A stretch of DNA of 64,000 nt. Origin: Klebsiella pneumoniae (GTDB taxonomy: Bacteria > Pseudomonadota > Gammaproteobacteria > Pseudomonadales > UBA5518). Of the stretch, positions 1 through 64,000 are shown in pieces. The translations under genes were made by a program, and so were the position numbers. The notes beneath the pieces were generated by a model. That model did no database searches. It was not told the origin of the DNA and saw nothing but the letters and a program-made list of their open reading frames with translations. The DNA is taken from contig CAMAXE010000008.1 of the NCBI GenBank assembly GCA_945862145.1, forward strand, positions 1-64,000, given 5' to 3'. How positions within the stretch are numbered: the stretch's first letter is position 1; every line of letters begins with the position of its first letter.

Positions 1-318
1 AACGATGGCGCCACGCTGGTCTACACCAGCACCGGCCTTTCGGTAGCGCGGGTTTCGCGCAGCTTTGGTTGCACCGGCGGCTGCAACTTTGCGCCTGATC
101 AGGTCACGTCCGTTACCCAGACGGACTGGCAGACCGGCTGGGCGTTGGGCCTGGGCGTAGAACACCGGGTCGGCGCGCACGCCACTCTGGTCGTTGACTA
201 TCACCACGCAGACTTCGGCACCAAACTGGTCGACACCAGCCCGGTGTTTCCCGGCGCCCGCGAACGTCAGGAGTACAGCGAAGACGTGCTGCGAGTCGGT
301 GTTAATTACCGCTTCTAG
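1..318 (+). CDS. Outer-membrane beta-barrel protein, C-terminal part (5' end outside window)
   Basis: The frame is open from the first base to TAG at 316-318 and encodes 105 residues. It shows alternating aromatic/hydrophobic strands, a small Cys loop (GCTGGC) and ends in RVGVNYRF. A terminal Phe after a short amphipathic strand is the usual BAM-recognition signature of outer-membrane barrels. The protein is probably an OmpA/opacity-like small barrel or adhesin barrel, but the family cannot be named because the N-terminus is missing. Protein nature is well supported; specific function is not. Confidence 0.7.
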   Translation, partial: NDGATLVYTSTGLSVARVSRSFGCTGGCNFAPDQVTSVTQTDWQTGWALGLGVEHRVGAHATLVVDYHHADFGTKLVDTSPVFPGARERQEYSEDVLRVGVNYRF

Positions 319-336
319 TGGAAGGGGAGGGGGAGG

Positions 337-467
337 GGGGTCAGGTCTTTCATTTTTCATGGTCTCCCCTGCCTTGTTTGAGGTTTGCCGTTGAGCGTTG
401 TTCTCAGCCGGCCTCCTGATCTGCCAGAGCACCTGGGTTCAGATGACTAAATGTAAGACCTGACCCC
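337..467. repeat. 131-bp inverted-repeat element, copy 1 (MITE/REP-like)
   Basis: The left end GGGGTCAGGTCTTTCATTT and the right end (GGGGTCAGGTCTTACATTT on the other strand) are near-perfect terminal inverted repeats. A closely similar element, including the inner part with CTGCCTTGTT and CTGGGTTCA, lies at 22302-22425. Both copies have the same orientation and both sit just past the stop codon of a minus-strand gene. No ORF is present. The size and ends fit a non-autonomous mobile element or REP-type repeat. Confidence 0.75.
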
Positions 468-494
468 ATCTGCTCGCGCGCTCATCTGCTCGCG

Positions 495-1037
495 TCATGG
501 ATTGACCGACGCTCCGCCCGGCGTCAGGTCCTGGCGGTGTGCATCCACACCTTCGAAGTCGCGTATCCGGCCCGTCAGTTCCGCAGCCAGATCGTTCGGC
601 ATCGGGAATGTCAGCGCGTACTGCGCGATTTTCCACGCTCCGTCGTCGTCACGAACCAGCACGCCGGTGCCGCGGCTCGTGCCGTAGCTCTGGCTGTCGA
701 GCAACTCGTCGAACCACGCGATGCAGGCGCACGGCAGGCCAGCGAGCGTGATGTGACGCTCGCGCGGGCGGTAGACCCAGCCGCTACCGCGCGCGAACAG
801 CGGGCTGGCGTAGTCGCGGAACTGCTCGAGCGTCCAGCGCTCGGCGGCATCGGTGCCGATGAATACCGCATCCGCAGCGAACAGCGCGAAATAGCGCTCG
901 CCGTCAGCTGCGGCCGCGGCGGCGTGCAGTGCATCGAGCGTATGCCCGATTGCCTCCTCTGGCGTGACGGTGTCTGCGCCTCGGGCGAGGGGCGCGAGCA
1001 GCATCAGGCTGGCGAGCAAGGCGAGTACGTGGTGCAC
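495..1037 (-). CDS. Secreted NTF2-like (SnoaL_3/DUF4440-type) protein
   Basis: A 180-residue protein. The GTG start at 1037 is chosen because GGAGGT lies 6 bases upstream and the N-terminus then becomes a signal peptide (hydrophobic LALLASLMLLAPLA, cleavage near ARGA/DT). The mature part has the SnoaL/DUF4440 pattern: an N-terminal helix (EEAIGHTLDALHAA), FAADAVFIGTDAAERW, a Trp-rich middle, LAGLPCACIAWFDE, a GTGVLVRDDDGAWKIAQYAL strand and a charged tail. Such cone-fold domains bind small hydrophobic ligands or act as simple enzymes; the substrate cannot be told here. It is divergent from the sulfatase gene, with 131 bp between the starts. Confidence 0.7.
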   Translation of the reverse strand: MHHVLALLASLMLLAPLARGADTVTPEEAIGHTLDALHAAAAAADGERYFALFAADAVFIGTDAAERWTLEQFRDYASPLFARGSGWVYRPRERHITLAGLPCACIAWFDELLDSQSYGTSRGTGVLVRDDDGAWKIAQYALTFPMPNDLAAELTGRIRDFEGVDAHRQDLTPGGASVNP

Positions 1038-1168
1038 GGCTGGACCTCCGGGGGCTGGCGATAGGACTCTAGCAGCCAACAGGCGTTGCGGCGGTACCGT
1101 GACGAGGGGAGAGCTGCCTGAAGCCGCGTGCGAGAGTACGATGGGGCCAGCACCGCAGGAGATCTTTC

Positions 1169-2590
1169 GTGCCCCTACACACGCTTTTGCGCACTCTCTT
1201 GTGCCCGCTCCTTTGCTGCATGGCGCTGTCTGTGCAGAGCGCCGATGCGCCACCGCCCAACATGGTCGTGCTCCTCCTGGACGACATGCGCTTCGATGAT
1301 TTCGGCGCTGCCGGCAACCGCACGGTCGAGACGCCCAACATCGACCGGCTCGCGGCTGAGGGCGCACGCTTCACGCAGGCCTTCGCCACCACGCCGCTGT
1401 GCTCGCCCGCCCGCGCGAGCCTGCTCACGGGCCGTTACGCGCGCCACAACGGCATCATCGACAACACCCTTCGACCCAGCCACGACCTGCCGATCTTTCC
1501 GTTACGGTTGCAGCAGGCAGGCTTCCGCACGGGCTTCTTCGGCAAGTGGCACATGGGCAACGATGACCTTCCGCGTCGCGGTTTCGATCGCTGGGTGGGC
1601 ATGGCGGGGCAGGGCGAGGCGGTGGATCCCTCGTTCAATACCGACGGGAAGCGTTCACGCCACGAGGGCTATGTCACGGATCTGCTGACCGACGAGGCAC
1701 TGCGCTTCGTCGCTGAGCCCGATGCGCGCCCTTTCCTGGTCTACCTCGCGCACAAGGCCATGCACCCCAACGTGGTGCAACTGGACGACGGCAGCAGCGC
1801 AGTGGTGCAGGGGCAGCCGGGGGGCTTCGTGCCGGCACCTAGACACCAGGGGCGCTACGCCGGTCGCACATTTCCCCGCCGGGCGAACAGCGGTGTTGCG
1901 CCGGCAGACAAACCCGCGCTGATGCGCAGCATCGAGGGCCTGCCGCCGCTCGGCCCCGGCACCGTGACCAGCGACGCAGAGATTGCAGGCCGCCTCGAAA
2001 TGTTGCTCGCCGTCGACGAGAGCCTCGGTCGCATCCGTGAGGCACTCGCGCGCGCGGGCAAGCTCGATGACACCGTGATCGTACTCACCAGCGATCACGG
2101 CTATTTCTACGGCGAGCATGGGCTGAACGAAGAGCGTCGCCTCGCCTACGAGGAGGCCATCCGCGTGCCGCTCCTGGTGCGTTACCCGCGGCGCGTGCGC
2201 GCGGGTCTTACGCTGGATCGCTTCGCGCTGGGGATCGACCTCGCACCGACGCTGCTGGAGTTGGGCAGGGCTGCGCCCGACCCCGGCGTGGATGGGCGTT
2301 CTCTGGTGCCACTTCTGGAGGGGCGAGATGCGCCATGGCGGGAGGCATTCCTGATCGAGTACTACAGCGACACGGTCTTTCCGAGGATCCTCCGCATGGG
2401 CTACGACGCGGTTCGCACGGAGCGCTACAAACTCATCCGCTACCGCGACCTGCAGGGCATGGACGAGTTCTATGACCTGCAGCAGGATCCGCTGGAGCTG
2501 CGCAACCTGATTGGTTTGGCCAGCGCTGCCCCCGTGATCCGGACGCTGGATGCTGATTTGGGCCGGCTGACGAGGCCCGCCAACCCCTGA
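1169..2590 (+). CDS. Secreted sulfatase (formylglycine-dependent)
   Basis: A 473-residue sulfatase of the alkaline-phosphatase superfamily. GTG start at 1169, with AGGAG 7 bases upstream. A signal peptide covers residues 1-25 (LLRTLLCPLLCCMALSVQSADA). Metal-binding LLLDDMRFDD is near residue 35, and the CSPARASLLTGRY signature near residue 75 carries the Cys that is converted to formylglycine (CxPxR type, needing a maturase elsewhere). FFGKWHMG, SDHGYFYGEHG and EYYSD follow as expected. It hydrolyses sulfate esters, probably of a polysaccharide or aryl sulfate, in the periplasm. The substrate is not determinable. A remnant of another sulfatase lies at about 25 kb. Confidence 0.92.
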   Translation: MPLHTLLRTLLCPLLCCMALSVQSADAPPPNMVVLLLDDMRFDDFGAAGNRTVETPNIDRLAAEGARFTQAFATTPLCSPARASLLTGRYARHNGIIDNTLRPSHDLPIFPLRLQQAGFRTGFFGKWHMGNDDLPRRGFDRWVGMAGQGEAVDPSFNTDGKRSRHEGYVTDLLTDEALRFVAEPDARPFLVYLAHKAMHPNVVQLDDGSSAVVQGQPGGFVPAPRHQGRYAGRTFPRRANSGVAPADKPALMRSIEGLPPLGPGTVTSDAEIAGRLEMLLAVDESLGRIREALARAGKLDDTVIVLTSDHGYFYGEHGLNEERRLAYEEAIRVPLLVRYPRRVRAGLTLDRFALGIDLAPTLLELGRAAPDPGVDGRSLVPLLEGRDAPWREAFLIEYYSDTVFPRILRMGYDAVRTERYKLIRYRDLQGMDEFYDLQQDPLELRNLIGLASAAPVIRTLDADLGRLTRPANP

Positions 2591-2936
2591 GCAGAGTGCC
2601 GGATCCGCCAGCGCCACGATCGCGATCGCTGTCGAGCCGGAGTCCGCTCCCCACGGCCTGGAGAATTTGACGGCAGATCGGTAGCCCCAGACCGACGCCA
2701 TGCATCCGGGTCTGTGTCGAGACACGGCTGAATGGCTCGAAGATCAACGCGTGGTCCGCCATTGCGATCCCGGGGCCGCGATCGATCACCGAGAATCGGA
2801 GGCGGTGCAGAGGGCCGACAGTCCCGACGAGGCCGGATGGCGGTGCCTCGACAAGGATCTGCACGACGCCCTCGGGCGCGTACTTGCAGGCATTCGTGGC
2901 GACGTTCTCCAGCACCTGGCGTGCCGGATGTCAGAC
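2590..2936 (-). pseudogene. Orphan HATPase_c fragment of a sensor histidine kinase
   Basis: Reading leftwards from a stop near 2933, the frame encodes HPARQVLENVATNACKYAP (N box), FSVIDRGPGIAMADHALIFEPF (G1 and F boxes) and HGVGLGLPICRQILQAVG (G2 box), then GGSGTL. That is about 110 residues of a kinase ATP-binding domain. There is no H box, no sensor part and no plausible start: a TGA stands just upstream of the homology. The homology runs out at the convergent sulfatase stop, after which the frame is unrelated. It is best read as the 3' scrap of a deleted histidine kinase gene. No cognate response regulator is adjacent. Confidence 0.75.
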
Positions 2937-2971
2937 CGGTCCCGCGTCCGTGCGTAAATCAACGCGGGAGC

Positions 2972-4672
2972 TCAGCCTGCCTCCCTGCGGCCCGGCAATG
3001 CCCTTTGCGGTGGTGCGCGGGGCTTGACGGCTGTGGTACGCGCCGCGGGTGCCGACCGCTGCTGCGGAGCGGCAGGGCGCGGGGTCATCGGCCCGCCCTG
3101 CGGGCCCTTGGCCACCAAGCCGTCGTCGTACAACATGAAGACGGACACCGCCTGCGACAGCTGGTCGGCTTGCATACGCAGGCTGTCGGCCGCAGCCGCG
3201 CTTTCTTCCACCAGGGCGGCGTTCTGCTGCGTCACCTGATCCAGCTGCATCACGGCATCGCTGATTTGCTCGACGCCCTGCGTCTGCTCGACGCCGGCGG
3301 CGCTGATCTCACTGAGGAGGTCGCTCACCCGTTTGACCTGAGTGACGATCTCATCCATGGTCCGTCCGGCATCGCCCACCAGCTCCGTGCCGGCTTGCAC
3401 CTTCCCGACGCTGGCGCTGATGAGGACCTTGATTTCCTTGGCGGCCTCGGCGCTACGCTGCGCCAGGCTGCGCACTTCGGATGCCACCACCGCAAAGCCG
3501 CGGCCCTGCTCGCCGGCGCGTGCCGCTTCCACCGCAGCATTCAGCGCCAGGATGTTGGTCTGGAAGGCAATGCTGTCGATAGTTCCGATGATGTCGGAGA
3601 TCTTTCGGCTGCCGGCACTGATGTCCTCCATGGTCAATACGACACGGCTCACCACGTCGCCGCCCTTGCTGGCGACGCCGCGAGCACCGGAGGCCAGCTG
3701 TGCGGCCTGGCGGGCGGTGTCGGCGTTCTGCTTCACCGTGGCCGTGAGCTGCTCCATCGATGCGGCCGTCTGCTGCAGGTTCGACGCCTGCTCTTCCGTG
3801 CGCTGGCTCAGGTCGAAGTTGCCCTGGGCGATCTGGTTGCTGGCCGTGGCCACGCCTTCGGCATTGTCGCGCACCGTGCTGACGGTGTTGATGAGAGCCT
3901 CATTCATGCGATTGAGTGCCGAAAGCAGCTGACCGGTCTCGTCCTTGCTCGAGACCTCGATGCGCGAACGCAGATCGCCGCGTGCCACGGTCTCCGCCAA
4001 GTCCACCGCCTGGCGGAGCGGCGTGGTGATCGAGCGCGTGATCAGCCAGGCCAACAGTGCGCCGAGCAGGCCCATGACGCTGGCCTCCACGATCATCGTC
4101 GTCCCCGCGGCGCTGGTATAAGCGTCGACGTCCTCGGACGCGTTCTTCATCAGCTCTTTCTGGAAATTGGCCAGATCATCGAGTGTTTTCAGGTAGGCGA
4201 GCTGCGCGGGGCGCATCTCGCCCAGCAACACGGTGGTTGCCTCCTCGATCGTACCGGCGCCGATGAGTGCGATGACCTTGTCCGCGGCTTCGTTGTACGC
4301 CGCGCGCATGTCAGCGCTCGCCTTCAGTAACGCCTTGCCGCTTTCGGCCTTGATCTCTTCCTCGAGTAGACGCATTAACTTGCCGTTCCGGGCGCGCGCT
4401 GCAGCGATGGACTCGACCTCGGCCTCCCGCAGGCTCGCATCGCTGGTCAGCGCCATCGTGCGAATGCTGCTGGCGATGGTCCGGACATTGTCCTTGACCT
4501 CGACCAGTTGGCTGACCTTGAGCATGCGGTCGTCGGTCAGCAGGTGCAGCTCGGATTGCACCTCTTGCAGTGCCACGCTGGCATAGATGGCGACCCCCAC
4601 CATACCCGCTATCATCAGCGCAAAGCCTATGCCCAGTCGGACGCCGATGCGTAAGTTGTAGAAGGTGTTCAT
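2972..4672 (-). CDS. Methyl-accepting chemotaxis protein
   Basis: A 566-residue chemoreceptor. The start at 4672 (MNTFYNLRIG) is preferred over one 9 codons upstream because AGAAAGG precedes it and it gives the usual MCP N-terminus. Order: TM1 (about 8-30), four-helix periplasmic domain with LLTDDRMLKVSQLVEV, TM2 (about 185-210), HAMP, and a long coiled-coil signalling domain with the conserved hairpin (IDSIAFQTNILALNAAVEAA, then RGFAVVASEVRSLAQRSAEA). The tail is Pro/Ala-rich and basic and lacks the C-terminal NWETF pentapeptide, so tethered CheR/CheB binding is unlikely. It signals through CheA/CheW, which are not in this window. Confidence 0.93.
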   Translation of the reverse strand: MNTFYNLRIGVRLGIGFALMIAGMVGVAIYASVALQEVQSELHLLTDDRMLKVSQLVEVKDNVRTIASSIRTMALTSDASLREAEVESIAAARARNGKLMRLLEEEIKAESGKALLKASADMRAAYNEAADKVIALIGAGTIEEATTVLLGEMRPAQLAYLKTLDDLANFQKELMKNASEDVDAYTSAAGTTMIVEASVMGLLGALLAWLITRSITTPLRQAVDLAETVARGDLRSRIEVSSKDETGQLLSALNRMNEALINTVSTVRDNAEGVATASNQIAQGNFDLSQRTEEQASNLQQTAASMEQLTATVKQNADTARQAAQLASGARGVASKGGDVVSRVVLTMEDISAGSRKISDIIGTIDSIAFQTNILALNAAVEAARAGEQGRGFAVVASEVRSLAQRSAEAAKEIKVLISASVGKVQAGTELVGDAGRTMDEIVTQVKRVSDLLSEISAAGVEQTQGVEQISDAVMQLDQVTQQNAALVEESAAAADSLRMQADQLSQAVSVFMLYDDGLVAKGPQGGPMTPRPAAPQQRSAPAARTTAVKPRAPPQRALPGRREAG

Positions 4673-4889
4673 GGTCGCGTGTGCCTTTCTGTTGGGCATT
4701 GATCTTTAGCTTAGCAGAGGTTGATGTGTTTACCGCGCCGCTCATTGTTGCCCTCCCCAATAGCCCGACGGACCGATGCACTCAGGCGTCTCGGCACGCT
4801 GCTCGTCTGTGGGGCGGCAACACGACGAAATCGTGAGTGTGGTCAAATTGGCATCACACCAGCGTTCGAGATGAAGGCGAGGAGAACCC

Positions 4890-6314
4890 ATGACCCGCAG
4901 CCCGCTCCTTGATGCATGGTTCGCTGCGCGGCAGAAAAATCGCCGGCCCCTGCAGATCCCTGGGCACAAGAATCGCTATGCCCATGGCGAGGATGCCCTC
5001 GGTGCCGATCTTCTGGGGCCGCTCCTTCGCGATGACGTGCCGCTGCAGGGTGGTGTGGACGACAACGCCTATGGCCATCGCTATCTCGAACAGGCAGAAG
5101 CCCTGTGGTCCGCAGCCGTCGGCGCCGACTTCGCACGATTCCTCGTCGGGGGCTCTTCGCAGGGTAACATCGCTGCGCTCTCCGCCGTGAGCTATCCGGG
5201 ACGGCCGGTGGCAATCGACCGCACATCGCATCGCAGCGCTCAGGCTGCGCTGGTGATCTCGGGTGCACGGCCCGTGTGGGTGTATCCGGAGCTCCACCCC
5301 GAGACCGGTCTGCCGCTTGGCGTCCCCGCGCGTGCGCTCGCAGGTGTCACGGCTGAGGTGACGGCACTGTTCGTCACCTCACCCTCGTATGGCGGGACCT
5401 TGAGCGATGTCTCTGCGCTCGCACGCGCGGCTCACGGACATGGCATCCCGCTGGTTGTCGATCAGGCGTGGGGAGCGCATCTGGGTTTCATGGCCGGTCG
5501 TGGTGCCATCGAGTGTGGCGCCGATCTCGTGGTCACCAGCGTCCACAAAGCGCTCCTGGGATATACGCAGACCGCCGTTGTCACGCTGCGTGGCGACCGG
5601 GTCGACCGCGATCATCTGGACAGATGTGTGGATCTCGTTGCAACGACGTCTCCCTCGGGGACGCTGCTGGCCTCGATCGATGCCGCGCGCCTGGTGCTCG
5701 AACGCGACCACGGTGTTGCGATTGCACGCACCGTCGAAAACGTGAAGCGCATGCGGGAGACCCTCCGCCGGGTGAAGGGCCTCGTCATCCTCGATGAAAC
5801 CATGGCGCCGGCAGGCGTGGACCCCTTCAAGCTGACGCTATGGCTCCCGCGCACGGGTGCTGATGGTGTCGCCATCGGAAAGCGTCTGTGGGAGATGGGC
5901 CTGAACCTTGAGTCGGCCGATCGCGACACCCTCGTTTGCAGCGTGACCTTGGTGGACGAGGCCGCGTTCTGCGACGAGGCAGCAGGGATGCTGGCAAGCC
6001 TCATCGAGGCCGGGCGTGGGTCGCCTCGACCGGCCGCAACGTCGTCTGTCTGGTGTGTCGAGCCGGACGTTGCCTGCACGCCGCGCGAAGCCTTCTTCGC
6101 GCGCAGACGCCGCATCCCGCTCGAGCAGGCGGTGGGCGAGGTAAGCGCCGAGCAGTTCTGCCCGTATCCGCCGGGCGTACCGATCATCGCGCCGGGCGAG
6201 AGAATCACCCGTGACGCGTTGGAGATCTTGCGTAAGTCCGTGGGTCAGGTGCGCATTGCCTATTGCAGTGACCCCTCGCTCGCAACCGTGGAGGTCGTGG
6301 ACGCGCTGCCGTGA
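4890..6314 (+). CDS. PLP-dependent Orn/Lys/Arg decarboxylase-family protein (YaaO-like)
   Basis: A 474-residue fold-type I PLP enzyme. ATG at 4890 with GAGGAG 5 bases upstream. The N-terminus has the family signature QIPGHKNRYAHG, followed by NAYGHRYLEQAE, LVGGSSQGNIAAL (PLP phosphate site), VVDQAWGAHLGF (Asp to the pyridine N) and TSVHKALLGYTQTA with the Schiff-base Lys. A small C-terminal domain follows (FCPYPPGVPIIAPGE). Length matches the short Gram-positive YaaO-type enzymes rather than the 700-residue inducible decarboxylases. It probably decarboxylates a basic amino acid to a polyamine precursor. It stands alone, without an antiporter gene. Confidence 0.85.
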   Translation: MTRSPLLDAWFAARQKNRRPLQIPGHKNRYAHGEDALGADLLGPLLRDDVPLQGGVDDNAYGHRYLEQAEALWSAAVGADFARFLVGGSSQGNIAALSAVSYPGRPVAIDRTSHRSAQAALVISGARPVWVYPELHPETGLPLGVPARALAGVTAEVTALFVTSPSYGGTLSDVSALARAAHGHGIPLVVDQAWGAHLGFMAGRGAIECGADLVVTSVHKALLGYTQTAVVTLRGDRVDRDHLDRCVDLVATTSPSGTLLASIDAARLVLERDHGVAIARTVENVKRMRETLRRVKGLVILDETMAPAGVDPFKLTLWLPRTGADGVAIGKRLWEMGLNLESADRDTLVCSVTLVDEAAFCDEAAGMLASLIEAGRGSPRPAATSSVWCVEPDVACTPREAFFARRRRIPLEQAVGEVSAEQFCPYPPGVPIIAPGERITRDALEILRKSVGQVRIAYCSDPSLATVEVVDALP

Positions 6315-6447
6315 CCGCTTTCCGCACTTCTATGCGGCGGCGCCAAAGCCACCAAGCGGCGATACCCTGTGCGTCGAGAGGCCACCCGTGCTGCGTGTTC
6401 GTTTCTTGCGTCGTTGATGTCGGGCTCAGACGGAGCGTGCGCCCTAG

Positions 6448-7119
6448 TCAGATGATGTCGCCGAAGCGCGACAATGACGCGCACATCCGCGCCACGTGCG
6501 TGGAGAGGCTGCGGCCGACAAGATCGAGGTCTACGTAGCGCCGGGTCTGATCGATGGCCTCCTGTACGCGCTCTGCCGGGACCACGCGGCGGAACCTCTT
6601 GGTCGCCTCGAGCAGCCCGAGCAGGCAGATGTCGCGCGGTTCCGGAAAGGCGCCATCGAACAGCACCTCGCATACCCGGTTTCGGATGTTGCGCTGGATC
6701 TCGATGTCGGCGATCACGCTTTCGCGCGACGGAATCACCCACAGGATCCGCGTGGTCTTTTCGCGCACGACGCCACGCGCCTTCAGGCTTCTGATGGCGA
6801 GATCGTAGACGTCGGATTCCCGGAATTTCAGCAGAATATCGGTAATGCCATGGCCCGGCTGCGCCGCTGCTGGCAGTGCCACCAGCGCGGCCAGTAGCGG
6901 ATCTGCCGACGGCTCCCCGGTCGGACTCGCATTCACCACCCACAACCGCTCGAGATCCGTTTCGATGCGGTCGCGCAACGCGAGCTCCATGAGCACTGCC
7001 CCCGTCAACGCCGCTTCGATCCCCATGCGGGACCTCGGAAGATCGATCACCGGAGCGGTAGCGTCATCGCCAAGATCGCTCGCCGTCATCAGCAGGAACT
7101 CTTCGGCGAGCGTCAACAT
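6448..7119 (-). CDS. GPP34 (Golgi phosphoprotein 3-like) family protein
   Basis: A 223-residue protein. The start at 7119 is set by AAGGGGA 7 bases upstream and by the family N-terminus MLTLAEEFLLMTASD. A hydrophobic helix (GIEAALTGAVLMELALRDRI) is followed by a mostly helical fold with ITDILLKFRESDVYDLAIRSL and LLGLLEATKRFRRVVP, ending in a helical VARMCASLSRFGDII. GPP34 domains bind phosphoinositides in eukaryotes; bacterial members are common but poorly characterised. Its neighbours do not reveal a role. Confidence 0.8.
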   Translation of the reverse strand: MLTLAEEFLLMTASDLGDDATAPVIDLPRSRMGIEAALTGAVLMELALRDRIETDLERLWVVNASPTGEPSADPLLAALVALPAAAQPGHGITDILLKFRESDVYDLAIRSLKARGVVREKTTRILWVIPSRESVIADIEIQRNIRNRVCEVLFDGAFPEPRDICLLGLLEATKRFRRVVPAERVQEAIDQTRRYVDLDLVGRSLSTHVARMCASLSRFGDII

Positions 7120-7353
7120 AGTGTTCCCCTTTGCGGCAAACGCCGCGAGTGTCTTGGTGCGATGCGGATAGTGATGAAATCGATGCCGCGATACTGCTGG
7201 TGTAGCACGCCTTCTGCAACCGAACTCAGCAGGCTGATTGACAGCGTTGATGTCGGTTGGCACCGCCTGTAGACCTCTCACGAGGCAACGAAAGCTCCGC
7301 CGAGCATCGCGACAAAGGTCCCAAGCAGTGGATTGGACCCGGGTTGCTGGCGT

Positions 7354-8025
7354 TTATTGCTGCAGCACAAATGCTGCCAACGCTCTGATTTGATCGTCGC
7401 CAAGATGAGCCATCGGCGGCATGGCCACCTGGCCCCATTTGCCGACGCCGCCTTGGCGGATCGAGTTGGCGAGCAATGCGGGTGCGGTGGCATCGCCGCG
7501 GTATTTCGCGGCGACTGCGCTGAACGCCGGGCCGACGACGGCCTGCTGCAGAGCATGGCAACCGAGGCAGGCGTTGGCCGTCAACAGCGCCTGTACATCG
7601 ACGGCGTCGCCGCCACCCGCAGGTTTGGAGTCTCGCGCCAGTTGCGCAGCCTCCCAACTCGCGGTCAAGGACGTCACGCTGGTGTCGCTGGCGGTGGCGC
7701 TGCCGTAGGCCACAGCCAGATAGGCGCCGATCAGAGCGATCTCGTCCTGGTCCAGCGGTGCGCCATAAGAGTGCTGCATCTTGACCATCTCGGCGGTCCA
7801 GTGTGCCTGGTCGAGGCCGGGTGGTTGGTGGCTGATGTAGTCGGCCGAATGGCAGATGCCGCATTTTTGCTGCGCCAGCGCATAGCCGGGCAAGGTCGAG
7901 GACCGCAGCGTCGAACTGTCCGGCGGCAGGGTGATGCCTGCGGCGGCAGCATCGGTGGCAGCGAGGGAAATGGCTGAAGCGAGGAGGGCGGATCGCCCCA
8001 GTGTCAGCGTGACGAAGGTCGGCAT
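7354..8025 (-). CDS. sorB: Di-heme cytochrome c, electron acceptor of sulfite dehydrogenase (SorB-like)
   Basis: A 223-residue periplasmic cytochrome with a signal peptide (residues 1-29, ASAISLAATDAAAA) and two haem sites, KCGICHSADY near residue 55 and ACLGCHALQQ near residue 152. Axial Met candidates lie in EMVKMQHSYG and VAMPPMAHLG. GAGGAG stands 6-7 bases before the ATG. It starts only 10 bases after the stop of the upstream sulfite oxidase gene, so the two are co-transcribed and probably form a SorAB pair. Known SorB is mono-haem, so this is a two-domain variant; an alternative name is simply sulfite dehydrogenase cytochrome subunit. Confidence 0.82.
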   Translation of the reverse strand: MPTFVTLTLGRSALLASAISLAATDAAAAGITLPPDSSTLRSSTLPGYALAQQKCGICHSADYISHQPPGLDQAHWTAEMVKMQHSYGAPLDQDEIALIGAYLAVAYGSATASDTSVTSLTASWEAAQLARDSKPAGGGDAVDVQALLTANACLGCHALQQAVVGPAFSAVAAKYRGDATAPALLANSIRQGGVGKWGQVAMPPMAHLGDDQIRALAAFVLQQ

Positions 8026-8035
8026 GGCGCGCTCC

Positions 8036-9280
8036 TCAGGCGATGGTGATGGACGTGGTCTCGACCACCCGGCGTCGGTAGCCCCCGGGGTTCCAGTCGG
8101 CCTTCATCGGTTGCACCTCGCCCTGCCGGTTGGTGGCTCGCACCATCACGGCGGCAGGGCCTTTGCGTTCGAATGCCACCGGCAGATGCCATTCGCGAAA
8201 CGAGAAGCGTCCGAGGTCGCTGCCAAGTGTGGCGCTGCGCCAGCTGCGCGCGCCGTCGATCGACACATCGACCGTCTTCAGTCCCGCCCCGCTATCGAAG
8301 GCGAGGCCCTTCAACTCCGTCACCTGTCCCGCAGGCAACACGCCGCCGGCCGTCACGCTGGTGAGGAAACTGCGCACTGGCAGGGTGGAGATCGGTCGGG
8401 TCTTTGCGGCGGCCGTTCCCGGTGCCACGCACAGGCAGTCGTTGTCCGGCAGGCGATAGCCCTGACTCATGAAGTACGCGTCATGCCCGGTGAATGCGTG
8501 GTCGAGCACCTCGATTTCCGCGAGATGCTTGACCCAGTAGGTGCCGAAGTAGCCCGGCACGATCAGTTTGAGCGGGTAGCCGTTCAGGAAGGGCAGATCC
8601 TCGCCATTCATGGCCCAGGCGAGTAGTGGCTCAGGACTGAGCGCATGCTCGATATCGAGCGACTTGCGGAAGTCGGGCGTGCTGGCCATCACAGGCTTGT
8701 CCAGCCCATTGAACGTGACATGGCGTGCGCCGGCCTGAACGCCCGCCCGCTCCAGCACGGCCTTTAGCGATACCCCTGTCCAGCGTGCGTTGCCCATGGC
8801 GCCGTTACCGAGTTGCGCGCCGAACACGCGGGGTGAGGAATAGCCGCGGCTGTTGCCTGAGCACTGGTTAACGGCAACCAGTTCTGTCTGCCCGGGCATG
8901 GTCTTCAGCTCGTCCAGCGACAGGCTGAGTACCTTGCTGACCGCGCCCTTGACGAGCAGTCGGTAGGTGTCCGGCGCGATGGTGTGCGGGAAATCCGCCA
9001 GGTGGTAGCGCACGAAGAACGCATCGTTGGGCGTGATCGGTCCTTCATTGAAAACGGTGAACGGCGTTTCAAGGTGCGGCGGGCGGCCGTGCACCAGGAT
9101 CAGCGGGCGTTTGCCGGGGTAACTCACCAACGGCCGCGGCCCGGCCGCGAACGTCACGCCTTCGTCCGTATCGCTCGCCAGCGCCTGCCCCAAGGGCGAA
9201 GCAGCCAAGGCCAGCGTGCTGGCCTTGCGAAGGAATTCGCGCCGGTGGGTGCTTGCGATGACTGCTTTGGTTGGGTCCAT
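8036..9280 (-). CDS. sorA: Molybdenum sulfite dehydrogenase, catalytic subunit (SorA/SoxC-like)
   Basis: A 414-residue sulfite oxidase-family enzyme. The start at 9280 gives a Tat signal peptide (RREFLRKASTLALAASPLGQALA), consistent with export of a folded molybdopterin protein. AAGGG precedes it. The molybdopterin domain contains VAVNQCSGNSRGYSSPRV, where Cys is the molybdenum ligand, and GNARWTGVSL. It ends with a Mo-co dimerisation domain (FDSGAGLKTVDVSIDGARSW). It oxidises sulfite to sulfate in the periplasm and passes electrons to the adjacent di-heme cytochrome. Confidence 0.9.
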   Translation of the reverse strand: MDPTKAVIASTHRREFLRKASTLALAASPLGQALASDTDEGVTFAAGPRPLVSYPGKRPLILVHGRPPHLETPFTVFNEGPITPNDAFFVRYHLADFPHTIAPDTYRLLVKGAVSKVLSLSLDELKTMPGQTELVAVNQCSGNSRGYSSPRVFGAQLGNGAMGNARWTGVSLKAVLERAGVQAGARHVTFNGLDKPVMASTPDFRKSLDIEHALSPEPLLAWAMNGEDLPFLNGYPLKLIVPGYFGTYWVKHLAEIEVLDHAFTGHDAYFMSQGYRLPDNDCLCVAPGTAAAKTRPISTLPVRSFLTSVTAGGVLPAGQVTELKGLAFDSGAGLKTVDVSIDGARSWRSATLGSDLGRFSFREWHLPVAFERKGPAAVMVRATNRQGEVQPMKADWNPGGYRRRVVETTSITIA

Positions 9281-9580
9281 GGCATTGCCCTTGGTGGCTG
9301 ATGAATTGAAACCGGGCCTACCGTTCCATCCTACTATGCGGCAGGCATCCGGCGCAGTCACGATGGCGACACCGCTGATATGCGGTCGGCGCGGCGCTGT
9401 TCGTTCGAAAGCGCTGCATGTCGTAGGTGACGAAATGGCGAACGGACCTCGGGGCCCCCTGCAGCGCCCGGGGGTTTAGCACCTCGATTACCGCGTGCCC
9501 GAAGTCGTCTGTGCTTTGCGCAGGAAGGGCTGTACCCTCCTGCGCTCAATCTCCAACCATAACAGTAGGGAGTGCCTGCA

Positions 9581-10030
9581 ATGACCCAATCAGCAGCGGA
9601 AGACCGTTACGAAATCGAACAGGTCATGTATCGCTATGCGTGGATGGTCGACCAGCGAAAATGGGAACTGATGGATTCGGTGTTCGCGCCCGGAGCGACC
9701 ATCGATTATGTAAGCACCGGTGGCATCAAGGGTCCGTATCGTCCCACACTAGAGTGGCTCGACCGGGCGCTTTCCGGCTGGCCGATAAACCTGCACTTCA
9801 TCACCAACGTAGCGATTGAACTCGATGGTGACCAGGCGACCTCGCGCTGCCTGTTTCAGGCACCGATGGCGCGCATGCGTCCGGATGGTTCGCAGGATGT
9901 GATCACGAATGCGGGCTACTACATCGACAGCTGGACTCGCATCGCTGAGGGTTGGCGCATCCTCGAGCGGGTCTGCAACCAGACGGTCATGGTCGGGCAA
10001 CTCCCGGCAGGCTACGCGATTCCGCAGTGA
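9581..10030 (+). CDS. SnoaL_4/bile-acid-dehydratase-like NTF2-fold protein
   Basis: A 149-residue cytoplasmic protein. ATG at 9581 with AGGGAG 8 bases upstream; an in-frame GTG at 9572 lacks a site. The sequence AAEDRYEIEQVMYRYAWMVD, DSVFAPGATIDYVS, then HFITNVAIELDGDQATSRC and NAGYYIDSWTRIAEGWRIL is the standard SnoaL-like pattern shared by polyketide cyclases, scytalone dehydratase and the bile-acid 7-alpha-dehydratase group. His (LHFITN) and Tyr/Asp in RYAWMVD are plausible active-site residues. The substrate is unknown. Confidence 0.75.
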   Translation: MTQSAAEDRYEIEQVMYRYAWMVDQRKWELMDSVFAPGATIDYVSTGGIKGPYRPTLEWLDRALSGWPINLHFITNVAIELDGDQATSRCLFQAPMARMRPDGSQDVITNAGYYIDSWTRIAEGWRILERVCNQTVMVGQLPAGYAIPQ

Positions 10031-10202
10031 TCGAGGTTGTTCCGGGGCGTCAGGTGATCCGGGTCGATGCCGTGGCGAGCTGAAGATCCGGCTACTGAGG
10101 GGTGTGGTTTTGGGGCGGTATTACGGTATCTGAGTTGCCCGCAGCGATATCCATCGCGTCGAAAACAGGGATAATCAGCTTCGTCACTAGTGCCGCCCAT
10201 CC

Positions 10203-12734
10203 ATGTCTGACTATCCCCTGTTGCGCCGCCTGCCCGCTTCCCGCGATTGCCCCAGCGGCGATCTGCTGGGCAGTTATCTGGACTACGTGGCAGAGCAGAA
10301 CCTGACGCTGTACCCAGCTCAGGAAGAAGCCATCCTCGAGTTGTTCGAAGACCGGAACGTCATCCTCAGCACGCCCACCGGTTCCGGCAAGTCGCTGGTG
10401 GCAACCGCGCTGCACTTCAAGTCGATGGCCCGCGGGCGGCGCAGCGTCTACACCTGCCCGATCAAGGCGCTGGTAAATGAAAAATTCCTCGCGCTGTGCC
10501 GCGATTTCGGGCCCGAGAACGTAGGCATCGCCACCGGCGATGCCACGGTGAACCGCGATGCCCCCATCTTGTGCTGCACCGCGGAAATCCTCGCGAATGT
10601 CGCTCTCGGCGAGGGTGCAGACGCAACGTTCAGCGACATCATCATGGACGAGTTTCACTACTACTCCGACCCTTCGCGCGGCGTTGCATGGCAACTGCCG
10701 TTGCTGACGCTTCACAAAGCGCGCTTCCTGCTGATGTCCGCCACGCTCGGTGCCACCGATTTCTTCGAGAAAGCACTCACGCGGCTCACAGCTGCGGAAA
10801 CAACGGTAGTTGCCTCGGCCACGCGGCCGGTGCCCTTGCACTTTCGCTACGAAGACAAGGAACCGCTGGAAACCGTGGTGAAGGAGTTGGTGGCCTCGCA
10901 GCAGGCGCCTGTTTACGTCGTGCACTTCACCCAGAACGACGCGGCGCAGACGACGCAGAACCTGATGAGCCAGAACTACTGCACGGCAGACGAGAAAGCC
11001 GCCATCGCGGAGGCTCTGATCGGCGTCAAGTTCAACAGCCCCTACGGCAAGGACATCAAACGCTTTCTTCGCCATGGCATCGGGCTGCATCACGCCGGGC
11101 TGCTGCCGAAGTACCGTATCGTGGTCGAGCGTCTCGCGCAGAAAGGCCTGCTGAAGATCATCTGCGGCACCGACACGTTGGGCGTGGGTGTAAACGTGCC
11201 CATCCGCACGGTGCTGCTCACGCAGTTGAGCAAATACAGCGGAACGAAGACCGCCACGCTGACCGCGCGCGACTTTCACCAGATTACCGGGCGCGCGGGA
11301 CGCAAGGGCTTCGACGATATCGGCTTCGTCGTTGCGCTGGCGCCTGAGTACGTGCTCGAGAACGCCCGCATTGAGGCAAGGATTGCCGGGGATCCGAAGA
11401 AGGCTAAAAAGCTCGTCAAAAAGAAGCCGCCCGAGGGTTTCGTGACGTGGACGGGCGATACCTTCGCGAAGTTGCAGACGGCACCCCCTGAGCCGCTCGT
11501 ATCGAGGTTCCAGGTCTCGCATGCCATGCTGCTGCAGGTGCTGAGCCGCAAAGGCGACGGCTGCCGCGCGATGCAGAGCATCATCCGCGACAGCCATGAA
11601 ACACCCAGCCAGAAGAAGGTGCATCGCACGCGTGCGTGGCAGTTGTTCCGCTCGCTTGCCGAGCGGAAAATCATCGAGATCGTGCCGAGGCCCGAACGCG
11701 GCACGGCGGGCAAACTGCGCCTGAACATCGATCTGCAGGAAGACTTCTCGCTCAATCACGCGCTGTCGCTCTACCTGCTCGACACGCTCACCTTGCTCGA
11801 TATGGCGAGCGCCAGTTACCCGCTTGACGTGCTGACGCTGATCGAATCCATCCTCGAGAATCCGGACATCATCCTGCGCCGCCAGTTGGACGCGTTGAAG
11901 ACGGAAAAGATGGCAGAGATGAAACAGCAGGGCATCGAGTACGAGGTCCGCATCGCGAAGTTGGACGAACTCGAGTATCCGAAACCGCAGCGCGAATTCA
12001 TCTACGGCACTTTCGCCGCATTCCTGCTGAAGCACCCGTGGCTGGGCCAGGAGAACATCCGGCCGAAGAGCATCGTGCGCGAGATGGTGGAGGACTACGC
12101 GGATTTCGCCAACTACATCAAGCTCTATGACATCGAACGCTCCGAAGGCGTGCTGCTGAGGCACGTTTCCAGTGTGCACAAGGTGCTGGCGCAGACGGTG
12201 CCGCCTGCGTTCAAGAACGAGGATCTGCAGGAGATCGAGGACTGGTTGGGAGGGCTCCTGCGCGGCATCGACAGCAGTCTGCTCGATGAATGGGAGCGGA
12301 TGAAGCATCCCGGGATGCAAGCCGTCGCGGACGATGTGGCTCCAGCGCTCGAAGCCATCGACATCACGAAGAATAGGCGCGAGTTCACCGCGCTCATCCG
12401 CATCGAGATCTTCCACTTCCTGCGCGCGCTTGCCGCCCATCGCTACGACACGGCGGCAGCGCTGGTATCGCCGTGGGCCGCAGAGGATCTGCGCGTGGCA
12501 ATGGAACCCTATTACGCGGAGCACGAGCGCATCCTGCTGGATCCGGACGCACGCAACCACACGCGCACTTACGTCACGCAGGATGACCATGCCGCTACGT
12601 GGACGGTTGCGCAGGTACTGGTCGATCCACAGGGGCTGAATGACTGGCAGGCCATGTTCACTGTCGACAAGGCGCTCGCAAAGGAAGAGGGCAAACCGAC
12701 ACTGGTATTGCTGGGCGTGTCGGCGATCGGGTGA
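10203..12734 (+). CDS. DEAD/DEAH (Ski2-like) RNA helicase with DUF3516 domain
   Basis: An 843-residue superfamily 2 helicase. Walker [16 protein letters not shown] (about residue 60), motif Ia [12 protein letters not shown], motif II as DEFHYY (a DExH variant), motif [12 protein letters not shown], and the helicase C motifs [26 protein letters not shown] and [12 protein letters not shown]. These are typical of the Ski2/Mtr4/HelY lineage. Residues from about 430 to the end form the DUF3516 region. It probably remodels structured RNA or RNPs, but the bacterial role is not established. The gene stands alone and is followed 16 bases after its stop by a perfect palindrome. Confidence 0.9.
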
Positions 12735-12749
12735 GCCGGCGCCATTAAT

Positions 12750-12774
12750 TTAAATGGGGTCAGACCCCATTTAA
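12750..12774. repeat. Perfect 25-bp palindrome (GGGGTCAGACCCC core)
   Basis: The sequence is symmetric about A12762: 12-bp arms reading TTAAATGGGGTC and GACCCCATTTAA. It shares GGGGTCAG with the ends of the 131-bp element at 337 and its relative at 22302. It lies just after the helicase stop, where the RNA could form a stable hairpin, although no U tract follows. It is most likely a REP-like or transposon-end relic. Confidence 0.75.
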
Positions 12775-12968
12775 TTCTTGTCCCCGATGACAGCGCCTGC
12801 ATCATGGGTTCGACCATGTGATCGGCGGTGGGCGGTGGGCCGGGAGTTGGGAGCCGCAACGTAACCCTGCTGTAACTAGATAGAAACAATCGAACGCTAG
12901 ATTGCCAAGAGGGGTGCAGAACGGATTTGCCATCCCCGCAAGCCTGAACTCCCGAGACCCTTAGAGCT

Positions 12969-14690
12969 GTGCAAGATTCCATTTCCCTGCTGCAGGAAAT
13001 CCTCGGACCGTTGATCGGTGGTCTGGGCTTGTTCTTTGTTGGCGTGAAGATGATCGGTGCCAACCTGCGGCTGCTGTCTGGCCCGCGACTGCGTCAACTT
13101 GTGGCGTCGAGCGTCTCCTCAGCATGGCGCGGTAGCGCACTCGGCACTCTCTCGGGCGCCATAACCCAAAGCTCAAGCGCAATCACACTGATCCTGAGCA
13201 ATATGATTGCGGCCAACCTCATGAGCGTGGCGCAGGCCATGCCGATCGTGGCGTGGGCCAACGTGGGCACCTCGGCGCTCGTGTTGGCCTCCACCGTTGA
13301 CATCCGGATTCCCGTTTTTTATCTGCTTGGCCTGATCGGCGTCTCATATTTTTTCGATGTCGATAACTCGACGCGTTACCGGCACATCGCCGGCGCCATG
13401 CTGGGCGTCGGACTGGTGTTTCTGGGGCTGCAACTGCTTCACGCCGGCGCGATACCCCTGCGGGAATCGGAAGACTTCCGACAGGCGCTGCTCCTGACGG
13501 CTCGTTTCGACAGCCTGCTGGTGATCGCGGCGCTCGTCGTGGCGATGCTGCTACAGTCTTCGTCCACCGTGTCGGCAATTGCCGTGACCATGACCGTGGC
13601 CGGGCTGCTCACGCTGGAGCAGACCACCCTGATCATTTACGGCGCCTCGGCGGGATCCGGGCTCGGCGCCTTGCTTCTGTCGGCCTCGAGCAAGGGCGCA
13701 GCACGGCAGTTGGCCCTGATCCAGGCGATAACGAAGGTGCTCGGATCGCTACTCATGCTGGTGCTGCTGGTGGTGGAGAAAACAGCCGCCGTGCCACTTG
13801 TGCTCGCGCTGCTGTCGGTGCTCACGCCGGTGACCGCCCTGCAAGCGGCATGGGCCTTCCTGCTCACGCAGATCGCCGGTGTGCTGCTCGGCAGCATCCT
13901 TGCCCCGCTCCTGCTTCGCGCTGCGGCCAGGATGTCGCCGCCCACCCGTCGAGAGACACTCTCAAAGCCGCGCTACCTGAGCGAGGAGTCCCTGGGCGAT
14001 GCGGAGTCTGCGATGGATCTGGTGGAACTGGAACAGACCGGTCTGCTGGAACACCTGGGCGCATACCTCTCCGAGGCGGATCCCGCCCCGCAAGAGGGTG
14101 CTGCTGCCACCATGGTCTACGGCTTACCCGCTCGGGAACTCGCGGCAGCGGATGCTGCAGTAGCCGAGGAGATCAGCCGTTCCCTCGGCACACTCGCCAG
14201 TCATAGGCATGAGAGTTCAACGGTCAATCGCCTGCTGGCGCTGCAGAACCGGCAACGGCTGGTGGCCGATCTCTCGGGAGCAGTGCTGGACCTCGAGGTC
14301 GCCCTGCAGAGAATTCCTGCGCTCGAGGATGCCAACCGCGAGTTCTGCCTCGGGATCAGAGCGGGCATTCGCGAGTCCGCCCACTTCCTGCTGTCGACGC
14401 TGCATGAGTGCGCTGCCACGGGCAGTCCGGATGAGCTCTTCATGCTGCAGCAACTCACCGGAGATCGCAGCAGCACCATGGACTCCCTGCGCAAGCGGTG
14501 GCTTGACGAGGCCTCGAATACGGGACAACAGATGCTCGATGCCCTTTTCAGTGCCACCGCCTTGTTCGAAAGGACAGTCTGGATCATCGGACGCTACGTG
14601 AGCACACTATCCCCCCCGACAGGACACGCGGAGCAACCTCTGTCATCCTGGGCGCCGCGCGCCGCGGGCCATGCGGAGGCTGTCGCCTAG
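12969..14690 (+). CDS. Na/Pi cotransporter family protein with PhoU-like C-terminus (paralogue 1)
   Basis: A 573-residue membrane protein. GTG start; no strong ribosome site. The membrane half (about 1-320) carries two inverted PNaS repeats, each with the QSSS signature: GAITQSSSAITLIL near residue 65 and AMLLQSSSTVSAIAV near residue 195. Several more hydrophobic helices follow. The cytoplasmic half (about 320-550) is helical and PhoU-like (MDLVELEQTGLLEHLGAYLSE, EISRSLGTLASHRHESS). It probably imports phosphate (or another anion) with Na+. A close paralogue is at 35355-37016, identical in architecture. Confidence 0.88.
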   Translation: MQDSISLLQEILGPLIGGLGLFFVGVKMIGANLRLLSGPRLRQLVASSVSSAWRGSALGTLSGAITQSSSAITLILSNMIAANLMSVAQAMPIVAWANVGTSALVLASTVDIRIPVFYLLGLIGVSYFFDVDNSTRYRHIAGAMLGVGLVFLGLQLLHAGAIPLRESEDFRQALLLTARFDSLLVIAALVVAMLLQSSSTVSAIAVTMTVAGLLTLEQTTLIIYGASAGSGLGALLLSASSKGAARQLALIQAITKVLGSLLMLVLLVVEKTAAVPLVLALLSVLTPVTALQAAWAFLLTQIAGVLLGSILAPLLLRAAARMSPPTRRETLSKPRYLSEESLGDAESAMDLVELEQTGLLEHLGAYLSEADPAPQEGAAATMVYGLPARELAAADAAVAEEISRSLGTLASHRHESSTVNRLLALQNRQRLVADLSGAVLDLEVALQRIPALEDANREFCLGIRAGIRESAHFLLSTLHECAATGSPDELFMLQQLTGDRSSTMDSLRKRWLDEASNTGQQMLDALFSATALFERTVWIIGRYVSTLSPPTGHAEQPLSSWAPRAAGHAEAVA

Positions 14691-14771
14691 CGGTTGATCT
14701 GGGTCTGGCGCGCCGCCGGTCTCAGATCACATTAGCTCCGAGATGAGCTCGCCCCAATGAGAGACCATTGG

Positions 14772-16505
14772 TCAGGGAAGCTCTCCGTGCACCTGCTTGC
14801 CATCCAGCCACACGGACACGGGGCGCACCTTGTGGATGTCGTAGCGATCGATCTCGAACAGGTTGCGATCGAGCACGACGAGATCTGCTCGCTTGCCCAC
14901 TTCGATCGAACCCAGCTGATCCGCCCGGCGCAGCTGGAACGCGGCGTTTCGCGTGTAGCCGTCGACCAGTGAGTCCAGGCGAAGGCGTTCGCTACGTGGT
15001 GGTGTCAGGGTCGCCTGGGCTCCGCCTTCGATGTCCTGCTTGTTGTGTCCGATCTGCATTCCCAGATAAGGGTTGGCGCGGTCGGAGGTCCACTCGGTTG
15101 CAGTCGTGATGTCGCTCGAGAAGGTGACCACCGCGCCATCACTGATCAGAGGCTGAGCGCGCATCTGTGATTTTGACTCGTCGCCAATCGCGAATTTCAT
15201 CACCTCGGCCTCATCGCCACCATGCCAGTGTGGCGTGAAGGAAGCGATCACACCGAGATCCTTGAAGCGGTTGAAGTCCGAATCGTCCACTGTCTGGAGA
15301 TGGCACAGCGTCACGCGTGTCCGGAGCGGCTCCGATAGGGACGCGCGCGCCTCCTCTACCGCATTCAGCATCGTCTTGACCGCTTGATTTCCGATCGTGT
15401 GCGCGTGCATGTCGAGATCTTCGGCGTTTAGATCGAGAATCAACTGGCGCAGCTGCGGCTGGCTCAGCAACGAGTGGCCGCTATTGCCAGGGGTGTCCAG
15501 GTAGTCTTTGGACATGTCGGCCGTGCGCGTCTCGATGACACCGTCGAGAAACACTTTCAACGTGTCGACCCGCACCCGGTCGCTGCCGTAGGCCTTTTGC
15601 ATCCGCTTCAGCGTTGCGACGGCATGGGGCAGGTCATCGGGCAAGAAGAGCGTGTAGGTGCCGTGATACCGCAGGGGCAGCACGCCTTCCCGGTCCCAAC
15701 GGGAGATCACGGCAAGAACTTCCTCGTCCCAACCGAAATTCCCCGCATCCCAGACGGTGGTGACACCCTGGTCTCTCAGATACTCGAGGAAGCTCATCAG
15801 AGCCTGCTCGACCGCGGGTGTCATTCCCTGGAAGTTCTTCACGAAGACCGACGCTGCCGATTCGGTAATCCAGCCGGTCGCTTCGCCGTCTTTGTCTCGC
15901 TGGTAGAAGGCGAGACCGGGGATCACGTCCGGAGTGTTGCGCCCAACACCAGCCATCGCCAATGCCCGGGTATTGGCCCAGACACTGTGTCCCCATGAAT
16001 CGTACAAGACGAGGGGTCGCGACGACTCGATGCGGTCGAGGTCGCGCTTGTGCGGGCCGCTCTCGCCGAAGAGTTCATTGCGCCAGGATCCACCCATCAA
16101 GAGGGGACGATCGGGGTGGCTCGCGACCACCTTCGCGATCGCCTGCAACAGCTCGGGTTTCGTTTCCGCATCGTCGATTGATAAGCCGCCGGTTGATAAG
16201 GCGACCAAACCCGGATGGGTGTGCGCATCGATCAGCCCGGGTAGAACGAGCCTCCCTCCCAATCGGTGTTGCGTGGTGCCGGGTCCGACGAACTTGGCAG
16301 CTTCGGTCTCGTCGCCTACGTAAAGGATGCGATCTCCCCGGATGGCGACTGCGGAGGCCCAGGGCTGCTTTGGATTTGCGGTGTAGAAATTTCCGTCAAA
16401 GAAGACAGCGTCTGCCTGGGTGGCTGTCGCATACGCGTTACCGGGCGGGGCTCCAACAACCAGGAAAATGCCCGTCAAGACAGAGACGATCAAGTGAAGA
16501 TGCAT
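14772..16505 (-). CDS. Secreted amidohydrolase (YtcJ-like, Amidohydro_3)
   Basis: A 577-residue metal-dependent hydrolase. Two starts are possible; MHLHLIVSVLTGIF at 16505 is preferred because AGGTGA lies 6-7 bases upstream and it opens a signal peptide (to about residue 28, GNAYA). Features are DAVFFDGNFYT, VLPGLIDAHTHPG with the HxH metal motif, LLMGGSWRNELFGE, VFLDGVIETRTADMSKDYLD, the metal His in DLDMHAHTIGNQAV, and VTFSSDITTATEW. YtcJ-type enzymes act on uncharacterised cyclic or acyl amides. The gene is divergent from the secreted amidase at 16694, with about 190 bp between starts, so the two may share control. Confidence 0.85.
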   Translation of the reverse strand: MHLHLIVSVLTGIFLVVGAPPGNAYATATQADAVFFDGNFYTANPKQPWASAVAIRGDRILYVGDETEAAKFVGPGTTQHRLGGRLVLPGLIDAHTHPGLVALSTGGLSIDDAETKPELLQAIAKVVASHPDRPLLMGGSWRNELFGESGPHKRDLDRIESSRPLVLYDSWGHSVWANTRALAMAGVGRNTPDVIPGLAFYQRDKDGEATGWITESAASVFVKNFQGMTPAVEQALMSFLEYLRDQGVTTVWDAGNFGWDEEVLAVISRWDREGVLPLRYHGTYTLFLPDDLPHAVATLKRMQKAYGSDRVRVDTLKVFLDGVIETRTADMSKDYLDTPGNSGHSLLSQPQLRQLILDLNAEDLDMHAHTIGNQAVKTMLNAVEEARASLSEPLRTRVTLCHLQTVDDSDFNRFKDLGVIASFTPHWHGGDEAEVMKFAIGDESKSQMRAQPLISDGAVVTFSSDITTATEWTSDRANPYLGMQIGHNKQDIEGGAQATLTPPRSERLRLDSLVDGYTRNAAFQLRRADQLGSIEVGKRADLVVLDRNLFEIDRYDIHKVRPVSVWLDGKQVHGELP

Positions 16506-16693
16506 GAGGCGATCACCTTTCATCCGTCAAGTCGAAAAGCAGATCTGCGAGTCATCGACCGTGATCCTGAGCTACACCCGCTAGCGCCGCAAGGGAAATT
16601 GCGGCGGCTTCATGCGAATCAGTCCCTATCCTCGGTCGCCATCTGTTCAGGCCACTATAAGACGCAGTCTGCCCCCTAACCCCAGAGGCCCTG

Positions 16694-18250
16694 ATGAAAA
16701 CAAATCGACTATGTCTGATCGCCCTGTTGTGGTGTCTCACCAACACGGCAGCGCATGCGGCCCGCGCCAACTCATTCGACCTGCAGGAAGCCACGATCGC
16801 TTCGCTGCAGGATGCATTGAGGACCCATAAAGTCACTTGCCACAGCGTGATCGCCGGCTACCTGGCGCGGATCGCCACCTATGACCAACCCACCCGTTTA
16901 AATGCCCTGGTAGACGTCAACCCGGCTGCACTAGCCGATGCAGATCAACTGGATCGGCAGTACCGACGAACGGGTCACTTGCAACCACTCCACTGTGTCG
17001 CGGTGATTGTGAAAGACAATTACGAGACCAAAGGCTTGCAGACGACAGCGGGGTCACTGGCCCTGAAAGGTTTCATCCCAACGACGGATGCGGCCATGGT
17101 CGAGCGCCTGCGCGCAGCGGGTGCTGTAGTGCTGGCAAAATCGAATATGGCGGAGTGGGCGTTCTCCCCCTACAAGACGGAAAGTTCGATCGCCGGTATT
17201 ACGCGCAACCCCTACGCTCTCGACCGCGTCCCAGCCGGCTCCAGCGGCGGCACGGCGGCCGCGGTGGCGGCCAACCTCGGCGCCATTGGTCTGGGCTCGG
17301 ATACCGGCAACTCCATCCGGGGCCCCTCCTCCCACGCAGCCTTGGTCGGCCTGCGTCCCAGCATTGGCCTGACCAGTCGCCGCGGCATCATTCCTCTGTT
17401 TGGGCACAACGACGTCGGTGGCCCGATGGGCCGCACGGTCGCCGATGTGGCGACTGTGTTGAGTGTGGTTGCCGGCGCTGACCCATTGGATCCCGCGACC
17501 GCGCATGCCAACGGGCAGGTGCCGCCGGACTACACCCGTTTTCTGGATCGGAATGGATTACGCGGTGCCCGCATCGGCGTCTTCCGCCGCTACCTCGATG
17601 CAGCGACCACGGACCCGGAGATCCAGCGGCTCATGCAGCGCGCCCTCACCGATCTGACCGCGCAGGGAGCGCAGATCGTCGACCCCTTCGATGTACCCGA
17701 CTATGAGAACCTGACCGCCACGCTCTGGTGTGGTGATTTCCAGGCCGATGTAGACCACTACCTGGCAACACGGGGGCAAAACGCGCCGTACCATACGCTC
17801 GCGCAAATCGTGGCTTCCGGACTGTATCTCCCGTCCATAGAAGCCGATCTGAAGTCGGCGCTGCAGCCACCCATCAGTGCCGATGACCGGCGCAGCCCCT
17901 GCCCGGATGTCTATACCGATCCGCCCAAGCAGGCGTTTCGCGCGGCGCTGGTGCAAGCGATGGCGGCCGCTCACCTCGATGCTATCGTGTATCCGACGTG
18001 GTCCAACCCACCGCGCCTTGTCGGCGACCTGGATAGCCCGGCCGGGGACAACAGCCAGATCCTCTCGCCCCAGACCGGGTGGCCGGCCATTACCGTGCCG
18101 ATGGGGTTTGCCCGAGACGCGCTGCCGGCAGGCCTGAGCTTCTTGGGACCCGCGTTTAGCGAAGGGACGCTGATCCGCTATGCCTACGCCTATGAACAGG
18201 CCACCCAGCACCGTCGGCCGCCGAGCGGATTCGGGCCAGTGGCTTTCTGA
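16694..18250 (+). CDS. Secreted amidase (amidase-signature family)
   Basis: A 518-residue amidase with a signal peptide (residues 1-23, [15 protein letters not shown]). The Ser-cisSer-Lys triad is visible: Lys in [15 protein letters not shown] (about residue 105), cis-Ser in [19 protein letters not shown] (about 183), and nucleophile Ser in [12 protein letters not shown]. The middle is GNSIRGP where GGSIRIP is more usual; the Ser is kept. It hydrolyses an amide in the periplasm; substrate unknown. It is divergent from the amidohydrolase at 14772. Confidence 0.9.
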
Positions 18251-18314
18251 CCGGTGCGGGGGTGTCGGCGAGGGGCACCAGCCCACATCCTTTTCTTCGA
18301 CGGTTTCTACGTCG

Positions 18315-18617
18315 TTGTTCCTGCACGATGGCGCAATTTGTGGTCAGCGCCTGTGGCCCCAGGGTTGGGCGACATTTCTGAGTACGCCTTCGACCACCAA
18401 CCCCGAATACGGCGGCCTGGTATGGCTGAACAGCACCGGGCGTTGGGTGGACGTCCCGCAGGACGCCTACGCCTTCAGCGACTATCTGGGGCGAACGGTG
18501 TTGCTGATCCCGTCACGGGAGATGGTAGTCGTCAGGTTTGGTTTCTCGCAGAAAGACGGTTTCGATGCGCACTTCAATCACGGGATGGCGCGCGTTCTCG
18601 CGGCCGTCGATAAATAG
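18315..18617 (+). pseudogene. C-terminal remnant of a beta-lactamase-fold serine hydrolase
   Basis: About 100 residues read LFLHDGAICGQRLWPQG, NPEYGGLVWLNS, then YLGRTVLLIPSREMVVVRFG and GMARVLAAV before the stop. This is the C-terminal pattern of class C beta-lactamase-like hydrolases (the strand bearing the third active-site motif). The SxxK and YxN parts are missing and the frame upstream overlaps the amidase end, so no functional enzyme is possible. It is a scrap left by deletion. Confidence 0.7.
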
Positions 18618-18664
18618 GGGAGAGCACATTGATCGTGAACATCGTGGTCTGTTCCCTGTTTTGT

Positions 18665-20770
18665 TTACTGCTTTTTGTTCTCAGCCAACAGTGCGGTGGC
18701 GCTCTGCAGCATGGCGGATGCACGGTCAAATGCGGTAACGACTTCTGTCTCATGGTGTGCAACGGCCTTCCAGTCGCCGCGGTCAATCGCTTCCCATACG
18801 CGTGGAAGATACTCGCTGCGATAGGTCGGTTGCGGCGCGACCAGCAGGTGACGGATAAACGGACGCCCCTGCAGGCCGGTGGGCTCGGTGAGGGCGCGTT
18901 CCACCTGCAGCAGCAGGTCGTTTATTGCCGGCGCGGCGACTGGCGGCGTCGCCCGCGTGTCAAGCAGTGCTTCGAATTCGCGTGATGCGGTTTCCCAGCG
19001 CGCGGCCGCTGCGCGTGCCGCTTCCAGGCGTAGACCCTGCGATGCTGGGGCGTGCCGCTCGGTTTTCTCGATGTAACCGACCGCCGCCTGTGCATAGGCC
19101 GAATAGCGCATTGGCAGCACTGCGGCGTCGGCGAGGCGCCATGCCATCACGCCCCACACACGCGCCAGCGTCGGGCCGTAGCGGAAGCCCGGGTCGCCAA
19201 ACTGGCTCATCCAGAAATAATTATCGTACTGCGAGTGGTACACCCCGTACGGGCCGCGAAACAACATGTCGATGCAGGAAATTCCGAGGTACTCCTGGAA
19301 AGCCGTGTAGTCGGTCGCACCGACGATGGTGCCCACGTCCGGCAGTCCGCCAGGGGAACTCTCCGCCCACACATCGTGTAACGGGCGGCCGCTCACCGGA
19401 TCGTTCACGCTGCGGGTGATGTCGCGCACGAAATCGGCCAGAGCAGGGGTGGCGCCGGCCTCGAACTCCGCGCCGCTGATCGCGGTATCGACGTTGATGT
19501 AGGTCACGGCATCACGACTCAGCGCCGCGGCATTGTCCGCGACCCACTGCGTCGAGCCGCCGAGCAGCGCCTCTTCGCCGTCCCAATTCGCGAACACCAC
19601 GGTGCGCCGCGGTCGGTAACCGGCGCGCAGTGCCGCGCCAAACGCACGCGCTGTCTCCAGCAGTGCTGCGGTCCCGCCGGAAGGATCCACGGCGCCATAG
19701 CTCCAGGCATCGCGGTGATTGCCGAGGATGACCAGCTTCTCCGGTTCCTCGCGACCGCGGATCACGCCGATCACGTTGCGCAGGGTCTCGATCCGTTCCT
19801 CGTTCTCCACCACCAGATTGACCTTCGCCGGTCCCGGGCCGATGTGGTAGGTAAACGGCAATCCACCCTGCCAGTCGGGTGGCGCCACCGGCCCGGTCAT
19901 TTGCTTCAGGATCACGGCGGCGTTTGCGGCGCTGAGCGGCATCGAGGGAATGCGTGGCAGCTGCTTGTCCCGCACTGGCCCTTCGGTCCAGCCGCCATTG
20001 GCGGCCTTGGTCCAATGGAAGGTCAACGGTTCGCCCTGTCCCAGCCAATCGTAGAGAATCGCTCCCCATTGAATGTGTGAGGGCGGTCCCCAGGGTCCGT
20101 TCGGGTAGGTCTTGCCTTTGACGAAGCCGTCATCCTTCGGGTCGGAGTAGATAATCGTGGCCGCTGCCCCGCGCTGCTCGGCCAAGTAGACCTTGTGGCC
20201 ACGATACGAGTAGGGCAGGGAATAGCGCATCATCACCACGCGGCCGTGCAGATCGATGTTCAGGCGGTCAAGCTCGGCAAAATCCTCGGGACTGCCATTG
20301 TTGGCATACACCACGTCGCTGATGGCTTTGCCCGACAGGGCATAGCCGTGGAATGGCACCTGCGCGGGATCGCTGTAAAGGTTGGAGTCCTTGTCGGGGG
20401 CGTAGGGAGCTTCGGCGAGCGTGAACTTGAGCTGTTGCGGATGCACCAGGCCGAGACTTGCCGCCTTGCCGAAACTGAGCAGCGCCGGCGTGTCATGGAA
20501 GTGCACTTCCTCGAGGCCATACTCAATGAAGCGATCGCGCACGTAGTTGGCGAGTTCGCTGTTGCGCGGCGTGCCGGCCTGATGTGGTTCTTCGGTGAGC
20601 AGCAGCAGGTGCGCAGAGTAGGAGTCACTGTTCGGAGTCGCGTTGAATATCGCCTCGGGTACTTTCGCCGCCGCTGCTGCTGCGCCAGCGATCGAGGCAG
20701 CACGTTCCGCAGCGGCGACGCCACAGAAGCACGTCAGCCCGAGAACAACAACCGCGAAGTTGCGCGTCAT
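18665..20770 (-). CDS. Secreted M28 metallopeptidase (glutamate carboxypeptidase II-like)
   Basis: A 701-residue peptidase. The start at 20770 has AAGGA 7 bases upstream and opens a signal peptide (VVVLGLTCFCGVAAAERA). A protease-associated domain (about 120-290) interrupts the catalytic domain. Zinc ligands are visible as LGNHRDAW (His), VDPSGGTAALLE (bridging Asp), NWDGEEALLGGS (Glu-Glu), NVDTAI and VYHSQYDNYFW (His). The C-terminal helical part is a TfR-like dimerisation domain. It cleaves C-terminal acidic residues from peptides in the family's known members; here it is probably a nutrient peptidase. Confidence 0.9.
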   Translation of the reverse strand: MTRNFAVVVLGLTCFCGVAAAERAASIAGAAAAAAKVPEAIFNATPNSDSYSAHLLLLTEEPHQAGTPRNSELANYVRDRFIEYGLEEVHFHDTPALLSFGKAASLGLVHPQQLKFTLAEAPYAPDKDSNLYSDPAQVPFHGYALSGKAISDVVYANNGSPEDFAELDRLNIDLHGRVVMMRYSLPYSYRGHKVYLAEQRGAAATIIYSDPKDDGFVKGKTYPNGPWGPPSHIQWGAILYDWLGQGEPLTFHWTKAANGGWTEGPVRDKQLPRIPSMPLSAANAAVILKQMTGPVAPPDWQGGLPFTYHIGPGPAKVNLVVENEERIETLRNVIGVIRGREEPEKLVILGNHRDAWSYGAVDPSGGTAALLETARAFGAALRAGYRPRRTVVFANWDGEEALLGGSTQWVADNAAALSRDAVTYINVDTAISGAEFEAGATPALADFVRDITRSVNDPVSGRPLHDVWAESSPGGLPDVGTIVGATDYTAFQEYLGISCIDMLFRGPYGVYHSQYDNYFWMSQFGDPGFRYGPTLARVWGVMAWRLADAAVLPMRYSAYAQAAVGYIEKTERHAPASQGLRLEAARAAAARWETASREFEALLDTRATPPVAAPAINDLLLQVERALTEPTGLQGRPFIRHLLVAPQPTYRSEYLPRVWEAIDRGDWKAVAHHETEVVTAFDRASAMLQSATALLAENKKQ

Positions 20771-21057
20771 GACCGAATCCTTTTTGTAAATTGGCACCAG
20801 CGACCCTGCGAGGCCCGTGTGCGGGAGGACATGCCATTTCCCGTGGCGCCCAGCCTACTTGCTCACCTGCACCAGCAGCCAGCCAAAATTGCTGCCCATT
20901 TGATCAGGAGCCGAACGGTTTTCTGGCTGATGAAATGTCGCGCTTGCGGGATTGCCTGATGGTCCCAGCCGCATATCAAGAGGCCTTCATGTTACTGATC
21001 GGGTGCTCGTCGGCGTGCACCTCGGTATCGAGCATCTATCGGTATCGCAGGCGATCG
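20771..21057. other. 287-bp stretch without a recognised gene
   Basis: This stretch between the M28 peptidase start and the acyltransferase stop holds the leader of the minus-strand peptidase gene. No conserved reading frame, hairpin or repeat was recognised. Confidence 0.5.
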
Positions 21058-22218
21058 CTAGCGTCCGGGATTCGGCGCCGGATTGCGGTCGACCAGCGCC
21101 TCGATGGGCGTCACCATCCGGCGCACCACCCAACTGCAAGCAATGAACACGGCGAGCCACGCCAGGGTCGCGAGCCAGGCCGGCAGTAGCGCATAGAGCG
21201 GGTCATAGCGCGACATCAGCGGCCAGTGCAGCAGGTAGATCTCGTAGGAATAGACCCCGAACAGATGCAGCAGAACGCTGTCACGGCGCTTCATCATGAA
21301 CAGTATCAGCAGTGCGCCCATCGTCAGCAGACTCGCGGCTTGCCCGACGAAGAATTGAGGGTCGAAACCGGCTGCAAACAGCACCTTCGCAAGCTGCGGC
21401 CAGTCGCGCGCCGAGCTGAACGGCACGATGCAAAGCGCAGCCAGCAGCGCCACGCTTGCAGCGAGGAGACGGGGCCAGCGCCGCTCGTCGTCGCGCAACG
21501 CGAGCAGCGTGGTAGCCATCGCAGGCCGGGACTGCAGCAGCCAGGCCGCGATCATCCCGAGCGAGAACGCGTTCGTGTGCAGTCTATGCAGCCAGTTCGA
21601 CTGCATCTGCAGCGGATCCGCAATCGCCAGTACGTTTGCGATCAGCGCCAGCGCGAGCGCGCTGAGCCACGGCCGCTGTGAGGAGAAGAGCAGCGGGAAC
21701 AGCGCGTAAAACAGGAGAATCCATGTGATGTACCAGAACGGTGAATTCACGTCCTCGAAGGCGTTCGCACGCGGGAACCAGCCGAAGAACGACTGCAGCA
21801 TGTAGGACGGCGTGTAGTGCTTGCCCAGAAACACGGCGTCTACGGCGAAGAGCAGCAGGATAACCAGCCAGAACGGGATGAACACACGGCTCAGGCGGCG
21901 GCGATAGAACTGCGCCGGCGACAACCGTTTGCGCAGCATGCCGAGCGTCAATCCGAAACCGGAAATGAACAGGAACAGGTCGACACCGACGCCGGCAGCG
22001 GTCGACAGCGGGTACAGGAACCTGCTGTCCGTCACCAACATGTAGGAGATGTGGGCGAACACGATCGACAGTATCGCCAGCCCTTTGAGTTCCTGCGTCA
22101 CCGAGACGGGGAACAGTTCCCGGTGCCGCGACGGACGCAGACTGAGCAGCAGTGCGGCCAGCACGGTGGCGATCACTATCGAGGTTGACCGCGCAACGTC
22201 CATGATCTCGATTGGCAT
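21058..22218 (-). CDS. Acyltransferase family 3 membrane protein
   Basis: A 386-residue polytopic protein with about ten hydrophobic helices. The family signature is LKGLAILSIVFAHISYML followed by GVGVDLFLFISGFGLTLGML and an RRLSRVFIPFW turn. HWPL occurs in the last third (YSYEIYLLHWPLMSRY). Such proteins O-acylate surface polysaccharides or lipids using cytoplasmic acyl donors. Starts at 22218 (MPIEIM) or 22203 (MDVARS) are both possible; neither has a strong ribosome site. No polysaccharide genes are near, so the acceptor is unknown. Confidence 0.85.
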   Translation of the reverse strand: MPIEIMDVARSTSIVIATVLAALLLSLRPSRHRELFPVSVTQELKGLAILSIVFAHISYMLVTDSRFLYPLSTAAGVGVDLFLFISGFGLTLGMLRKRLSPAQFYRRRLSRVFIPFWLVILLLFAVDAVFLGKHYTPSYMLQSFFGWFPRANAFEDVNSPFWYITWILLFYALFPLLFSSQRPWLSALALALIANVLAIADPLQMQSNWLHRLHTNAFSLGMIAAWLLQSRPAMATTLLALRDDERRWPRLLAASVALLAALCIVPFSSARDWPQLAKVLFAAGFDPQFFVGQAASLLTMGALLILFMMKRRDSVLLHLFGVYSYEIYLLHWPLMSRYDPLYALLPAWLATLAWLAVFIACSWVVRRMVTPIEALVDRNPAPNPGR

Positions 22219-22301
22219 GCTGGCTGCTCAATGAGTTGTCGACGCTGGAACAGTACCATGCCTGAGTTCGGGGTGAGGGGGAACGGGGGGAATGCGGGAA
22301 T

Positions 22302-22425
22302 GGGGTCAGGTCTTTCATTTTTCATGATCTCGCCTGCCTTGTTCGAGTATTGCCGTTGCCCTCAGTCGGCCTGTTTATCTGCCAAAGCATCTGGGTTCAA
22401 ATGATCAAGTGTAAGACCTGACCCC
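22302..22425. repeat. 124-bp inverted-repeat element, copy 2
   Basis: This element has the same ends (GGGGTCAGGTCTT at the left, its complement at the right), same orientation and similar interior as the element at 337-467, with a few small indels. It lies 20 bp past the stop of the minus-strand multihaem cytochrome gene. Mismatches between the copies show they are not recent duplicates. Confidence 0.75.
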
Positions 22426-22445
22426 CCATCTGCTCTGCCGCACGC

Positions 22446-24860
22446 TCAGCCCTTGTCTGCGCGCAGTGCCTCGACGCGTTGGCGGTACGTCTGCGCGCGT
22501 GCCGCATCGCCTGTCTCGTCCGTGTAGCTGACCAAGGCGTCCAGAATCTCCGGATCGTTCGGGAAGCGTGCCAGTGCTGAGCCCAGCGTTTCGATCGCCT
22601 TCGCGCTCTGGCCGCTGTCGTGCAGCGCCACGCCCAGCACGAAGGCATAGCGTGGGTTCTGCGGAGCCGCGTCCGAGGCCTGCCTCAGGAGATCCAGCGC
22701 CTCGGTGCGCCGCCCCTGCCGGATGCGCAGCAGCCCCATGGCATGCGACAGATCCGCATCGCCCCGCGCTTTCGCGAGCCCCGTGGCGAGCGTTCTTTCC
22801 GCGTCTGCATCGCGGCCGTAAGCGCGGTAGAGATCGGCGAGATTCACGTAGGCGGGCACGAAGTCGGGCTCGAGCTGCATGGCCTCGCGATAGGCGGCTT
22901 CGGCAGACAACGCGTCGCGGCGATCGGCGTAGAAGAGGCCTAGGTTGATCAGCGGTTCAGGCCGGTCGGCATTGACGCGCTGTGATTCCACGTAGGCCTC
23001 GAAGAGCGGCTGCAGCCTGTTGCGTATGTCAGGTGTCATGCCCTCGTCGGGGGCGATGGCAAGTGCGCGTGCGGCCTTGATGCGCACGATGCGCGAGGGA
23101 TCGTCGATCAAGGTGGCGGCGATCCGTACGCGCTCCTGCGCCGGCGCGGCGAGCAGCGTATCCATCGCGGCGCCGCGCAGCAGCGGGTCGGGATCGGCGG
23201 CGCCAGCCTCCACGGCCGCGATGCTCTGCGCGCTCAGATAAGGCTCGAGCCGCGCGAGCGCGCTGGCCCGGGCGATGGCAGATGCGGAGGCATCCCGCGT
23301 CACGGCGAGCAGTCCGGCCTCCGCGCCCGGCGCCCCCTGCTCGGCGGCGTGGAACGCGGGGCCGAAGCTCTGGAACCCCTTGCGCACGGGTCCGTAGTGC
23401 TTCTCGATCACGCCTGCCGCCCAGGCCGCATCGTTCTCGCGGTGGCACTGGTTGCAGGCGTTCGGCGTGCCCAAGGCGAGGTTCAGATCCGGTCGCGGGA
23501 TCCGGAAGGAGTGGTCGTGCCGCGCGTCCACCACCATGTAATCGGTGGTGGGCATGTGGCAGGCCGTGCAGGCCGCGCCGCGCGAGTTCGCCGGGTGCAG
23601 GGTGTGGGCGCTGGTGTCGTACTTTGTGCTCAGGTGGCACTGGCTGCATACCGCGTTGCCCGGTGCCAGCAAGGCACCGCTGTGCGGTTCGTGGCAGTCG
23701 CTGCAGGTCACTCCCTTGGCATACATGCGGCTGCTCATGAAGGAGCCGGTGTTGTAGACCTCGCCACGCTGTTGTCCGTCGGCGTGATAGAGCGGTGCGG
23801 TGAGCAGCGCGAGGTCGTGGGTTTCGAAGGTATCGCCCGTGTGGCTCAAGCCCCCGGCAAAGGGCCCGCGGCGCGCGTGACACTGTGTGCAGACGGCCAA
23901 CTCGGAGCGCGCGCCGGGCGGCTCGCTGCGTGCCGCGTTGCCGCTCTGCGGGTCTATGGTCCAGTGCACGCCGCGGCGCTCGTCCAATCTCACGGCCAGT
24001 CCGCGGGTGGAGTCGGCGGCGGGATTTGCACCGGCCCGGGCCCAGGCGAGGTGTTTTTCGCCCGGGCCGTGACAGGCCTCGCAAGCGACGTTCATTTCGG
24101 CGAATGTGGTGGCGTAGCGGTTGCTGGCGGCATCGAAGTGGCGTTCCAGCTTTGTGCTGTGGCACTCGGCGCACATCCAGTTCCAGTTCTGCTCGCGGCG
24201 CGTCCAGTGCAGCGGATCGCCCGCGCGTATGGGCGTGTCGGGGTAAAGGTGGAACCAGCGCTGGCCGCCGGCGGATTCGGGGCGCGTGTCCCAGGCAACC
24301 GACAGCGCCTGCAGACGGCCATCCGGAAACGCGATCAGGTATTGCTGCAGCGGAGACACGCCGAAGACATGGCTGATCTCGAAGTCCGCGAGCGTGCCGT
24401 CAGCGCCGTCCGTGCGCACGAAGAACTTGCCCTCACGGCGGTAGAACGTAGAGTGGGTATCGAAGTAGTCGAAACCCGCGTTGTCGAAGTTGCCGAGCAC
24501 GGTGTCGGCGCTGGCGTGCTGCATGGCCTTGGCGTGCTGGGAGCCTTGCCACAGTGTCGATTCCGCGGCGTGACAGCTGGAGCAGGCGCCGCTGCCGACG
24601 AAACCGGCTGAGGCAGCCTGCACGGGCGCTGCACCGATCGCTGCCGCGGGCTTCAATGTGGCCGCCGCGCCGGGGGATGGATTGGCGGCCTCGGCCTTCG
24701 CATTGGCACCGGGGCTGTGTCCGCGCAGCAGCAGCCACGATGACGCGGCCAGCACCACGATGCCGATCAGCAGTATCGCGGCGGGCAGGCGAACTCGTAC
24801 CGGACGCGCCGTTGGGCCGGGCTGCGTCGGGCGTGGGGGACGCTGTTTTTTCCTGCTCAT
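22446..24860 (-). CDS. Octaheme c-type cytochrome with HEAT and TPR repeats
   Basis: An 804-residue protein. The start at 24860 (MSRKKQRPP) gives a basic N-terminus and one membrane anchor (ILLIGIVVLAASSWLLL). Eight CxxCH haem sites appear in order: CSSCH, CAECH, CEACH, CTQCH, CSDCH, CSQCH, CTACH, CNQCH, between about residues 90 and 480. After them come HEAT-like repeats (ARASALARLEPYL, IVRIKAARALAI) and then TPRs (INLGLFYADRRDALSAEAAYREA, YVNLADLYRAYGRDADAERTL). It is probably periplasmic and inner-membrane anchored, moving electrons to or from a docked partner. Similar multihaem-TPR proteins exist but their substrate is unknown. Confidence 0.88.
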   Translation of the reverse strand: MSRKKQRPPRPTQPGPTARPVRVRLPAAILLIGIVVLAASSWLLLRGHSPGANAKAEAANPSPGAAATLKPAAAIGAAPVQAASAGFVGSGACSSCHAAESTLWQGSQHAKAMQHASADTVLGNFDNAGFDYFDTHSTFYRREGKFFVRTDGADGTLADFEISHVFGVSPLQQYLIAFPDGRLQALSVAWDTRPESAGGQRWFHLYPDTPIRAGDPLHWTRREQNWNWMCAECHSTKLERHFDAASNRYATTFAEMNVACEACHGPGEKHLAWARAGANPAADSTRGLAVRLDERRGVHWTIDPQSGNAARSEPPGARSELAVCTQCHARRGPFAGGLSHTGDTFETHDLALLTAPLYHADGQQRGEVYNTGSFMSSRMYAKGVTCSDCHEPHSGALLAPGNAVCSQCHLSTKYDTSAHTLHPANSRGAACTACHMPTTDYMVVDARHDHSFRIPRPDLNLALGTPNACNQCHRENDAAWAAGVIEKHYGPVRKGFQSFGPAFHAAEQGAPGAEAGLLAVTRDASASAIARASALARLEPYLSAQSIAAVEAGAADPDPLLRGAAMDTLLAAPAQERVRIAATLIDDPSRIVRIKAARALAIAPDEGMTPDIRNRLQPLFEAYVESQRVNADRPEPLINLGLFYADRRDALSAEAAYREAMQLEPDFVPAYVNLADLYRAYGRDADAERTLATGLAKARGDADLSHAMGLLRIRQGRRTEALDLLRQASDAAPQNPRYAFVLGVALHDSGQSAKAIETLGSALARFPNDPEILDALVSYTDETGDAARAQTYRQRVEALRADKG

Positions 24861-24935
24861 GCGATGGGCCCGTGGCGAGGGATTGGATTTTGCGGACGCT
24901 GCCGCAGTGCGCACGTACGGGCAGGATAGATGATT

Positions 24936-25043
24936 TCAGGCGGGCCCCGAGCCGTCAGCGGTCCAGTAGATGAACTCGCGACGCGACCAGGCGCTCCTGC
25001 CACGCAACGCAGGGCCGAGATCGTAGCCGTCCAGCAGGCATTC
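24936..25043 (-). pseudogene. C-terminal remnant of a sulfatase
   Basis: Thirty-five codons read LLDGYDLGPALRGRSAW, REFIYWTADG and then a stop. The order DGxDLxPxLxG then R-E-F-I-Y-W-x-D-G is a late, well-conserved part of arylsulfatases. No upstream catalytic part is present, since the patatin gene stop lies at 25071. This is a short gene scrap. Confidence 0.55.
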
Positions 25044-25070
25044 TAAGGCTCCTCCATCGTTGCTCTTTTA

Positions 25071-27290
25071 TTATTGAAACAACTGTCCGACCTGCAGGTA
25101 GAGGGCCCGCTGGTTGTTCTCGCCGATGCCCACCCCGAGGTATACCGGCCCGACCGGAGAATCGACGCCAAGGAACACGCTGCCTGCGTGCACCAGATCG
25201 TCGAAGGACGCATCGTCACGGTCCAGCCAGACGTTGCCTGCCTCAAGGCTCGCCCCGATGTACACCGGGAAATCCACCGGAAGGAAAGACTGCTCGTTCA
25301 TCCGCCGGTAGTACGCCAGGCTCAGCATGCCAAGGGTCGTGCCGGCGAGCGAATTCTTGGTGTAACCGGAGAGATTGAGAAAGCCTCCCAGCGTGTAAGC
25401 GCGCCCGGGCGAGTCCAGCGCGGAGCTTGCTGCCAAATCCAGATCCGACCAACGCGCCATCAGCATGAGGGAACTGCGGCCAACGCTCCGGGCACCATAG
25501 GCTGTGGTGGTCCAGGCGTCGTAGCGATCATCGGCGCCGAGGCTGTCTGCGCTCTCTTCGTAGCGGCTGGTAATGCGGACGCCCGAACGCGGGAAAAACG
25601 CCCGATCCAGCGAATCGATCCGCAATTCGGTGAACCAGCCCCCGAGATCGGCGTTGCTGGACGACGCCTCCGGCGGGCCGATCTGGATATCGGCCTCTGT
25701 GGTGCCCCCAAAAGCGCCGGCCCGCCACGAGGCCAAATTGCCCAGCAAGACCCCGGGTGCGACCTCGAGCAGCTGCTCGTCAACGAGCGCACGGCCGCGG
25801 ATCTCGCCATCGTCGGTCAGGTTGATCTGGCGTTGACTGTAGCTGTAGCGGGAGTCGAGAAAGAAGTGCCGTGACCTGTCCAGCGGCTGGTAGAACTGCG
25901 TGGCGATTTCCGAATTACCGCCCAGTTGCGCCGTGGTATACCACTCACCGCCGAGTGCATTGAGCCCCCTGGCCCGCCAGCTGCCACGCAGCCCGAATTC
26001 GCTGGTGCCGCGGTTGTCCTGGTCCCAGCTCAGGCCGAGCTTCAGGTAGTTCGCACCTCCGGGGTGTGCGGTGCCGCGAATGATCAGCGTGTTGGCGCCC
26101 GCCTCGTCGTGATCGATCCGGTAATCCACGCGCGAGAACTCGTCCAGACCATAGAGCTCGGCGATGTCGCGTTTAAGCGCGTCCTCATCAAGTTCCTTGC
26201 CGGGCTGCTGGCTGATGATGTTGCGCATCAGCTCTTGCGACACGGTGGCGTCAGTCTCGACATGGATTTGGTCTATGCGGGGCAAACGCAGCACCGGTGC
26301 CGCTGCAAGCCGCGCCTTGCCCGTCGGATCTGCCAGTGCCGCCAGTTGCGGACCCATGGCCTGCGCAGCGGCGTAGCCAAGTGCGATGGCCTCGTCGGCC
26401 ATGTCGAAACTCATGGCCGCCACGCCGGCTTTGTCTAGTGCCGGCAGGATCAGCACATCGCCCGGACGCATCAGCGCGAGCTGCTGCTCGGAGTTCTTGC
26501 GGGTCATGATGGTGGTCAGCTGGTCAACCAGTGCCAGCACGTTCTGCAATTTGTCGCGGTCCGCCAAGGGCGTACCGATATCGATCACGATCAGGTGATC
26601 GACGCCCATCCCCTGCACCACGTCGACCGGGATGTTCTTTACGATGCCGCCGTCGACCAGCAGCTTGCCGTCGAGTTCGATCGGCGAGAACACCCCGGGG
26701 ATGGACATGCTCGCGCGCATGGCGACGGCAAGATCGCCCTTGCCGAGAATCACGGCGTCTCCTGTGGTGATGTCGGTCGCAACCGCCCGGAAGGGGATCG
26801 GGAGTTTGTCGAAGTCGGTGACGCGTGCCACGTGCGCGACCATTTCGTGGAGCATGAGGTTGAGATGCTGGCCCTCGATCGCACCCATGGGCAGGCCAAG
26901 CGTGCCATTCCTGAAGCGCAGCTTGGCCGGGATCAGGTAGTCGTAGTCTTCTTCTTTGCGCCTGAAGCTCTCCTGCTCGCGCGGCGTGGCGTCGTTGAAG
27001 GCGTACTTCCAGTCGAGGCCCCGCGCGATGCGCTCTACCTCGGCGGCGTTCAGGCCGGAGGCATAGAGCCCGCCCACGATGGAGCCCATGCTGGTGCCGG
27101 CCACCGCAGCGATCTTGATGTGGTGTTCCTCGAGGTAGCGCAGCACCCCGATGTGGGCGAGCCCGCGCGCGCCGCCGCCGGCCAACACAAGCCCCACCCG
27201 CGGCGGCTCTTCACCGGTTGCAGCGTTGGCGCCAAGGGCGAGGCAGCAGAGCAGTGCGAATCGCAGGCCTGCGGGCGCAGAGACGCGCAT
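25071..27290 (-). CDS. Patatin-like phospholipase with POTRA and outer-membrane barrel (PlpD-like, type Vd)
   Basis: A 739-residue protein. The start at 27290 is fixed by GAGGAAA 6-8 bases upstream and a signal peptide (FALLCCLALGANAA). The patatin domain (about 30-230) has oxyanion loop LAGGGARGLAHIGVL, nucleophile elbow AGTSMGSIVGG (Ser) and DGG in LLVDGGIVKNIPV (Asp). A POTRA-like region (about 320-400) and a 16-strand-type barrel follow, ending in LYLQVGQLFQ. This is the layout of type Vd autotransporters, which place a phospholipase A on the cell surface or release it. Confidence 0.9.
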   Translation of the reverse strand: MRVSAPAGLRFALLCCLALGANAATGEEPPRVGLVLAGGGARGLAHIGVLRYLEEHHIKIAAVAGTSMGSIVGGLYASGLNAAEVERIARGLDWKYAFNDATPREQESFRRKEEDYDYLIPAKLRFRNGTLGLPMGAIEGQHLNLMLHEMVAHVARVTDFDKLPIPFRAVATDITTGDAVILGKGDLAVAMRASMSIPGVFSPIELDGKLLVDGGIVKNIPVDVVQGMGVDHLIVIDIGTPLADRDKLQNVLALVDQLTTIMTRKNSEQQLALMRPGDVLILPALDKAGVAAMSFDMADEAIALGYAAAQAMGPQLAALADPTGKARLAAAPVLRLPRIDQIHVETDATVSQELMRNIISQQPGKELDEDALKRDIAELYGLDEFSRVDYRIDHDEAGANTLIIRGTAHPGGANYLKLGLSWDQDNRGTSEFGLRGSWRARGLNALGGEWYTTAQLGGNSEIATQFYQPLDRSRHFFLDSRYSYSQRQINLTDDGEIRGRALVDEQLLEVAPGVLLGNLASWRAGAFGGTTEADIQIGPPEASSSNADLGGWFTELRIDSLDRAFFPRSGVRITSRYEESADSLGADDRYDAWTTTAYGARSVGRSSLMLMARWSDLDLAASSALDSPGRAYTLGGFLNLSGYTKNSLAGTTLGMLSLAYYRRMNEQSFLPVDFPVYIGASLEAGNVWLDRDDASFDDLVHAGSVFLGVDSPVGPVYLGVGIGENNQRALYLQVGQLFQ

Positions 27291-27536
27291 TGGGATTTCC
27301 TCAGAAGGCGAAGCCGACCCCAATCATAGGCCCGCTGATGGAGATATCCATATCGCCCGCGCCCACCGCCTACCAACAGGTCCATCGTCGAGCGCTCGCC
27401 GCCCCGCACCTCGCCCGGCCCCCCGGCATGACCTGTCCGCTCGGCTGCTGATGTGTTGTCTTTCCTGCTGCGCATCCCCGTGGGGCACGCAGAAGAGTGG
27501 GATCGCGTGGCGGTCCTCGGTGTCTCTTTGTTCGCC

Positions 27537-27564
27537 TTGACTCCGGTCGATAATTCCATAGAAT
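27537..27564 (+). promoter_or_regulatory. Putative sigma-70 promoter of the Rieske oxygenase gene
   Basis: TTGACT (27537-27542), a 16-bp spacer and TAGAAT (27559-27564) lie about 60 bp before the chosen oxygenase start, in an unusually AT-rich patch of this GC-rich window. Confidence 0.5.
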
Positions 27565-27568
27565 TCCC

Positions 27569-27585
27569 ATTCAGAAATACTGAAT
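27569..27585. promoter_or_regulatory. Putative operator (inverted repeat ATTCAG-N5-CTGAAT)
   Basis: A perfect 6-bp inverted repeat with a 5-bp spacer begins 5 bases after the putative -10 box, where a bound repressor would block transcription start. The cognate regulator is not in the window. Confidence 0.45.
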
Positions 27586-27624
27586 TAAAAATTAAGCGCG
27601 ATGGCGCGCCCGTCGGAGCTCTTC

Positions 27625-28836
27625 ATGAACACCTTCACCGACTTACGCCACGCCGAGCGTATCCAGGGCGTCAAGCCGCTGCCGGCCTGGGCCTATCTGA
27701 GTGCCGAGCTGCTGGAGATCGAGTACGAGCGCGTGATCCTGCCCTCGTGGCAGTTTGTTTGTCACCAGAGCGAGCTACCCGCCGCGGGAGACTTCACCAC
27801 CCTCGACCTCTGGCGCGACAGCGTGATCGTTATGCGCGGCACTGATGGCCGGCTGCGGGCCTTTCAGAACGCCTGCCGTCACCGTGGCGCACGGCTGCTG
27901 GACGGGCACGGGAGCTGCACCCGGCATATAACCTGCCCCTACCATGCCTGGTCCTACGAGCTCGAGGGGCAACTCGCCCGCGTGCCTGCCGAACGCAGCT
28001 TCCAGACGCTCGACAAAAAAAGCCTGGGCCTGCGCGAGTTCGAGCTGGAGACATTTCTCGGGCTGGTTTTCGTACGCATTGCCGGCGGCGGCCCCAGTCT
28101 TGCGTCGGTGATGGGCGATCTGGCCGAGGAACTGGCCCCGTACCACATCGAAGACATGGTTCCCGCCGCACCGGTGCAGGCTGCCGAGCGCTGGAACTGC
28201 AACTGGAAGGTCGCTCTCGACAATTACCTCGACAACTACCATGTGCCTTACGGACATCCGGGCCTGCATCGCCTGATGGACAACGAACTTGCGTGCACGA
28301 TCAACGGGCACGGCGTGTCGTGGTCCCGGAGCAGTTTGCGCGAGCGGCCCTCGCCGAACTGGTCCGAGCGCCTCTACCAGAGCCTCTCGACGCGGGCTTT
28401 TGCCAGGCTGCCGGAGCAGATCCGCTCCACCTGGATGTTTTGCTTCATGCCGGTGAACATCGGGCTGGACGTCTACCCCGACGGCATGAGCATCTTTCAG
28501 GTCCTGCCCACCGGCGCCCTCGAAACCGAGGTCCGCATGCCGTTGTTCCAGCGTCCTGATAGCACCCGCGAAACCCGCGCTGTGCGTTACATCGCCGGGC
28601 GCATCAACGCGCAGATCAACCGCGAGGACCAGCTGCTCTGCGAGCGCGTGCAGTCGGGACTCTCGGGGCATCGCTATGCGGCGGGTCCGCTCTCGGACTT
28701 CGAGATGCCGGTGCGAGACATGCACGATCGGTTGCGCGTGGCCTGCCCGGTACTTGACCTGGACCGGCGCCCTGCCGAGGGCAACCTGCGACGCCTGAAC
28801 GACGAGATACTCGGCGGGGTCATCGCCAGAGCCTGA
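27625..28836 (+). CDS. Rieske non-haem iron oxygenase, alpha subunit
   Basis: A 403-residue ring-hydroxylating-type oxygenase. The start at 27625 (MNTFTDL) is preferred for GGAG 6 bases upstream. The Rieske 2Fe-2S site is CRHRGARLLDG with TCPYHAWSYELEG (about residues 80-110). The mononuclear iron site appears in DNYLDNYHVPYGHPGLH (two His), with a later acidic ligand probably in NREDQLLCERVQSG. Partners (ferredoxin/reductase) are absent nearby. Overall it resembles the choline/carnitine/aromatic monooxygenase group; the substrate is open. An upstream AT-rich promoter and operator-like repeat suggest substrate-dependent control. Confidence 0.9.
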   Translation: MNTFTDLRHAERIQGVKPLPAWAYLSAELLEIEYERVILPSWQFVCHQSELPAAGDFTTLDLWRDSVIVMRGTDGRLRAFQNACRHRGARLLDGHGSCTRHITCPYHAWSYELEGQLARVPAERSFQTLDKKSLGLREFELETFLGLVFVRIAGGGPSLASVMGDLAEELAPYHIEDMVPAAPVQAAERWNCNWKVALDNYLDNYHVPYGHPGLHRLMDNELACTINGHGVSWSRSSLRERPSPNWSERLYQSLSTRAFARLPEQIRSTWMFCFMPVNIGLDVYPDGMSIFQVLPTGALETEVRMPLFQRPDSTRETRAVRYIAGRINAQINREDQLLCERVQSGLSGHRYAAGPLSDFEMPVRDMHDRLRVACPVLDLDRRPAEGNLRRLNDEILGGVIARA

Positions 28837-28889
28837 CTCCACGTTGTCGGGTGATGGCCCTGCTGCCATCTTGATCTCCGCTCTTCAAG

Positions 28890-28907
28890 CCACGCTGTCC
28901 AGCGTGG
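28890..28907 (+). terminator. Possible terminator hairpin after the Rieske oxygenase gene
   Basis: CCACGCT-GTCC-AGCGTGG forms a 7-bp stem with a tetraloop; five T residues follow only after about 8 further bases, so intrinsic termination is uncertain. Confidence 0.35.
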
Positions 28908-28923
28908 GCGGACCGTTTTTCCG

Positions 28924-30279
28924 GTGGCCGGCTGGCTGAGAGGCGTTTATCCTGCGTTACTTACTTCCCCTCGTCCGGCGGCCATCTTGGACCTTTCTCC
29001 CCGACAACCCTTTCTGGCGGCCTCGCCCAAAGGCCGGGTGCTGCGTTTCGGCGGCACGGTCATGGTCTTCGTGCTCGCGCTCTATGGCTTTGCCGGTGGT
29101 GCCGACACTGCGAACATCGAGGATCTTCACGATCAATCCGTGCTCGAGTGGGTGTATTACGCGGCCAGCCTGTTCGTGTTCGGCGGCACGGATCTGGGCA
29201 CGCCGCTGCCCGGTGGCCCGGTGCTGCCGAGCATCGCCCTGTGGATCGCTTTCTACCTGGCGCCATTGATCACCACCACGGTGGTCGCTGACGCGATGTT
29301 GCAGCTGCTGCGCGCGCGCGCAGCCCACGACCGCTCGCTGGTTGACCATCTGGTGCTGGTGGGATCGGGGGATCTCGCGTTAGCGTATCTCGACGCGGTG
29401 CAGGCGGTCGATCCCGGGCGCCGGGTGCTGCTGGTGGAGCACCGTGCCGACCAACCCTTTCCCGTGTTCCTGGTCGAGGAGGCTTCGCGCAATCTCATGC
29501 GCGTGCAGGGCAACATACTGCTCGACACCGTGCTGAAGGGGCTCGCCCTCGGGCAGGCTCACCGTGCGGTGGTGATCAGCGATGACGATCTCCTGAACCT
29601 CGAGTGTGCGTGGGCCATTAAGGGGGAAAATCCGGCGCTGCCGGTGGCCGCGCACGTGGCCGACCTCTCGCTGCTGCGGCCGGTAAACCGCATGGTCCGC
29701 GCGCGACGCGGCGACAGCGGCGCGCGCGGCCCCAGCGTCTTCAGCACCCACCGCATCGCAGCCCTGCAACTCTATGACGAGCAGATGAGCGCGCACTTCG
29801 AGCGCACGGGCGTGCGCGATGACGTGGTGATAGCGGGCTTTGGGCGGCTGGGCCAGACCGTGCTCGAGTTGCTGCTGGCACGCGCCGAGGATCAGGTGGC
29901 CCGCGTGCTGGTGGTCGGGCGCGATGCCACCCGCGAGTTTCGGCGGTTTGCGGCCGATGTAGACACCGGCGGGCTTGAGATCATCACCATCGACGGCGCT
30001 CTGGATGACCCGGGCACATGGGAGAGCGTGGCGGGTTCATTGGGCAACGGTGAGGGCGCTTCGATTGCCCTGCTGGCCCATGCGAACGTCCTGGACAACC
30101 TTCGTGCCGCGATGATGTTGCGTGTCCGACTCCCGGAGATGCGCACCTTCGTGCGGTGTTTCCGCCGCACGACATTTACCGACGCGCTGGCCGGGCAGCT
30201 CAGCATGGAGGTCCTCGCGTTGGAGGACATGCTGCGTGACGCCCTCCGCGACCACTACGAGGCGTTGAGCATCGCCTGA
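28924..30279 (+). CDS. Channel-like membrane protein with two RCK/TrkA-N domains
   Basis: A 451-residue protein. Two hydrophobic segments (about 43-60 VMVFVLALYGFAGGA and 100-125 SIALWIAFYLAPLITTTVVADAML) flank a short loop (ASLFVFGGTDLGTPL), followed by two Rossmann-type domains: LVLVGSGDLALAYLDAV (about 140) and VVIAGFGRLGQTVLELL (about 302). This is the layout of K+ channel/RCK proteins. The loop lacks the TVGYG selectivity filter, so conduction or ion choice is unclear. The GTG start is poorly supported by a ribosome site. No partner transporter is adjacent. Confidence 0.75.
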   Translation: MAGWLRGVYPALLTSPRPAAILDLSPRQPFLAASPKGRVLRFGGTVMVFVLALYGFAGGADTANIEDLHDQSVLEWVYYAASLFVFGGTDLGTPLPGGPVLPSIALWIAFYLAPLITTTVVADAMLQLLRARAAHDRSLVDHLVLVGSGDLALAYLDAVQAVDPGRRVLLVEHRADQPFPVFLVEEASRNLMRVQGNILLDTVLKGLALGQAHRAVVISDDDLLNLECAWAIKGENPALPVAAHVADLSLLRPVNRMVRARRGDSGARGPSVFSTHRIAALQLYDEQMSAHFERTGVRDDVVIAGFGRLGQTVLELLLARAEDQVARVLVVGRDATREFRRFAADVDTGGLEIITIDGALDDPGTWESVAGSLGNGEGASIALLAHANVLDNLRAAMMLRVRLPEMRTFVRCFRRTTFTDALAGQLSMEVLALEDMLRDALRDHYEALSIA

Positions 30280-30289
30280 AGCGTGGCGT

Positions 30290-30619
30290 TCAGAAGGCTG
30301 CCAGAGCGGCGCTTTCTTCGGTGTGCAGGTCGAGCAGGTTGTCCATGCCCGAGATCTCCAGCACCTTGGCTACCGAACTGGTGGGGGAGCACAGCTTGAG
30401 CGCGCCACCAGCCGCGTGAGTGGCTTTCGCCACGCGTACGAAGACACGCAGGCCGATGCTGCTCACGTAATCGAGAGTCTTCAGGCACAGCAGCAATTTC
30501 CCATTGCCGGCTGCCACCAGCGCCAGCAGCTCGGTGGCCACCCCATCGGAGGAGGTGGCGTCGAGGCGGCCACTCAGTTCGCAGATGAGAATCCCGGTTT
30601 CATGGCGTGTCGTGATCAT
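30290..30619 (-). CDS. STAS-domain anti-sigma factor antagonist-like protein
   Basis: A 109-residue single STAS domain: TGILICELSGRLDATSSDGVATEL, then KLLLCLKTLDYVSSIGLRVFVRV with the conserved phospho-acceptor Ser region (DYVSSIG), then LKLCSPTSSVAKVLEISGMDNLLDL. In the family this Ser is phosphorylated by an HPK/RsbW-type kinase to control partner switching. No kinase or phosphatase is adjacent. It lies downstream of, and on the same strand as, the cbbTZ remnants, 58 bp after the broken cbbZ stop. Confidence 0.88.
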   Translation of the reverse strand: MITTRHETGILICELSGRLDATSSDGVATELLALVAAGNGKLLLCLKTLDYVSSIGLRVFVRVAKATHAAGGALKLCSPTSSVAKVLEISGMDNLLDLHTEESAALAAF

Positions 30620-30677
30620 ATTGTACGTTCTTGTCGTGGCAAGTGATCGCGCATCATCGCCACGGCGAGGGGCTTAA

Positions 30678-31208
30678 TCAAGCTGTCTGAGAGGCTGCGC
30701 GCAGCGCCGAAAAATCCGCGATCACGCGGTCGGGCGAGCAGGATTCGATCGGCTCCCCCATGTTGTAGCCGTAAGGCAGCGCCCAGACTTGCACGCCCGC
30801 ATTGCGCGCTGTGGCCACATCGATGGCGGAATCACCCACGAAGAGCGCGCGTTCGCGGCGGGTACGGAAGTCGCGCAGGCAGGATTCAACGCCCACAGGA
30901 TCAGGTTTGCGCGCCGGGAAGGTGCCACAGCGCCGCGCATAGTGTCCGGAGAACAGGTGTTCGATGGCCTCGAAGCGCTCCGAGACGCGCACCGCAGCGA
31001 TATCTTCCTGCCAGATCTAGGCAAGCGCCTGCGCCAGCAGTTCGCGGGTGCCACGGCCGATCCAGGCGTTTACCTGCTCTTGCGACACCGGGGCGAGTCC
31101 ACAGGAGTCCATGGTGTCGTTCACGGCATCCATGATCTCGGGCGAGGTCTCGAGCAGGGTGCCGTCGAGATCGAAGAGCACCAGGTCCCAGGCGCGCTCC
31201 GAACTCAC
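30678..31208 (-). pseudogene. cbbZ: Phosphoglycolate phosphatase, broken (TAG stop and internal deletion)
   Basis: A HAD-family phosphatase gene read from GTG 31208. The first 63 codons give WDLVLFDLDGTLLETSPEIM (motif I) and VNAWIGRGTRELLAQALA, then TAG at 31019-31017. The same frame continues after the stop with IWQEDIAAVRVSERFEAIEH, then FSGHYARRCGTF joins directly to PARKPDP and SCLRDF, ERALFVGDSAIDVATARNAG (motifs III/IV) and LPYGYNMGEPI. Functional Gph/CbbZ proteins have roughly 50-60 more residues between RRCGTF and the KPDP motif, including motif II. So one nonsense change and one in-frame deletion are present. Its start codon overlaps the transketolase stop (GTGA), the mark of an old operon. 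Confidence 0.85.
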
Positions 31209-33232
31209 GCGAGCAGGTCTTTCACGGCCCGCACCACGGCGGCGGCAGTGACGCCAAAATGCTGGTAGAGATCCTTGGCGGGTGCTGACTCACCGAAGGC
31301 AGCGACACCCACGATAGCGCCCGTGCGACCGGTGTACTTGTGCCAGAAGTCCGGTTGCGCGGCCTCCACGGCCACGGTGGGCAGGCGCAGCGGCAGCACG
31401 GCGTCGCGGTAGCTCTGGTCCTGCCGGTCGAAGGCGTTGGTGCAGGGCATCGAGACCACGCGTACCGAGATGCCCTCGGCCGCAAGCTGCTCGCGGGCTT
31501 CCATCGCAATGGATAGTTCCGATCCGGTGCCGATCAGCACCGCGCGCGCATCGACCGCATCGGCCAGCACGTAGCCGCCCCGGCGGATGCCCTCGACATG
31601 CGCAGTTTCGGTGAGCCGCGGCAGGTTCTGGCGCGACAGGCAGAGCGCGCTCGGGCCCTCGCGGCGCTCCAACGATGCGGCCCAGGAAACAGCCGTTTCC
31701 AAGCCATCGGCGGGGCGCCACACATCGAGGTTCGGGATGATGCGCAGGCTCGGCACCTGCTCGACGGCCTGGTGCGTGGGGCCGTCCTCGCCCAGACCTA
31801 TCGAGTCGTGCGTGAAGACGTGGATCACGCGCTGTTTCATCAGTGCGGCCATGCGGATGGCGTTGCGGCTGTAGTCGCTGAAGGTGAGGAAGGTGCCGCC
31901 GTAGGGAATGTAGCCCCCGTGCAGCGCCATCCCGCTCATGATCGCGGCCATACCGAACTCGCGCACGCCATAGCTCAGGTGATTGCCCCAGGTGTCACGG
32001 CCCGCGCGCACGCAGCCCTTGAAGCTGGTGAGGTTGGAGGCGGTTAAGTCGGCGCTGCCGCCGAAGAACTCCGGCACCAGTGGCGCCAGTGCGTCCAGCG
32101 CGTTCTGGCTCGCCTTGCGGGTGGCCACGGCCTCGGGCTTGGCGGCGATGGCAGCCAGCGTGTCGGGTAGTTGTTGCGCGAAGGCGGGCGACAAATCGCC
32201 GCGCATGCGGCGCTCGAACTCGGCCGCCTCGGTGGGGAAAGCCTGGCGGTAGGCCTCGAATTGTTGGTCCCATGCGCTTTGGCGCGCGGCGCCCGCGGCG
32301 CGCGCGTCCCAGGCCGCGGCGATATGGGCCGGGATTTCGAAGGGTGGGGCCGTCCAGCCGAGCGCCTCCCGTGTGGCGGCTACCTCGGCGGCACCGAGTG
32401 CGGCGCCATGCACATCGTGGGTGCCCGCCTTGTTCGGCGAGCCCTTGCCGATCACGGTGCGGCAGCAGATCAGTGTGGGCTTGCCGTCGGGGTGCGCGGA
32501 CTGCGCCTTGGCGGCCAGCAAGGCGGCTTCGACGGCCGCCGTATCGTGGCCGTCGACGGCGGGGATCACGTGCCAGCCGTAGGCCTCGAAGCGCTTGGGC
32601 GTGTCATCGGTGAACCAGCCCTCGACGTGGCCGTCGATGGAGATGCCGTTGTCGTCGTAGAAGGCGACCAGTTTGGCGAGCCGCAGCGTGCCGGCGAGCG
32701 AGCAAACCTCGTGGCTTATGCCCTCCATGAGGCAGCCGTCGCCCATGAAGGCGTAGGTGTGATGATCAACGATGGCGTGGCCGGGGCGGTTGAACTCGGC
32801 GGCGAGCAGCGATTCGGTGAGCGCCATGCCCACGGCATTGGCAAGGCCTTGGCCCAGGGGCCCGGTGGTGGTTTCCACGCCCGGGGTGACCCCCACTTCC
32901 GGGTGGCCGGCGGTTTTGCTGTGCAATTGGCGGAAGCGTTTGATCTCGTTGATCGGCAGGTCATAGCCCGTCAGGTGCAGCAGCGAGTAGACCAGCATTG
33001 AGCCGTGGCCGTTCGAGAGTACAAAGCGGTCGCGGTCGGCCCAGTGCGGGTTGGCCGGATTGTGCTTCAGGTGGCGGTTCCACAGCACCTCGGCGATCTC
33101 GGCCATCCCCATGGGCGCGCCGGGATGGCCGCTCTTGGCGGCTTCCACGGCGTCGACCGACAGCATACGGATGGCGTTGGCCATCTCGCGGGCGAGTGCA
33201 GGCTCTGGGGCTTGGCTGTGGCTCGTGGTCAT
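31205..33232 (-). CDS. cbbT: Transketolase
   Basis: A 675-residue, full-length transketolase. Motifs: [18 protein letters not shown] and [19 protein letters not shown] near the N-terminus, [13 protein letters not shown], the ThDP site [13 protein letters not shown] ending in [10 protein letters not shown], and in the second domain [36 protein letters not shown] and [18 protein letters not shown]. It transfers two-carbon units in the pentose-phosphate and Calvin cycles. It sits 30 bp after the phosphoribulokinase remnant and overlaps the broken cbbZ start, so it was cbbT of a cbb operon. The intact frame suggests it now serves general metabolism (tkt). Confidence 0.93.
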
Positions 33233-33262
33233 GCGATGGTGGCTCCGGTGCGGGCGTTGGCG

Positions 33263-33637
33263 TCAGCTATGGCCGAGGGCGCGCTTCCTGCGCTCCACCA
33301 TCCGCCAGATGAAGGGCATGAAGATGAGCTGCATCGCAAGTTCCATCTTGCCCCCGGGCACCACGATGGCATGCGTGCGCTCATTCAGGAGCCGTCGATC
33401 ATGTTAGGGCGGTACCGGAAATCGGCACCCTTCGGCCACGCGAAGCGTATCACCACCATGCTCTCATCGGGACTGGGAATATCCCGCGAAATGAACGGGT
33501 TGGAGGTATCCACTACCGGCATGCGCTGGAACCTGACGTGCGTGTGGTGAGCTGCGGGCAGATGATGTTCAGGTAGCCGGGCAGGCGCCGCAGGATGGTG
33601 TCGGTCACGGCCTCGTTGTCGGCGCAGTTCGAGCGCT
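33263..33637 (-). pseudogene. cbbP: Phosphoribulokinase remnant (5'-truncated, two frameshifts)
   Basis: Three frames in succession encode the C-terminal third of proteobacterial phosphoribulokinase: SNCADNEAVTDTILRRLPGY then NIICPQLT; after a 1-base loss near 33547, THVRFQRMPVVDTSNPFISR and DIPSPDESMVVIRFA to MIDGS; after a second net -1 shift near 33385, THAIVVPGGKMELAMQLIFM and PFIWRMVERRKRALGHS before the stop. The VDTSNPF and VVPGGKMELAMQLI runs are distinctive for PRK. The catalytic P-loop and ribulose-5-phosphate site are absent (5' deletion). Frame alignment was by eye from family knowledge. Confidence 0.88.
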
Positions 33638-33746
33638 ACTTGCCTGCGGCACCCGCAAAGCCCGATGCTAGTCGGCGCCCGTCGGTCGCACCATCGTCCG
33701 GGCGCGCCGCTGCCACGATCCGTGCAATTGACCAAGGAAAACGCCC

Positions 33747-34607
33747 ATGACCCTGCTTCTCACCGGCGCCACCGGCAAGACCGGACGCTGCATCGTGCAA
33801 TCGCTCGCCGCGCGTGGTTTGCGCGCCCGCGTGCTGCTGCGTAACCCCGAGGCGGCCGACTGGCTGCGCGGGCTGGGTATGGAGCCGGTTATCGCCGACA
33901 TGTCCGAGCCCGACACGCTGGGCGCCGCGCTGGAGGGCATGGAGCAAGCGCTGCTGCTTGCCGCTAATTCCCCGGGGCAGGTGGTGATGGAGAAGCAGTT
34001 CATCGATGCCGCCGTCGCCGCGGGCCTGCGTCGCATCGTGAAATACTCGGCCATCTCCGCCGGCGGCGACGAGGACTATCGCTTCGCGCGCTGGCACGGC
34101 GAGGCCGAGCGCCATCTCTTCGCGAGCGGGCTCGATTGGAGCGTGGTGCGCCCGGGCTACTTCATGCAGAACTTCCTGATGTCCGCCGATTCGATACGCG
34201 CCGAGGGCCGGTTCTACCTGCCCGCCTGCGATGAGCCGGTGTCGCTGGTCGATGTGCGCGACGCCGCGGATGTCACCGTGGCCTGCCTGCTCGATCGCAC
34301 GCAGGACGGGCGCATCCGCACCGTCACGGGGTCTGAATCGCTGACGCTCAGCGAGGTGGCCAGGCGCATGGAGTGGGTGCTCGGCCGCAGCATTGCGTAT
34401 GTGCCGTTGCCTGATGAGGACTTCCGAGCGGCCATGGTCGGCGCCGGTGCGCCGGAGTGGCTCGCTGGCGGCATGATCGAGTTCTTCGCTGGGGCCTCGC
34501 GCGGGACGCGTGACCACCTGAGCGGCTGCGTGCAGCGCCTGCTCGGCCGTGAGCCGATCGGGCTGGACGGCTTCCTGGCGGATCATGCGCAATCCTTCAA
34601 TCCCTGA
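33747..34607 (+). CDS. NmrA-like NAD(P)-binding atypical SDR
   Basis: A 286-residue reductase-like protein. ATG at 33747 with AAGGA upstream. The N-terminal LLLTGATGKTGRCIVQSLAAR is the Rossmann GxxGxxG motif; KYSAISAGGDEDY and WSVVRPGYFMQNFL follow NmrA/quinone-reductase (QOR2-like) members. No classic YxxxK catalytic pair is obvious, so it could be a redox sensor or an oxidoreductase. It is divergent from the cbbP remnant and followed 45 bp later by the sensor/transporter pair. Confidence 0.82.
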   Translation: MTLLLTGATGKTGRCIVQSLAARGLRARVLLRNPEAADWLRGLGMEPVIADMSEPDTLGAALEGMEQALLLAANSPGQVVMEKQFIDAAVAAGLRRIVKYSAISAGGDEDYRFARWHGEAERHLFASGLDWSVVRPGYFMQNFLMSADSIRAEGRFYLPACDEPVSLVDVRDAADVTVACLLDRTQDGRIRTVTGSESLTLSEVARRMEWVLGRSIAYVPLPDEDFRAAMVGAGAPEWLAGGMIEFFAGASRGTRDHLSGCVQRLLGREPIGLDGFLADHAQSFNP

Positions 34608-34652
34608 GGCCATCCGGTTTCCCGCAAGACTCAGAACACCCGGGAGATGAAC

Positions 34653-35333
34653 ATGTCCAAGGCGCCTGCCGAAACCAGCCACCGCAACCCGCAGCTCATC
34701 GTGAGGCTGGCTGGCGTCGTGCTGTTCATGCAACTGATCACGGCCCTGTTCGAGTCGGTGAGCAGCGACGTGCGTGACCGCGAGATCGCCGTGGAGCAGG
34801 CGCATATCGGCGGCCTGCTTGCCGCGTCCTCGGGCGCGCTGGAGGTGCGGATCCGCTTCAAGCTGCAGGTGCAGGAATGGAAAAACATCCTGCTGCGCGG
34901 CAGCGACCCCGCGGATTTCGCGCGCTACCGCGAGGCCATGCTGGGGCACGCGAATGCCGTTGATGCGGCGCTGCTCTCGCTCGGCGATGCACTTACGGCG
35001 ATGCACGAGGACGTGGGCGATGTGCCGGCGCTGCGCGAGCGCCATGTGGTGCTGGGTACGCGCTACACGGCGGCGCTCGGTGAGCGGCAGGTGCTGGATG
35101 CCGCTCTCGCGCAGCAGGCTGACCGCGCCGTGCGCGGCATGGACCGGGCGCTGGATGCCGAGTTCGACGCGCTGGCTTTTGAGCTCGGTAAACGGGCCCA
35201 TGGCGAGCAGGTCGCGGCCATGGAGGCCGCCGCCCGCGGCATGCAGCGCGCACGCTGGATCCGCGGCACGCTGCTTGCGTGTTCGAGCCTGCTGGTGCTG
35301 CTGCTCCTGTTCACGGCGCTGCGGCGCGGCTAG
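34653..35333 (+). CDS. Stand-alone membrane four-helix sensor domain protein
   Basis: A 226-residue protein. The start at 34653 is chosen for GGGAG 6 bases upstream; an ATG at 34647 is too close to it. TM1 is LAGVVLFMQLITALFESV (about 20-37) and TM2 is GTLLACSSLLVLLLLFTAL (about 204-222). The periplasmic part between them is helical and contains VQEWKNILLRGSDPADFARYREAM, a pattern typical of chemoreceptor/kinase four-helix sensor domains. The C-terminus stops right after TM2 (RRG), so no HAMP, kinase or MCP output is present. It ends 21 bp before the Na/Pi transporter and is probably co-transcribed with it. It may be a truncated receptor or an accessory sensor. Confidence 0.65.
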   Translation: MSKAPAETSHRNPQLIVRLAGVVLFMQLITALFESVSSDVRDREIAVEQAHIGGLLAASSGALEVRIRFKLQVQEWKNILLRGSDPADFARYREAMLGHANAVDAALLSLGDALTAMHEDVGDVPALRERHVVLGTRYTAALGERQVLDAALAQQADRAVRGMDRALDAEFDALAFELGKRAHGEQVAAMEAAARGMQRARWIRGTLLACSSLLVLLLLFTALRRG

Positions 35334-35354
35334 CGCCCCAGCGGGGTCTGGCGC

Positions 35355-37016
35355 ATGAACCCCGAGGCCGTGTCGGTCAGCGAAATTCTCGCCTCGCTTT
35401 TTGCCGGCCTGGGGCTGTTTTTTATCGGTGTAAAACTGATCGGCTCCAATCTGAAGCGCCTCTCGGGTCCGCGCATGCGCCGCCTCGTGGAGGTCGCCGT
35501 GCGCAGCCGCGCACGCAGCAGCGTGCTCGGTACGCTGGCCGGCGTGATGACGCAGAGCTCCAACGCTGTCACGTTCATCCTCTCGAGCATGGTCGCGGCG
35601 GGGCTGCTCGATGTCCGCCGAGCGATGCCAGTGGTGGCCTGGTCAAGCGTGGGCACCTCTGCGCTGGTGCTGCTCGCCACGGTCGATATCCACATTGCCG
35701 TCCTGTACCTGCTGGGCGTGATCGGTATGGCTTATTTCTTCGACATCGAGGCATCGCCGCGCTACCGCGACGCCGCGGGTGCTGCGCTCGGCACGGGGCT
35801 GCTGTTCCTGGGGCTGCAGTTGATCCACGAGGGCGCGCAGCCGGCGGGCGAACTTGAGGGATTGCGGATGTATCTCGATGCCCTCTCGGAGTTCGAGATA
35901 CTTCTGCTGCTCGCCAGCGTTGCGGTCACGATAGTGCTGCAGTCCTCGTCCACCGTCTCGGTGATCGCCGTCACCATGGCGGGGGCGGGGCTGCTCGACC
36001 TGGAGCAGGCGCTGGTGTTGATCACCGGCGCCAATGCGGGCTCGGGCCTCAGCGTGCTGCTGATGTCGGCGGGGCAGGTGGGCAGCACGCGACGGCTCGC
36101 GTTGGTGCAGGTCGAGACCAAGCTCGTGGCGAGCCTGATGTGCCTCCTGCTGTTGTTCGCGGAGCGCTATCTGGGCGCGCCCGGCGTGATGGCTCTGGGT
36201 CACGCGGCCGGCTTGGGCACGCCCGCCGCTCACGGCGCCGCGTATTTCGTGGCGCTGCAACTCACAGGCGCGCTGCTCGCAATGGCCTTCGATGGCACGT
36301 TTCTCGCGCTCGCCGGACGCTTCTCGCCCGAGAGCCATCAGGAAACCCTGGCACGCCCGCGCTACCTCTACGCGCAGGCGCTGGAGGAGTCCACCACCGC
36401 GCTCGAACTGCTGGAACTCGAGCAGACGCGCCTGCTGGGGCACGTAGGGTGTTATCTGTCCGAGGCCGAGCCCTCGGCTCGCCTGCTCGCCGAAGAGCCC
36501 GCTGCCAACCACGCTGCGGCCCCGGAACTGGCCGAGGCCGATGCCCAGGTCGGCGCGCAGGTGGCGAGATTCATGGGCGCCCTGGCCGATCGTTATCACG
36601 ATGCCCACACAGGCCAGCAGCTGCTGCGGCTGCAGGAGCGACTGCGCAGCATTCAGGAACTGGGCGCGGCCGTGCGCGAGCTGGATACCTGGCTCCTGCG
36701 CATCGACACCATCGAGGACCCGAACCGTGAACACTGCGTGAACCTCAAGGTGCAGGTCCGGGAGTCCTGTCATTTCCTGTTGGAGATGTTGTATGACACG
36801 ACGGCCTCGCGCAGCGACGAGGATCTCGCCATCCTCGACCTGCTGGTCCACGACCGCAGTGAGGTGATGGACGGCCTGCGCAAGGGCTGGATGCAGCAGG
36901 CCGCCACCACCGGTCAGCCGATGCTCGAGGCCCTGTTCGCCGCCACCTCGCTGTTCGAGCGCTCGGTGTGGATCGTGCGGCGGGTCAGACAGACGCTGCG
37001 GGCGGCTGCGGCCTGA
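35355..37016 (+). CDS. Na/Pi cotransporter family protein with PhoU-like C-terminus (paralogue 2)
   Basis: A 553-residue paralogue of the transporter at 12969. The N-terminus LFAGLGLFFIGVKLIGSNLK closely matches the other copy. The first repeat motif is GVMTQSSNAVTFIL (QSSN in place of QSSS), and the second is IVLQSSSTVSVIAV. The C-terminal half is PhoU-like (LELLELEQTRLLGHVGCYLSE, VRESCHFLLEML). It probably carries phosphate or a related anion with Na+. The upstream gene is a small membrane sensor; the combination differs from paralogue 1, which stands alone. Confidence 0.87.
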   Translation: MNPEAVSVSEILASLFAGLGLFFIGVKLIGSNLKRLSGPRMRRLVEVAVRSRARSSVLGTLAGVMTQSSNAVTFILSSMVAAGLLDVRRAMPVVAWSSVGTSALVLLATVDIHIAVLYLLGVIGMAYFFDIEASPRYRDAAGAALGTGLLFLGLQLIHEGAQPAGELEGLRMYLDALSEFEILLLLASVAVTIVLQSSSTVSVIAVTMAGAGLLDLEQALVLITGANAGSGLSVLLMSAGQVGSTRRLALVQVETKLVASLMCLLLLFAERYLGAPGVMALGHAAGLGTPAAHGAAYFVALQLTGALLAMAFDGTFLALAGRFSPESHQETLARPRYLYAQALEESTTALELLELEQTRLLGHVGCYLSEAEPSARLLAEEPAANHAAAPELAEADAQVGAQVARFMGALADRYHDAHTGQQLLRLQERLRSIQELGAAVRELDTWLLRIDTIEDPNREHCVNLKVQVRESCHFLLEMLYDTTASRSDEDLAILDLLVHDRSEVMDGLRKGWMQQAATTGQPMLEALFAATSLFERSVWIVRRVRQTLRAAAA

Positions 37017-37206
37017 TTGACGGCTAGTCACAGCCGCCCTGTGGCCTCGGCTAAGGTCGTTCGCGCGATGTCAGTGCAGGTCGACAGGGACTCCCCAACC
37101 AACCTTTTGACGGCCTTTTCACCGGTTGCCGTTGCCCGTGGCAGCGACTAACATCCCGTTGACCGACCATATGTGGCCGGACACCAAACACATGGAGATT
37201 TTCCGC

Positions 37207-38004
37207 ATGCGCAGATCCAGACTCGGCCTTCTGATGGGATTTGCCTGTTCCGGCATTGCGTCGATCGCCAGCGCCGATGCGGGTGGTTGGCACTACGGGG
37301 TCGGAACCGGTTTCAGCTCGTTCAGCGTGAACGGTGATGTCGGGGTTCCGGTGACGGTGAAGGGCAATGTGCCGGCGGGCGCAGTTCCCCCGACGGGCAT
37401 CGTCGCCGACGTCGACCTGAACAACAAGGAAACCTCTGACCTTTTGGACTCAGCGGTCGGGCTGACGGCCTTTGCCGCCAACGAGGATTGGAGCTTGACG
37501 GCCTCGTTCAACAAGCTGTCGCTGAAGGATCAGGACAGCAGATTCGATGCTGAGTGGGACAAGACCCAGGCGGAGTTCATCGTGGCCTACAACTTCGCCC
37601 GCGTGTCGCAGAACACATTCGCCTTGCAGTTGGGCGCGCGCTATGTCGAGCATGACTGGAGCGCCGATGTAGGCCGTATTCCCGTCACCGGGGGTACGGT
37701 GCGGATGAGTTCCGACGTTGATGACCACTGGACCGACGTTGTCGTGGGCATCATGCATACGCGCCCGCTCGCCAAGGGCTGGGTGTGGCGCAACGTGGCC
37801 AACTACGGCTTTGGCGGCTCCGAGGGCACCGTGCTTGCGCAGACCTCCATCATCTGGAAGCCGTTGGAGCATTGGGCCTTCAACGCCAGTGCGCGTTATC
37901 TGTCGACCGAATATGGCGACAAAGGCGACCTTGGCGACAGCGACTTCTATTACTACAAGGCCGACGAGCCGGCGTTTGGTCTGGGCGTCAACTTCGTGTG
38001 GTGA
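37207..38004 (+). CDS. Outer-membrane beta-barrel protein
   Basis: A 265-residue protein. The start at 37207 has GGAG about 9 bases upstream and opens a signal peptide (LGLLMGFACSGIASIASADA). The mature protein is made of alternating strands (WHYGVGTGFSSFSVNGDVG, LTAFAANEDWSLTASFNKLS, FALQLGARYVEHDWSADVG) and ends AFGLGVNFVW with a terminal aromatic residue, as for BAM-inserted barrels. The family is not named; ligands and function are unknown. A strong intrinsic terminator follows 30 bp after the stop. Confidence 0.8.
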   Translation: MRRSRLGLLMGFACSGIASIASADAGGWHYGVGTGFSSFSVNGDVGVPVTVKGNVPAGAVPPTGIVADVDLNNKETSDLLDSAVGLTAFAANEDWSLTASFNKLSLKDQDSRFDAEWDKTQAEFIVAYNFARVSQNTFALQLGARYVEHDWSADVGRIPVTGGTVRMSSDVDDHWTDVVVGIMHTRPLAKGWVWRNVANYGFGGSEGTVLAQTSIIWKPLEHWAFNASARYLSTEYGDKGDLGDSDFYYYKADEPAFGLGVNFVW

Positions 38005-38034
38005 GCCCGTGCCCTCGGGGCATGTCGTGCGAGG

Positions 38035-38068
38035 AAAGGGCGGTTGTGATCCAACCGCCCTTTTTTTT
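38035..38068 (+). terminator. Intrinsic terminator after the outer-membrane barrel gene
   Basis: AAAGGGCGGTTG and CAACCGCCCTTT form a 12-bp perfect stem with a 5-base loop (TGATC), running into eight T residues. Confidence 0.92.
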
Positions 38069-38306
38069 CACGTCAGCTCGGGTGGCAGTAACGCGGCTCA
38101 GCTCATTGGGTGTCCGCGTAACCCGGCGAGGTTGAGGTAGGCGCCGCGCTGGTCGGCACTGCTGGCATTGCTGTGCGCATTTCCACCATGATCGCCCGGA
38201 ACCCCGCCTTGCGGTAGACGAGCACTGCGGCCAGGCGTATCGAGACTCCGGGTTCGTCTGTGTCCATCGAGAATCGCCTCACAGCTCGCAGGCAGCATGA
38301 TCCGTT

Positions 38307-39548
38307 CTAGTTGCCGAACGTCGCGATCAGCGCATCCACGAGGTCGAAGGTCGCCACCCAGCCGTAGGGGCCTTCTTCCACATCGGCGCGTGGCCAGCTC
38401 GAGAAGATGGCGATCACGATGCCTTCCTTGGGTGCCACGTGCAGGAACTGCCCGTTGATGCCTTCGCCTTCGACATCCCCTTTGCCATTGCCCACGCCCC
38501 ACCAGAAGGAGCGGTAGTAGGGTTTGCGCGTGTCGGAGTTCACCTGGTATGGCCATGCCGGATCCGGGGGCTGGTGCTGGATATCGTGGAGGAATGCGGC
38601 GGGCACTACGGGCCTGCCCATGGCGCTACCGTTGTTCAATACCAGCATGCCGAAGCGCCCGAGGTCCCGCAGGGTGGCACTCATGCCGCCGTCGCCGAGC
38701 GCGAATCCGGCCGCATCGATGGTGATGTTGGCGTCGAACTCAGCGCCCATGGGCTGCCAGATGTACTCGGAGATCAGCGTGGCCAGCGGCTTGCCCGTGG
38801 CTTCCTCGAGCACCCATCCCATGACATCGGTGGAACCCGATTTATAAATGAACTTGCCGAGGTTCTCGGGCTTGCGGCCCACCGTCGGGAAAAAAGCGTA
38901 ACCGCCGCGTGGCCCGTTGGCGGGGCAGTAATCTGCGTCGGACCAACCGAGCGCGCAGTCCTGCAGGCGGACCGTGCTCTGCATGTTTTCGTAGTCCTCG
39001 GTGTAGTCGGCACCGTCGCGCATGTCCATCAGCGTCTGCAGCGAATCCGGCCCCCAGCCGCTCGCCGCCAGCGCGGGTACGTAGTGCGCCACGCTCTTGC
39101 CGAGGTCGATTCGCCCTTCGGCGGCAAGCGTGCCTGCCAGCAGGCCGATCACGGATTTGTTCACCGACATCATCAAGTGGGGCAGTTCGGGGCGCAGGGC
39201 GCCGTAGTACCTCTCCACGAGGATCCGGCCGTCCTTGATGACCACGATGCCATCGATGAATTGCTCGGCGGCGATCGCGTCCAGTTGTTGCTGTTTACCG
39301 CGGTACAGGAAAGACACGTCCTGTCCTGCCCCGGGCGAGGTGTCCAGCGCCAGAACGCGCTGGTTGTCGTGGGCGATGTTGGCGGTGGGGATCACCTCGC
39401 GCACATGGCTGAAGCCCCAGCGGTTGTATGGCGCGTACTGGAAATTAGCCAGGTTGAGCCCGGGCGGCCTGCCGTCCTGTTGGGCCTGGACCGCGCCCGC
39501 CATCAACAAGCCGGCTGCCAGTGCAAGTGCGGCGAGACGCCTCGGCAT
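38307..39548 (-). CDS. Secreted beta-lactamase-fold serine hydrolase (esterase/6-aminohexanoate hydrolase-like)
   Basis: A 413-residue hydrolase. The start at 39548 opens a signal peptide (LAALALAAGLLMAGAVQAQ), with GGAG about 9 bases upstream. The SxxK motif is MMSVNKSVIGLLAGTL (near residue 130); a Tyr-motif candidate is in GADYTEDYENM, and a C-terminal strand is INGQFLHVAPKEGIVIAIFS. This is the EstB/NylB-like branch that hydrolyses esters or amides, not a true antibiotic beta-lactamase by appearance. It lies in a stretch with gene scraps on its 5' side. Confidence 0.87.
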   Translation of the reverse strand: MPRRLAALALAAGLLMAGAVQAQQDGRPPGLNLANFQYAPYNRWGFSHVREVIPTANIAHDNQRVLALDTSPGAGQDVSFLYRGKQQQLDAIAAEQFIDGIVVIKDGRILVERYYGALRPELPHLMMSVNKSVIGLLAGTLAAEGRIDLGKSVAHYVPALAASGWGPDSLQTLMDMRDGADYTEDYENMQSTVRLQDCALGWSDADYCPANGPRGGYAFFPTVGRKPENLGKFIYKSGSTDVMGWVLEEATGKPLATLISEYIWQPMGAEFDANITIDAAGFALGDGGMSATLRDLGRFGMLVLNNGSAMGRPVVPAAFLHDIQHQPPDPAWPYQVNSDTRKPYYRSFWWGVGNGKGDVEGEGINGQFLHVAPKEGIVIAIFSSWPRADVEEGPYGWVATFDLVDALIATFGN

Positions 39549-39566
39549 GGTCGTTATCTCCATCAT

Positions 39567-39878
39567 TCAAGACAGTTTGCGCGTTACGAACGCGTGGAGT
39601 TTTTTTGCGACCTGCTCTCGCAGGTCTTGTGCCCGGTCGCGAGTTTGGTGGCGATTGCAATGACCGTCATTGCCGCTGCAGCGCAGGATCATGTTGAAGG
39701 TGCCCGCCTTGCGGTCGTAGCCCAGCACGGGCTGCTCGTAATCGACGCTGTAGAGAGGCGAGCTGTTGTCGTACAGCCGCACTGGTCTGCGTTCAGCTTG
39801 GGAGTCGGCACGGTGACCTCCAGGGTGAGTTCGGCAAGCCACTGAGGTGATTAAGCCCAAATGCCGATGCAAAGCCAA
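39567..39878 (-). pseudogene. Unrecognised C-terminal gene remnant
   Basis: The frame encodes VRLYDNSSPLYSVDYEQPVL, then GYDRKAGTFNMILRCSG, CNRHQTRDRAQDLREQV and KKLHAFVTRKLS to the stop. This looks like a genuine folded C-terminus, but the sequence before it (RTHPGGHRADSQAE) does not; an alternative frame just upstream reads LAELTLEVTVPTPKLNAD, suggesting a frameshift near 39790. I do not recognise the family. It is probably the remains of a larger gene. Confidence 0.35.
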
Positions 39879-39899
39879 GGTTTCGGCGTCGCGCGGCCC

Positions 39900-40005
39900 T
39901 CAGCCGATGGATGCACCACCGCGCGCCTCTCGCACATGCACCGTCACCGCCTGATCGAAGCCCTTCAGCGTCTGATCCCCGAGCCGGTGCGTGTTGTGCG
40001 CGCTT
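39900..40005 (-). pseudogene. Possible C-terminal scrap of a class III nucleotide cyclase
   Basis: Thirty-odd codons read NTHRLGDQTLKGFDQAVTVH then VREARG to a stop. LG-x-x-x-LKGFDxxVTVY is the usual ending of adenylate/guanylate cyclase catalytic domains. The catalytic residues are not present upstream, where the aldehyde dehydrogenase begins. The call rests on one short motif. Confidence 0.35.
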
Positions 40006-40071
40006 TGGCTTGGCACCGCACTACGGCACTGGCCCGAGAGGGTAATCCCGGAGGGCGGTGCCGCTGCTGCC

Positions 40072-41580
40072 TCAGAGCGCGATGCAGACGGTCTGCGTCT
40101 CGCAATATGCCTTCACTGCATCGACGCCGTTCTCGCGGCCCCAGCCGGACTCCTTGAAGCCGCCGAAGGGCAGGGCGGCGTCAATCACGTTGTGGCAATT
40201 GACCCACACGGTGCCCGAGCGGATGCGGTGCGCCAGCGTGTGCACGGTCGAGACGTCGCGCGTCCAGATACTGGCGCCGAGACCATAGGGCGTGTCGTTG
40301 GCCCAGGCGATCACTTCCTCGAGGTCCGTGTAGGGCATAGCCACGAGCACGGGTCCGAAGATTTCCTCACGCACGATCTTCATGTCATTGCTGGTGTTCA
40401 CGAACACAGTCGGGTTGACGAAGAAGCCGTTGCTGTCAGGCCGCGTGCCGCCGACCAGCAGCTCCGCCCCCTCGGCCTTGCCGGCTTCGATGTAGGCGCA
40501 GACGCGATCCTGCTGCACCTTCGACACCATTGGCCCGATTTCGGTGCTCATGTCGAGGCCCGGCCCCACCTTCATATTGCGGGCGATATTGGCAACGCCG
40601 TCGACCACCTCGTCGAAGCGCGACTTGTGCACGAACAGCCGCGAGCCGGCGCAGCAGGTCTGGCCGTGGTTGAAGAAGATGCCGCTCGCCGCACCCGGTA
40701 TGGCCACTGCCGCGTCGGCGTCCGGCATCACGATTGCCGGCGACTTGCCGCCGAGTTCGAGCGTGACGCGCTTCAGGTTGCCGCTCGCGGCCTGCAGGAT
40801 CAGCCTGCCCACCTCGGTCGAGCCGGTGAAGGCGATCTTGTCGACGCCGCGGTGATTGGAGAGCGCGGCTCCGGCGGTGTGGCCGTAGCCGGTGACCACG
40901 TTCAGAACGCCGTCGGGGAAGCCGGCTTCCTGCGCCAGCCGCCCGATGAACAGGGCAGTGAGCGGGGTTTCCTCGGCGGGCTTCAGCACCACGGTGCAGC
41001 CGGCCGCGAAGGCGGGGCCGAGCTTCCAGGCAATCATCAGGGCAGGGAAGTTCCAGGGGATGATGGCTCCGACCACGCCCACCGGTACCGGATGCGAGTA
41101 GGCGAAGAAGCGCGCGTCTGGCGCGAAGGGGATCGAGGGCTTCAGGGTGGCGCCGTTCAGCTTCGAGGGAATGCCGGCCATGAAGCGGAACACGTCGATC
41201 GCGCAGGTCATGTCGACGGCCTTGGCGATCGCCACGTTCTTGCCGTTGTCGATGGACTCGAGCTCGGCCAGCGTGTCGATGTTCTGCTCCATGAGATCCG
41301 CGAGACGGTTCATCAGGCGCTCGCGGATGGCCGGCTTCATGTCGCGCCAGGCAGCGCTCTCGAAGGCATTGCGAGCGGCCTGTACCGCATGATCGATGTC
41401 AGCGGCGTCGCTCTCGGCAACACGCGTGATCTCTTGGCCAGTGGCGGGATCGACCACCGACAGCGTCTTGCCCGAAGCCGCCGGTACCCAGCTGCCACCG
41501 ATCAGGTTGGCGTGTGCGGCAGCAAGGAACTCGCGGGTCGCGGGGCGAATGGTATTCAGGTCGTTCATGGCAACGGTCAT
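40072..41580 (-). CDS. NAD(P)-dependent aldehyde dehydrogenase
   Basis: A 502-residue ALDH. The start at 41580 has GAGGTG 6 bases upstream. Key sites: IIPWNFPALMIAWKLGPAFA (substrate/cofactor region), FTGSTEVGRLI, LELGGKSPAIV with the catalytic Glu, FNHGQTCCAGSRLFV with the nucleophile Cys, and EEIFGPVLVAM. It oxidises an aldehyde to an acid. The closest subgroup appears to be phenylacetaldehyde/betaine-type ALDH, but the specific substrate is not certain. It is divergent from the CehA-like hydrolase at 41872 (291 bp between starts), which may supply an aldehyde or alcohol precursor. Confidence 0.92.
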   Translation of the reverse strand: MTVAMNDLNTIRPATREFLAAAHANLIGGSWVPAASGKTLSVVDPATGQEITRVAESDAADIDHAVQAARNAFESAAWRDMKPAIRERLMNRLADLMEQNIDTLAELESIDNGKNVAIAKAVDMTCAIDVFRFMAGIPSKLNGATLKPSIPFAPDARFFAYSHPVPVGVVGAIIPWNFPALMIAWKLGPAFAAGCTVVLKPAEETPLTALFIGRLAQEAGFPDGVLNVVTGYGHTAGAALSNHRGVDKIAFTGSTEVGRLILQAASGNLKRVTLELGGKSPAIVMPDADAAVAIPGAASGIFFNHGQTCCAGSRLFVHKSRFDEVVDGVANIARNMKVGPGLDMSTEIGPMVSKVQQDRVCAYIEAGKAEGAELLVGGTRPDSNGFFVNPTVFVNTSNDMKIVREEIFGPVLVAMPYTDLEEVIAWANDTPYGLGASIWTRDVSTVHTLAHRIRSGTVWVNCHNVIDAALPFGGFKESGWGRENGVDAVKAYCETQTVCIAL

Positions 41581-41871
41581 GTCAGGCACCTCGGTAATGG
41601 CGTCGGTGTTGGGCTACGGCCATCGCGCAGATGGACGCGTGATTCGATGATAACTGAATTTCCCCAGAGGGGATTCCGCCTCGCCAGCCGGCACGAAGAA
41701 TCGACGAGCACTTCCGCTGCGCTCAATCCTGACTTCCCGCCCAGACTAGAACGCGGCGCCTTAGGCTGCTGCAATCGCCGGAACCGTCCGTGGGTCGGTC
41801 GCGCGACATCGATGCGAGCAAGGCCGCGGCGAGTAACAGCCATGCCTGGCCGCTACAAAGGGGAGATGAGC

Positions 41872-43980
41872 ATGCCTGCAATCCTGCGGGGAGCTGCGCG
41901 CCGCGCACTACTCATGGTGTTCCTGTGTCACGCGGCGACGGTCGCGCTGGCTCACGAGATCCACCCGCTTGGCTTCAGGGAGCTGGCCTGGAGAGTGCCG
42001 CATGTCGCGCGCGTGACGGCCAGCCTGCTCGACTTCCAGAGCGGTGCACTGGTGCTTTCGTGGAGCGGACTCGGCCAGCTGACTATCCTCGACGGGCGCG
42101 AGTGCTTGGTGGGTCCGTATTTCCTGATCGACATCGACGACGCCTGGGCGTTCGACATCGACGAGCCGGTTACCGTTAAGCTGGAGCTGGCGCGCGGCCA
42201 CGGCGTGCTGGTTTCGTATGACCACGCCAGCAGCGCACCGGTCATGCGGGCCGTAAAGGCCGCGGCACCCGGTTCGACGGTCGAAGTCACGCTGGACCGC
42301 GCGCGCTTCGCCAACCGCTTGTTCGCGGGCAGCGACCTCGCGATTGCCGCAACCGGAGCGGTGTATCCCTACGATCCCGGTGCCGAACACGATGTCGCAA
42401 TCTGCGGCATGACCCTCGAGCGCGGCGCGCCGCAGTCGCGCCCCCGGGCCGCGCCCGGACGGCTGGTGCTCGATCTCGTCGATGCCACGAGTGGCGAACC
42501 GACGGCCGCGCGCGTCGGTCTTTTCGATGCGACCGGCCGGATGCCCCTGCCATCAGCGGATGCCGTCTCCGTGCGACGCTATGCGGAGGAGCTGCGCCAG
42601 ATTCCGGTCGTCACTTCGCGTGAAGCCTGGCCGGCTCCGGGCGGCTACGCGTTCTACGTTGACGGTCACTACACCGCAGACGTCCCGCCCGGCGAGTACC
42701 AGTTGGTAGCGATGAAGGGGCCGGAGTACCGCCTGCTGCGGCGGACGTTGCAGGTCGAATCCGGCAGCACGACTGCGGTGCAGGGACGGCTCGAGCGTTG
42801 GGCGGACGCACCCGCGGCGGGTTGGTACTCGGGTGATGTGCACGTGCACATCACGCGACGCGAGGAGGACAATCCGGTCGTGCTGGGTCAGATGCGCGCC
42901 GAGGATCTGCATGTGACCAACGTGCTGCAGATGGCGAACGTCATGCGCACCCACTTCCCCCAATATGCATTCGGTCCGGCCGGCCGCTTCCAGGAGCACG
43001 CTCACGCCCTGGTCTCCGGTCAGGAATCGCCACGCAGCGGGCATCGCGGCCACACCATTGGCCTGAACGGCACGCGCTACCACGCGCCCAAGCAGTTTTT
43101 TCTCTATCACCAGGTGGCCGAAGCGCTGCATGCGGACGGCGGCCTGTTCGGCTATGCGCATCTCCTGCAGGACGCTTTCCACGTTGCACGCGGCCTTGCG
43201 CTCGATGCGCCGCTCGGGCTCGTCGACTTCGTCGAGGTGCTGCAGTTCGGCGTGGTTGGCACTGACCTCTACTACGACATGCTGAACCTGGGGCTGCGTA
43301 TCGCGCCTGCCGGCGGCTCGGACTATCCGTACATAGACCTGCCTGGCGCCGCGCGCAGTTACGTGCACATCGACGGACCGTTCACGACCGACGCGTGGTT
43401 CGATGGCCTGCGGCGGGGTCACACCTTCGTCAGCAACGGCCCGCTGCTGGACGTCGACGTCGACGGCAAGGGCATGGGCGGCGAGATCGACATCCAGCCG
43501 GGCGGGACCATTACGGTTAACGCGCGAGCTCGCCTCAACCCGGATCTCGATCGTCTCGACCGGCTCGAACTGGTCGTGCACGGCAAGGTCGTCGCTACCG
43601 CGAGGGCCGGCGCCGGCGCCGGCGCGGAGGAACTCAGACTCACACACCGGCTGAAGCCGGACCGCGGCCTGTGGCTTGCGGTGCGCGCCTACGGCAAGGG
43701 CGTTGCGGTGGCGCACTCGGCGCCGGTCTATGTGCGGGTTGGAGACGACCCCGCGACCTTTGCGGTGGCGGAAGTGACAGCGCTGGTCGACAAGTACGAG
43801 GCACTGCTCGATGCCGCGCTCGCCGCGACGCCAGAGCCGTACGAAGATCTCGAGCACTGGGACACTGGCGTGGAGCTTGCTCGGCAGTGGCAGCAGCAGT
43901 TGCCGGCGCTGCGCGAGCAGGCGGCGCGCGCGCGGGCGCGGCTCGAGGAAATCCGTGCGGCGAGTAGGGTCCCACGGTAG
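41872..43980 (+). CDS. Secreted CehA/McbA family metallohydrolase (PHP domain), copy 1
   Basis: A 702-residue protein. The start at 41872 is fixed by GGGGAG 6 bases upstream and a signal peptide (LLMVFLCHAATVALAHE). The N-terminal half holds beta-sandwich-like repeats; the PHP domain begins at AGWYSGDVHVHITRREEDNP (GDxHxH metal motif, about residue 320) and continues with FQEHAHALVSGQE, GLFGYAHLL and IAPAGGSDYPYI. A coiled C-terminal tail follows (LPALREQAARARARLEEI). The family includes the carbaryl hydrolase CehA, but most members are of unknown substrate. A second member is at 45328. Confidence 0.83.
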   Translation: MPAILRGAARRALLMVFLCHAATVALAHEIHPLGFRELAWRVPHVARVTASLLDFQSGALVLSWSGLGQLTILDGRECLVGPYFLIDIDDAWAFDIDEPVTVKLELARGHGVLVSYDHASSAPVMRAVKAAAPGSTVEVTLDRARFANRLFAGSDLAIAATGAVYPYDPGAEHDVAICGMTLERGAPQSRPRAAPGRLVLDLVDATSGEPTAARVGLFDATGRMPLPSADAVSVRRYAEELRQIPVVTSREAWPAPGGYAFYVDGHYTADVPPGEYQLVAMKGPEYRLLRRTLQVESGSTTAVQGRLERWADAPAAGWYSGDVHVHITRREEDNPVVLGQMRAEDLHVTNVLQMANVMRTHFPQYAFGPAGRFQEHAHALVSGQESPRSGHRGHTIGLNGTRYHAPKQFFLYHQVAEALHADGGLFGYAHLLQDAFHVARGLALDAPLGLVDFVEVLQFGVVGTDLYYDMLNLGLRIAPAGGSDYPYIDLPGAARSYVHIDGPFTTDAWFDGLRRGHTFVSNGPLLDVDVDGKGMGGEIDIQPGGTITVNARARLNPDLDRLDRLELVVHGKVVATARAGAGAGAEELRLTHRLKPDRGLWLAVRAYGKGVAVAHSAPVYVRVGDDPATFAVAEVTALVDKYEALLDAALAATPEPYEDLEHWDTGVELARQWQQQLPALREQAARARARLEEIRAASRVPR

Positions 43981-44071
43981 CCGCGTTGCAGGTTCCGGCG
44001 CTCGGCTTGGGGATATGGCCATTCGGTTCGGGACTATCAAGTCGCCACGTCGCTTGCCGCATCCGATCATG

Positions 44072-45067
44072 TCAGGCATATCCGTTCGCACGGAACCAGT
44101 CGACTGAATCGCCCACCGCGATGTCGATCGGTGTTTGCGGCAGTCCGAGTTCGCGCACTGCCTTGCCCGCATCCACGTAGAAGTGCTCCATCACGTAGCT
44201 GGAGTTCTTGACCGTCGTCACGGGCGGTTTGCCGGTGAATTTGCTGAGGACTTCGGCAATACGTGCCACCCGCAACATCATGGTGCGCGATACCTCCCGG
44301 GTGGCCACGTTCGCCACGCCGGCGATGCGGGCAACCAGTTCGAGGAATTCGCGGTTGCTCATGTTGGCCTCGCTGTTGCCGAGGATATAGGACTCGCCGA
44401 TGCGGCCCTTGGCCATCGCCAGCACGTGTCCGGCCGCCACGTCACGCACGTCCACCGGGCAGACGCCGCCATCCCAGTAGTTTTTCATCGACCCCTTCAG
44501 GGTGCCGATGATCATGCTGCCCGTGGGCGTGGGTGCACGATCTCCTGGCCCGAAGGGCAGGGCGGGCAGGACCATGGTTGCCGGAAGCCCGTCCTTCACC
44601 ATGCCTTTCACTTCCAGGTGGGCGATGTACTTGGACAGGATGTACGGGCTGGCGAAATGCCAGCTGTTGAAAGGGGTTTCCTCCGTTGAGGGCGTCCCCC
44701 TTCCGTCTGTGCCGATGGCGGCGATGCTGCTGGTGTAGACGATCTTTTCCACGCCCGCCGCCTTCGCGGCGAGCATCATCTGGCGCGTGCCGTTCACGTT
44801 GATCTTGTAGTGGAGGTCCGGGTCTTTCGTCCACACCGCGAACAGCGCGGCGAGGTGATACAACCTGTTCACGCCGCGGACCGCTTTCGCCAGCGAATCC
44901 GGATCCAGCAGGTTGCCCTCGACGAACTCCACCTCCATGCCGGCCAGCGGGGAGCGGTCCTCCCCGGGCATGACCATCACGCGCACGTCGTCGCCCTGTT
45001 CCAGGCACAGCCGGGTGACATGATTGCCGATAAAACCGGTAGCTCCGGTCACAAGAACTTTGCTCAT
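44072..45067 (-). CDS. NAD-dependent epimerase/dehydratase (extended SDR, dihydroflavonol-reductase-like)
   Basis: A 331-residue extended SDR. ATG at 45067. KVLVTGATGFIGNHVTRLCL is the Rossmann motif, LYHLAALFAVW and VYTSSIAAIGTDG (catalytic Ser/Thr) follow, and the YxxxK pair is in SPYILSKYIAH. The C-terminal part (PVDVRDVAAGHVLAM, ESYILGNSEANMSNREFL) matches dihydroflavonol-4-reductase/HpnA-like members. It reduces a ketone or aldehyde or epimerises a sugar; substrate unknown. It lies between two CehA-like hydrolase genes, with the same strand as the second. Confidence 0.87.
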   Translation of the reverse strand: MSKVLVTGATGFIGNHVTRLCLEQGDDVRVMVMPGEDRSPLAGMEVEFVEGNLLDPDSLAKAVRGVNRLYHLAALFAVWTKDPDLHYKINVNGTRQMMLAAKAAGVEKIVYTSSIAAIGTDGRGTPSTEETPFNSWHFASPYILSKYIAHLEVKGMVKDGLPATMVLPALPFGPGDRAPTPTGSMIIGTLKGSMKNYWDGGVCPVDVRDVAAGHVLAMAKGRIGESYILGNSEANMSNREFLELVARIAGVANVATREVSRTMMLRVARIAEVLSKFTGKPPVTTVKNSSYVMEHFYVDAGKAVRELGLPQTPIDIAVGDSVDWFRANGYA

Positions 45068-45197
45068 GGTGTTTTCTCTGCTCAAGAAGGCGGGGTTCAG
45101 TCTCCGCGGGCAGCCCGCGTGCCGGTGTGTTCTTCCACCAGTATCATCCACGCGCTTACCGCGGGATAGCGCGTGTGCATGTCCGCGACCACGCCAC

Positions 45198-45267
45198 CTC
45201 GATCGTCTCGATCGTCTCGACCGACTCGAGCTGGTCGTGCAGGGCAAGGTCGTTGCCACCGCGAGCG
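45198..45267. repeat. Short duplicated piece of the upstream CehA-like gene
   Basis: The plus strand encodes LDRLDRLDRLELVVQGKVVA, almost the same as LDRLDRLELVVHGKVVA inside the CehA-like gene at about 43546-43605; about 54 of 60 bases match by eye. The piece lies in the gap between two minus-strand genes and is not part of an intact frame. It also carries an extra 9-bp unit (CTCGATCGT). It looks like a relic of a second, deleted copy. Confidence 0.7.
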
Positions 45268-45327
45268 CGCCGGCGCGGCCCCCTGTGCAGGCAGGCCACG
45301 GATCAGCTCTGGCGGGAGATATCAGCG

Positions 45328-47310
45328 TTACTTCCCTGCCTGCTCCGCATACACCGCACGCGCCTTCTCGTACAGCGCCACCACTTCACGCCTCTGCGAC
45401 TCGCTCTGGTAGTGCGCAGTGGTCTTCGCCCAGGCAATGGTGCGGTCACAGATCTCTGCAAGAAAGGCCGCGTCCTCCGCGGAGCGACGCGGCTTGCCGT
45501 CGATCTCCACGTACACCGGGCTCGCGTGCGCATAAACGATCGAGGGAGAGCCGGTGAGGTGGTACTGGTAGGGTAACTCGTGTTTGGAGAAGGTACGCGC
45601 CGCGATCCACGCGCTCGCTTCCGCTTTCACACTGCCTGCGAATTCGAGGTGTCTCAGCGCGCCCGGGTTTTCCAGCGTGGCGGCCACCTTGCCGTTCACC
45701 AGCACCTCGATGCGCTCCACGGGGAAGCGTGAATCCACCACTGCCCGGAAAGGTAGCTCGGAGGCTCTCTTGCGCGCGATGGTGCTGCCCGGAAACTGCC
45801 CGTCCACGCTGAAATCGATCATCGCGTTGGAAGACACGAATGTGCGGCCCGCCTTGATGCCATCCACCCACTTCTGGTAGCTAAGCTCGCCCTCTACCTT
45901 CACGTAGCTGCGTACCGATCCCACGATCTGGGAGTTCCACATTTTGTCGGTGGAGCCGAGGCCCGGCAGGTTGAAGCCTGTGTTGAGCAGCGCGTACCAC
46001 AGCGTGAGCGGTGAGACTGCGGGCGGTGTCCAGTCGCCGCGTGCGTTCCACGCGGGGTGCTCGCGCATCGGGTTGCCGAAGACCATCGTCTCGACCGCGT
46101 CTATCTTGTCGAGCGCCACGTCGATGGGAAGTTCTGCATTGGGAAACGGCATGTGCGCCCACGCCACCAGTCCGCCTTGCGCGTGTGCAGCGTCTGCCTG
46201 ATGGGCCATGGTGGGGAAGTCATACCCGCCATGGACGCCGGTGTCCGGATCGCCCCAACCGAAGGGGTAGATGAGCTCCCGCAGGTTCAGGAGTACCGCA
46301 TGCCCGAGGAAATCATGGCGCGTTTCCTCGGTGATATAGACAATGGTGTCGGCGTCGGAGGCGGGATCCGGGCCGCCAGTGAAATCGGCGATGTTCGAGA
46401 AGTAATTCCCGCCGGAAGAAAGCAGCACGTTGATCACGTTGAGATCTTCTCCCGAGGCCTCGAGACTCGCGGAACGCGGCCCCAGGAAATGGGTGTGCGT
46501 GTCACCGGAATACCAGCCGCGCTTCGCCATGTTTACCCAGCGTTGCAGCGCGATATCGAGCGAGGGCACCTTGCCTGCTTTCACGCTGAATGCCAGATGC
46601 TGCGGCTCGTACTCGGGGCCGCGTGAGACATCCATCTCGTAATTGCCTTCGGGCAACTGCAGCACGAAGCCGGGATTCACATACGCGAAGGTCTTGCCCT
46701 CTACGAGCACATCACCGCCAACGTCTTCCCGCCAACCCTCCGCGATGCGCGTGGCGTGGCCCTGCGGCGGCCAGTAATTACCCGCGGCATCACGCACGCT
46801 CACGCGGGCATGGACAGGGTCATGCGTGTCGGCGTCTTTCAGTTTCACCGCCACATCGAAGGTGATGTGCTGCAGCGCGGAGTTCCTGATCTTCAGGTCA
46901 TCGGCAATGTCCATGCTGGCCGCCACGGCGCTTATCTTCCAGCCGTCGTCCTCGTGTTTCAGGCTCAGCGCGAAAGCCTCGGGGTTTTCCATGTTGACCC
47001 GCGGGAAGGTCACCACTGGCGTGAAGCTCGCGGTGTCACCGGTGATGTTCAGGGTGGCGTGGTGGAGGTCCACGCGCATGATCGGGGTGAGCGGCAAGGC
47101 GGCGAGGTAACGCGTTTTCTCGGGAAAATCCTTGCTGAGCAGCGCCGCCATCGCAGTTTTGTCGCGCCCTTGCAGCGCGGAGGCCCATTCGGTCACGGTA
47201 AGACGCACCGGAAGGATCGCGTCGCCCCCGTGGGCCCACGCTTTTGCCGGCACCTCAGCGCAGGCGAGGACGAAGAGTGTGGCGGCAATCCTTGCGATAA
47301 GACGGCGCAT
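45328..47310 (-). CDS. Secreted CehA/McbA family metallohydrolase (PHP domain), copy 2
   Basis: A 660-residue protein. The start at 47310 has GGAG 6 bases upstream and opens a signal peptide (IAATLFVLACAEVPAKAWAHG). An N-terminal DUF4440/NTF2-like segment (SALQGRDKTAMAALLSKDF) is followed by beta-rich modules, then the PHP domain starting RGWYSGDTHTHFLGPRSASL, with FLGHAVLLNLRELIYPFGWG and GLVAWAHMPFPNAELPIDV. It ends in a beta domain (PVERIEVLVNGKVAATLENP) like that of copy 1. It shares overall fold with copy 1 but is diverged. The gene is upstream of, and codirectional with, the SDR reductase. Confidence 0.82.
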   Translation of the reverse strand: MRRLIARIAATLFVLACAEVPAKAWAHGGDAILPVRLTVTEWASALQGRDKTAMAALLSKDFPEKTRYLAALPLTPIMRVDLHHATLNITGDTASFTPVVTFPRVNMENPEAFALSLKHEDDGWKISAVAASMDIADDLKIRNSALQHITFDVAVKLKDADTHDPVHARVSVRDAAGNYWPPQGHATRIAEGWREDVGGDVLVEGKTFAYVNPGFVLQLPEGNYEMDVSRGPEYEPQHLAFSVKAGKVPSLDIALQRWVNMAKRGWYSGDTHTHFLGPRSASLEASGEDLNVINVLLSSGGNYFSNIADFTGGPDPASDADTIVYITEETRHDFLGHAVLLNLRELIYPFGWGDPDTGVHGGYDFPTMAHQADAAHAQGGLVAWAHMPFPNAELPIDVALDKIDAVETMVFGNPMREHPAWNARGDWTPPAVSPLTLWYALLNTGFNLPGLGSTDKMWNSQIVGSVRSYVKVEGELSYQKWVDGIKAGRTFVSSNAMIDFSVDGQFPGSTIARKRASELPFRAVVDSRFPVERIEVLVNGKVAATLENPGALRHLEFAGSVKAEASAWIAARTFSKHELPYQYHLTGSPSIVYAHASPVYVEIDGKPRRSAEDAAFLAEICDRTIAWAKTTAHYQSESQRREVVALYEKARAVYAEQAGK

Positions 47311-47648
47311 GGCGGGCTCCGGTAATGACGGACCATCGCATCCAAACACGGGCCGGTTTCCGCTTCTTGCCCTTGCAGGAAGCAGGGCGTTGCACCGCAG
47401 CGAACCGTGTCCTCAGACCTCCAACCAGCGCCGGAGCAACTCGAGTTCGGCATCGCCCACCCCGCGCGCCTGCATTCGAGCGGATCCACCGCTGGCGAAT
47501 CCTCGAGGCTCGCGCGTGGGCGAAGCGCGCGAGCTTTGGCAACCCGGTTCGTACACGGCTTAAATTGCAGCCCCGAGTTGGCTACAGTGTGAGTTGCGGC
47601 ACCCGTGCCGCATCCGGCCGGTTTATCCATGTCACGAGGATTTCGCGC
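47311..47648. other. 338-bp intergenic region between divergent genes
   Basis: The region separates the CehA-like gene (minus) from the DUF4239 gene (plus). It must hold both promoters; no clear -35/-10 pair was picked out. A minus-strand frame ending GVGDAELELLRRWLEV near 47417 looks protein-like but is too short to assign. Confidence 0.4.
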
Positions 47649-48428
47649 GTGCAATCCGTATTCGGTACCGCCTTGCTGTCAGTGGCCTTGTTCCTTGGCA
47701 TCCTGCTCATGCTCGAGATAGGCCGCCGCATCGGCGATCTCGAGCGCTCGCGCAACCCTGGCGTCGAGATCAAGGGCGGCACGGCGGCCGAGGGGGCTGT
47801 GTTCGGCCTGCTCGGTTTGCTGATTGCGTTCACCTTCTCGGGTGCGGCAACGCGCTTCGAAGACCGCCGTCACCTCATCACCGAGGAGGCCAACTATATC
47901 GGCACCGCCTATCTGCGGGTGGATCTGTTGCCCGCCGGGTCGCAGGCGGGGATCCGGGACCTCTTCCGGCGCTATCTGGATGCCCGGCTGGACACCTACC
48001 GGTTTGTGAGTGAGCCCGAGCGGGCGGCTGCAGAGCTTGGGCACGCGGCGGTGCTGCAAAAGGAAATATGGTCCGCTGCGATCGCGGCCGCCGGGCAGCC
48101 CGGTGCCGGTCCTGACGCCGCGAAACTCCTGTTGCCGGCGCTGAACGAGATGATCGACATCACCACCACCCGACTGGTCGCCACGCAGAACCATCCACCC
48201 GTAGCCATTTTTGGGATGCTCGCGGTGCTCAGCATGCTGGGCGGGCTGTTGATCGGCTACGACCAGTCGGGCAAGACCCACCGTGAGCGGGTGCATATGC
48301 TGGTGTATGCGCTGATCATGTCGAGCGCGTTCTACGTGATCCTCGATCTCGAGTATCCGCGGATGGGGTTTATTCGCATCGACGCGGCTGACCAGGTACT
48401 GGTGGACCTTCGGGCAGACATGGGCTGA
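47649..48428 (+). CDS. DUF4239 (bestrophin-like) membrane protein
   Basis: A 259-residue protein. The GTG start at 47649 has GAGGA 8 bases upstream and begins at a transmembrane helix (FGTALLSVALFLGILLMLEIG). EGAVFGLLGLLIAFTFSGAATRFEDRR is the family signature, followed by EEANYIGTAYLRVDLLP. Two more helices lie in PVAIFGMLAVLSMLGGLLIG and VYALIMSSAFYVILDLEYPR. Distantly related to bestrophin anion channels; bacterial function is unknown. Confidence 0.82.
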   Translation: MQSVFGTALLSVALFLGILLMLEIGRRIGDLERSRNPGVEIKGGTAAEGAVFGLLGLLIAFTFSGAATRFEDRRHLITEEANYIGTAYLRVDLLPAGSQAGIRDLFRRYLDARLDTYRFVSEPERAAAELGHAAVLQKEIWSAAIAAAGQPGAGPDAAKLLLPALNEMIDITTTRLVATQNHPPVAIFGMLAVLSMLGGLLIGYDQSGKTHRERVHMLVYALIMSSAFYVILDLEYPRMGFIRIDAADQVLVDLRADMG

Positions 48429-48522
48429 GAGCAAGCCAGATAAGTCTGTAGCGCTGCGAATATACGCCGCGGGTCGACCGCCGAAAAACCTTGCAACGAG
48501 TGCTGGAAGAACGAGGGCTAGC

Positions 48523-49074
48523 TCAATTTGTGCGCCCGAACAGCTTCAGCAACCGGTAGGACGGATCTGCTTCGCCGGCGCTGCTCGTCGGGGCCCCGAC
48601 GCTCAAGTTCTGATAAGCGGCAATATCCGCTTCCGATCCCCGGCACCAGTCAAGTACCAGCGAGCGGTGCTGGAATTTCCACACGCCGTCACGACGCGTG
48701 TATTGATCCAGGTAACGCCCTCCGACCACTATCTCGCGTGACGGCGACGGTGGCGTGCGGTGGTAAGCGGTGGCATACAACTCGCCTTCCGCCCGATCGC
48801 CGTCGATACGGAACAGCATGTTGCTCAGCGAGTGCACGGTGCATTCGAAGCCGTTCAGGATGGAGGGCAGCCATGCGACGTAATCGTCTGCGGAGCCGTA
48901 GAACATGTGGCCATGGTCATCTACGGCGTCATCGTGGTAGAGGCTGCGCACCAGCGCGTAATCGCGTCGATCGATGCCCCGGCAGTAGCAGAGCACCAAT
49001 TCTGCCAGTGCCTGCTTGTCGAGCAACGCCTGCACGGCAGCGCTGATGTGTATTCCCGCACATTCAACACGCAT
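48523..49074 (-). CDS. SnoaL_4-like NTF2-fold protein
   Basis: A 183-residue protein. The start at 49074 has GAGGGAG 6 bases upstream. LLDKQALAELVLCYCRGIDR, VRSLYHDDAVDDHGHMFYG, then VHSLSNMLFRIDGDRAEGEL and GGRYLDQYTRRDGVWKFQHR are the standard elements of the SnoaL-like group used in aromatic/steroid degradation and polyketide cyclisation. The His of VHSLSN and Asp/His of DDAVDDHGH are candidate active-site residues. Substrate unknown. It is divergent from the epoxide hydrolase at 49303 (228 bp apart), a family often seen in the same catabolic contexts. Confidence 0.78.
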   Translation of the reverse strand: MRVECAGIHISAAVQALLDKQALAELVLCYCRGIDRRDYALVRSLYHDDAVDDHGHMFYGSADDYVAWLPSILNGFECTVHSLSNMLFRIDGDRAEGELYATAYHRTPPSPSREIVVGGRYLDQYTRRDGVWKFQHRSLVLDWCRGSEADIAAYQNLSVGAPTSSAGEADPSYRLLKLFGRTN

Positions 49075-49302
49075 GATGGACTCCCTCTGAAGTCTGGGTT
49101 CGAGCATAGCATTCCCCAGTTGCTCAAACGTTTGATCTCTCAACGCGAGCATCTATTGAACCCCACGCCGAATACGATGAGGCGTGACCGCCCTGTGGCT
49201 CAACGAGTCGAGCAGAATTCCTCGGCATCCATGGGAGCCCATGGGTGCGCGGAAATTGTCGATCAGTGTGCAGGCTCCGACCCGAGATCAGGAGGATGAG
49301 CG

Positions 49303-50259
49303 ATGGATTTTACGGCCCCGAAAACCGCCGCTACCAACGGGATCACCCTGGAGTACTTCGAGCAGGGTGAGGGCCCGGCAGTGCTGTTGCTGCATGGCTT
49401 TCCTGAGCATCCATTCTCCTGGCGTCATCAGGTTGACGTGATCGCCGCTGCCGGTTTCCGGGTGATCGTCCCCAGTCAACGCGGCTATGGTGGCAGCGAT
49501 GCCCCCGCAGACGCGCAAACCTACAGCATCAGGAATCTGGTTGCCGATATCACCGGGCTGCTCGACGCGCTCGGGATCGAGCAGGCGGTGTGGATAGGTC
49601 ACGACTGGGGCTCGGTGCCGGCGTGGTACTCGGGTGTTTTCGCTCCCGAACGTGTGCGTGGCATTGGCAGTCTGTGCACGCCCTATTTCGCGTGGGATGG
49701 ACCCAAGGACATGCTCGAAATTTTCGACGAGGTGCGCGGACCCGAGCATTACATGCGCACCTTTCAGGAGCCCGGCGTGGGTGAGGCCATCCTTGGCAAG
49801 GACATCAAGCACACCTTCAAGGCGATGCTGCGCGGCCGCGGCTACACCATGGAGCAGTTCGAGGCAGCGCCGAAAGACATACAGGCCGTTCCAGCCGGGG
49901 TGTTCGTGGGCAGCCCTCAGTTGTTTGGCGCTCCGATAGTCAGCGAACAGGAGCTGCAGTTTTACGTCGATGTCTACCAGCGCAGCGGCTTCACGGGCGG
50001 GCTCAACTGGTATCGCGCCTTGCGTAAAACCTACGCAGAGGCCCAGGGAGTTGATTACACCATCGACAAGCCGGCACTCATGATCACCGCCGAGGCCGAT
50101 TGGTTTATCGCCCGCGGCTCCACCGACGGGATGGAGGCCCGACTGCCCCAGGTCGAGATGCATGTGATCGCTGATGCCGCCCACTGGTTGCAGCAAGAAA
50201 AGCCCGACGAGGTGAACGCCATCCTCCTGCCTTGGCTGGAGCGGCATTTCGCGGCTTGA
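49303..50259 (+). CDS. Epoxide hydrolase-like alpha/beta hydrolase
   Basis: A 318-residue hydrolase. ATG with AGGAGG upstream. VLLLHGFPEHPFSWRHQV carries the oxyanion HGxP, AVWIGHDWGSVPAWY holds the nucleophile Asp (GHDWG, typical for epoxide hydrolases), ITAEADWFIARGS supplies an acid, and VIADAAHWLQQEKPDEVN the catalytic His. Cap-domain Tyr candidates are in TGGLNWYRALRKTY. It hydrates an epoxide to a diol in the cytoplasm. Confidence 0.92.
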   Translation: MDFTAPKTAATNGITLEYFEQGEGPAVLLLHGFPEHPFSWRHQVDVIAAAGFRVIVPSQRGYGGSDAPADAQTYSIRNLVADITGLLDALGIEQAVWIGHDWGSVPAWYSGVFAPERVRGIGSLCTPYFAWDGPKDMLEIFDEVRGPEHYMRTFQEPGVGEAILGKDIKHTFKAMLRGRGYTMEQFEAAPKDIQAVPAGVFVGSPQLFGAPIVSEQELQFYVDVYQRSGFTGGLNWYRALRKTYAEAQGVDYTIDKPALMITAEADWFIARGSTDGMEARLPQVEMHVIADAAHWLQQEKPDEVNAILLPWLERHFAA

Positions 50260-50563
50260 CCGGCATCCGGGCATGGAATTCGTGGGAAATCCCGGGTGAA
50301 TATGGGTATGGCTTTCTGCAAACAGGACTTGTCTGCTTTTTGCGCTCACTCGCAATCTGGTCTGATCAATGGCAGACGAAAAGCGGGCACTGAGCCTGAG
50401 GGCTTTATTGTCACTGCCGGCATCGATGTTCCGACGCGCAACATTTGCGGCGCTGATCCTGGCGCACGCCTGGCCGAGGACCGCTTCTTTGCCACCATCG
50501 GCGAGGCGATGAACAGTTACCTCGAGATGTACGCGGTGGACCGGACCGATTGGGAGGATCGAG
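50260..50563. other. 304-bp stretch with an unrecognised short frame
   Basis: A plus-strand frame (50296-50568, 90 codons) ends ADPGARLAEDRFFATIGEAM then NSYLEMYAVDRTDWEDRA. The C-terminal part looks protein-like and amphipathic, but I do not recognise it and no ribosome site precedes the start. It runs into the higB remnant and is probably another scrap. Confidence 0.35.
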
Positions 50564-50713
50564 CATGAGGCAGCGGTAATCTTTGCGAAAGCGGTAGTGC
50601 TCAAGGGCGAGCGTAAAGGGCAATACAGTATTCGTATCAACGATCAGTGGCGGATCTGTTTTCGCTGGACGGACGGCGAGGCATTCGACGTCGAAATCGT
50701 TGACTACCATTGA
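50564..50713 (+). pseudogene. higB: HigB/RelE-family toxin, N-terminally truncated
   Basis: The frame reads HEAAVIFAKAVVLKGERKGQ then YSIRINDQWRICFRWTDGEA and FDVEIVDYH to TGA. The string YSIRINDQWRICFRW...DVEIVDYH is the conserved C-terminal half of HigB/YoeB-like plasmid maintenance toxins. The first 40-50 residues of a normal 90-residue toxin are missing or replaced, and no start is in place. Followed 21 bases later by the higA remnant, in the usual toxin-first order. Confidence 0.75.
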
Positions 50714-50734
50714 GGTGTGACATAACCCCAAAAG

Positions 50735-50887
50735 CGTGTTTCGGCCGACACCGCGCTGCGGCTCGGCAAGTACTTCGGGGTGTCGCCGCAAACCTGGATG
50801 GGGCTGCAAGGGGAGTACGACCTCCGGGTAGCGCAGCGGCTGATTGGCCCGGAATTGGAAAAGCGTGTTCACCGGCATGCTGCCTGA
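50735..50887 (+). pseudogene. higA: HigA-family antitoxin, N-terminally truncated
   Basis: Fifty codons encode RVSADTALRLGKYFGVSPQT then WMGLQGEYDLRVAQRLIGPE and a short tail to TGA. SADTALRLxxxFGxSPxxWxxLQxxYDL is the second half of the HigA XRE-type HTH domain. The first half with the recognition helix start is missing. Both halves of the toxin-antitoxin pair are therefore broken. Confidence 0.8.
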
Positions 50888-50952
50888 TCGACGAATTACT
50901 GCAGCCATGAAGCGTAACTGGGTTCTCAGGTAATCCCCCCAGAACGATCCTT

Positions 50953-52053
50953 TCATAAACCGGACTTTCCCCTCGCCAACGCATCCGCCCTGATCACCCC
51001 GTGCCCCGGAATCACTGGCAAATCGAGCGCCGAGAGAATGCCTGGCGCTGCCGCGCACACGGCGGGAATGGCGTTCAACACGCGCATGCCGGTGGCAAGA
51101 CAGCCGCCGCCGTTGCCATCACCCGTGTCGGCATCCGAGAGCACGGTTTCCTGCAGGATGCTGGGGCGACCGATGATCTCGACGCGGTTGGCGTGCGTGT
51201 CGTCGATGCGCGGGCGCGGCCACTCGGGCGCGGCATCGGGGTAGAGGCGGTGGATGTGGTCGATGATGATGCGCGGCTCGCCGCCCACGATGCCCTGCAG
51301 CTCGATGCGGTGCGCCGCGGCCTCGCCCGGCAGCACGCGGCCCTGCGCGAAGTCCACCGCGCGATCGCCCGCCCAGCGGGTGTAATTCTCCTGCGTGCGT
51401 TCGATCTGCACGCCCACGGCCTGCGCGATCATGTAGAGCGGCCCGCCCCAGATGCCCGTCATCATGCCGGGGTTGGCGAGCAGGGGCGGGGTTTCGTCCA
51501 TGCGTGAGTAGAGCCCCATGAAGCGCAGGCTCGCCTGATCCGGGTAGCTGCCGCCGTCGATGAACTCCGTGGTGCGCACGCTGCTTACCTGCCCGCAGAG
51601 GCCGAGAAGCGTCATGGGGAAGAGATCATTGGCAAAGCCCGGATCGATGCCATTGCTCAGAAAGCTGGTGCCGCCCGCCGCGCAGGCGCGCGTGATGCGC
51701 TCTTTGTATTCCGCCGGGATCAGCGGCGGGTAGTGGAAGATGCCCATGCTGGTATCCACCACGTTCTTGCCCGCGCGCAGCGCTGCCTCGATGTTCGCCA
51801 TGTTGGCTTCGGCGTGCATCATGTTCGGGCCGAAGTAGGCCACGGCATCGGCCTGCCGCGAGAGCACTTCTGCCACGTTGCACGAGGCGATCACGCCCGT
51901 GCGCGGCATGCCCACGATGTCGCCCACGTCGAGCCCGTCCTTTGCGGGGTCGTGCACCAGCACGCCGGCGATCTCGAAGGCGGGATGACCGACAAGGCTT
52001 TTGAGCACGGCTTTGCCGACGAAGCCGGTGCCCCAGAGGATTACGCGGTGCAT
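50953..52053 (-). CDS. DapB-like NAD(P)H-dependent amine dehydrogenase/dihydrodipicolinate reductase-family protein
   Basis: A 366-residue Rossmann oxidoreductase. The start at 52053 has AAGGA upstream. HRVILWGTGFVGKAVLKSLV is the nucleotide-binding motif; DVGDIVGMPRTGVIA, VAYFGPNMMHAEANMANIEA and NVVDTSMGIFHYPPLIP follow the DapB_N/2,4-diaminopentanoate dehydrogenase type, as does GTSFLSNGIDPGFANDLFP in the substrate domain. It probably reduces or oxidises an amino or imino group on a small substrate, but no pathway partner is adjacent. Confidence 0.78.
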   Translation of the reverse strand: MHRVILWGTGFVGKAVLKSLVGHPAFEIAGVLVHDPAKDGLDVGDIVGMPRTGVIASCNVAEVLSRQADAVAYFGPNMMHAEANMANIEAALRAGKNVVDTSMGIFHYPPLIPAEYKERITRACAAGGTSFLSNGIDPGFANDLFPMTLLGLCGQVSSVRTTEFIDGGSYPDQASLRFMGLYSRMDETPPLLANPGMMTGIWGGPLYMIAQAVGVQIERTQENYTRWAGDRAVDFAQGRVLPGEAAAHRIELQGIVGGEPRIIIDHIHRLYPDAAPEWPRPRIDDTHANRVEIIGRPSILQETVLSDADTGDGNGGGCLATGMRVLNAIPAVCAAAPGILSALDLPVIPGHGVIRADALARGKSGL

Positions 52054-52252
52054 GGAGGGTTCCTTGAGTGCGGTGGTCGTGGCCCGGTGTTGGGGCGTCA
52101 GCGGCAATATGCCAGACGGGCGAGAAGAATCGAAACGTCGATTGCCCGTCAAAGCGGCCGTGTGCGTGGGAAGGAGGCCGGGGCGTCGAGAATCTCAGGC
52201 GGCCTGCCTGCTCATGATCGGCAGGTCGCGGTTTCCAGTTCTGGGAGCCCCA

Positions 52253-52560
52253 TCACCGTCCCGCATTGACGAAACGCCTGAACTCCTTGTCGACAAAAAA
52301 GCCCTCGCGATTGGGCATCTTCACCTGTGGCAGGGAGTGCTGGTCGAGCACCGCATCGGGAGGCAGGATGCCGTTCAGGTGGAGGATATAGGCCGACACT
52401 GCATAGGTGTCGTCAACGCTCAGGGAGCCCGAGGCCCAGTAAGGCATCGCCCGATGGATATAGTCGAAAAGCGTTGTTGCATAGGGCCAGAAACTGCCCA
52501 CCGTCTTGACCGGTGCGGGAGTGGCAAGCGAGCCGGCGTCCGTTTTTCCCACGCGTCGAT
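52253..52560 (-). pseudogene. soxD: Truncated sulfur-oxidation cytochrome (SoxD C-terminal part)
   Basis: About 100 codons read SLATPAPVKTVGSFWPYATT then LFDYIHRAMPYWASGSLSVD, TYAVSAYILHLNGILPPDAV and SLPQVKMPNREGF. KTVGS(F/Y)WPYATTLFDY..RAMP....SL..D..YAV.AY.LHLNGI and LPxVKMPNR-GF are characteristic of the C-terminal cytochrome domain of SoxD (sulfur dehydrogenase). The CxxCH haem site lies before this part in the family and is absent here, so the protein is non-functional. No other sox genes are in the window. Confidence 0.75.
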
Positions 52561-52570
52561 CCCCCTGCAA

Positions 52571-52960
52571 GAGCGTCTCAGAGCCGCAGCAAAGCCAGGG
52601 TGGCTATGGACGGGTGCAACCTCGACGGCCACGGTTAACAGTCCGCGCCGTCCGAAGCTTGCCGAAGCTTGCCGAAGCTTGCCGAAGCTTACAACTGTCG
52701 AGCGCTCCGGTCCGGTCGCAAGGTTCGGCAAGCTTCGAGCTGACAAGTGTGGTCAAGTTGTTCAGAGATCCTGTCGAGGCAGAAACCTGGAAGCTCGCCG
52801 CGCCCCGGTTTCTTTATCTAGACCGGAACTGGCGGGGATTATGCGGGGAGCACGCCGGACCTGACTGAGACGCGGGCCCGAGGCCATGCGAGCGATCCCT
52901 GCGGAATCGATTCAGTGGAGCGGTGCGTTTTTTCGTACAGCGGACTCATAAGGGGGCGTG
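52571..52960. other. 390-bp intergenic stretch with tandem and inverted repeats
   Basis: Apart from the 10-bp tandem repeat at 52651-52690 and its inverted echo at 52723-52738, no gene is seen. The end of this stretch is the leader of the di-heme enzyme, whose ribosome site AAGGGGG is at about 52948-52954. Confidence 0.5.
52651..52690. repeat. Four tandem 10-bp units (GCCGAAGCTT)
   Basis: The units are TCCGAAGCTT followed by three GCCGAAGCTT in perfect phase. Each contains an AAGCTT palindrome. An inverted copy, TTCGGCAAGCTTCG, occurs about 35 bases downstream (near 52723-52738), so strands could fold into hairpins. The 10-bp period equals about one helical turn, which would line up four sites on one DNA face. 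Confidence 0.85.
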
Positions 52961-54226
52961 ATGAGAAAGTTATTGTTGCTCGCAGCAGGCGTCGGTATCG
53001 GCATGGTAATGGTCGCTCAGGGAGCCAGCGCCGGATCGGGTCAGCCCGCGCAGGGAGCTGGCGCTCCGCCCGGTCATGCGCTGCAGGGCGACCGCCTTTT
53101 CGACACGGAGACATTCGGCGGCAATGGACGAACCTGCAGCACCTGCCACAGCAAGGCCAGCGGCACGGTGTCTCCGGCTGATGCTCTGCAGCGGTTTCTG
53201 AACAACGAGGCAGACCCACTGTTTCTGCTTGACGGCAGTGATGACGGCCACGGTAACGGCGTCAGCAGGATGCTCCGTGACGCGACCATTCTCATGGAGA
53301 TCCCGCTGCCGCCGACTGTCTGGCTCTTGGACAGCACAGGAGGTATTTCGCAAGACGAAAGAGTCGTCGTTGTCCGACGGGGTATTCCGACCACGCTCAA
53401 CACGCCCGCACTCGACCCCGTGCTGATGTTGGACGGGCGGAACCCCACGCTGGAGTCGCAGGCCAGGGGCGCCATCCTCGATCACGCGCAAGGCAGGGAG
53501 CCCTTGCCTGAGGAACTCGCAGCCATTGTGGCGTACGAGAAGACCAATGCGTTCTTCAGCTCGCCGGTGCTCCGCCGCTTTGCCCTCCAGCGCGGCCCTG
53601 AGCCCGTCTTGCCTCAAGGCAGGACCGCGTCCGAGAAACGTGGACGGCGCTTCTTCGAGAGTGTTCCGCCCCCTGGCCCTGATAGCCAGAACCCCGCCGA
53701 GGACATCAAGCGTGGGCTCTGCGGGCACTGCCACAGTGGTCCGCTGCTCAATCAGACCAACGAGTTTGCGGAAGCGTTCACGGCACCGGCGGACAGGGTC
53801 ATTGCGGCGGGGGAACGCTTTTCAAACATCGGGGTCTCGGAGGCCAACGCGGGGCTGAACCCGGTCCAAAGCTTCATCGTCACGATCGATGGCAGATATC
53901 CGGACCACACGCCCGATGGAACGACAAAGACGATACGAGTAGACAGCCCGGACCTGGGCCGTGCGCTCATCTCCGGCAACTTCGATATCGACCACGACGG
54001 CGATATCGACAAACAGGACCTGCTGTTCGGGGAAATCGGCGCGTTCAAGATCTCTGCGCTGTGGGGTATCCGCAAGACGGCGCCGTACTTCCATGACAAC
54101 TCCGCGAAGACACTGGAGGACGTCGCTGCGCATTACATGGCGATGTTCCTGGAGCGCAGTGACGGGTTCATCGCGCTGACGCCCCGGGACGAGCAGGACA
54201 TGGTCGCCTACATGAAGTTGCTGTAA
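52961..54226 (+). CDS. Di-heme cytochrome c peroxidase-like (MauG/CcpA family) protein
   Basis: A 421-residue periplasmic protein with signal peptide (LLLLAAGVGIGMVMVAQGASA). The ATG at 52961 is preferred over the GTG one codon earlier for spacing to AAGGGGG. Two haem sites: NGRTCSTCHSKASG (about residue 51) and GLCGHCHSGPLLNQ (about 253). An Asp-rich DGDIDKQDLLFGEIGAFK segment and a C-terminal ALWGIRKTAPYFHDNSAKTLEDV follow, as in the CCP/MauG family. It may reduce peroxide or catalyse another di-haem redox reaction. Confidence 0.85.
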   Translation: MRKLLLLAAGVGIGMVMVAQGASAGSGQPAQGAGAPPGHALQGDRLFDTETFGGNGRTCSTCHSKASGTVSPADALQRFLNNEADPLFLLDGSDDGHGNGVSRMLRDATILMEIPLPPTVWLLDSTGGISQDERVVVVRRGIPTTLNTPALDPVLMLDGRNPTLESQARGAILDHAQGREPLPEELAAIVAYEKTNAFFSSPVLRRFALQRGPEPVLPQGRTASEKRGRRFFESVPPPGPDSQNPAEDIKRGLCGHCHSGPLLNQTNEFAEAFTAPADRVIAAGERFSNIGVSEANAGLNPVQSFIVTIDGRYPDHTPDGTTKTIRVDSPDLGRALISGNFDIDHDGDIDKQDLLFGEIGAFKISALWGIRKTAPYFHDNSAKTLEDVAAHYMAMFLERSDGFIALTPRDEQDMVAYMKLL

Positions 54227-54344
54227 GCGCCGGCTCCGTGGCGAGGCGAGTTTCTGGCTGCTTCGTGTCGCTGACGCACCACGGCAGGAAGTGCCGATCG
54301 CCTACCGGCTGCGCTCGCGCGCGATGAGCGTCTACCATTGCGCG

Positions 54345-56186
54345 ATGAGACTGTCCTTGCATGTCGTGTTGCTACTGAGCGGGATCCTGGGCCTTGCGTC
54401 GGGACCGGCGGCGGCCACAGATCTGGTTGTCGAGCGCGCGTATTTCGAGGATGCGAGCGGTCTCATGGGCTTCGAAGAGGTGCAGCGCATGCCCTTTACG
54501 CCCGCTAGCAAGGTCATCAGCCGTGGCTTCACCCGCTCTACGTTGTGGGTGCGGCTGACCGTCAACCAACCCGTGACAGACCTGCCGCTGATCCTGAGCG
54601 TGAAGCCTGCCACGCTGGCTGAGGTGATGCTTTTCTCCGCCAGCGCGGTGGGGGCCGCCTCCCTGCCCGGCATCGAACTGCACCCGCCGCGCCTGTGGCG
54701 GCACGAATGGGTGGACACGACACCCGGCGCGCAGGTTCGCTACCTGCGGATCCGCGCGATCGGCGCCATGATCGTCTTGGCGGAGGTCGCCACCGAGCCC
54801 GATGCTGCCAAGTCCGAGGCCGATCGCAGCGTATTCCTTGGTTTGGTGCTGGGCTGCACGCTGTCGATCATGTTGGTCGGGCTGATGGTGCTCGCGATCG
54901 GGCGTGAGCCCATGGTGCTGGCAGGGCTCGCCTCCCTGCTGGGCTCCATTCTCGTTTATGCGCAGATGTTCGGTCACTTGCACGATTTCGCGCCTGTCGA
55001 TGCGGTGCTGAACCGTGGAAGGGCCCTGTATCTGAGCTCGATGATGAACATGACGGGTGGCTACCTGATGATCTATTTCATCCTGGCCAAGAGTCATATG
55101 CCGCGCTGGGGGCGCTGCGTGACGACTGCGCTTGGCGCCGTGCTGCTGACGTTGATGATGGCCGCGTTCGTGGCCGATCTTCAGGCGATCCACCGGCTGG
55201 CTTTCATCTTGATGCTGGCCGGCTGGCTGTTGCACTGCCCGCTGTGCCTCTGGGCGCCGCGCGTGATCGGCCCACGGAACTGGTTCATCCGTACAGTAAC
55301 GTTTGTGATCAGCCTGGCCGCGCTGCGAGTCTGTCTGCAACAGCTCGGCTGGATGCAGCCCAATGACTGGGCGCTGGAGCTGTTTGCGTGGCGCACACTC
55401 GTGAGCCCCTTGGTCTTTTGCCTGATCATCGGGATGCTGGAGCTGGAGCGGCGCGAGCGGACAGGCCTCGCGGTGGCAGGGGAGAAATCAGCCCGTGAAG
55501 AGGCCGCGTTGGCCAGCGAGCGGCGCAGCCTGCAGGAACGGCTGGTCACCACGCTGATGCACGAGATCAAGACGCCGCTGTCGACTATCCAGTCAGCGGC
55601 GGCATCCTTGAATCGCGGAGCCAGCGACAACGAGGCGCACAGCAAGCGCATCCAGAGCATCCAGCATTCAGTCGATGACCTGAACGCGCTGGTGGAGCGC
55701 TATGTGCAGGTCGACCAGCTCGAGCAGGACGGCCTTCAGCTCCACACCCAATACTTCTCGCTCGCAGACCTGTTGGCAGACCTCAGGGAAAGCCTGGACG
55801 ACGACACCATTGTGGTCAGCGGCGACCCGAACCTGCTGGTCAAGATCGACTACCTCGGCGCGCGCGTGATCCTGCTGAACCTGCTGGGCAATGCGCGCAA
55901 GTATTCGCCGCCCGGTGGGGCAGTGCGCGTCGAGATCGAGCCCGCTGAGAGGCAAGGCTGCTCCGGGCTAAGGATCCGGGTGAGCAATGAGATCGGCGTG
56001 GCAGGGGTGCCCGATCCACTCAAGGTGTTTGCGCGATATTACCGCTCGGAGGGGGCGCGCCGGATATCGGGTGCCGGACTCGGACTGTGGCTGTCGCAGC
56101 AAACCGCAGGTGCCATGGGCACCGATATCCTCTGCAGCGCCGACGACGCCAGGGTGTGCTTTGACCTGTGGCTGGAGAGCGCATGA
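54345..56186 (+). CDS. Sensor histidine kinase with 7TMR-DISM sensor
   Basis: A 613-residue kinase. The start at 54345 opens a signal peptide (LHVVLLLSGILGLASGPAAA); ribosome sites are weak for all starts. A periplasmic 7TMR-DISMED2-type domain (about 20-165) is followed by seven helices (about 170-375), a short coiled linker, the H box in TTLMHEIKTPLSTIQSAAAS, and a HATPase domain with the N box LLNLLGNARKYSPPGG and GAGLGLWLSQQTAGAM. The usual DxGxGI box is replaced by SNEIGVAGVPDPLKVFARYY. The stop overlaps the start of the response regulator (ATGA), so the two form one operon. Confidence 0.88.
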   Translation: MRLSLHVVLLLSGILGLASGPAAATDLVVERAYFEDASGLMGFEEVQRMPFTPASKVISRGFTRSTLWVRLTVNQPVTDLPLILSVKPATLAEVMLFSASAVGAASLPGIELHPPRLWRHEWVDTTPGAQVRYLRIRAIGAMIVLAEVATEPDAAKSEADRSVFLGLVLGCTLSIMLVGLMVLAIGREPMVLAGLASLLGSILVYAQMFGHLHDFAPVDAVLNRGRALYLSSMMNMTGGYLMIYFILAKSHMPRWGRCVTTALGAVLLTLMMAAFVADLQAIHRLAFILMLAGWLLHCPLCLWAPRVIGPRNWFIRTVTFVISLAALRVCLQQLGWMQPNDWALELFAWRTLVSPLVFCLIIGMLELERRERTGLAVAGEKSAREEAALASERRSLQERLVTTLMHEIKTPLSTIQSAAASLNRGASDNEAHSKRIQSIQHSVDDLNALVERYVQVDQLEQDGLQLHTQYFSLADLLADLRESLDDDTIVVSGDPNLLVKIDYLGARVILLNLLGNARKYSPPGGAVRVEIEPAERQGCSGLRIRVSNEIGVAGVPDPLKVFARYYRSEGARRISGAGLGLWLSQQTAGAMGTDILCSADDARVCFDLWLESA

Positions 56187-56926
56187 ACACAGCAACGTCT
56201 GAAGTGCCCTCCGTTATCCTCGTGGAGGATAACGAGCGGCTGCGCGAGGAACTGGTGCATTACCTGAGCGAGGAGGGCTTCTCGGCCCGCGGCGTGGACA
56301 GCGGTGAGGACTTGAACCGCGCGCTCGAGCAGCAACTGGCCGACATCGTGGTGCTGGACCTGAACATGGCGCAGGAAGATGGCCTGAGCATCACCCGGCG
56401 CATCCGCCGCGCGCTGCCGGGCCTCGGTGTGATCATCCTCACCGGGCGGGTGCGCAGCAGGGAGCGGCTAGAGGGCTATCTGAGCGGCGCCGATGTGTAC
56501 CTGACCAAACCCACCCGCCCCGACGAGCTGTCGGCGGTGATCCGGAACCTGTTTGCACGCCTCGCGCCGCCGAAGTACGTGGAACAGTGGCAGCTCGACA
56601 TGGCGCTGATGGTTCTCATGACCCCGGCCGGTGGACAGATCGCGCTCACCGGCACCGAGGCGCGTCTGCTCAAGGTGCTGGCGCTGCACGGGCACTGCAT
56701 CGAGCACTCGGCATTGGTCTGGCAGGTGGGTGACCCCGAGCAGTCCGAGGCCGTGAACAAGGCGCGGATCGAGGTGGCGGTGAGCCGCCTGCGCCGCAAG
56801 CTGCGCCAGCATGCCGGCGCACGGGACTGCATCAAATGCCAGCGCCACGTGGGTTACCAGCTGGGTATTGCCGTGACGCTCGTGAATCTGGATGTCGGGC
56901 TGCCCAGCCGCGGGCCTGGGGATTGA
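56183..56926 (+). CDS. OmpR/PhoB-type response regulator
   Basis: A 247-residue regulator. ATG at 56183 overlaps the kinase stop by 4 bases and has GGAG upstream. The receiver has ILVEDNERLREELV, VVLDLNMAQEDGLS (phospho-acceptor Asp), IILTGRVRSRE (Thr) and VYLTKPTRPDEL (Lys). The C-terminal winged helix reads ALTGTEARLLKVLALHGH, then SRLRRKLRQHAGARDCIKCQ and RHVGYQLG. It is probably activated by the adjacent 7TM kinase; target genes are unknown. Confidence 0.92.
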   Translation: MNTATSEVPSVILVEDNERLREELVHYLSEEGFSARGVDSGEDLNRALEQQLADIVVLDLNMAQEDGLSITRRIRRALPGLGVIILTGRVRSRERLEGYLSGADVYLTKPTRPDELSAVIRNLFARLAPPKYVEQWQLDMALMVLMTPAGGQIALTGTEARLLKVLALHGHCIEHSALVWQVGDPEQSEAVNKARIEVAVSRLRRKLRQHAGARDCIKCQRHVGYQLGIAVTLVNLDVGLPSRGPGD

Positions 56927-57003
56927 TGGGCTCCTGCGGTGATGCGTATGAAAACCCCATGGTGGAGAGCCTCTTCTCGACGCTGGCGTGCGAGCCATTT
57001 GCG
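56926..57003 (+). mobile_element. IS3-family transposase scrap
   Basis: Starting at the last base of the regulator stop, 26 codons read MGSCGDAYENPMVESLFSTL then ACEPFA. GS-x-GD-x-YDNxxxESFFSTLKxE is the conserved last part of the IS3/IS2-type integrase core, including the catalytic Glu of the DDE triad. Nothing else of the element is visible, and the frame is lost in FRTERGDPV. It marks an old insertion or recombination point. Confidence 0.7.
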
Positions 57004-57028
57004 TTCCGCACCGAGCGCGGCGACCCGG

Positions 57029-58273
57029 TCACTGCAGTTTCTGTTCGAGCGGAAACTTGCTGAGAATCTCGTAACCGGTCTCGGTGATCAGCACCTGCTC
57101 CTCGAATTTGACGCCCTCCGATCCTCCGGGCTCGCCGATGTAGCTCTCGACGCAGATCGTCATCCCGGGCTCGAACACCCCGTCCATCAGGAATGGATCC
57201 GATAGATCGAGCCCGATCCCGGGCCACTCGTCGATCATGCCGACACCATGGGCTACACAGCCGTAGTTCAGCGTATCGAAGCGGGCCGGGATGGGCCACG
57301 CGGCCCGCGTGTAGTCCCGGAAAATGAGACCCGGACGCAGCAGGCTGCAGTTGTGTTGAACCTGCTCGACCGCCAGTGCATAGAGGCTTTTCTGCTGCCC
57401 GGTTGCGCGGCTCTCGCCGCAGAGAAATGTCCTGCTGACGTCGCTGCAGTAGCCGTAAGGCCCCACCAGGTCGGTGTCGAAGCTGACGAGGTCGCCCGCC
57501 TCGATCACCCGATCAGAGGCCTCCTGAAACCACGGGTTGGTGCGTGGACCCGAACTGAGCAAGCGCGTCTCGATCCACTCGCCTCCGTGGGTGATATTGG
57601 CGTGGTGCAACTCCGCCCACAGCGCCGTCTCGGTGATGCCGGGTCGCAGCGCATCGCGCATCCGCTGGATGCCGATGTCACAGACGGCCAGAGAATGGCG
57701 CATGCAGGCGATTTCCTCGGGGCTCTTCACCGAGCGCGCCAGTTCGAGCAGGCGCTGCCCCTCGACCAGAGTGAAACCCTGCGCGCGCAGCGCATCCACG
57801 CCTTCGTGATCGGCACGGTCTATCGCCAGTCGTTTTGCGCTCGAGCCCATGAGCGAACTCACCAGATCGCGGATCTCCCGGGCCCACTGGCGACACACGG
57901 GTTCTGCATGTTCAGCCACGAACTGGAAGCTGTAAGAGGTAGCCAAACGCACCTCGGATATCTCCGGAATCCGGGGCGGGATCGCGAGGCAGTTTCTGTT
58001 CGGATAGTCGAACAGGACGGCCGGACCTTCCGCAGGCACCAGGCAGTAGCGTCCGGGATTGTGCAAAAGCCAGACCGTCATGTTGCGCGTGTCGGTCGCA
58101 TAGCGGATGTTGACCGGATCATTCAGCAGCACCGCCGCACAGTCGCTCGCGCGCAGTTGTTCCTGGACGCGCCCGTAGCGGTAGGCTCGCAGTCGATCCA
58201 TGTCGACCTTCGCCGGGTTGAAGTTGCCCGCCGACTGGTGACTGACGCGCCGGGCAGTGATCGGACTGGACAT
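57029..58273 (-). CDS. M24-family metallohydrolase, DddP-like (possible DMSP lyase)
   Basis: A 414-residue pita-bread enzyme. The start at 58273 has AGGGAG 6 bases upstream. The metal ligands are seen in VSFDTDLVGPYG (two Asp), CSDVSRTF (Asp), AHGVGMIDEWP (His), CVESYIGEPGG (Glu) and KFEEQVLITETGY (Glu). Beyond the generic Xaa-Pro peptidase pattern, DPVNIRYATDTRNMTVW, GGEWIETRLLSSGPRTNPWF and YGCVAHGVGMIDEWP strongly resemble DddP, a DMSP lyase that evolved from this family; the Tyr, His and Asp that flank the DddP active site are all kept. Alternatively it is an uncharacterised aminopeptidase P relative. Confidence 0.85.
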   Translation of the reverse strand: MSSPITARRVSHQSAGNFNPAKVDMDRLRAYRYGRVQEQLRASDCAAVLLNDPVNIRYATDTRNMTVWLLHNPGRYCLVPAEGPAVLFDYPNRNCLAIPPRIPEISEVRLATSYSFQFVAEHAEPVCRQWAREIRDLVSSLMGSSAKRLAIDRADHEGVDALRAQGFTLVEGQRLLELARSVKSPEEIACMRHSLAVCDIGIQRMRDALRPGITETALWAELHHANITHGGEWIETRLLSSGPRTNPWFQEASDRVIEAGDLVSFDTDLVGPYGYCSDVSRTFLCGESRATGQQKSLYALAVEQVQHNCSLLRPGLIFRDYTRAAWPIPARFDTLNYGCVAHGVGMIDEWPGIGLDLSDPFLMDGVFEPGMTICVESYIGEPGGSEGVKFEEQVLITETGYEILSKFPLEQKLQ

Positions 58274-58519
58274 GCGGGGCTCCCTGATTTCGGATTGACT
58301 GACGTGCCGCGACCCGCTGGCGGCGCCCTCCGCGGGCTCGGTGCCTGACGGACGCGCCGCTCGGACTATAGCGGCAAGGAATTGGCCCGCGCCACAGAGC
58401 CGACCCGGCTGCAGGGCGTCAACCCTGAGTTGCATGCACAGATCAAGAGCGAAGTGCTGCGCGTGGCGTGGCACACGGACTGCGCAGGAAGCGGGGCGCC
58501 GGTATTCGAATGAGCACCC

Positions 58520-58665
58520 GCGTGGGTGGTGCGGCATACCCCTCGCGTAGATCAACTCGCCGTAGTCCCGATCGAATGTAATGATCCACCGCGTATCAGC
58601 AACCGTCTAATCGAGCACGGCGCCGTCCGACAAGCCCGGGTTCGACTCGGCGATGGCCAATTCAT
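58520..58665 (-). pseudogene. DUF433-DUF5615 toxin-antitoxin fusion remnant (copy A)
   Basis: From ATG 58665 the first three codons (MNW) equal the start of the DUF433 antitoxin gene at 60580. In the +1 frame the sequence jumps to a DUF5615 PIN-like toxin: LAIAESNPGLSDGAVLD, an in-frame TAG at 58609-58607, TVADTRWIITFDRDYGELIY, ARGMPHHP. RWIITFDRDYGELI is diagnostic for DUF5615. The join lies at TTGG, present at DUF433 codons 2-3 and expected in the toxin sequence, so a deletion at short homology removed most of the antitoxin and the 5' half of the toxin. Confidence 0.72.
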
Positions 58666-58793
58666 GGTGGCCTCCATTGGAATCTCAATCTTCCAAGTCC
58701 CGCGAAACCGGCTTCCGGCACAGAACGATCGCGACATGAGGTCCATCCTATATGAGAAGCCGCCCCTCGACACGCTCCGGCATCAACAGGTGC
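58666..58793. repeat. Toxin-antitoxin leader, copy A (homologous to 60581-60702)
   Basis: Read on the minus strand, this 128-bp leader shares GGAGCGTGTCGAG, TTCTC-x-TATA, GTTTCGC and a GGAGGCCA(C/T)C ribosome site before ATGAATTGG with the leader of the DUF433 gene at 60581-60702. It also separates the minus-strand toxin part from a plus-strand antidote gene, as in copy B. Confidence 0.65.
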
Positions 58794-58933
58794 GCGCCTG
58801 TAAGAGCCATTCTTTGCATGTATCCTGAGCGATACCGAGCCACCACGGTCACCGCGCCTACTGACCTGAGGCTTCACGCCGGGTGTGGCGCACTCGCTGT
58901 GGGCAGCCAAAAGCGCGCAAAAGAATGGGAGCA

Positions 58934-59188
58934 ATGAACGTGGCAAAAGCCAAACTGCGCAAATGGGACTCCGCTGAGCACCTGACGACCGAGGAAGATG
59001 TTGCTGCGCACTTCGATGCAGTACTTGAGGAGGCGGGTGACGATCCTGCCTTCATCGCGCATGCGCTCGGTGTCATAGCGCGGGCACAAGGAATGAGTCA
59101 GCTTGCCCGGGATACCGGCCTCGGTCGCGAAAGCCTGTACCCCAAATCACACGGAGACCATCTACGCGCTGCGTCTGACGGCAGCTGA
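58934..59188 (+). pseudogene. Addiction-module antidote protein (HigA/XRE-like), 3' end frameshifted
   Basis: Reads MNVAKAKLRKWDSAEHLTTE, then EDVAAHFDAVLEEAGDDPAF and IAHALGVIARAQGMSQLARD, TGLGRESLY. This is the well-known antidote family (probable addiction module antidote protein) with an HTH (MSQLARDTGLGRESLY). Family members continue KALSxxxxPxxxTxLKVxxALG; here the frame changes to PKSHGDHLRAASDGS. Another frame right after reads TETIYALRLTAAEPFAFNEV, of unknown origin. No RelE-type toxin partner is present upstream. It may still make a truncated HTH protein. Confidence 0.72.
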
Positions 59189-59323
59189 ACCCTTTGCCTT
59201 CAACGAAGTGTGCCTCGTGATCAGCGAGCGCGGGAAGTAGAGCGGCGCACCACGGCGCACCACGGCGCAAATACGAGCCGGTGTTGTCGGATGTAGGCCA
59301 GTAAAGACGGAACCACTCTCATC

Positions 59324-59782
59324 ATGCACAGCCAGTTCGAGTATCGCATCGCCGGCCCTGCCGACGTGGCGGAATGCATCGAAATCCGGGGCGTTACCCG
59401 GGAGAACGCGATCTCTGCAGAGCGCCTCGCATCAATGGGAATCACGGAAGCATCGTGGTCGGAATCGGTGCAAGACGGCTCATTGCCTGGCGTCGTATGC
59501 ATCTTTGAAGGACGCATCATCGGATACTGCTTCGGCGAGCGGCACACCGGAGAGATTGTGGTTCTTGCCCTGCTGCCGAAGCATGAAGACAAAGGCGTCG
59601 GGAGGACGCTGTTGAGCAAGGTATCCAGCTTTTTGTTCAGGCAAGGGCATCGCAGGCTGTTTCTCGGTTGCTCTGCAGATCCCGCGAGCCGGTCGTTTGG
59701 TTTTTATCGTCACCTCGGTTGGCGCTCAACCGGGGAGTTCGACGCCAACGGGGATGAAATCCTTGAATTCCTTCCGGCATAA
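59324..59782 (+). CDS. GNAT-family N-acetyltransferase
   Basis: A 152-residue protein. EYRIAGPADVAECIEIRGVT begins the fold; VCIFEGRIIGYCFGE and TGEIVVLALLPKHEDKGVGRTLLSKVS contain the acetyl-CoA loop (a Q/RxxGxG/A variant, KHEDKGVGRT). FLGCSADPASRSFGFYRHLGWRSTG is the conserved C-terminal strand. It acetylates an amine; substrate unknown. The gene lies between the two decayed toxin-antitoxin copies, a typical accessory spot. Confidence 0.88.
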   Translation: MHSQFEYRIAGPADVAECIEIRGVTRENAISAERLASMGITEASWSESVQDGSLPGVVCIFEGRIIGYCFGERHTGEIVVLALLPKHEDKGVGRTLLSKVSSFLFRQGHRRLFLGCSADPASRSFGFYRHLGWRSTGEFDANGDEILEFLPA

Positions 59783-59847
59783 CACTGCGGTAGCTGAGCA
59801 TTCTCCCAACCGGGCTCCCAAGGGCACGGTGCGGGGCGGGGAGTTAG

Positions 59848-60285
59848 ATGAGGCTCGACATCTCGACCCGCCTGCCTTGCACGTTGGATCAGGCGGTGTC
59901 GCAGGTCATGACCACGCGGTTACTGCAGTACGTGTCACATCCGCTGGTTTCCTTCACGTTTATTGATGCGCCTCAGTTCCCTCGCACCTGGACCGCTGGC
60001 ACTCATTGGGTGTCCCTCACTCTCTTCGGATTCCTGCCTTTCGGTCGACAGGCTATCGTTATTTCAATACCACCCGTCGAGACAGGTTTCGCGCTCCGGG
60101 ATGCAGGGCACAGCACGCGGATTCCCGTTTGGAATCACCTGATTCTGGGTTTCGTGCTGATCGTGCTTTCGGGGGTGGCGCTCTACGCCATCTACTACGT
60201 GATGCTTCGCCTCCTGCTCGTGCTCTGCGGGCTCGCGGCGGTGCTCGGGGCGGTGTGGTTCACGGGGCGCAAGGCGTGGTGTTGA
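59848..60285 (+). CDS. Small membrane protein with soluble N-terminal domain, family not recognised
   Basis: A 145-residue protein; GGGGAG 4 bases before ATG. The first 90 residues (LDISTRLPCTLDQAVSQVMT, FTFIDAPQFPRTWTAGTHWV) look like the start of an SRPBCC-type domain; the C-terminal part has one or two membrane helices (LGFVLIVLSGVALYAIYYVM, LLLVLCGLAAVLGAVWF). No function is known. Its end is 73 bp from the convergent DUF433 gene stop. Confidence 0.6.
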   Translation: MRLDISTRLPCTLDQAVSQVMTTRLLQYVSHPLVSFTFIDAPQFPRTWTAGTHWVSLTLFGFLPFGRQAIVISIPPVETGFALRDAGHSTRIPVWNHLILGFVLIVLSGVALYAIYYVMLRLLLVLCGLAAVLGAVWFTGRKAWC

Positions 60286-60358
60286 GGCTCGGGGGCACCG
60301 CGCGGTGCCGGTACATTTTCGTTGGCCAGAAGGCGGGGCTTCATGCCGCGGCCATGCC

Positions 60359-60580
60359 TCACGCCACGTAATCCTCATCCCGTAGCACGTCAGACGCGAA
60401 TGCAAACACTGCGTGCAGGGCCGCTGGCGACAAGTTTGGATAGGAGCGATAAAGGTCCTGTTCGGACCAGCCGTCGGCGAGTCGCTCCAGAACGAGTTGC
60501 ACCGATACGCGCGTGCCCTTGATCACCGGCTTGCCTGCCAGCACCTCGGGGTCAGAAACGATATGGTCTCGCCAATTCAT
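60359..60580 (-). CDS. DUF433 antitoxin, orphan (copy B)
   Basis: A 73-residue protein; GGAGG 6 bases before ATG 60580. HIVSDPEVLAGKPVIKGTRV then SVQLVLERLADGWSEQDLYR and SYPNLSPAALHAVFAFASDV is a complete DUF433 (VapB45-like, homeodomain-like) sequence. Such proteins normally overlap a DUF5615 PIN-like toxin gene downstream. Here the downstream minus strand is occupied by the end of the convergent membrane protein gene, and no toxin is seen, so the antitoxin is orphaned. Confidence 0.85.
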   Translation of the reverse strand: MNWRDHIVSDPEVLAGKPVIKGTRVSVQLVLERLADGWSEQDLYRSYPNLSPAALHAVFAFASDVLRDEDYVA

Positions 60581-60702
60581 GATGGCCTCCGTTCGAGTCC
60601 CGATTACTACGTGCTGCGAAACTGGCCTTTGCCAAAGACCATTGCTCGTCGCGTGCCATGCTATACGAGAAACTTTCCTCTCGACACGCTCCAACATCGG
60701 TT
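60581..60702. repeat. Toxin-antitoxin leader, copy B (homologous to 58666-58793)
   Basis: The 5' leader of the DUF433 gene. Similarity to copy A is spread over its whole length and includes TTTCTC-G-TATA, a possible -10 region, and the ribosome site with the first nine coding bases. Mismatches suggest an old duplication. Confidence 0.65.
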
Positions 60703-60720
60703 ACGTCCTCGTCGGCCCAA

Positions 60721-60825
60721 GAGGGCAACGCGCTCTACTTCGACACCACACTTCATGCGACGGGAGATGATCGTGCCTTCCTAGCCCATGCTTCGGGGTG
60801 GTATGCCCTGGTGCTGAGCGCCTGA
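60721..60825 (+). pseudogene. Addiction-module antidote remnant (copy B)
   Basis: Frame EGNALYFDTTLHATGDDRAF then LAHASGW to a stop. It aligns with AAHFDAVLEEAGDDPAFIAH of the antidote at 58934, including GDD-x-AF-x-AHA. The start and HTH are both missing. It is divergent from the DUF433 gene as its fuller relative is divergent from the copy A remnant. Confidence 0.62.
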
Positions 60826-60870
60826 ACCAGGTACGTTTCGAGCGTTAAACATCTTCGGGCTGGAGGCGTC

Positions 60871-62790
60871 ATGGAACGAGCACCGCCTTACGACGGGTGC
60901 GGATGGACATCCGATCTTCCTACTTTTTCGGGGTCCGAACCCCGGATTATTCGGGCCAGTCTGCAGGGCTTTGTGCGGGATGCCTCGCCCGAGCAGATCA
61001 AGGCGTGGGACGCGTCCATTCCCTGGCTTCAGAATGAATGTCGGGAACTGGAGGCACGTGACCATCAGGCCCGGGAATACACAGCCATCCTCGAATACGA
61101 GTTGCCGAGGGATTTCCGTCGCCCCGACGTGATCGTTCTGCAACGAGGGTGCGTCGTTGTGCTGGAGCTTAAGGGGGCTTTGCACCCGAGTCGCGGAGCG
61201 CTGGACCAGGCCTGGGGGTACGCGCGGGATCTGGCCGCTTACCACAGTGCGTGCGCTGGCAATGATGTGCAGCCCGTGCTCGTTACCCGGGGAGGACCTT
61301 CGACACCCACCCTTGTGGACCGCGTTCACCACGTTGGTCCGGCGGGGCTGGACGCCCTTCTTTTTCGGTTGGCACAGTCGGACTCACCTGCGGTGTCGGC
61401 CGACGCGTTTCTCAAGCCCGATGCCTATGCGCCCTTACCCACGATCGTCTCGGCGGCGCGGGAGCTGTTTCACAAGCGGCCATTGCCCCTGATCAAGCGC
61501 GCACGCGCTGCGACTGAGCCAGCTCTCGAAGCTATCACCGCCATTGCACATGAGGCGGCTCGCACCAGAACGCGACGGTTGGTACTGCTGAGCGGCGTTC
61601 CCGGCTCAGGCAAGACATTGGTGGGGCTGCAACTCGTGCATGCGGGGTGGCTAGACGATCTCGCCCTGCAGAGGGGAGGACTCAAGCCTGCTGCCGCTGC
61701 GGTGTACCTGTCAGGAAACGGTCCGTTGGTGGCGGTGCTGCAAGATGCATTGAGCGAAGGAGGCGGCGGAGGGCGCACCTTCGTGCAGGACATCAAAAAG
61801 TACGTGAAGCAGTACGGAGCCCGTCAGCGCGCCGTTCCCCCGGAGCATTTGATCGTTTTCGACGAGGCTCAGCGCGCCCACGACCGCGAGCGTGTAGCTG
61901 AGGTCCACAAAACTCCCTTGGGACAATCCGAGCCTGAGCATCTGATCGAGTTCTGCGAGCGAATCCCGGAGTGGTCGGTGCTCGTTGCATTGATCGGTGA
62001 TGGACAGGCTATCCACGTCGGCGAGGAAGTTGGCGTACCCCTGTGGGCGCAAGCGGTGTCGAAGGCCAGAGAGCGTGACAGGTGGATGGTCCATGCCGCG
62101 CCGGCCCTGTTGGAGCACTTCGGCAATTGCGGTGCCGCTATCGATTCAGATCGTACGCTCAGCCTCGATACCGAAATCCGCTTCCACCTCACGCCCAAAG
62201 TCCATCAATGGGTCGCAGGGCTACTGGGAAGAGCCCCTGCGGCCTCGCTCTCGCCCTTGGGTGACGAGTTGTTCGCGGGTGGACATCGGTTTCTCGTTAC
62301 GCGTGATCTCTCTGTCGCGAAAGCCTATTTGCACGAGCGCTATGAGGGGGCCCGAGAGGCGCGCTACGGAATGCTTGCGTCTTCCAAAGACAAGTGGCTG
62401 CCGGGGTTCGGTGTCGACAATACCTTCCAGACCACCAAGCGGTTGAAGGTAGGAGCCTGGTACAACTCGAAACCGGGTAGCGAGGATTCCTGCTGCGCGC
62501 TGCAGACCGTGGCCACCGAATTCGCCTCGCAGGGGCTTGAACTGGACTGCGCGTTGCTGGCTTGGGGATCTGACCTGCTGTGGACCGAGACAGGTTGGAC
62601 GATTCGATACTCCGGCGGCACCAGAAGCCCGCTGCGCGACCCGCTTGCCGTCCGGAAGAATGTGTATCGGGTGCTGCTCACGCGCGGACGGGATGGGACG
62701 GTGATATTTGTGCCGCCTGATGAGAGGATGGACGAAACGTACGCCCGATTGATCTCGTCAGGAGTATCTCCCCTGGATCCTGATCGCTGA
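60871..62790 (+). CDS. DUF2075 helicase with N-terminal PD-(D/E)xK-like nuclease region
   Basis: A 639-residue protein. Residues 1-200 contain RRPDVIVLQRGCVVVLELKG, a good PD...(D/E)xK nuclease core. The DUF2075 ATPase begins at LVLLSGVPGSGKTLVGLQL (Walker A, about residue 235) and LIVFDEAQRAHDRERVAE (Walker B DEAQ), followed by LIGDGQAIHVGEEVG (motif III), LDTEIRFHLTPKVHQWV and a late QGLELDCALLAWGSDL with RVLLTRGRDGTVIFVP (superfamily 1-like motifs V/VI). Such proteins are found in defence and mobile-island contexts. The lead is close to broken toxin-antitoxin genes. Confidence 0.82.
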   Translation: MERAPPYDGCGWTSDLPTFSGSEPRIIRASLQGFVRDASPEQIKAWDASIPWLQNECRELEARDHQAREYTAILEYELPRDFRRPDVIVLQRGCVVVLELKGALHPSRGALDQAWGYARDLAAYHSACAGNDVQPVLVTRGGPSTPTLVDRVHHVGPAGLDALLFRLAQSDSPAVSADAFLKPDAYAPLPTIVSAARELFHKRPLPLIKRARAATEPALEAITAIAHEAARTRTRRLVLLSGVPGSGKTLVGLQLVHAGWLDDLALQRGGLKPAAAAVYLSGNGPLVAVLQDALSEGGGGGRTFVQDIKKYVKQYGARQRAVPPEHLIVFDEAQRAHDRERVAEVHKTPLGQSEPEHLIEFCERIPEWSVLVALIGDGQAIHVGEEVGVPLWAQAVSKARERDRWMVHAAPALLEHFGNCGAAIDSDRTLSLDTEIRFHLTPKVHQWVAGLLGRAPAASLSPLGDELFAGGHRFLVTRDLSVAKAYLHERYEGAREARYGMLASSKDKWLPGFGVDNTFQTTKRLKVGAWYNSKPGSEDSCCALQTVATEFASQGLELDCALLAWGSDLLWTETGWTIRYSGGTRSPLRDPLAVRKNVYRVLLTRGRDGTVIFVPPDERMDETYARLISSGVSPLDPDR

Positions 62791-62822
62791 CTCAATTCTG
62801 ATGGTCTGAAGGCTGCTGCTTG

Positions 62823-63701
62823 TCAGCAGTAGACCTCGGAAGATGGTGACGGCTGGCCTCTGAGGCATACAGGTTGAACCGAGGCATCAGATGAATCGGA
62901 ACGATAAGCGCGTTTTCTGCGGTAAGTGACGGGTATCTCTCTCTTTCTCCGCGCACACGTTACGGCACGGGGACGCTGTTCGAGCTTAGGCGTCGAAGCG
63001 GTAACATCGATGTGCCCTGTCGTTGGGGCGTCCAAAGGCTCGACAGGCTCGGGTCTGCGTGAACGTGCCGCTTTTTCGATCGCTTCCTCGCGCCCGGTTC
63101 GACCCGGAATCGAGGCTTTTGGTTCAGGGCGTGGCACCGAGAGATGAACTGAAGATTCCGCTATGAACGTTGCGAGTATCGATCCATCTTCTCGGTCGTA
63201 TTTGAAGCGGTACTGGTCCCCACGTGCATCCGTCACCGCACCCTTGGCTTTGCTGAGAGAAGCCTCATTCGCGAACGCGCTTGCGTAGCGTAGGTGTTCA
63301 AGAAGGTCTTTCATTGCTTCCGGTTTGTGGTGCTGCAGCAGTCGTGTCCCGGCGTGATGTGTGACACGACCCTGTAGCGCTGCGAGCGTGATAGTCGCGC
63401 CTCCGCGCCCGTCACGCCTGACGTCGAGTTGATACGTAAAGAGCCGCCTGTCCATGCCTCCGAGAAACCGGCACTGCCAAAGGAGGTTTTTCTCAATGCC
63501 GTCGTTCACGCCTATGACGAGGTGTTTCAGGGCCTTTTCGGTGAAACGCTGTATGTCCCGCAGGGATGTGATGTTGGGCAGTGTCTCGTTCAGATACAGC
63601 GTTCGGTCTGCCACATAGTCGAAAACGTTCGTCACGACACGACCGGCGTGTCTCTGGGTGTAGTCCGGAGGAATGATGTCGAGGCGGGTTCGTCTACTCA
63701 T
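62823..63701 (-). CDS. Unrecognised protein, convergent with the DUF2075 gene
   Basis: A 292-residue, probably cytoplasmic protein; ATG at 63701 with AAGGGG 11 bases upstream. The N-terminal 180 residues look folded (RVVTNVFDYVADRTLYLNET, FTEKALKHLVIGVNDGIEKN, FTYQLDVRRDGRGGATITLA). The C-terminal 100 residues are Arg/Pro/Ser-rich and probably disordered and basic (VTYRRKRAYRSDSSDASVQP). I do not recognise the family. It ends 33 bp from the convergent DUF2075 gene, so a shared function is possible but only by position. Confidence 0.6.
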   Translation of the reverse strand: MSRRTRLDIIPPDYTQRHAGRVVTNVFDYVADRTLYLNETLPNITSLRDIQRFTEKALKHLVIGVNDGIEKNLLWQCRFLGGMDRRLFTYQLDVRRDGRGGATITLAALQGRVTHHAGTRLLQHHKPEAMKDLLEHLRYASAFANEASLSKAKGAVTDARGDQYRFKYDREDGSILATFIAESSVHLSVPRPEPKASIPGRTGREEAIEKAARSRRPEPVEPLDAPTTGHIDVTASTPKLEQRPRAVTCARRKREIPVTYRRKRAYRSDSSDASVQPVCLRGQPSPSSEVYC

Positions 63702-63796
63702 GGTGTTTGTTGCCCCTTCGCGTTGCGGTGAGTGAAGCCAAAAAAGGTGATTCGGAGGTCAGTGTTTGCGTGCTTGCCTGGGGCAGGCTCGGTGGA

Positions 63797-64000
63797 TCAC
63801 CACCCTCCCACCTCCTCCATCTCCACCCGATGCACCGGGCACATCGGCGGCCCGTACTGCAGATAGCGCTTCGGGATCGACAGCTGATACCCGCAGGTGC
63901 CGCAGCGCGCACGCGGCGGGTCTGCGGGGCGCGGCCGAGGGGGTTTGCGGGCGAGCGTGCCGTGGGGAAAGGGCCCGATGTCTGCGGCTATGCGCGTGAG
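63797..64000 (-). CDS. Zinc-ribbon protein, C-terminal part (5' end outside window)
   Basis: The minus-strand frame is open from the window edge to TGA at 63797, giving 67 residues. A Pro/Arg-rich stretch is followed by RCGTCGYQLSIPKRYLQYGP then PMCPVHRVEMEEVGGW, with CxxC...C (and His) arranged as a zinc ribbon. It could be the tail of a SprT-like or similar metal-ribbon protein, but the core is missing. Confidence 0.55.
   Translation of the reverse strand, partial: LTRIAADIGPFPHGTLARKPPRPRPADPPRARCGTCGYQLSIPKRYLQYGPPMCPVHRVEMEEVGGW

Follow-up and report, generated by a model that had tools for sequence, protein, structure and literature searches.

A short open reading frame on the reverse strand of the 64,000-nucleotide stretch analysed here (the window), at 52253-52570 (105 residues), is very probably the scar of a recent deletion through a stand-alone soxC-soxD pair. 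Judged from family, active-site motif and gene context, what was lost was probably a second molybdenum-cytochrome enzyme of the periplasm, of the sulfite-dehydrogenase-like kind, and not the sulfane dehydrogenase that takes part in thiosulfate oxidation. The process is ordinary gene loss, or genome decay, in an unusually well resolved form. Together with its surroundings, the locus preserves a stepwise record from one uncultured genus: an intact CO2-fixation (CBB) operon in one species, a deletion common to two others and, in one of these two, a later deletion of soxCD. The preliminary description had proposed a chemolithoautotrophic ancestor in which thiosulfate oxidation and CO2 fixation decayed while sulfite oxidation was kept. 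The parts of that history concerning the retention of sulfite oxidation and the loss of autotrophy hold; the thiosulfate part does not.

Identity of the SoxD fragment

The best start of the frame is a GTG at 52552, from which it extends for 99 codons. When compared with the PDB by phmmer, the fragment matches a single solved structure, the SoxD chain of Paracoccus pantotrophus SoxCD (2xts chain B, E 5.9e-28). Fragment residues 12-95 align with residues 67-150 of this chain, giving 84 residues of typical SoxD sequence. No NCBIfam profile matches the fragment and Pfam yields just one sub-threshold cytochrome match; the identification comes from the PDB and from genome relatives, not from profile databases. 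The matched region corresponds to the latter half of the first haem domain, a domain that makes up the entire protein in short one-haem SoxD relatives. The specific C-terminal SoxD pattern described earlier is thus confirmed as SoxD, but the match does not lie at the C-terminus of the canonical protein with two haems. The frame contains no CxxCH haem-binding motif anywhere in 52253-52570, as had been noted from the start. Unlike P. pantotrophus SoxD, the remnant is devoid of a haem motif, and the intact protein related to it is of the short type with one haem. In a SoxD tree the fragment is nested among SoxD proteins, so that both the tree and the PDB match point to SoxD and not to an unrelated cytochrome family. 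The genome of the window (G000; 4.375 Mb searched, 51 contigs, completeness rated 100%) contains no second sequence of this kind.

A deletion seen against a sister genome

The closest relative of the fragment (92% identity) lies on a contig of an uncultured gammaproteobacterial metagenome-assembled genome (locus L010, contig C189 of G005) that belongs to the same genus. This sister contig aligns with window positions 50744-56565 at approximately 96-97% nucleotide identity in the main blocks. Where the window has the fragment, the sister contig carries an intact soxC (425 aa; 483 bits against TIGR04555, cut-off 420) followed by an intact soxD (180 aa). The corresponding features of the window are as follows.

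50953-52152, reverse strand: left flank, diaminopentanoate-dehydrogenase-like gene, which adjoins soxCD in the sister too
52253-52534, reverse strand: portion of the remnant that derives from SoxD, corresponding to residues 88-180 and the stop of the 180-aa sister protein; no haem motif
52535-52552, reverse strand: first six soxC codons (GTG GGA AAA ACG GAC GCC), joined to the SoxD tail without a change of frame (base-level alignment with L010)
54291-56186, forward strand: right flank, gene for a sensor histidine kinase, likewise conserved in the sister

Base-level alignment with L010 resolves the difference into a single deletion in the window, which is 1,507 bp shorter than the sister from soxC codon 7 through SoxD residue 87. 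The junction falls at 52534/52535, where the deletion ends overlap by 2 bp (GG microhomology) and the join is in frame. The deletion took the molybdenum subunit, the signal peptide for export and the haem site, the latter a CAACH motif at residue 67 of the sister SoxD. Beyond the six remaining codons, no soxC partner is left beside the fragment or elsewhere in the genome. A remnant stripped of molybdenum domain, haem site and export signal would almost certainly be non-functional. The SoxD-derived part retains 97% amino acid and 97.8% nucleotide identity to the sister gene. Because a sister with 96-97% identity still has both genes intact, the loss is recent. Three amino acid changes separate the two proteins over 93 codons (dN 0.014, dS 0.045), too few to distinguish selection from recency and too weak a signal to decide function.

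According to the proposed sequence of events, the common ancestor of G000 and G005 would have carried a stand-alone soxC-soxD pair between the dehydrogenase gene and the sensor-kinase gene. In the G000 lineage, one illegitimate deletion with a GG overlap would then have taken out everything from soxC codon 7 to SoxD residue 87, leaving the in-frame, 99-codon open frame. The loss may have been tolerable because the sulfite dehydrogenase SorAB remained.

Two points count against a scar: the loss in G000 is seen on one assembled contig, and the frame is still open. The strain could have an intact soxCD that a chimeric or collapsed contig conceals. Such an artefact is very unlikely: only 2 bp are common to the two ends, so that there is no repeat through which a misassembly could arise, the flanks on both sides follow the gene order of the sister, and no unassembled piece of soxC turns up elsewhere in a genome rated 100% complete. 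The open frame might instead still yield a small protein that has taken on a new function, in keeping with an in-frame fusion that preserves the start region of soxC, the lack of a stop over 99 codons, and the dN and dS values against the sister. This is barely credible given that signal peptide, haem site and molybdenum domain are all gone, that one join in three is expected to be in frame by chance, and that so few changes cannot tell selection from recency. The deletion scar is therefore the preferred reading. Among the loci examined, only G000 shows a stand-alone pair cut down in this way.

Stand-alone and sox-cluster SoxCD

The type of enzyme that was lost was approached through a comparison of 107 distinct SoxCD loci (L133, a repeat of L010, was counted once). 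In 94 of the 107, the pair occurs without soxY, soxA or soxB in the flanks examined, while the other 13 have such neighbours. This "stand-alone" status was judged within flanks of approximately 1-7 kb, with SoxY, SoxA and SoxB queries that all came from a single genome, G124, and the sox-cluster sample comprises one order plus Paracoccus. Every stand-alone SoxD has one haem motif and a length of 173-296 aa, whereas 9/13 sox-cluster SoxD proteins have two haem motifs and span 320-398 aa. Phylogeny, which the preliminary description had put forward as a check, groups the fragment with SoxD as expected, but within the stand-alone clade and apart from the sox-cluster clade. In the SoxD tree it pairs with L010 inside a set of 19 rows that otherwise consists of stand-alone pairs throughout (SH-aLRT 99). 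In the SoxC tree, L010 falls in a 17-row stand-alone clade (SH-aLRT 100) and the sox-cluster SoxC proteins form a clade of their own (SH-aLRT 100). The clade of the fragment and L010 includes stand-alone SoxCD pairs of Bradyrhizobium, Rhodopseudomonas, Bosea, Methylobacterium and Rhodanobacter. These pairs share the EC[ST]GN motif of L010, and soxY, soxA and soxB were not found in their examined flanks.

The active-site cysteine motif separates stand-alone from sox-cluster SoxC without exception: EC[STGA]GN is present in all distinct stand-alone sequences that could be read (93/93) and ECPANGGMEW in all 13 sox-cluster sequences. The SoxC of Paracoccus, a sulfane dehydrogenase, reads ECAANGGMEW. 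On this evidence, which for the active site comes from alignment, there is an even chance that stand-alone SoxCD constitutes a separate enzyme family with a sulfite-oxidase-like active-site loop (EC[ST]GN), distinct from the Sox-pathway sulfane dehydrogenase (EC[PA]ANGGMEW); current models label it soxCD, yet it would not be an indicator of thiosulfate oxidation. A lone match to soxC or soxD does not show thiosulfate oxidation. The sampled stand-alone and sox-cluster forms separate by tree, by gene neighbourhood and by a short active-site motif, a separation that could serve to correct the sulfur-cycle annotation of metagenomes.

The window also encodes a complete sulfite dehydrogenase, with both subunits at full length in tandem (7354-9361).

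7354-8025, reverse strand: intact sorB, cytochrome c subunit (NCBIfam SorB 93.7 bits, cut-off 93; dN/dS 0.31 against G005)
8036-9361, reverse strand: intact sorA, sulfite dehydrogenase catalytic subunit (NCBIfam SorA 620 bits, cut-off 600; dN/dS 0.17 against G005)

Both subunits exceed the NCBIfam equivalog cut-offs and both genes are under constraint, in agreement with the earlier statements that sorAB is complete and that sulfite oxidation was kept. SorA belongs to the same sulfite-oxidase superfamily as SoxC, and its active-site motif (QCSGN) has the C-S-G-N cysteine motif in common with stand-alone SoxC. The two enzymes differ in that SorA is ~30% identical to SoxC and SorB is a different cytochrome from SoxD.

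Search for a thiosulfate-oxidation pathway

All three core sulfur-oxidation pathways have SoxXYZAB in common, and the sulfur on which SoxCD acts is bound to SoxYZ (PMC6397845). Within the six genomes of the genus, SoxB (TIGR04486) is found in none, compared with 12 of the 146 genomes of the order that score above the cut-off. SoxZ (PF08770) is likewise missing from all six genus genomes, with four out of four soxB-bearing controls positive; nor was it found in two genomes with stand-alone soxCD. SoxA (TIGR04484) is not detected in G000 and is absent from 5/6 members of the genus, the cut-off being exceeded in three of the four soxB-bearing controls. For reverse Dsr sulfur oxidation, DsrA (TIGR02064) has no match in G000, a result without positive control, as no searched genome reached the cut-off. 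The genome of the window yielded no sox cluster, and the intact sister locus carries soxCD alone, with no sox neighbours.

At the edge of a 4-kb contig of another genus member, G003, lie the C-terminal 41 residues of a SoxA-like protein (L187, G003:C134:1-126). This tail could be contamination or part of an unassembled sox gene. It is not counted as a pathway because G003 has 6% contamination and neither SoxB nor SoxZ was found there.

The ancestor may nevertheless have been a chemolithoautotrophic thiosulfate oxidiser whose Sox system and CO2 fixation decayed together, leaving the soxD and cbb remnants and sorAB behind. The fragment is indeed SoxD, the loss of the CBB genes described below is real, and the SoxA-like tail of G003 could be taken as a relic of such a pathway. 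This history is unlikely when set against the absence of SoxB and SoxZ from all genus genomes, a sister locus with soxCD and nothing else of sox, and a SoxCD that is of the stand-alone type by both tree and motif. It also conflicts with the cbb genes having been lost before the split of G000 and G005 and soxCD after it, and with G003, where an intact cbb operon occurs without soxC. The claim of decayed thiosulfate oxidation is not supported, given the SoxB, SoxZ and SoxA counts, the clade of the lost pair and its different active-site motif. The scar is better read as the loss of a stand-alone soxCD.

Loss of the CO2-fixation operon

The cbb remnants that the preliminary description placed 20 kb from the fragment are genuine. 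Contig C572 of G003 (L097/L128) holds an intact cbbL-S-X-Y-F-P-T-Z operon in this order, where cbbF is fbp and cbbT transketolase, and the window is syntenic with it: cbbT, a broken cbbZ and the tail of cbbP are kept in the same order.

30678-31289, reverse strand: broken phosphoglycolate phosphatase cbbZ/gph, with a premature stop and a ~150-bp internal deletion (blastn gap against L128 5399-5552)
31205-33232, reverse strand: intact, retained transketolase at the cbbT position (Pfam full length; syntenic with L128 cbbT; dN/dS 0.08 against G005)
33263-33618, reverse strand: phosphoribulokinase cbbP remnant, ~residues 177-292, frameshifted, with an in-frame stop
33609-33646, no strand assigned: outer edge of the cbb deletion, matching L128 14652-14689, beyond cbbL (blastn)

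A tblastx comparison of the window with the first, shorter RuBisCO locus had given only noise; the synteny emerged with the larger stretch, L128. The window aligns to L128 from a Rieske gene via cbbZ and cbbT into cbbP and then jumps beyond cbbL, corresponding to a ~6.3-kb deletion. Hence both G000 and G005 have lost cbbL, S, X, Y and F as well as the beginning of cbbP. The breakpoint on the cbbP side lies at the same base in both genomes; on the other side, G005 keeps ~100 bp more. The cbbP tail of G005 (residues 176-293, 94% identity) is still open. Phosphoribulokinase is full length in G003 and reduced to a C-terminal remnant in G000 and G005, and the RuBisCO large subunit (PF00016) is present in G003 and missing from G000 and G005. 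CO2 fixation was thus lost, as had been supposed. The transketolase remains under constraint, and the intact copy of cbbZ lies at L128 5146-5838. Synteny with the window speaks against the G003 contig being a contaminant. Both RuBisCO subunits, large and small, are intact in one of the six genus genomes, on this G003 contig, where a gene for a LysR-type regulator also lies further along; this suggests that some members of the genus are autotrophic.

Order of events in the genus

The cbb deletion is common to G000 and G005, with the same cbbP-side breakpoint, so this loss most simply predates their split. The soxCD deletion is found in G000 only. Across the six genus genomes searched, soxCD and sorA were found in G000 and G005 only, and no soxC was found in G003. 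With the cbb genes lost first, soxCD later, and soxCD and sorA found in these two genomes only, the two remnants do not record the collapse of a single pathway, contrary to the earlier account. For these six genomes, soxCD and sorAB may either have been gained in the ancestor of G000 and G005 or lost elsewhere.

Surroundings of the fragment

A further gene lies between the fragment and the sensor kinase.

52958-54226, forward strand: MauG/di-haem peroxidase-like gene, missing at this place in the sister contig L010

This gene constitutes a second indel relative to L010, within a few hundred bases of the soxCD deletion. Immediately upstream of where soxC starts, at 52650-52690, a tandem 10-bp repeat (AAGCTTCGGC) is present in four copies in the window and six in the sister contig. 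A viral origin was looked for and no sign of one was found.

In another genome, G004, ~110 bp separate the left-flank gene from sequence that matches window position 60304, and therefore the whole 52.2-60.3 kb block is missing there or was never present. Window positions 60304-64000 are 97% identical in nucleotide sequence to G004 (L154), compared with only 89% for the gene at 50971-52171; a recent exchange between this region and G004 is possible. A gene with a Schlafen-group-3 helicase domain (60871-62790) lies within the part common to G004. Elsewhere, the window contains two genes of the Na+/phosphate cotransporter family, at 12969-14690 and 35355-37016.
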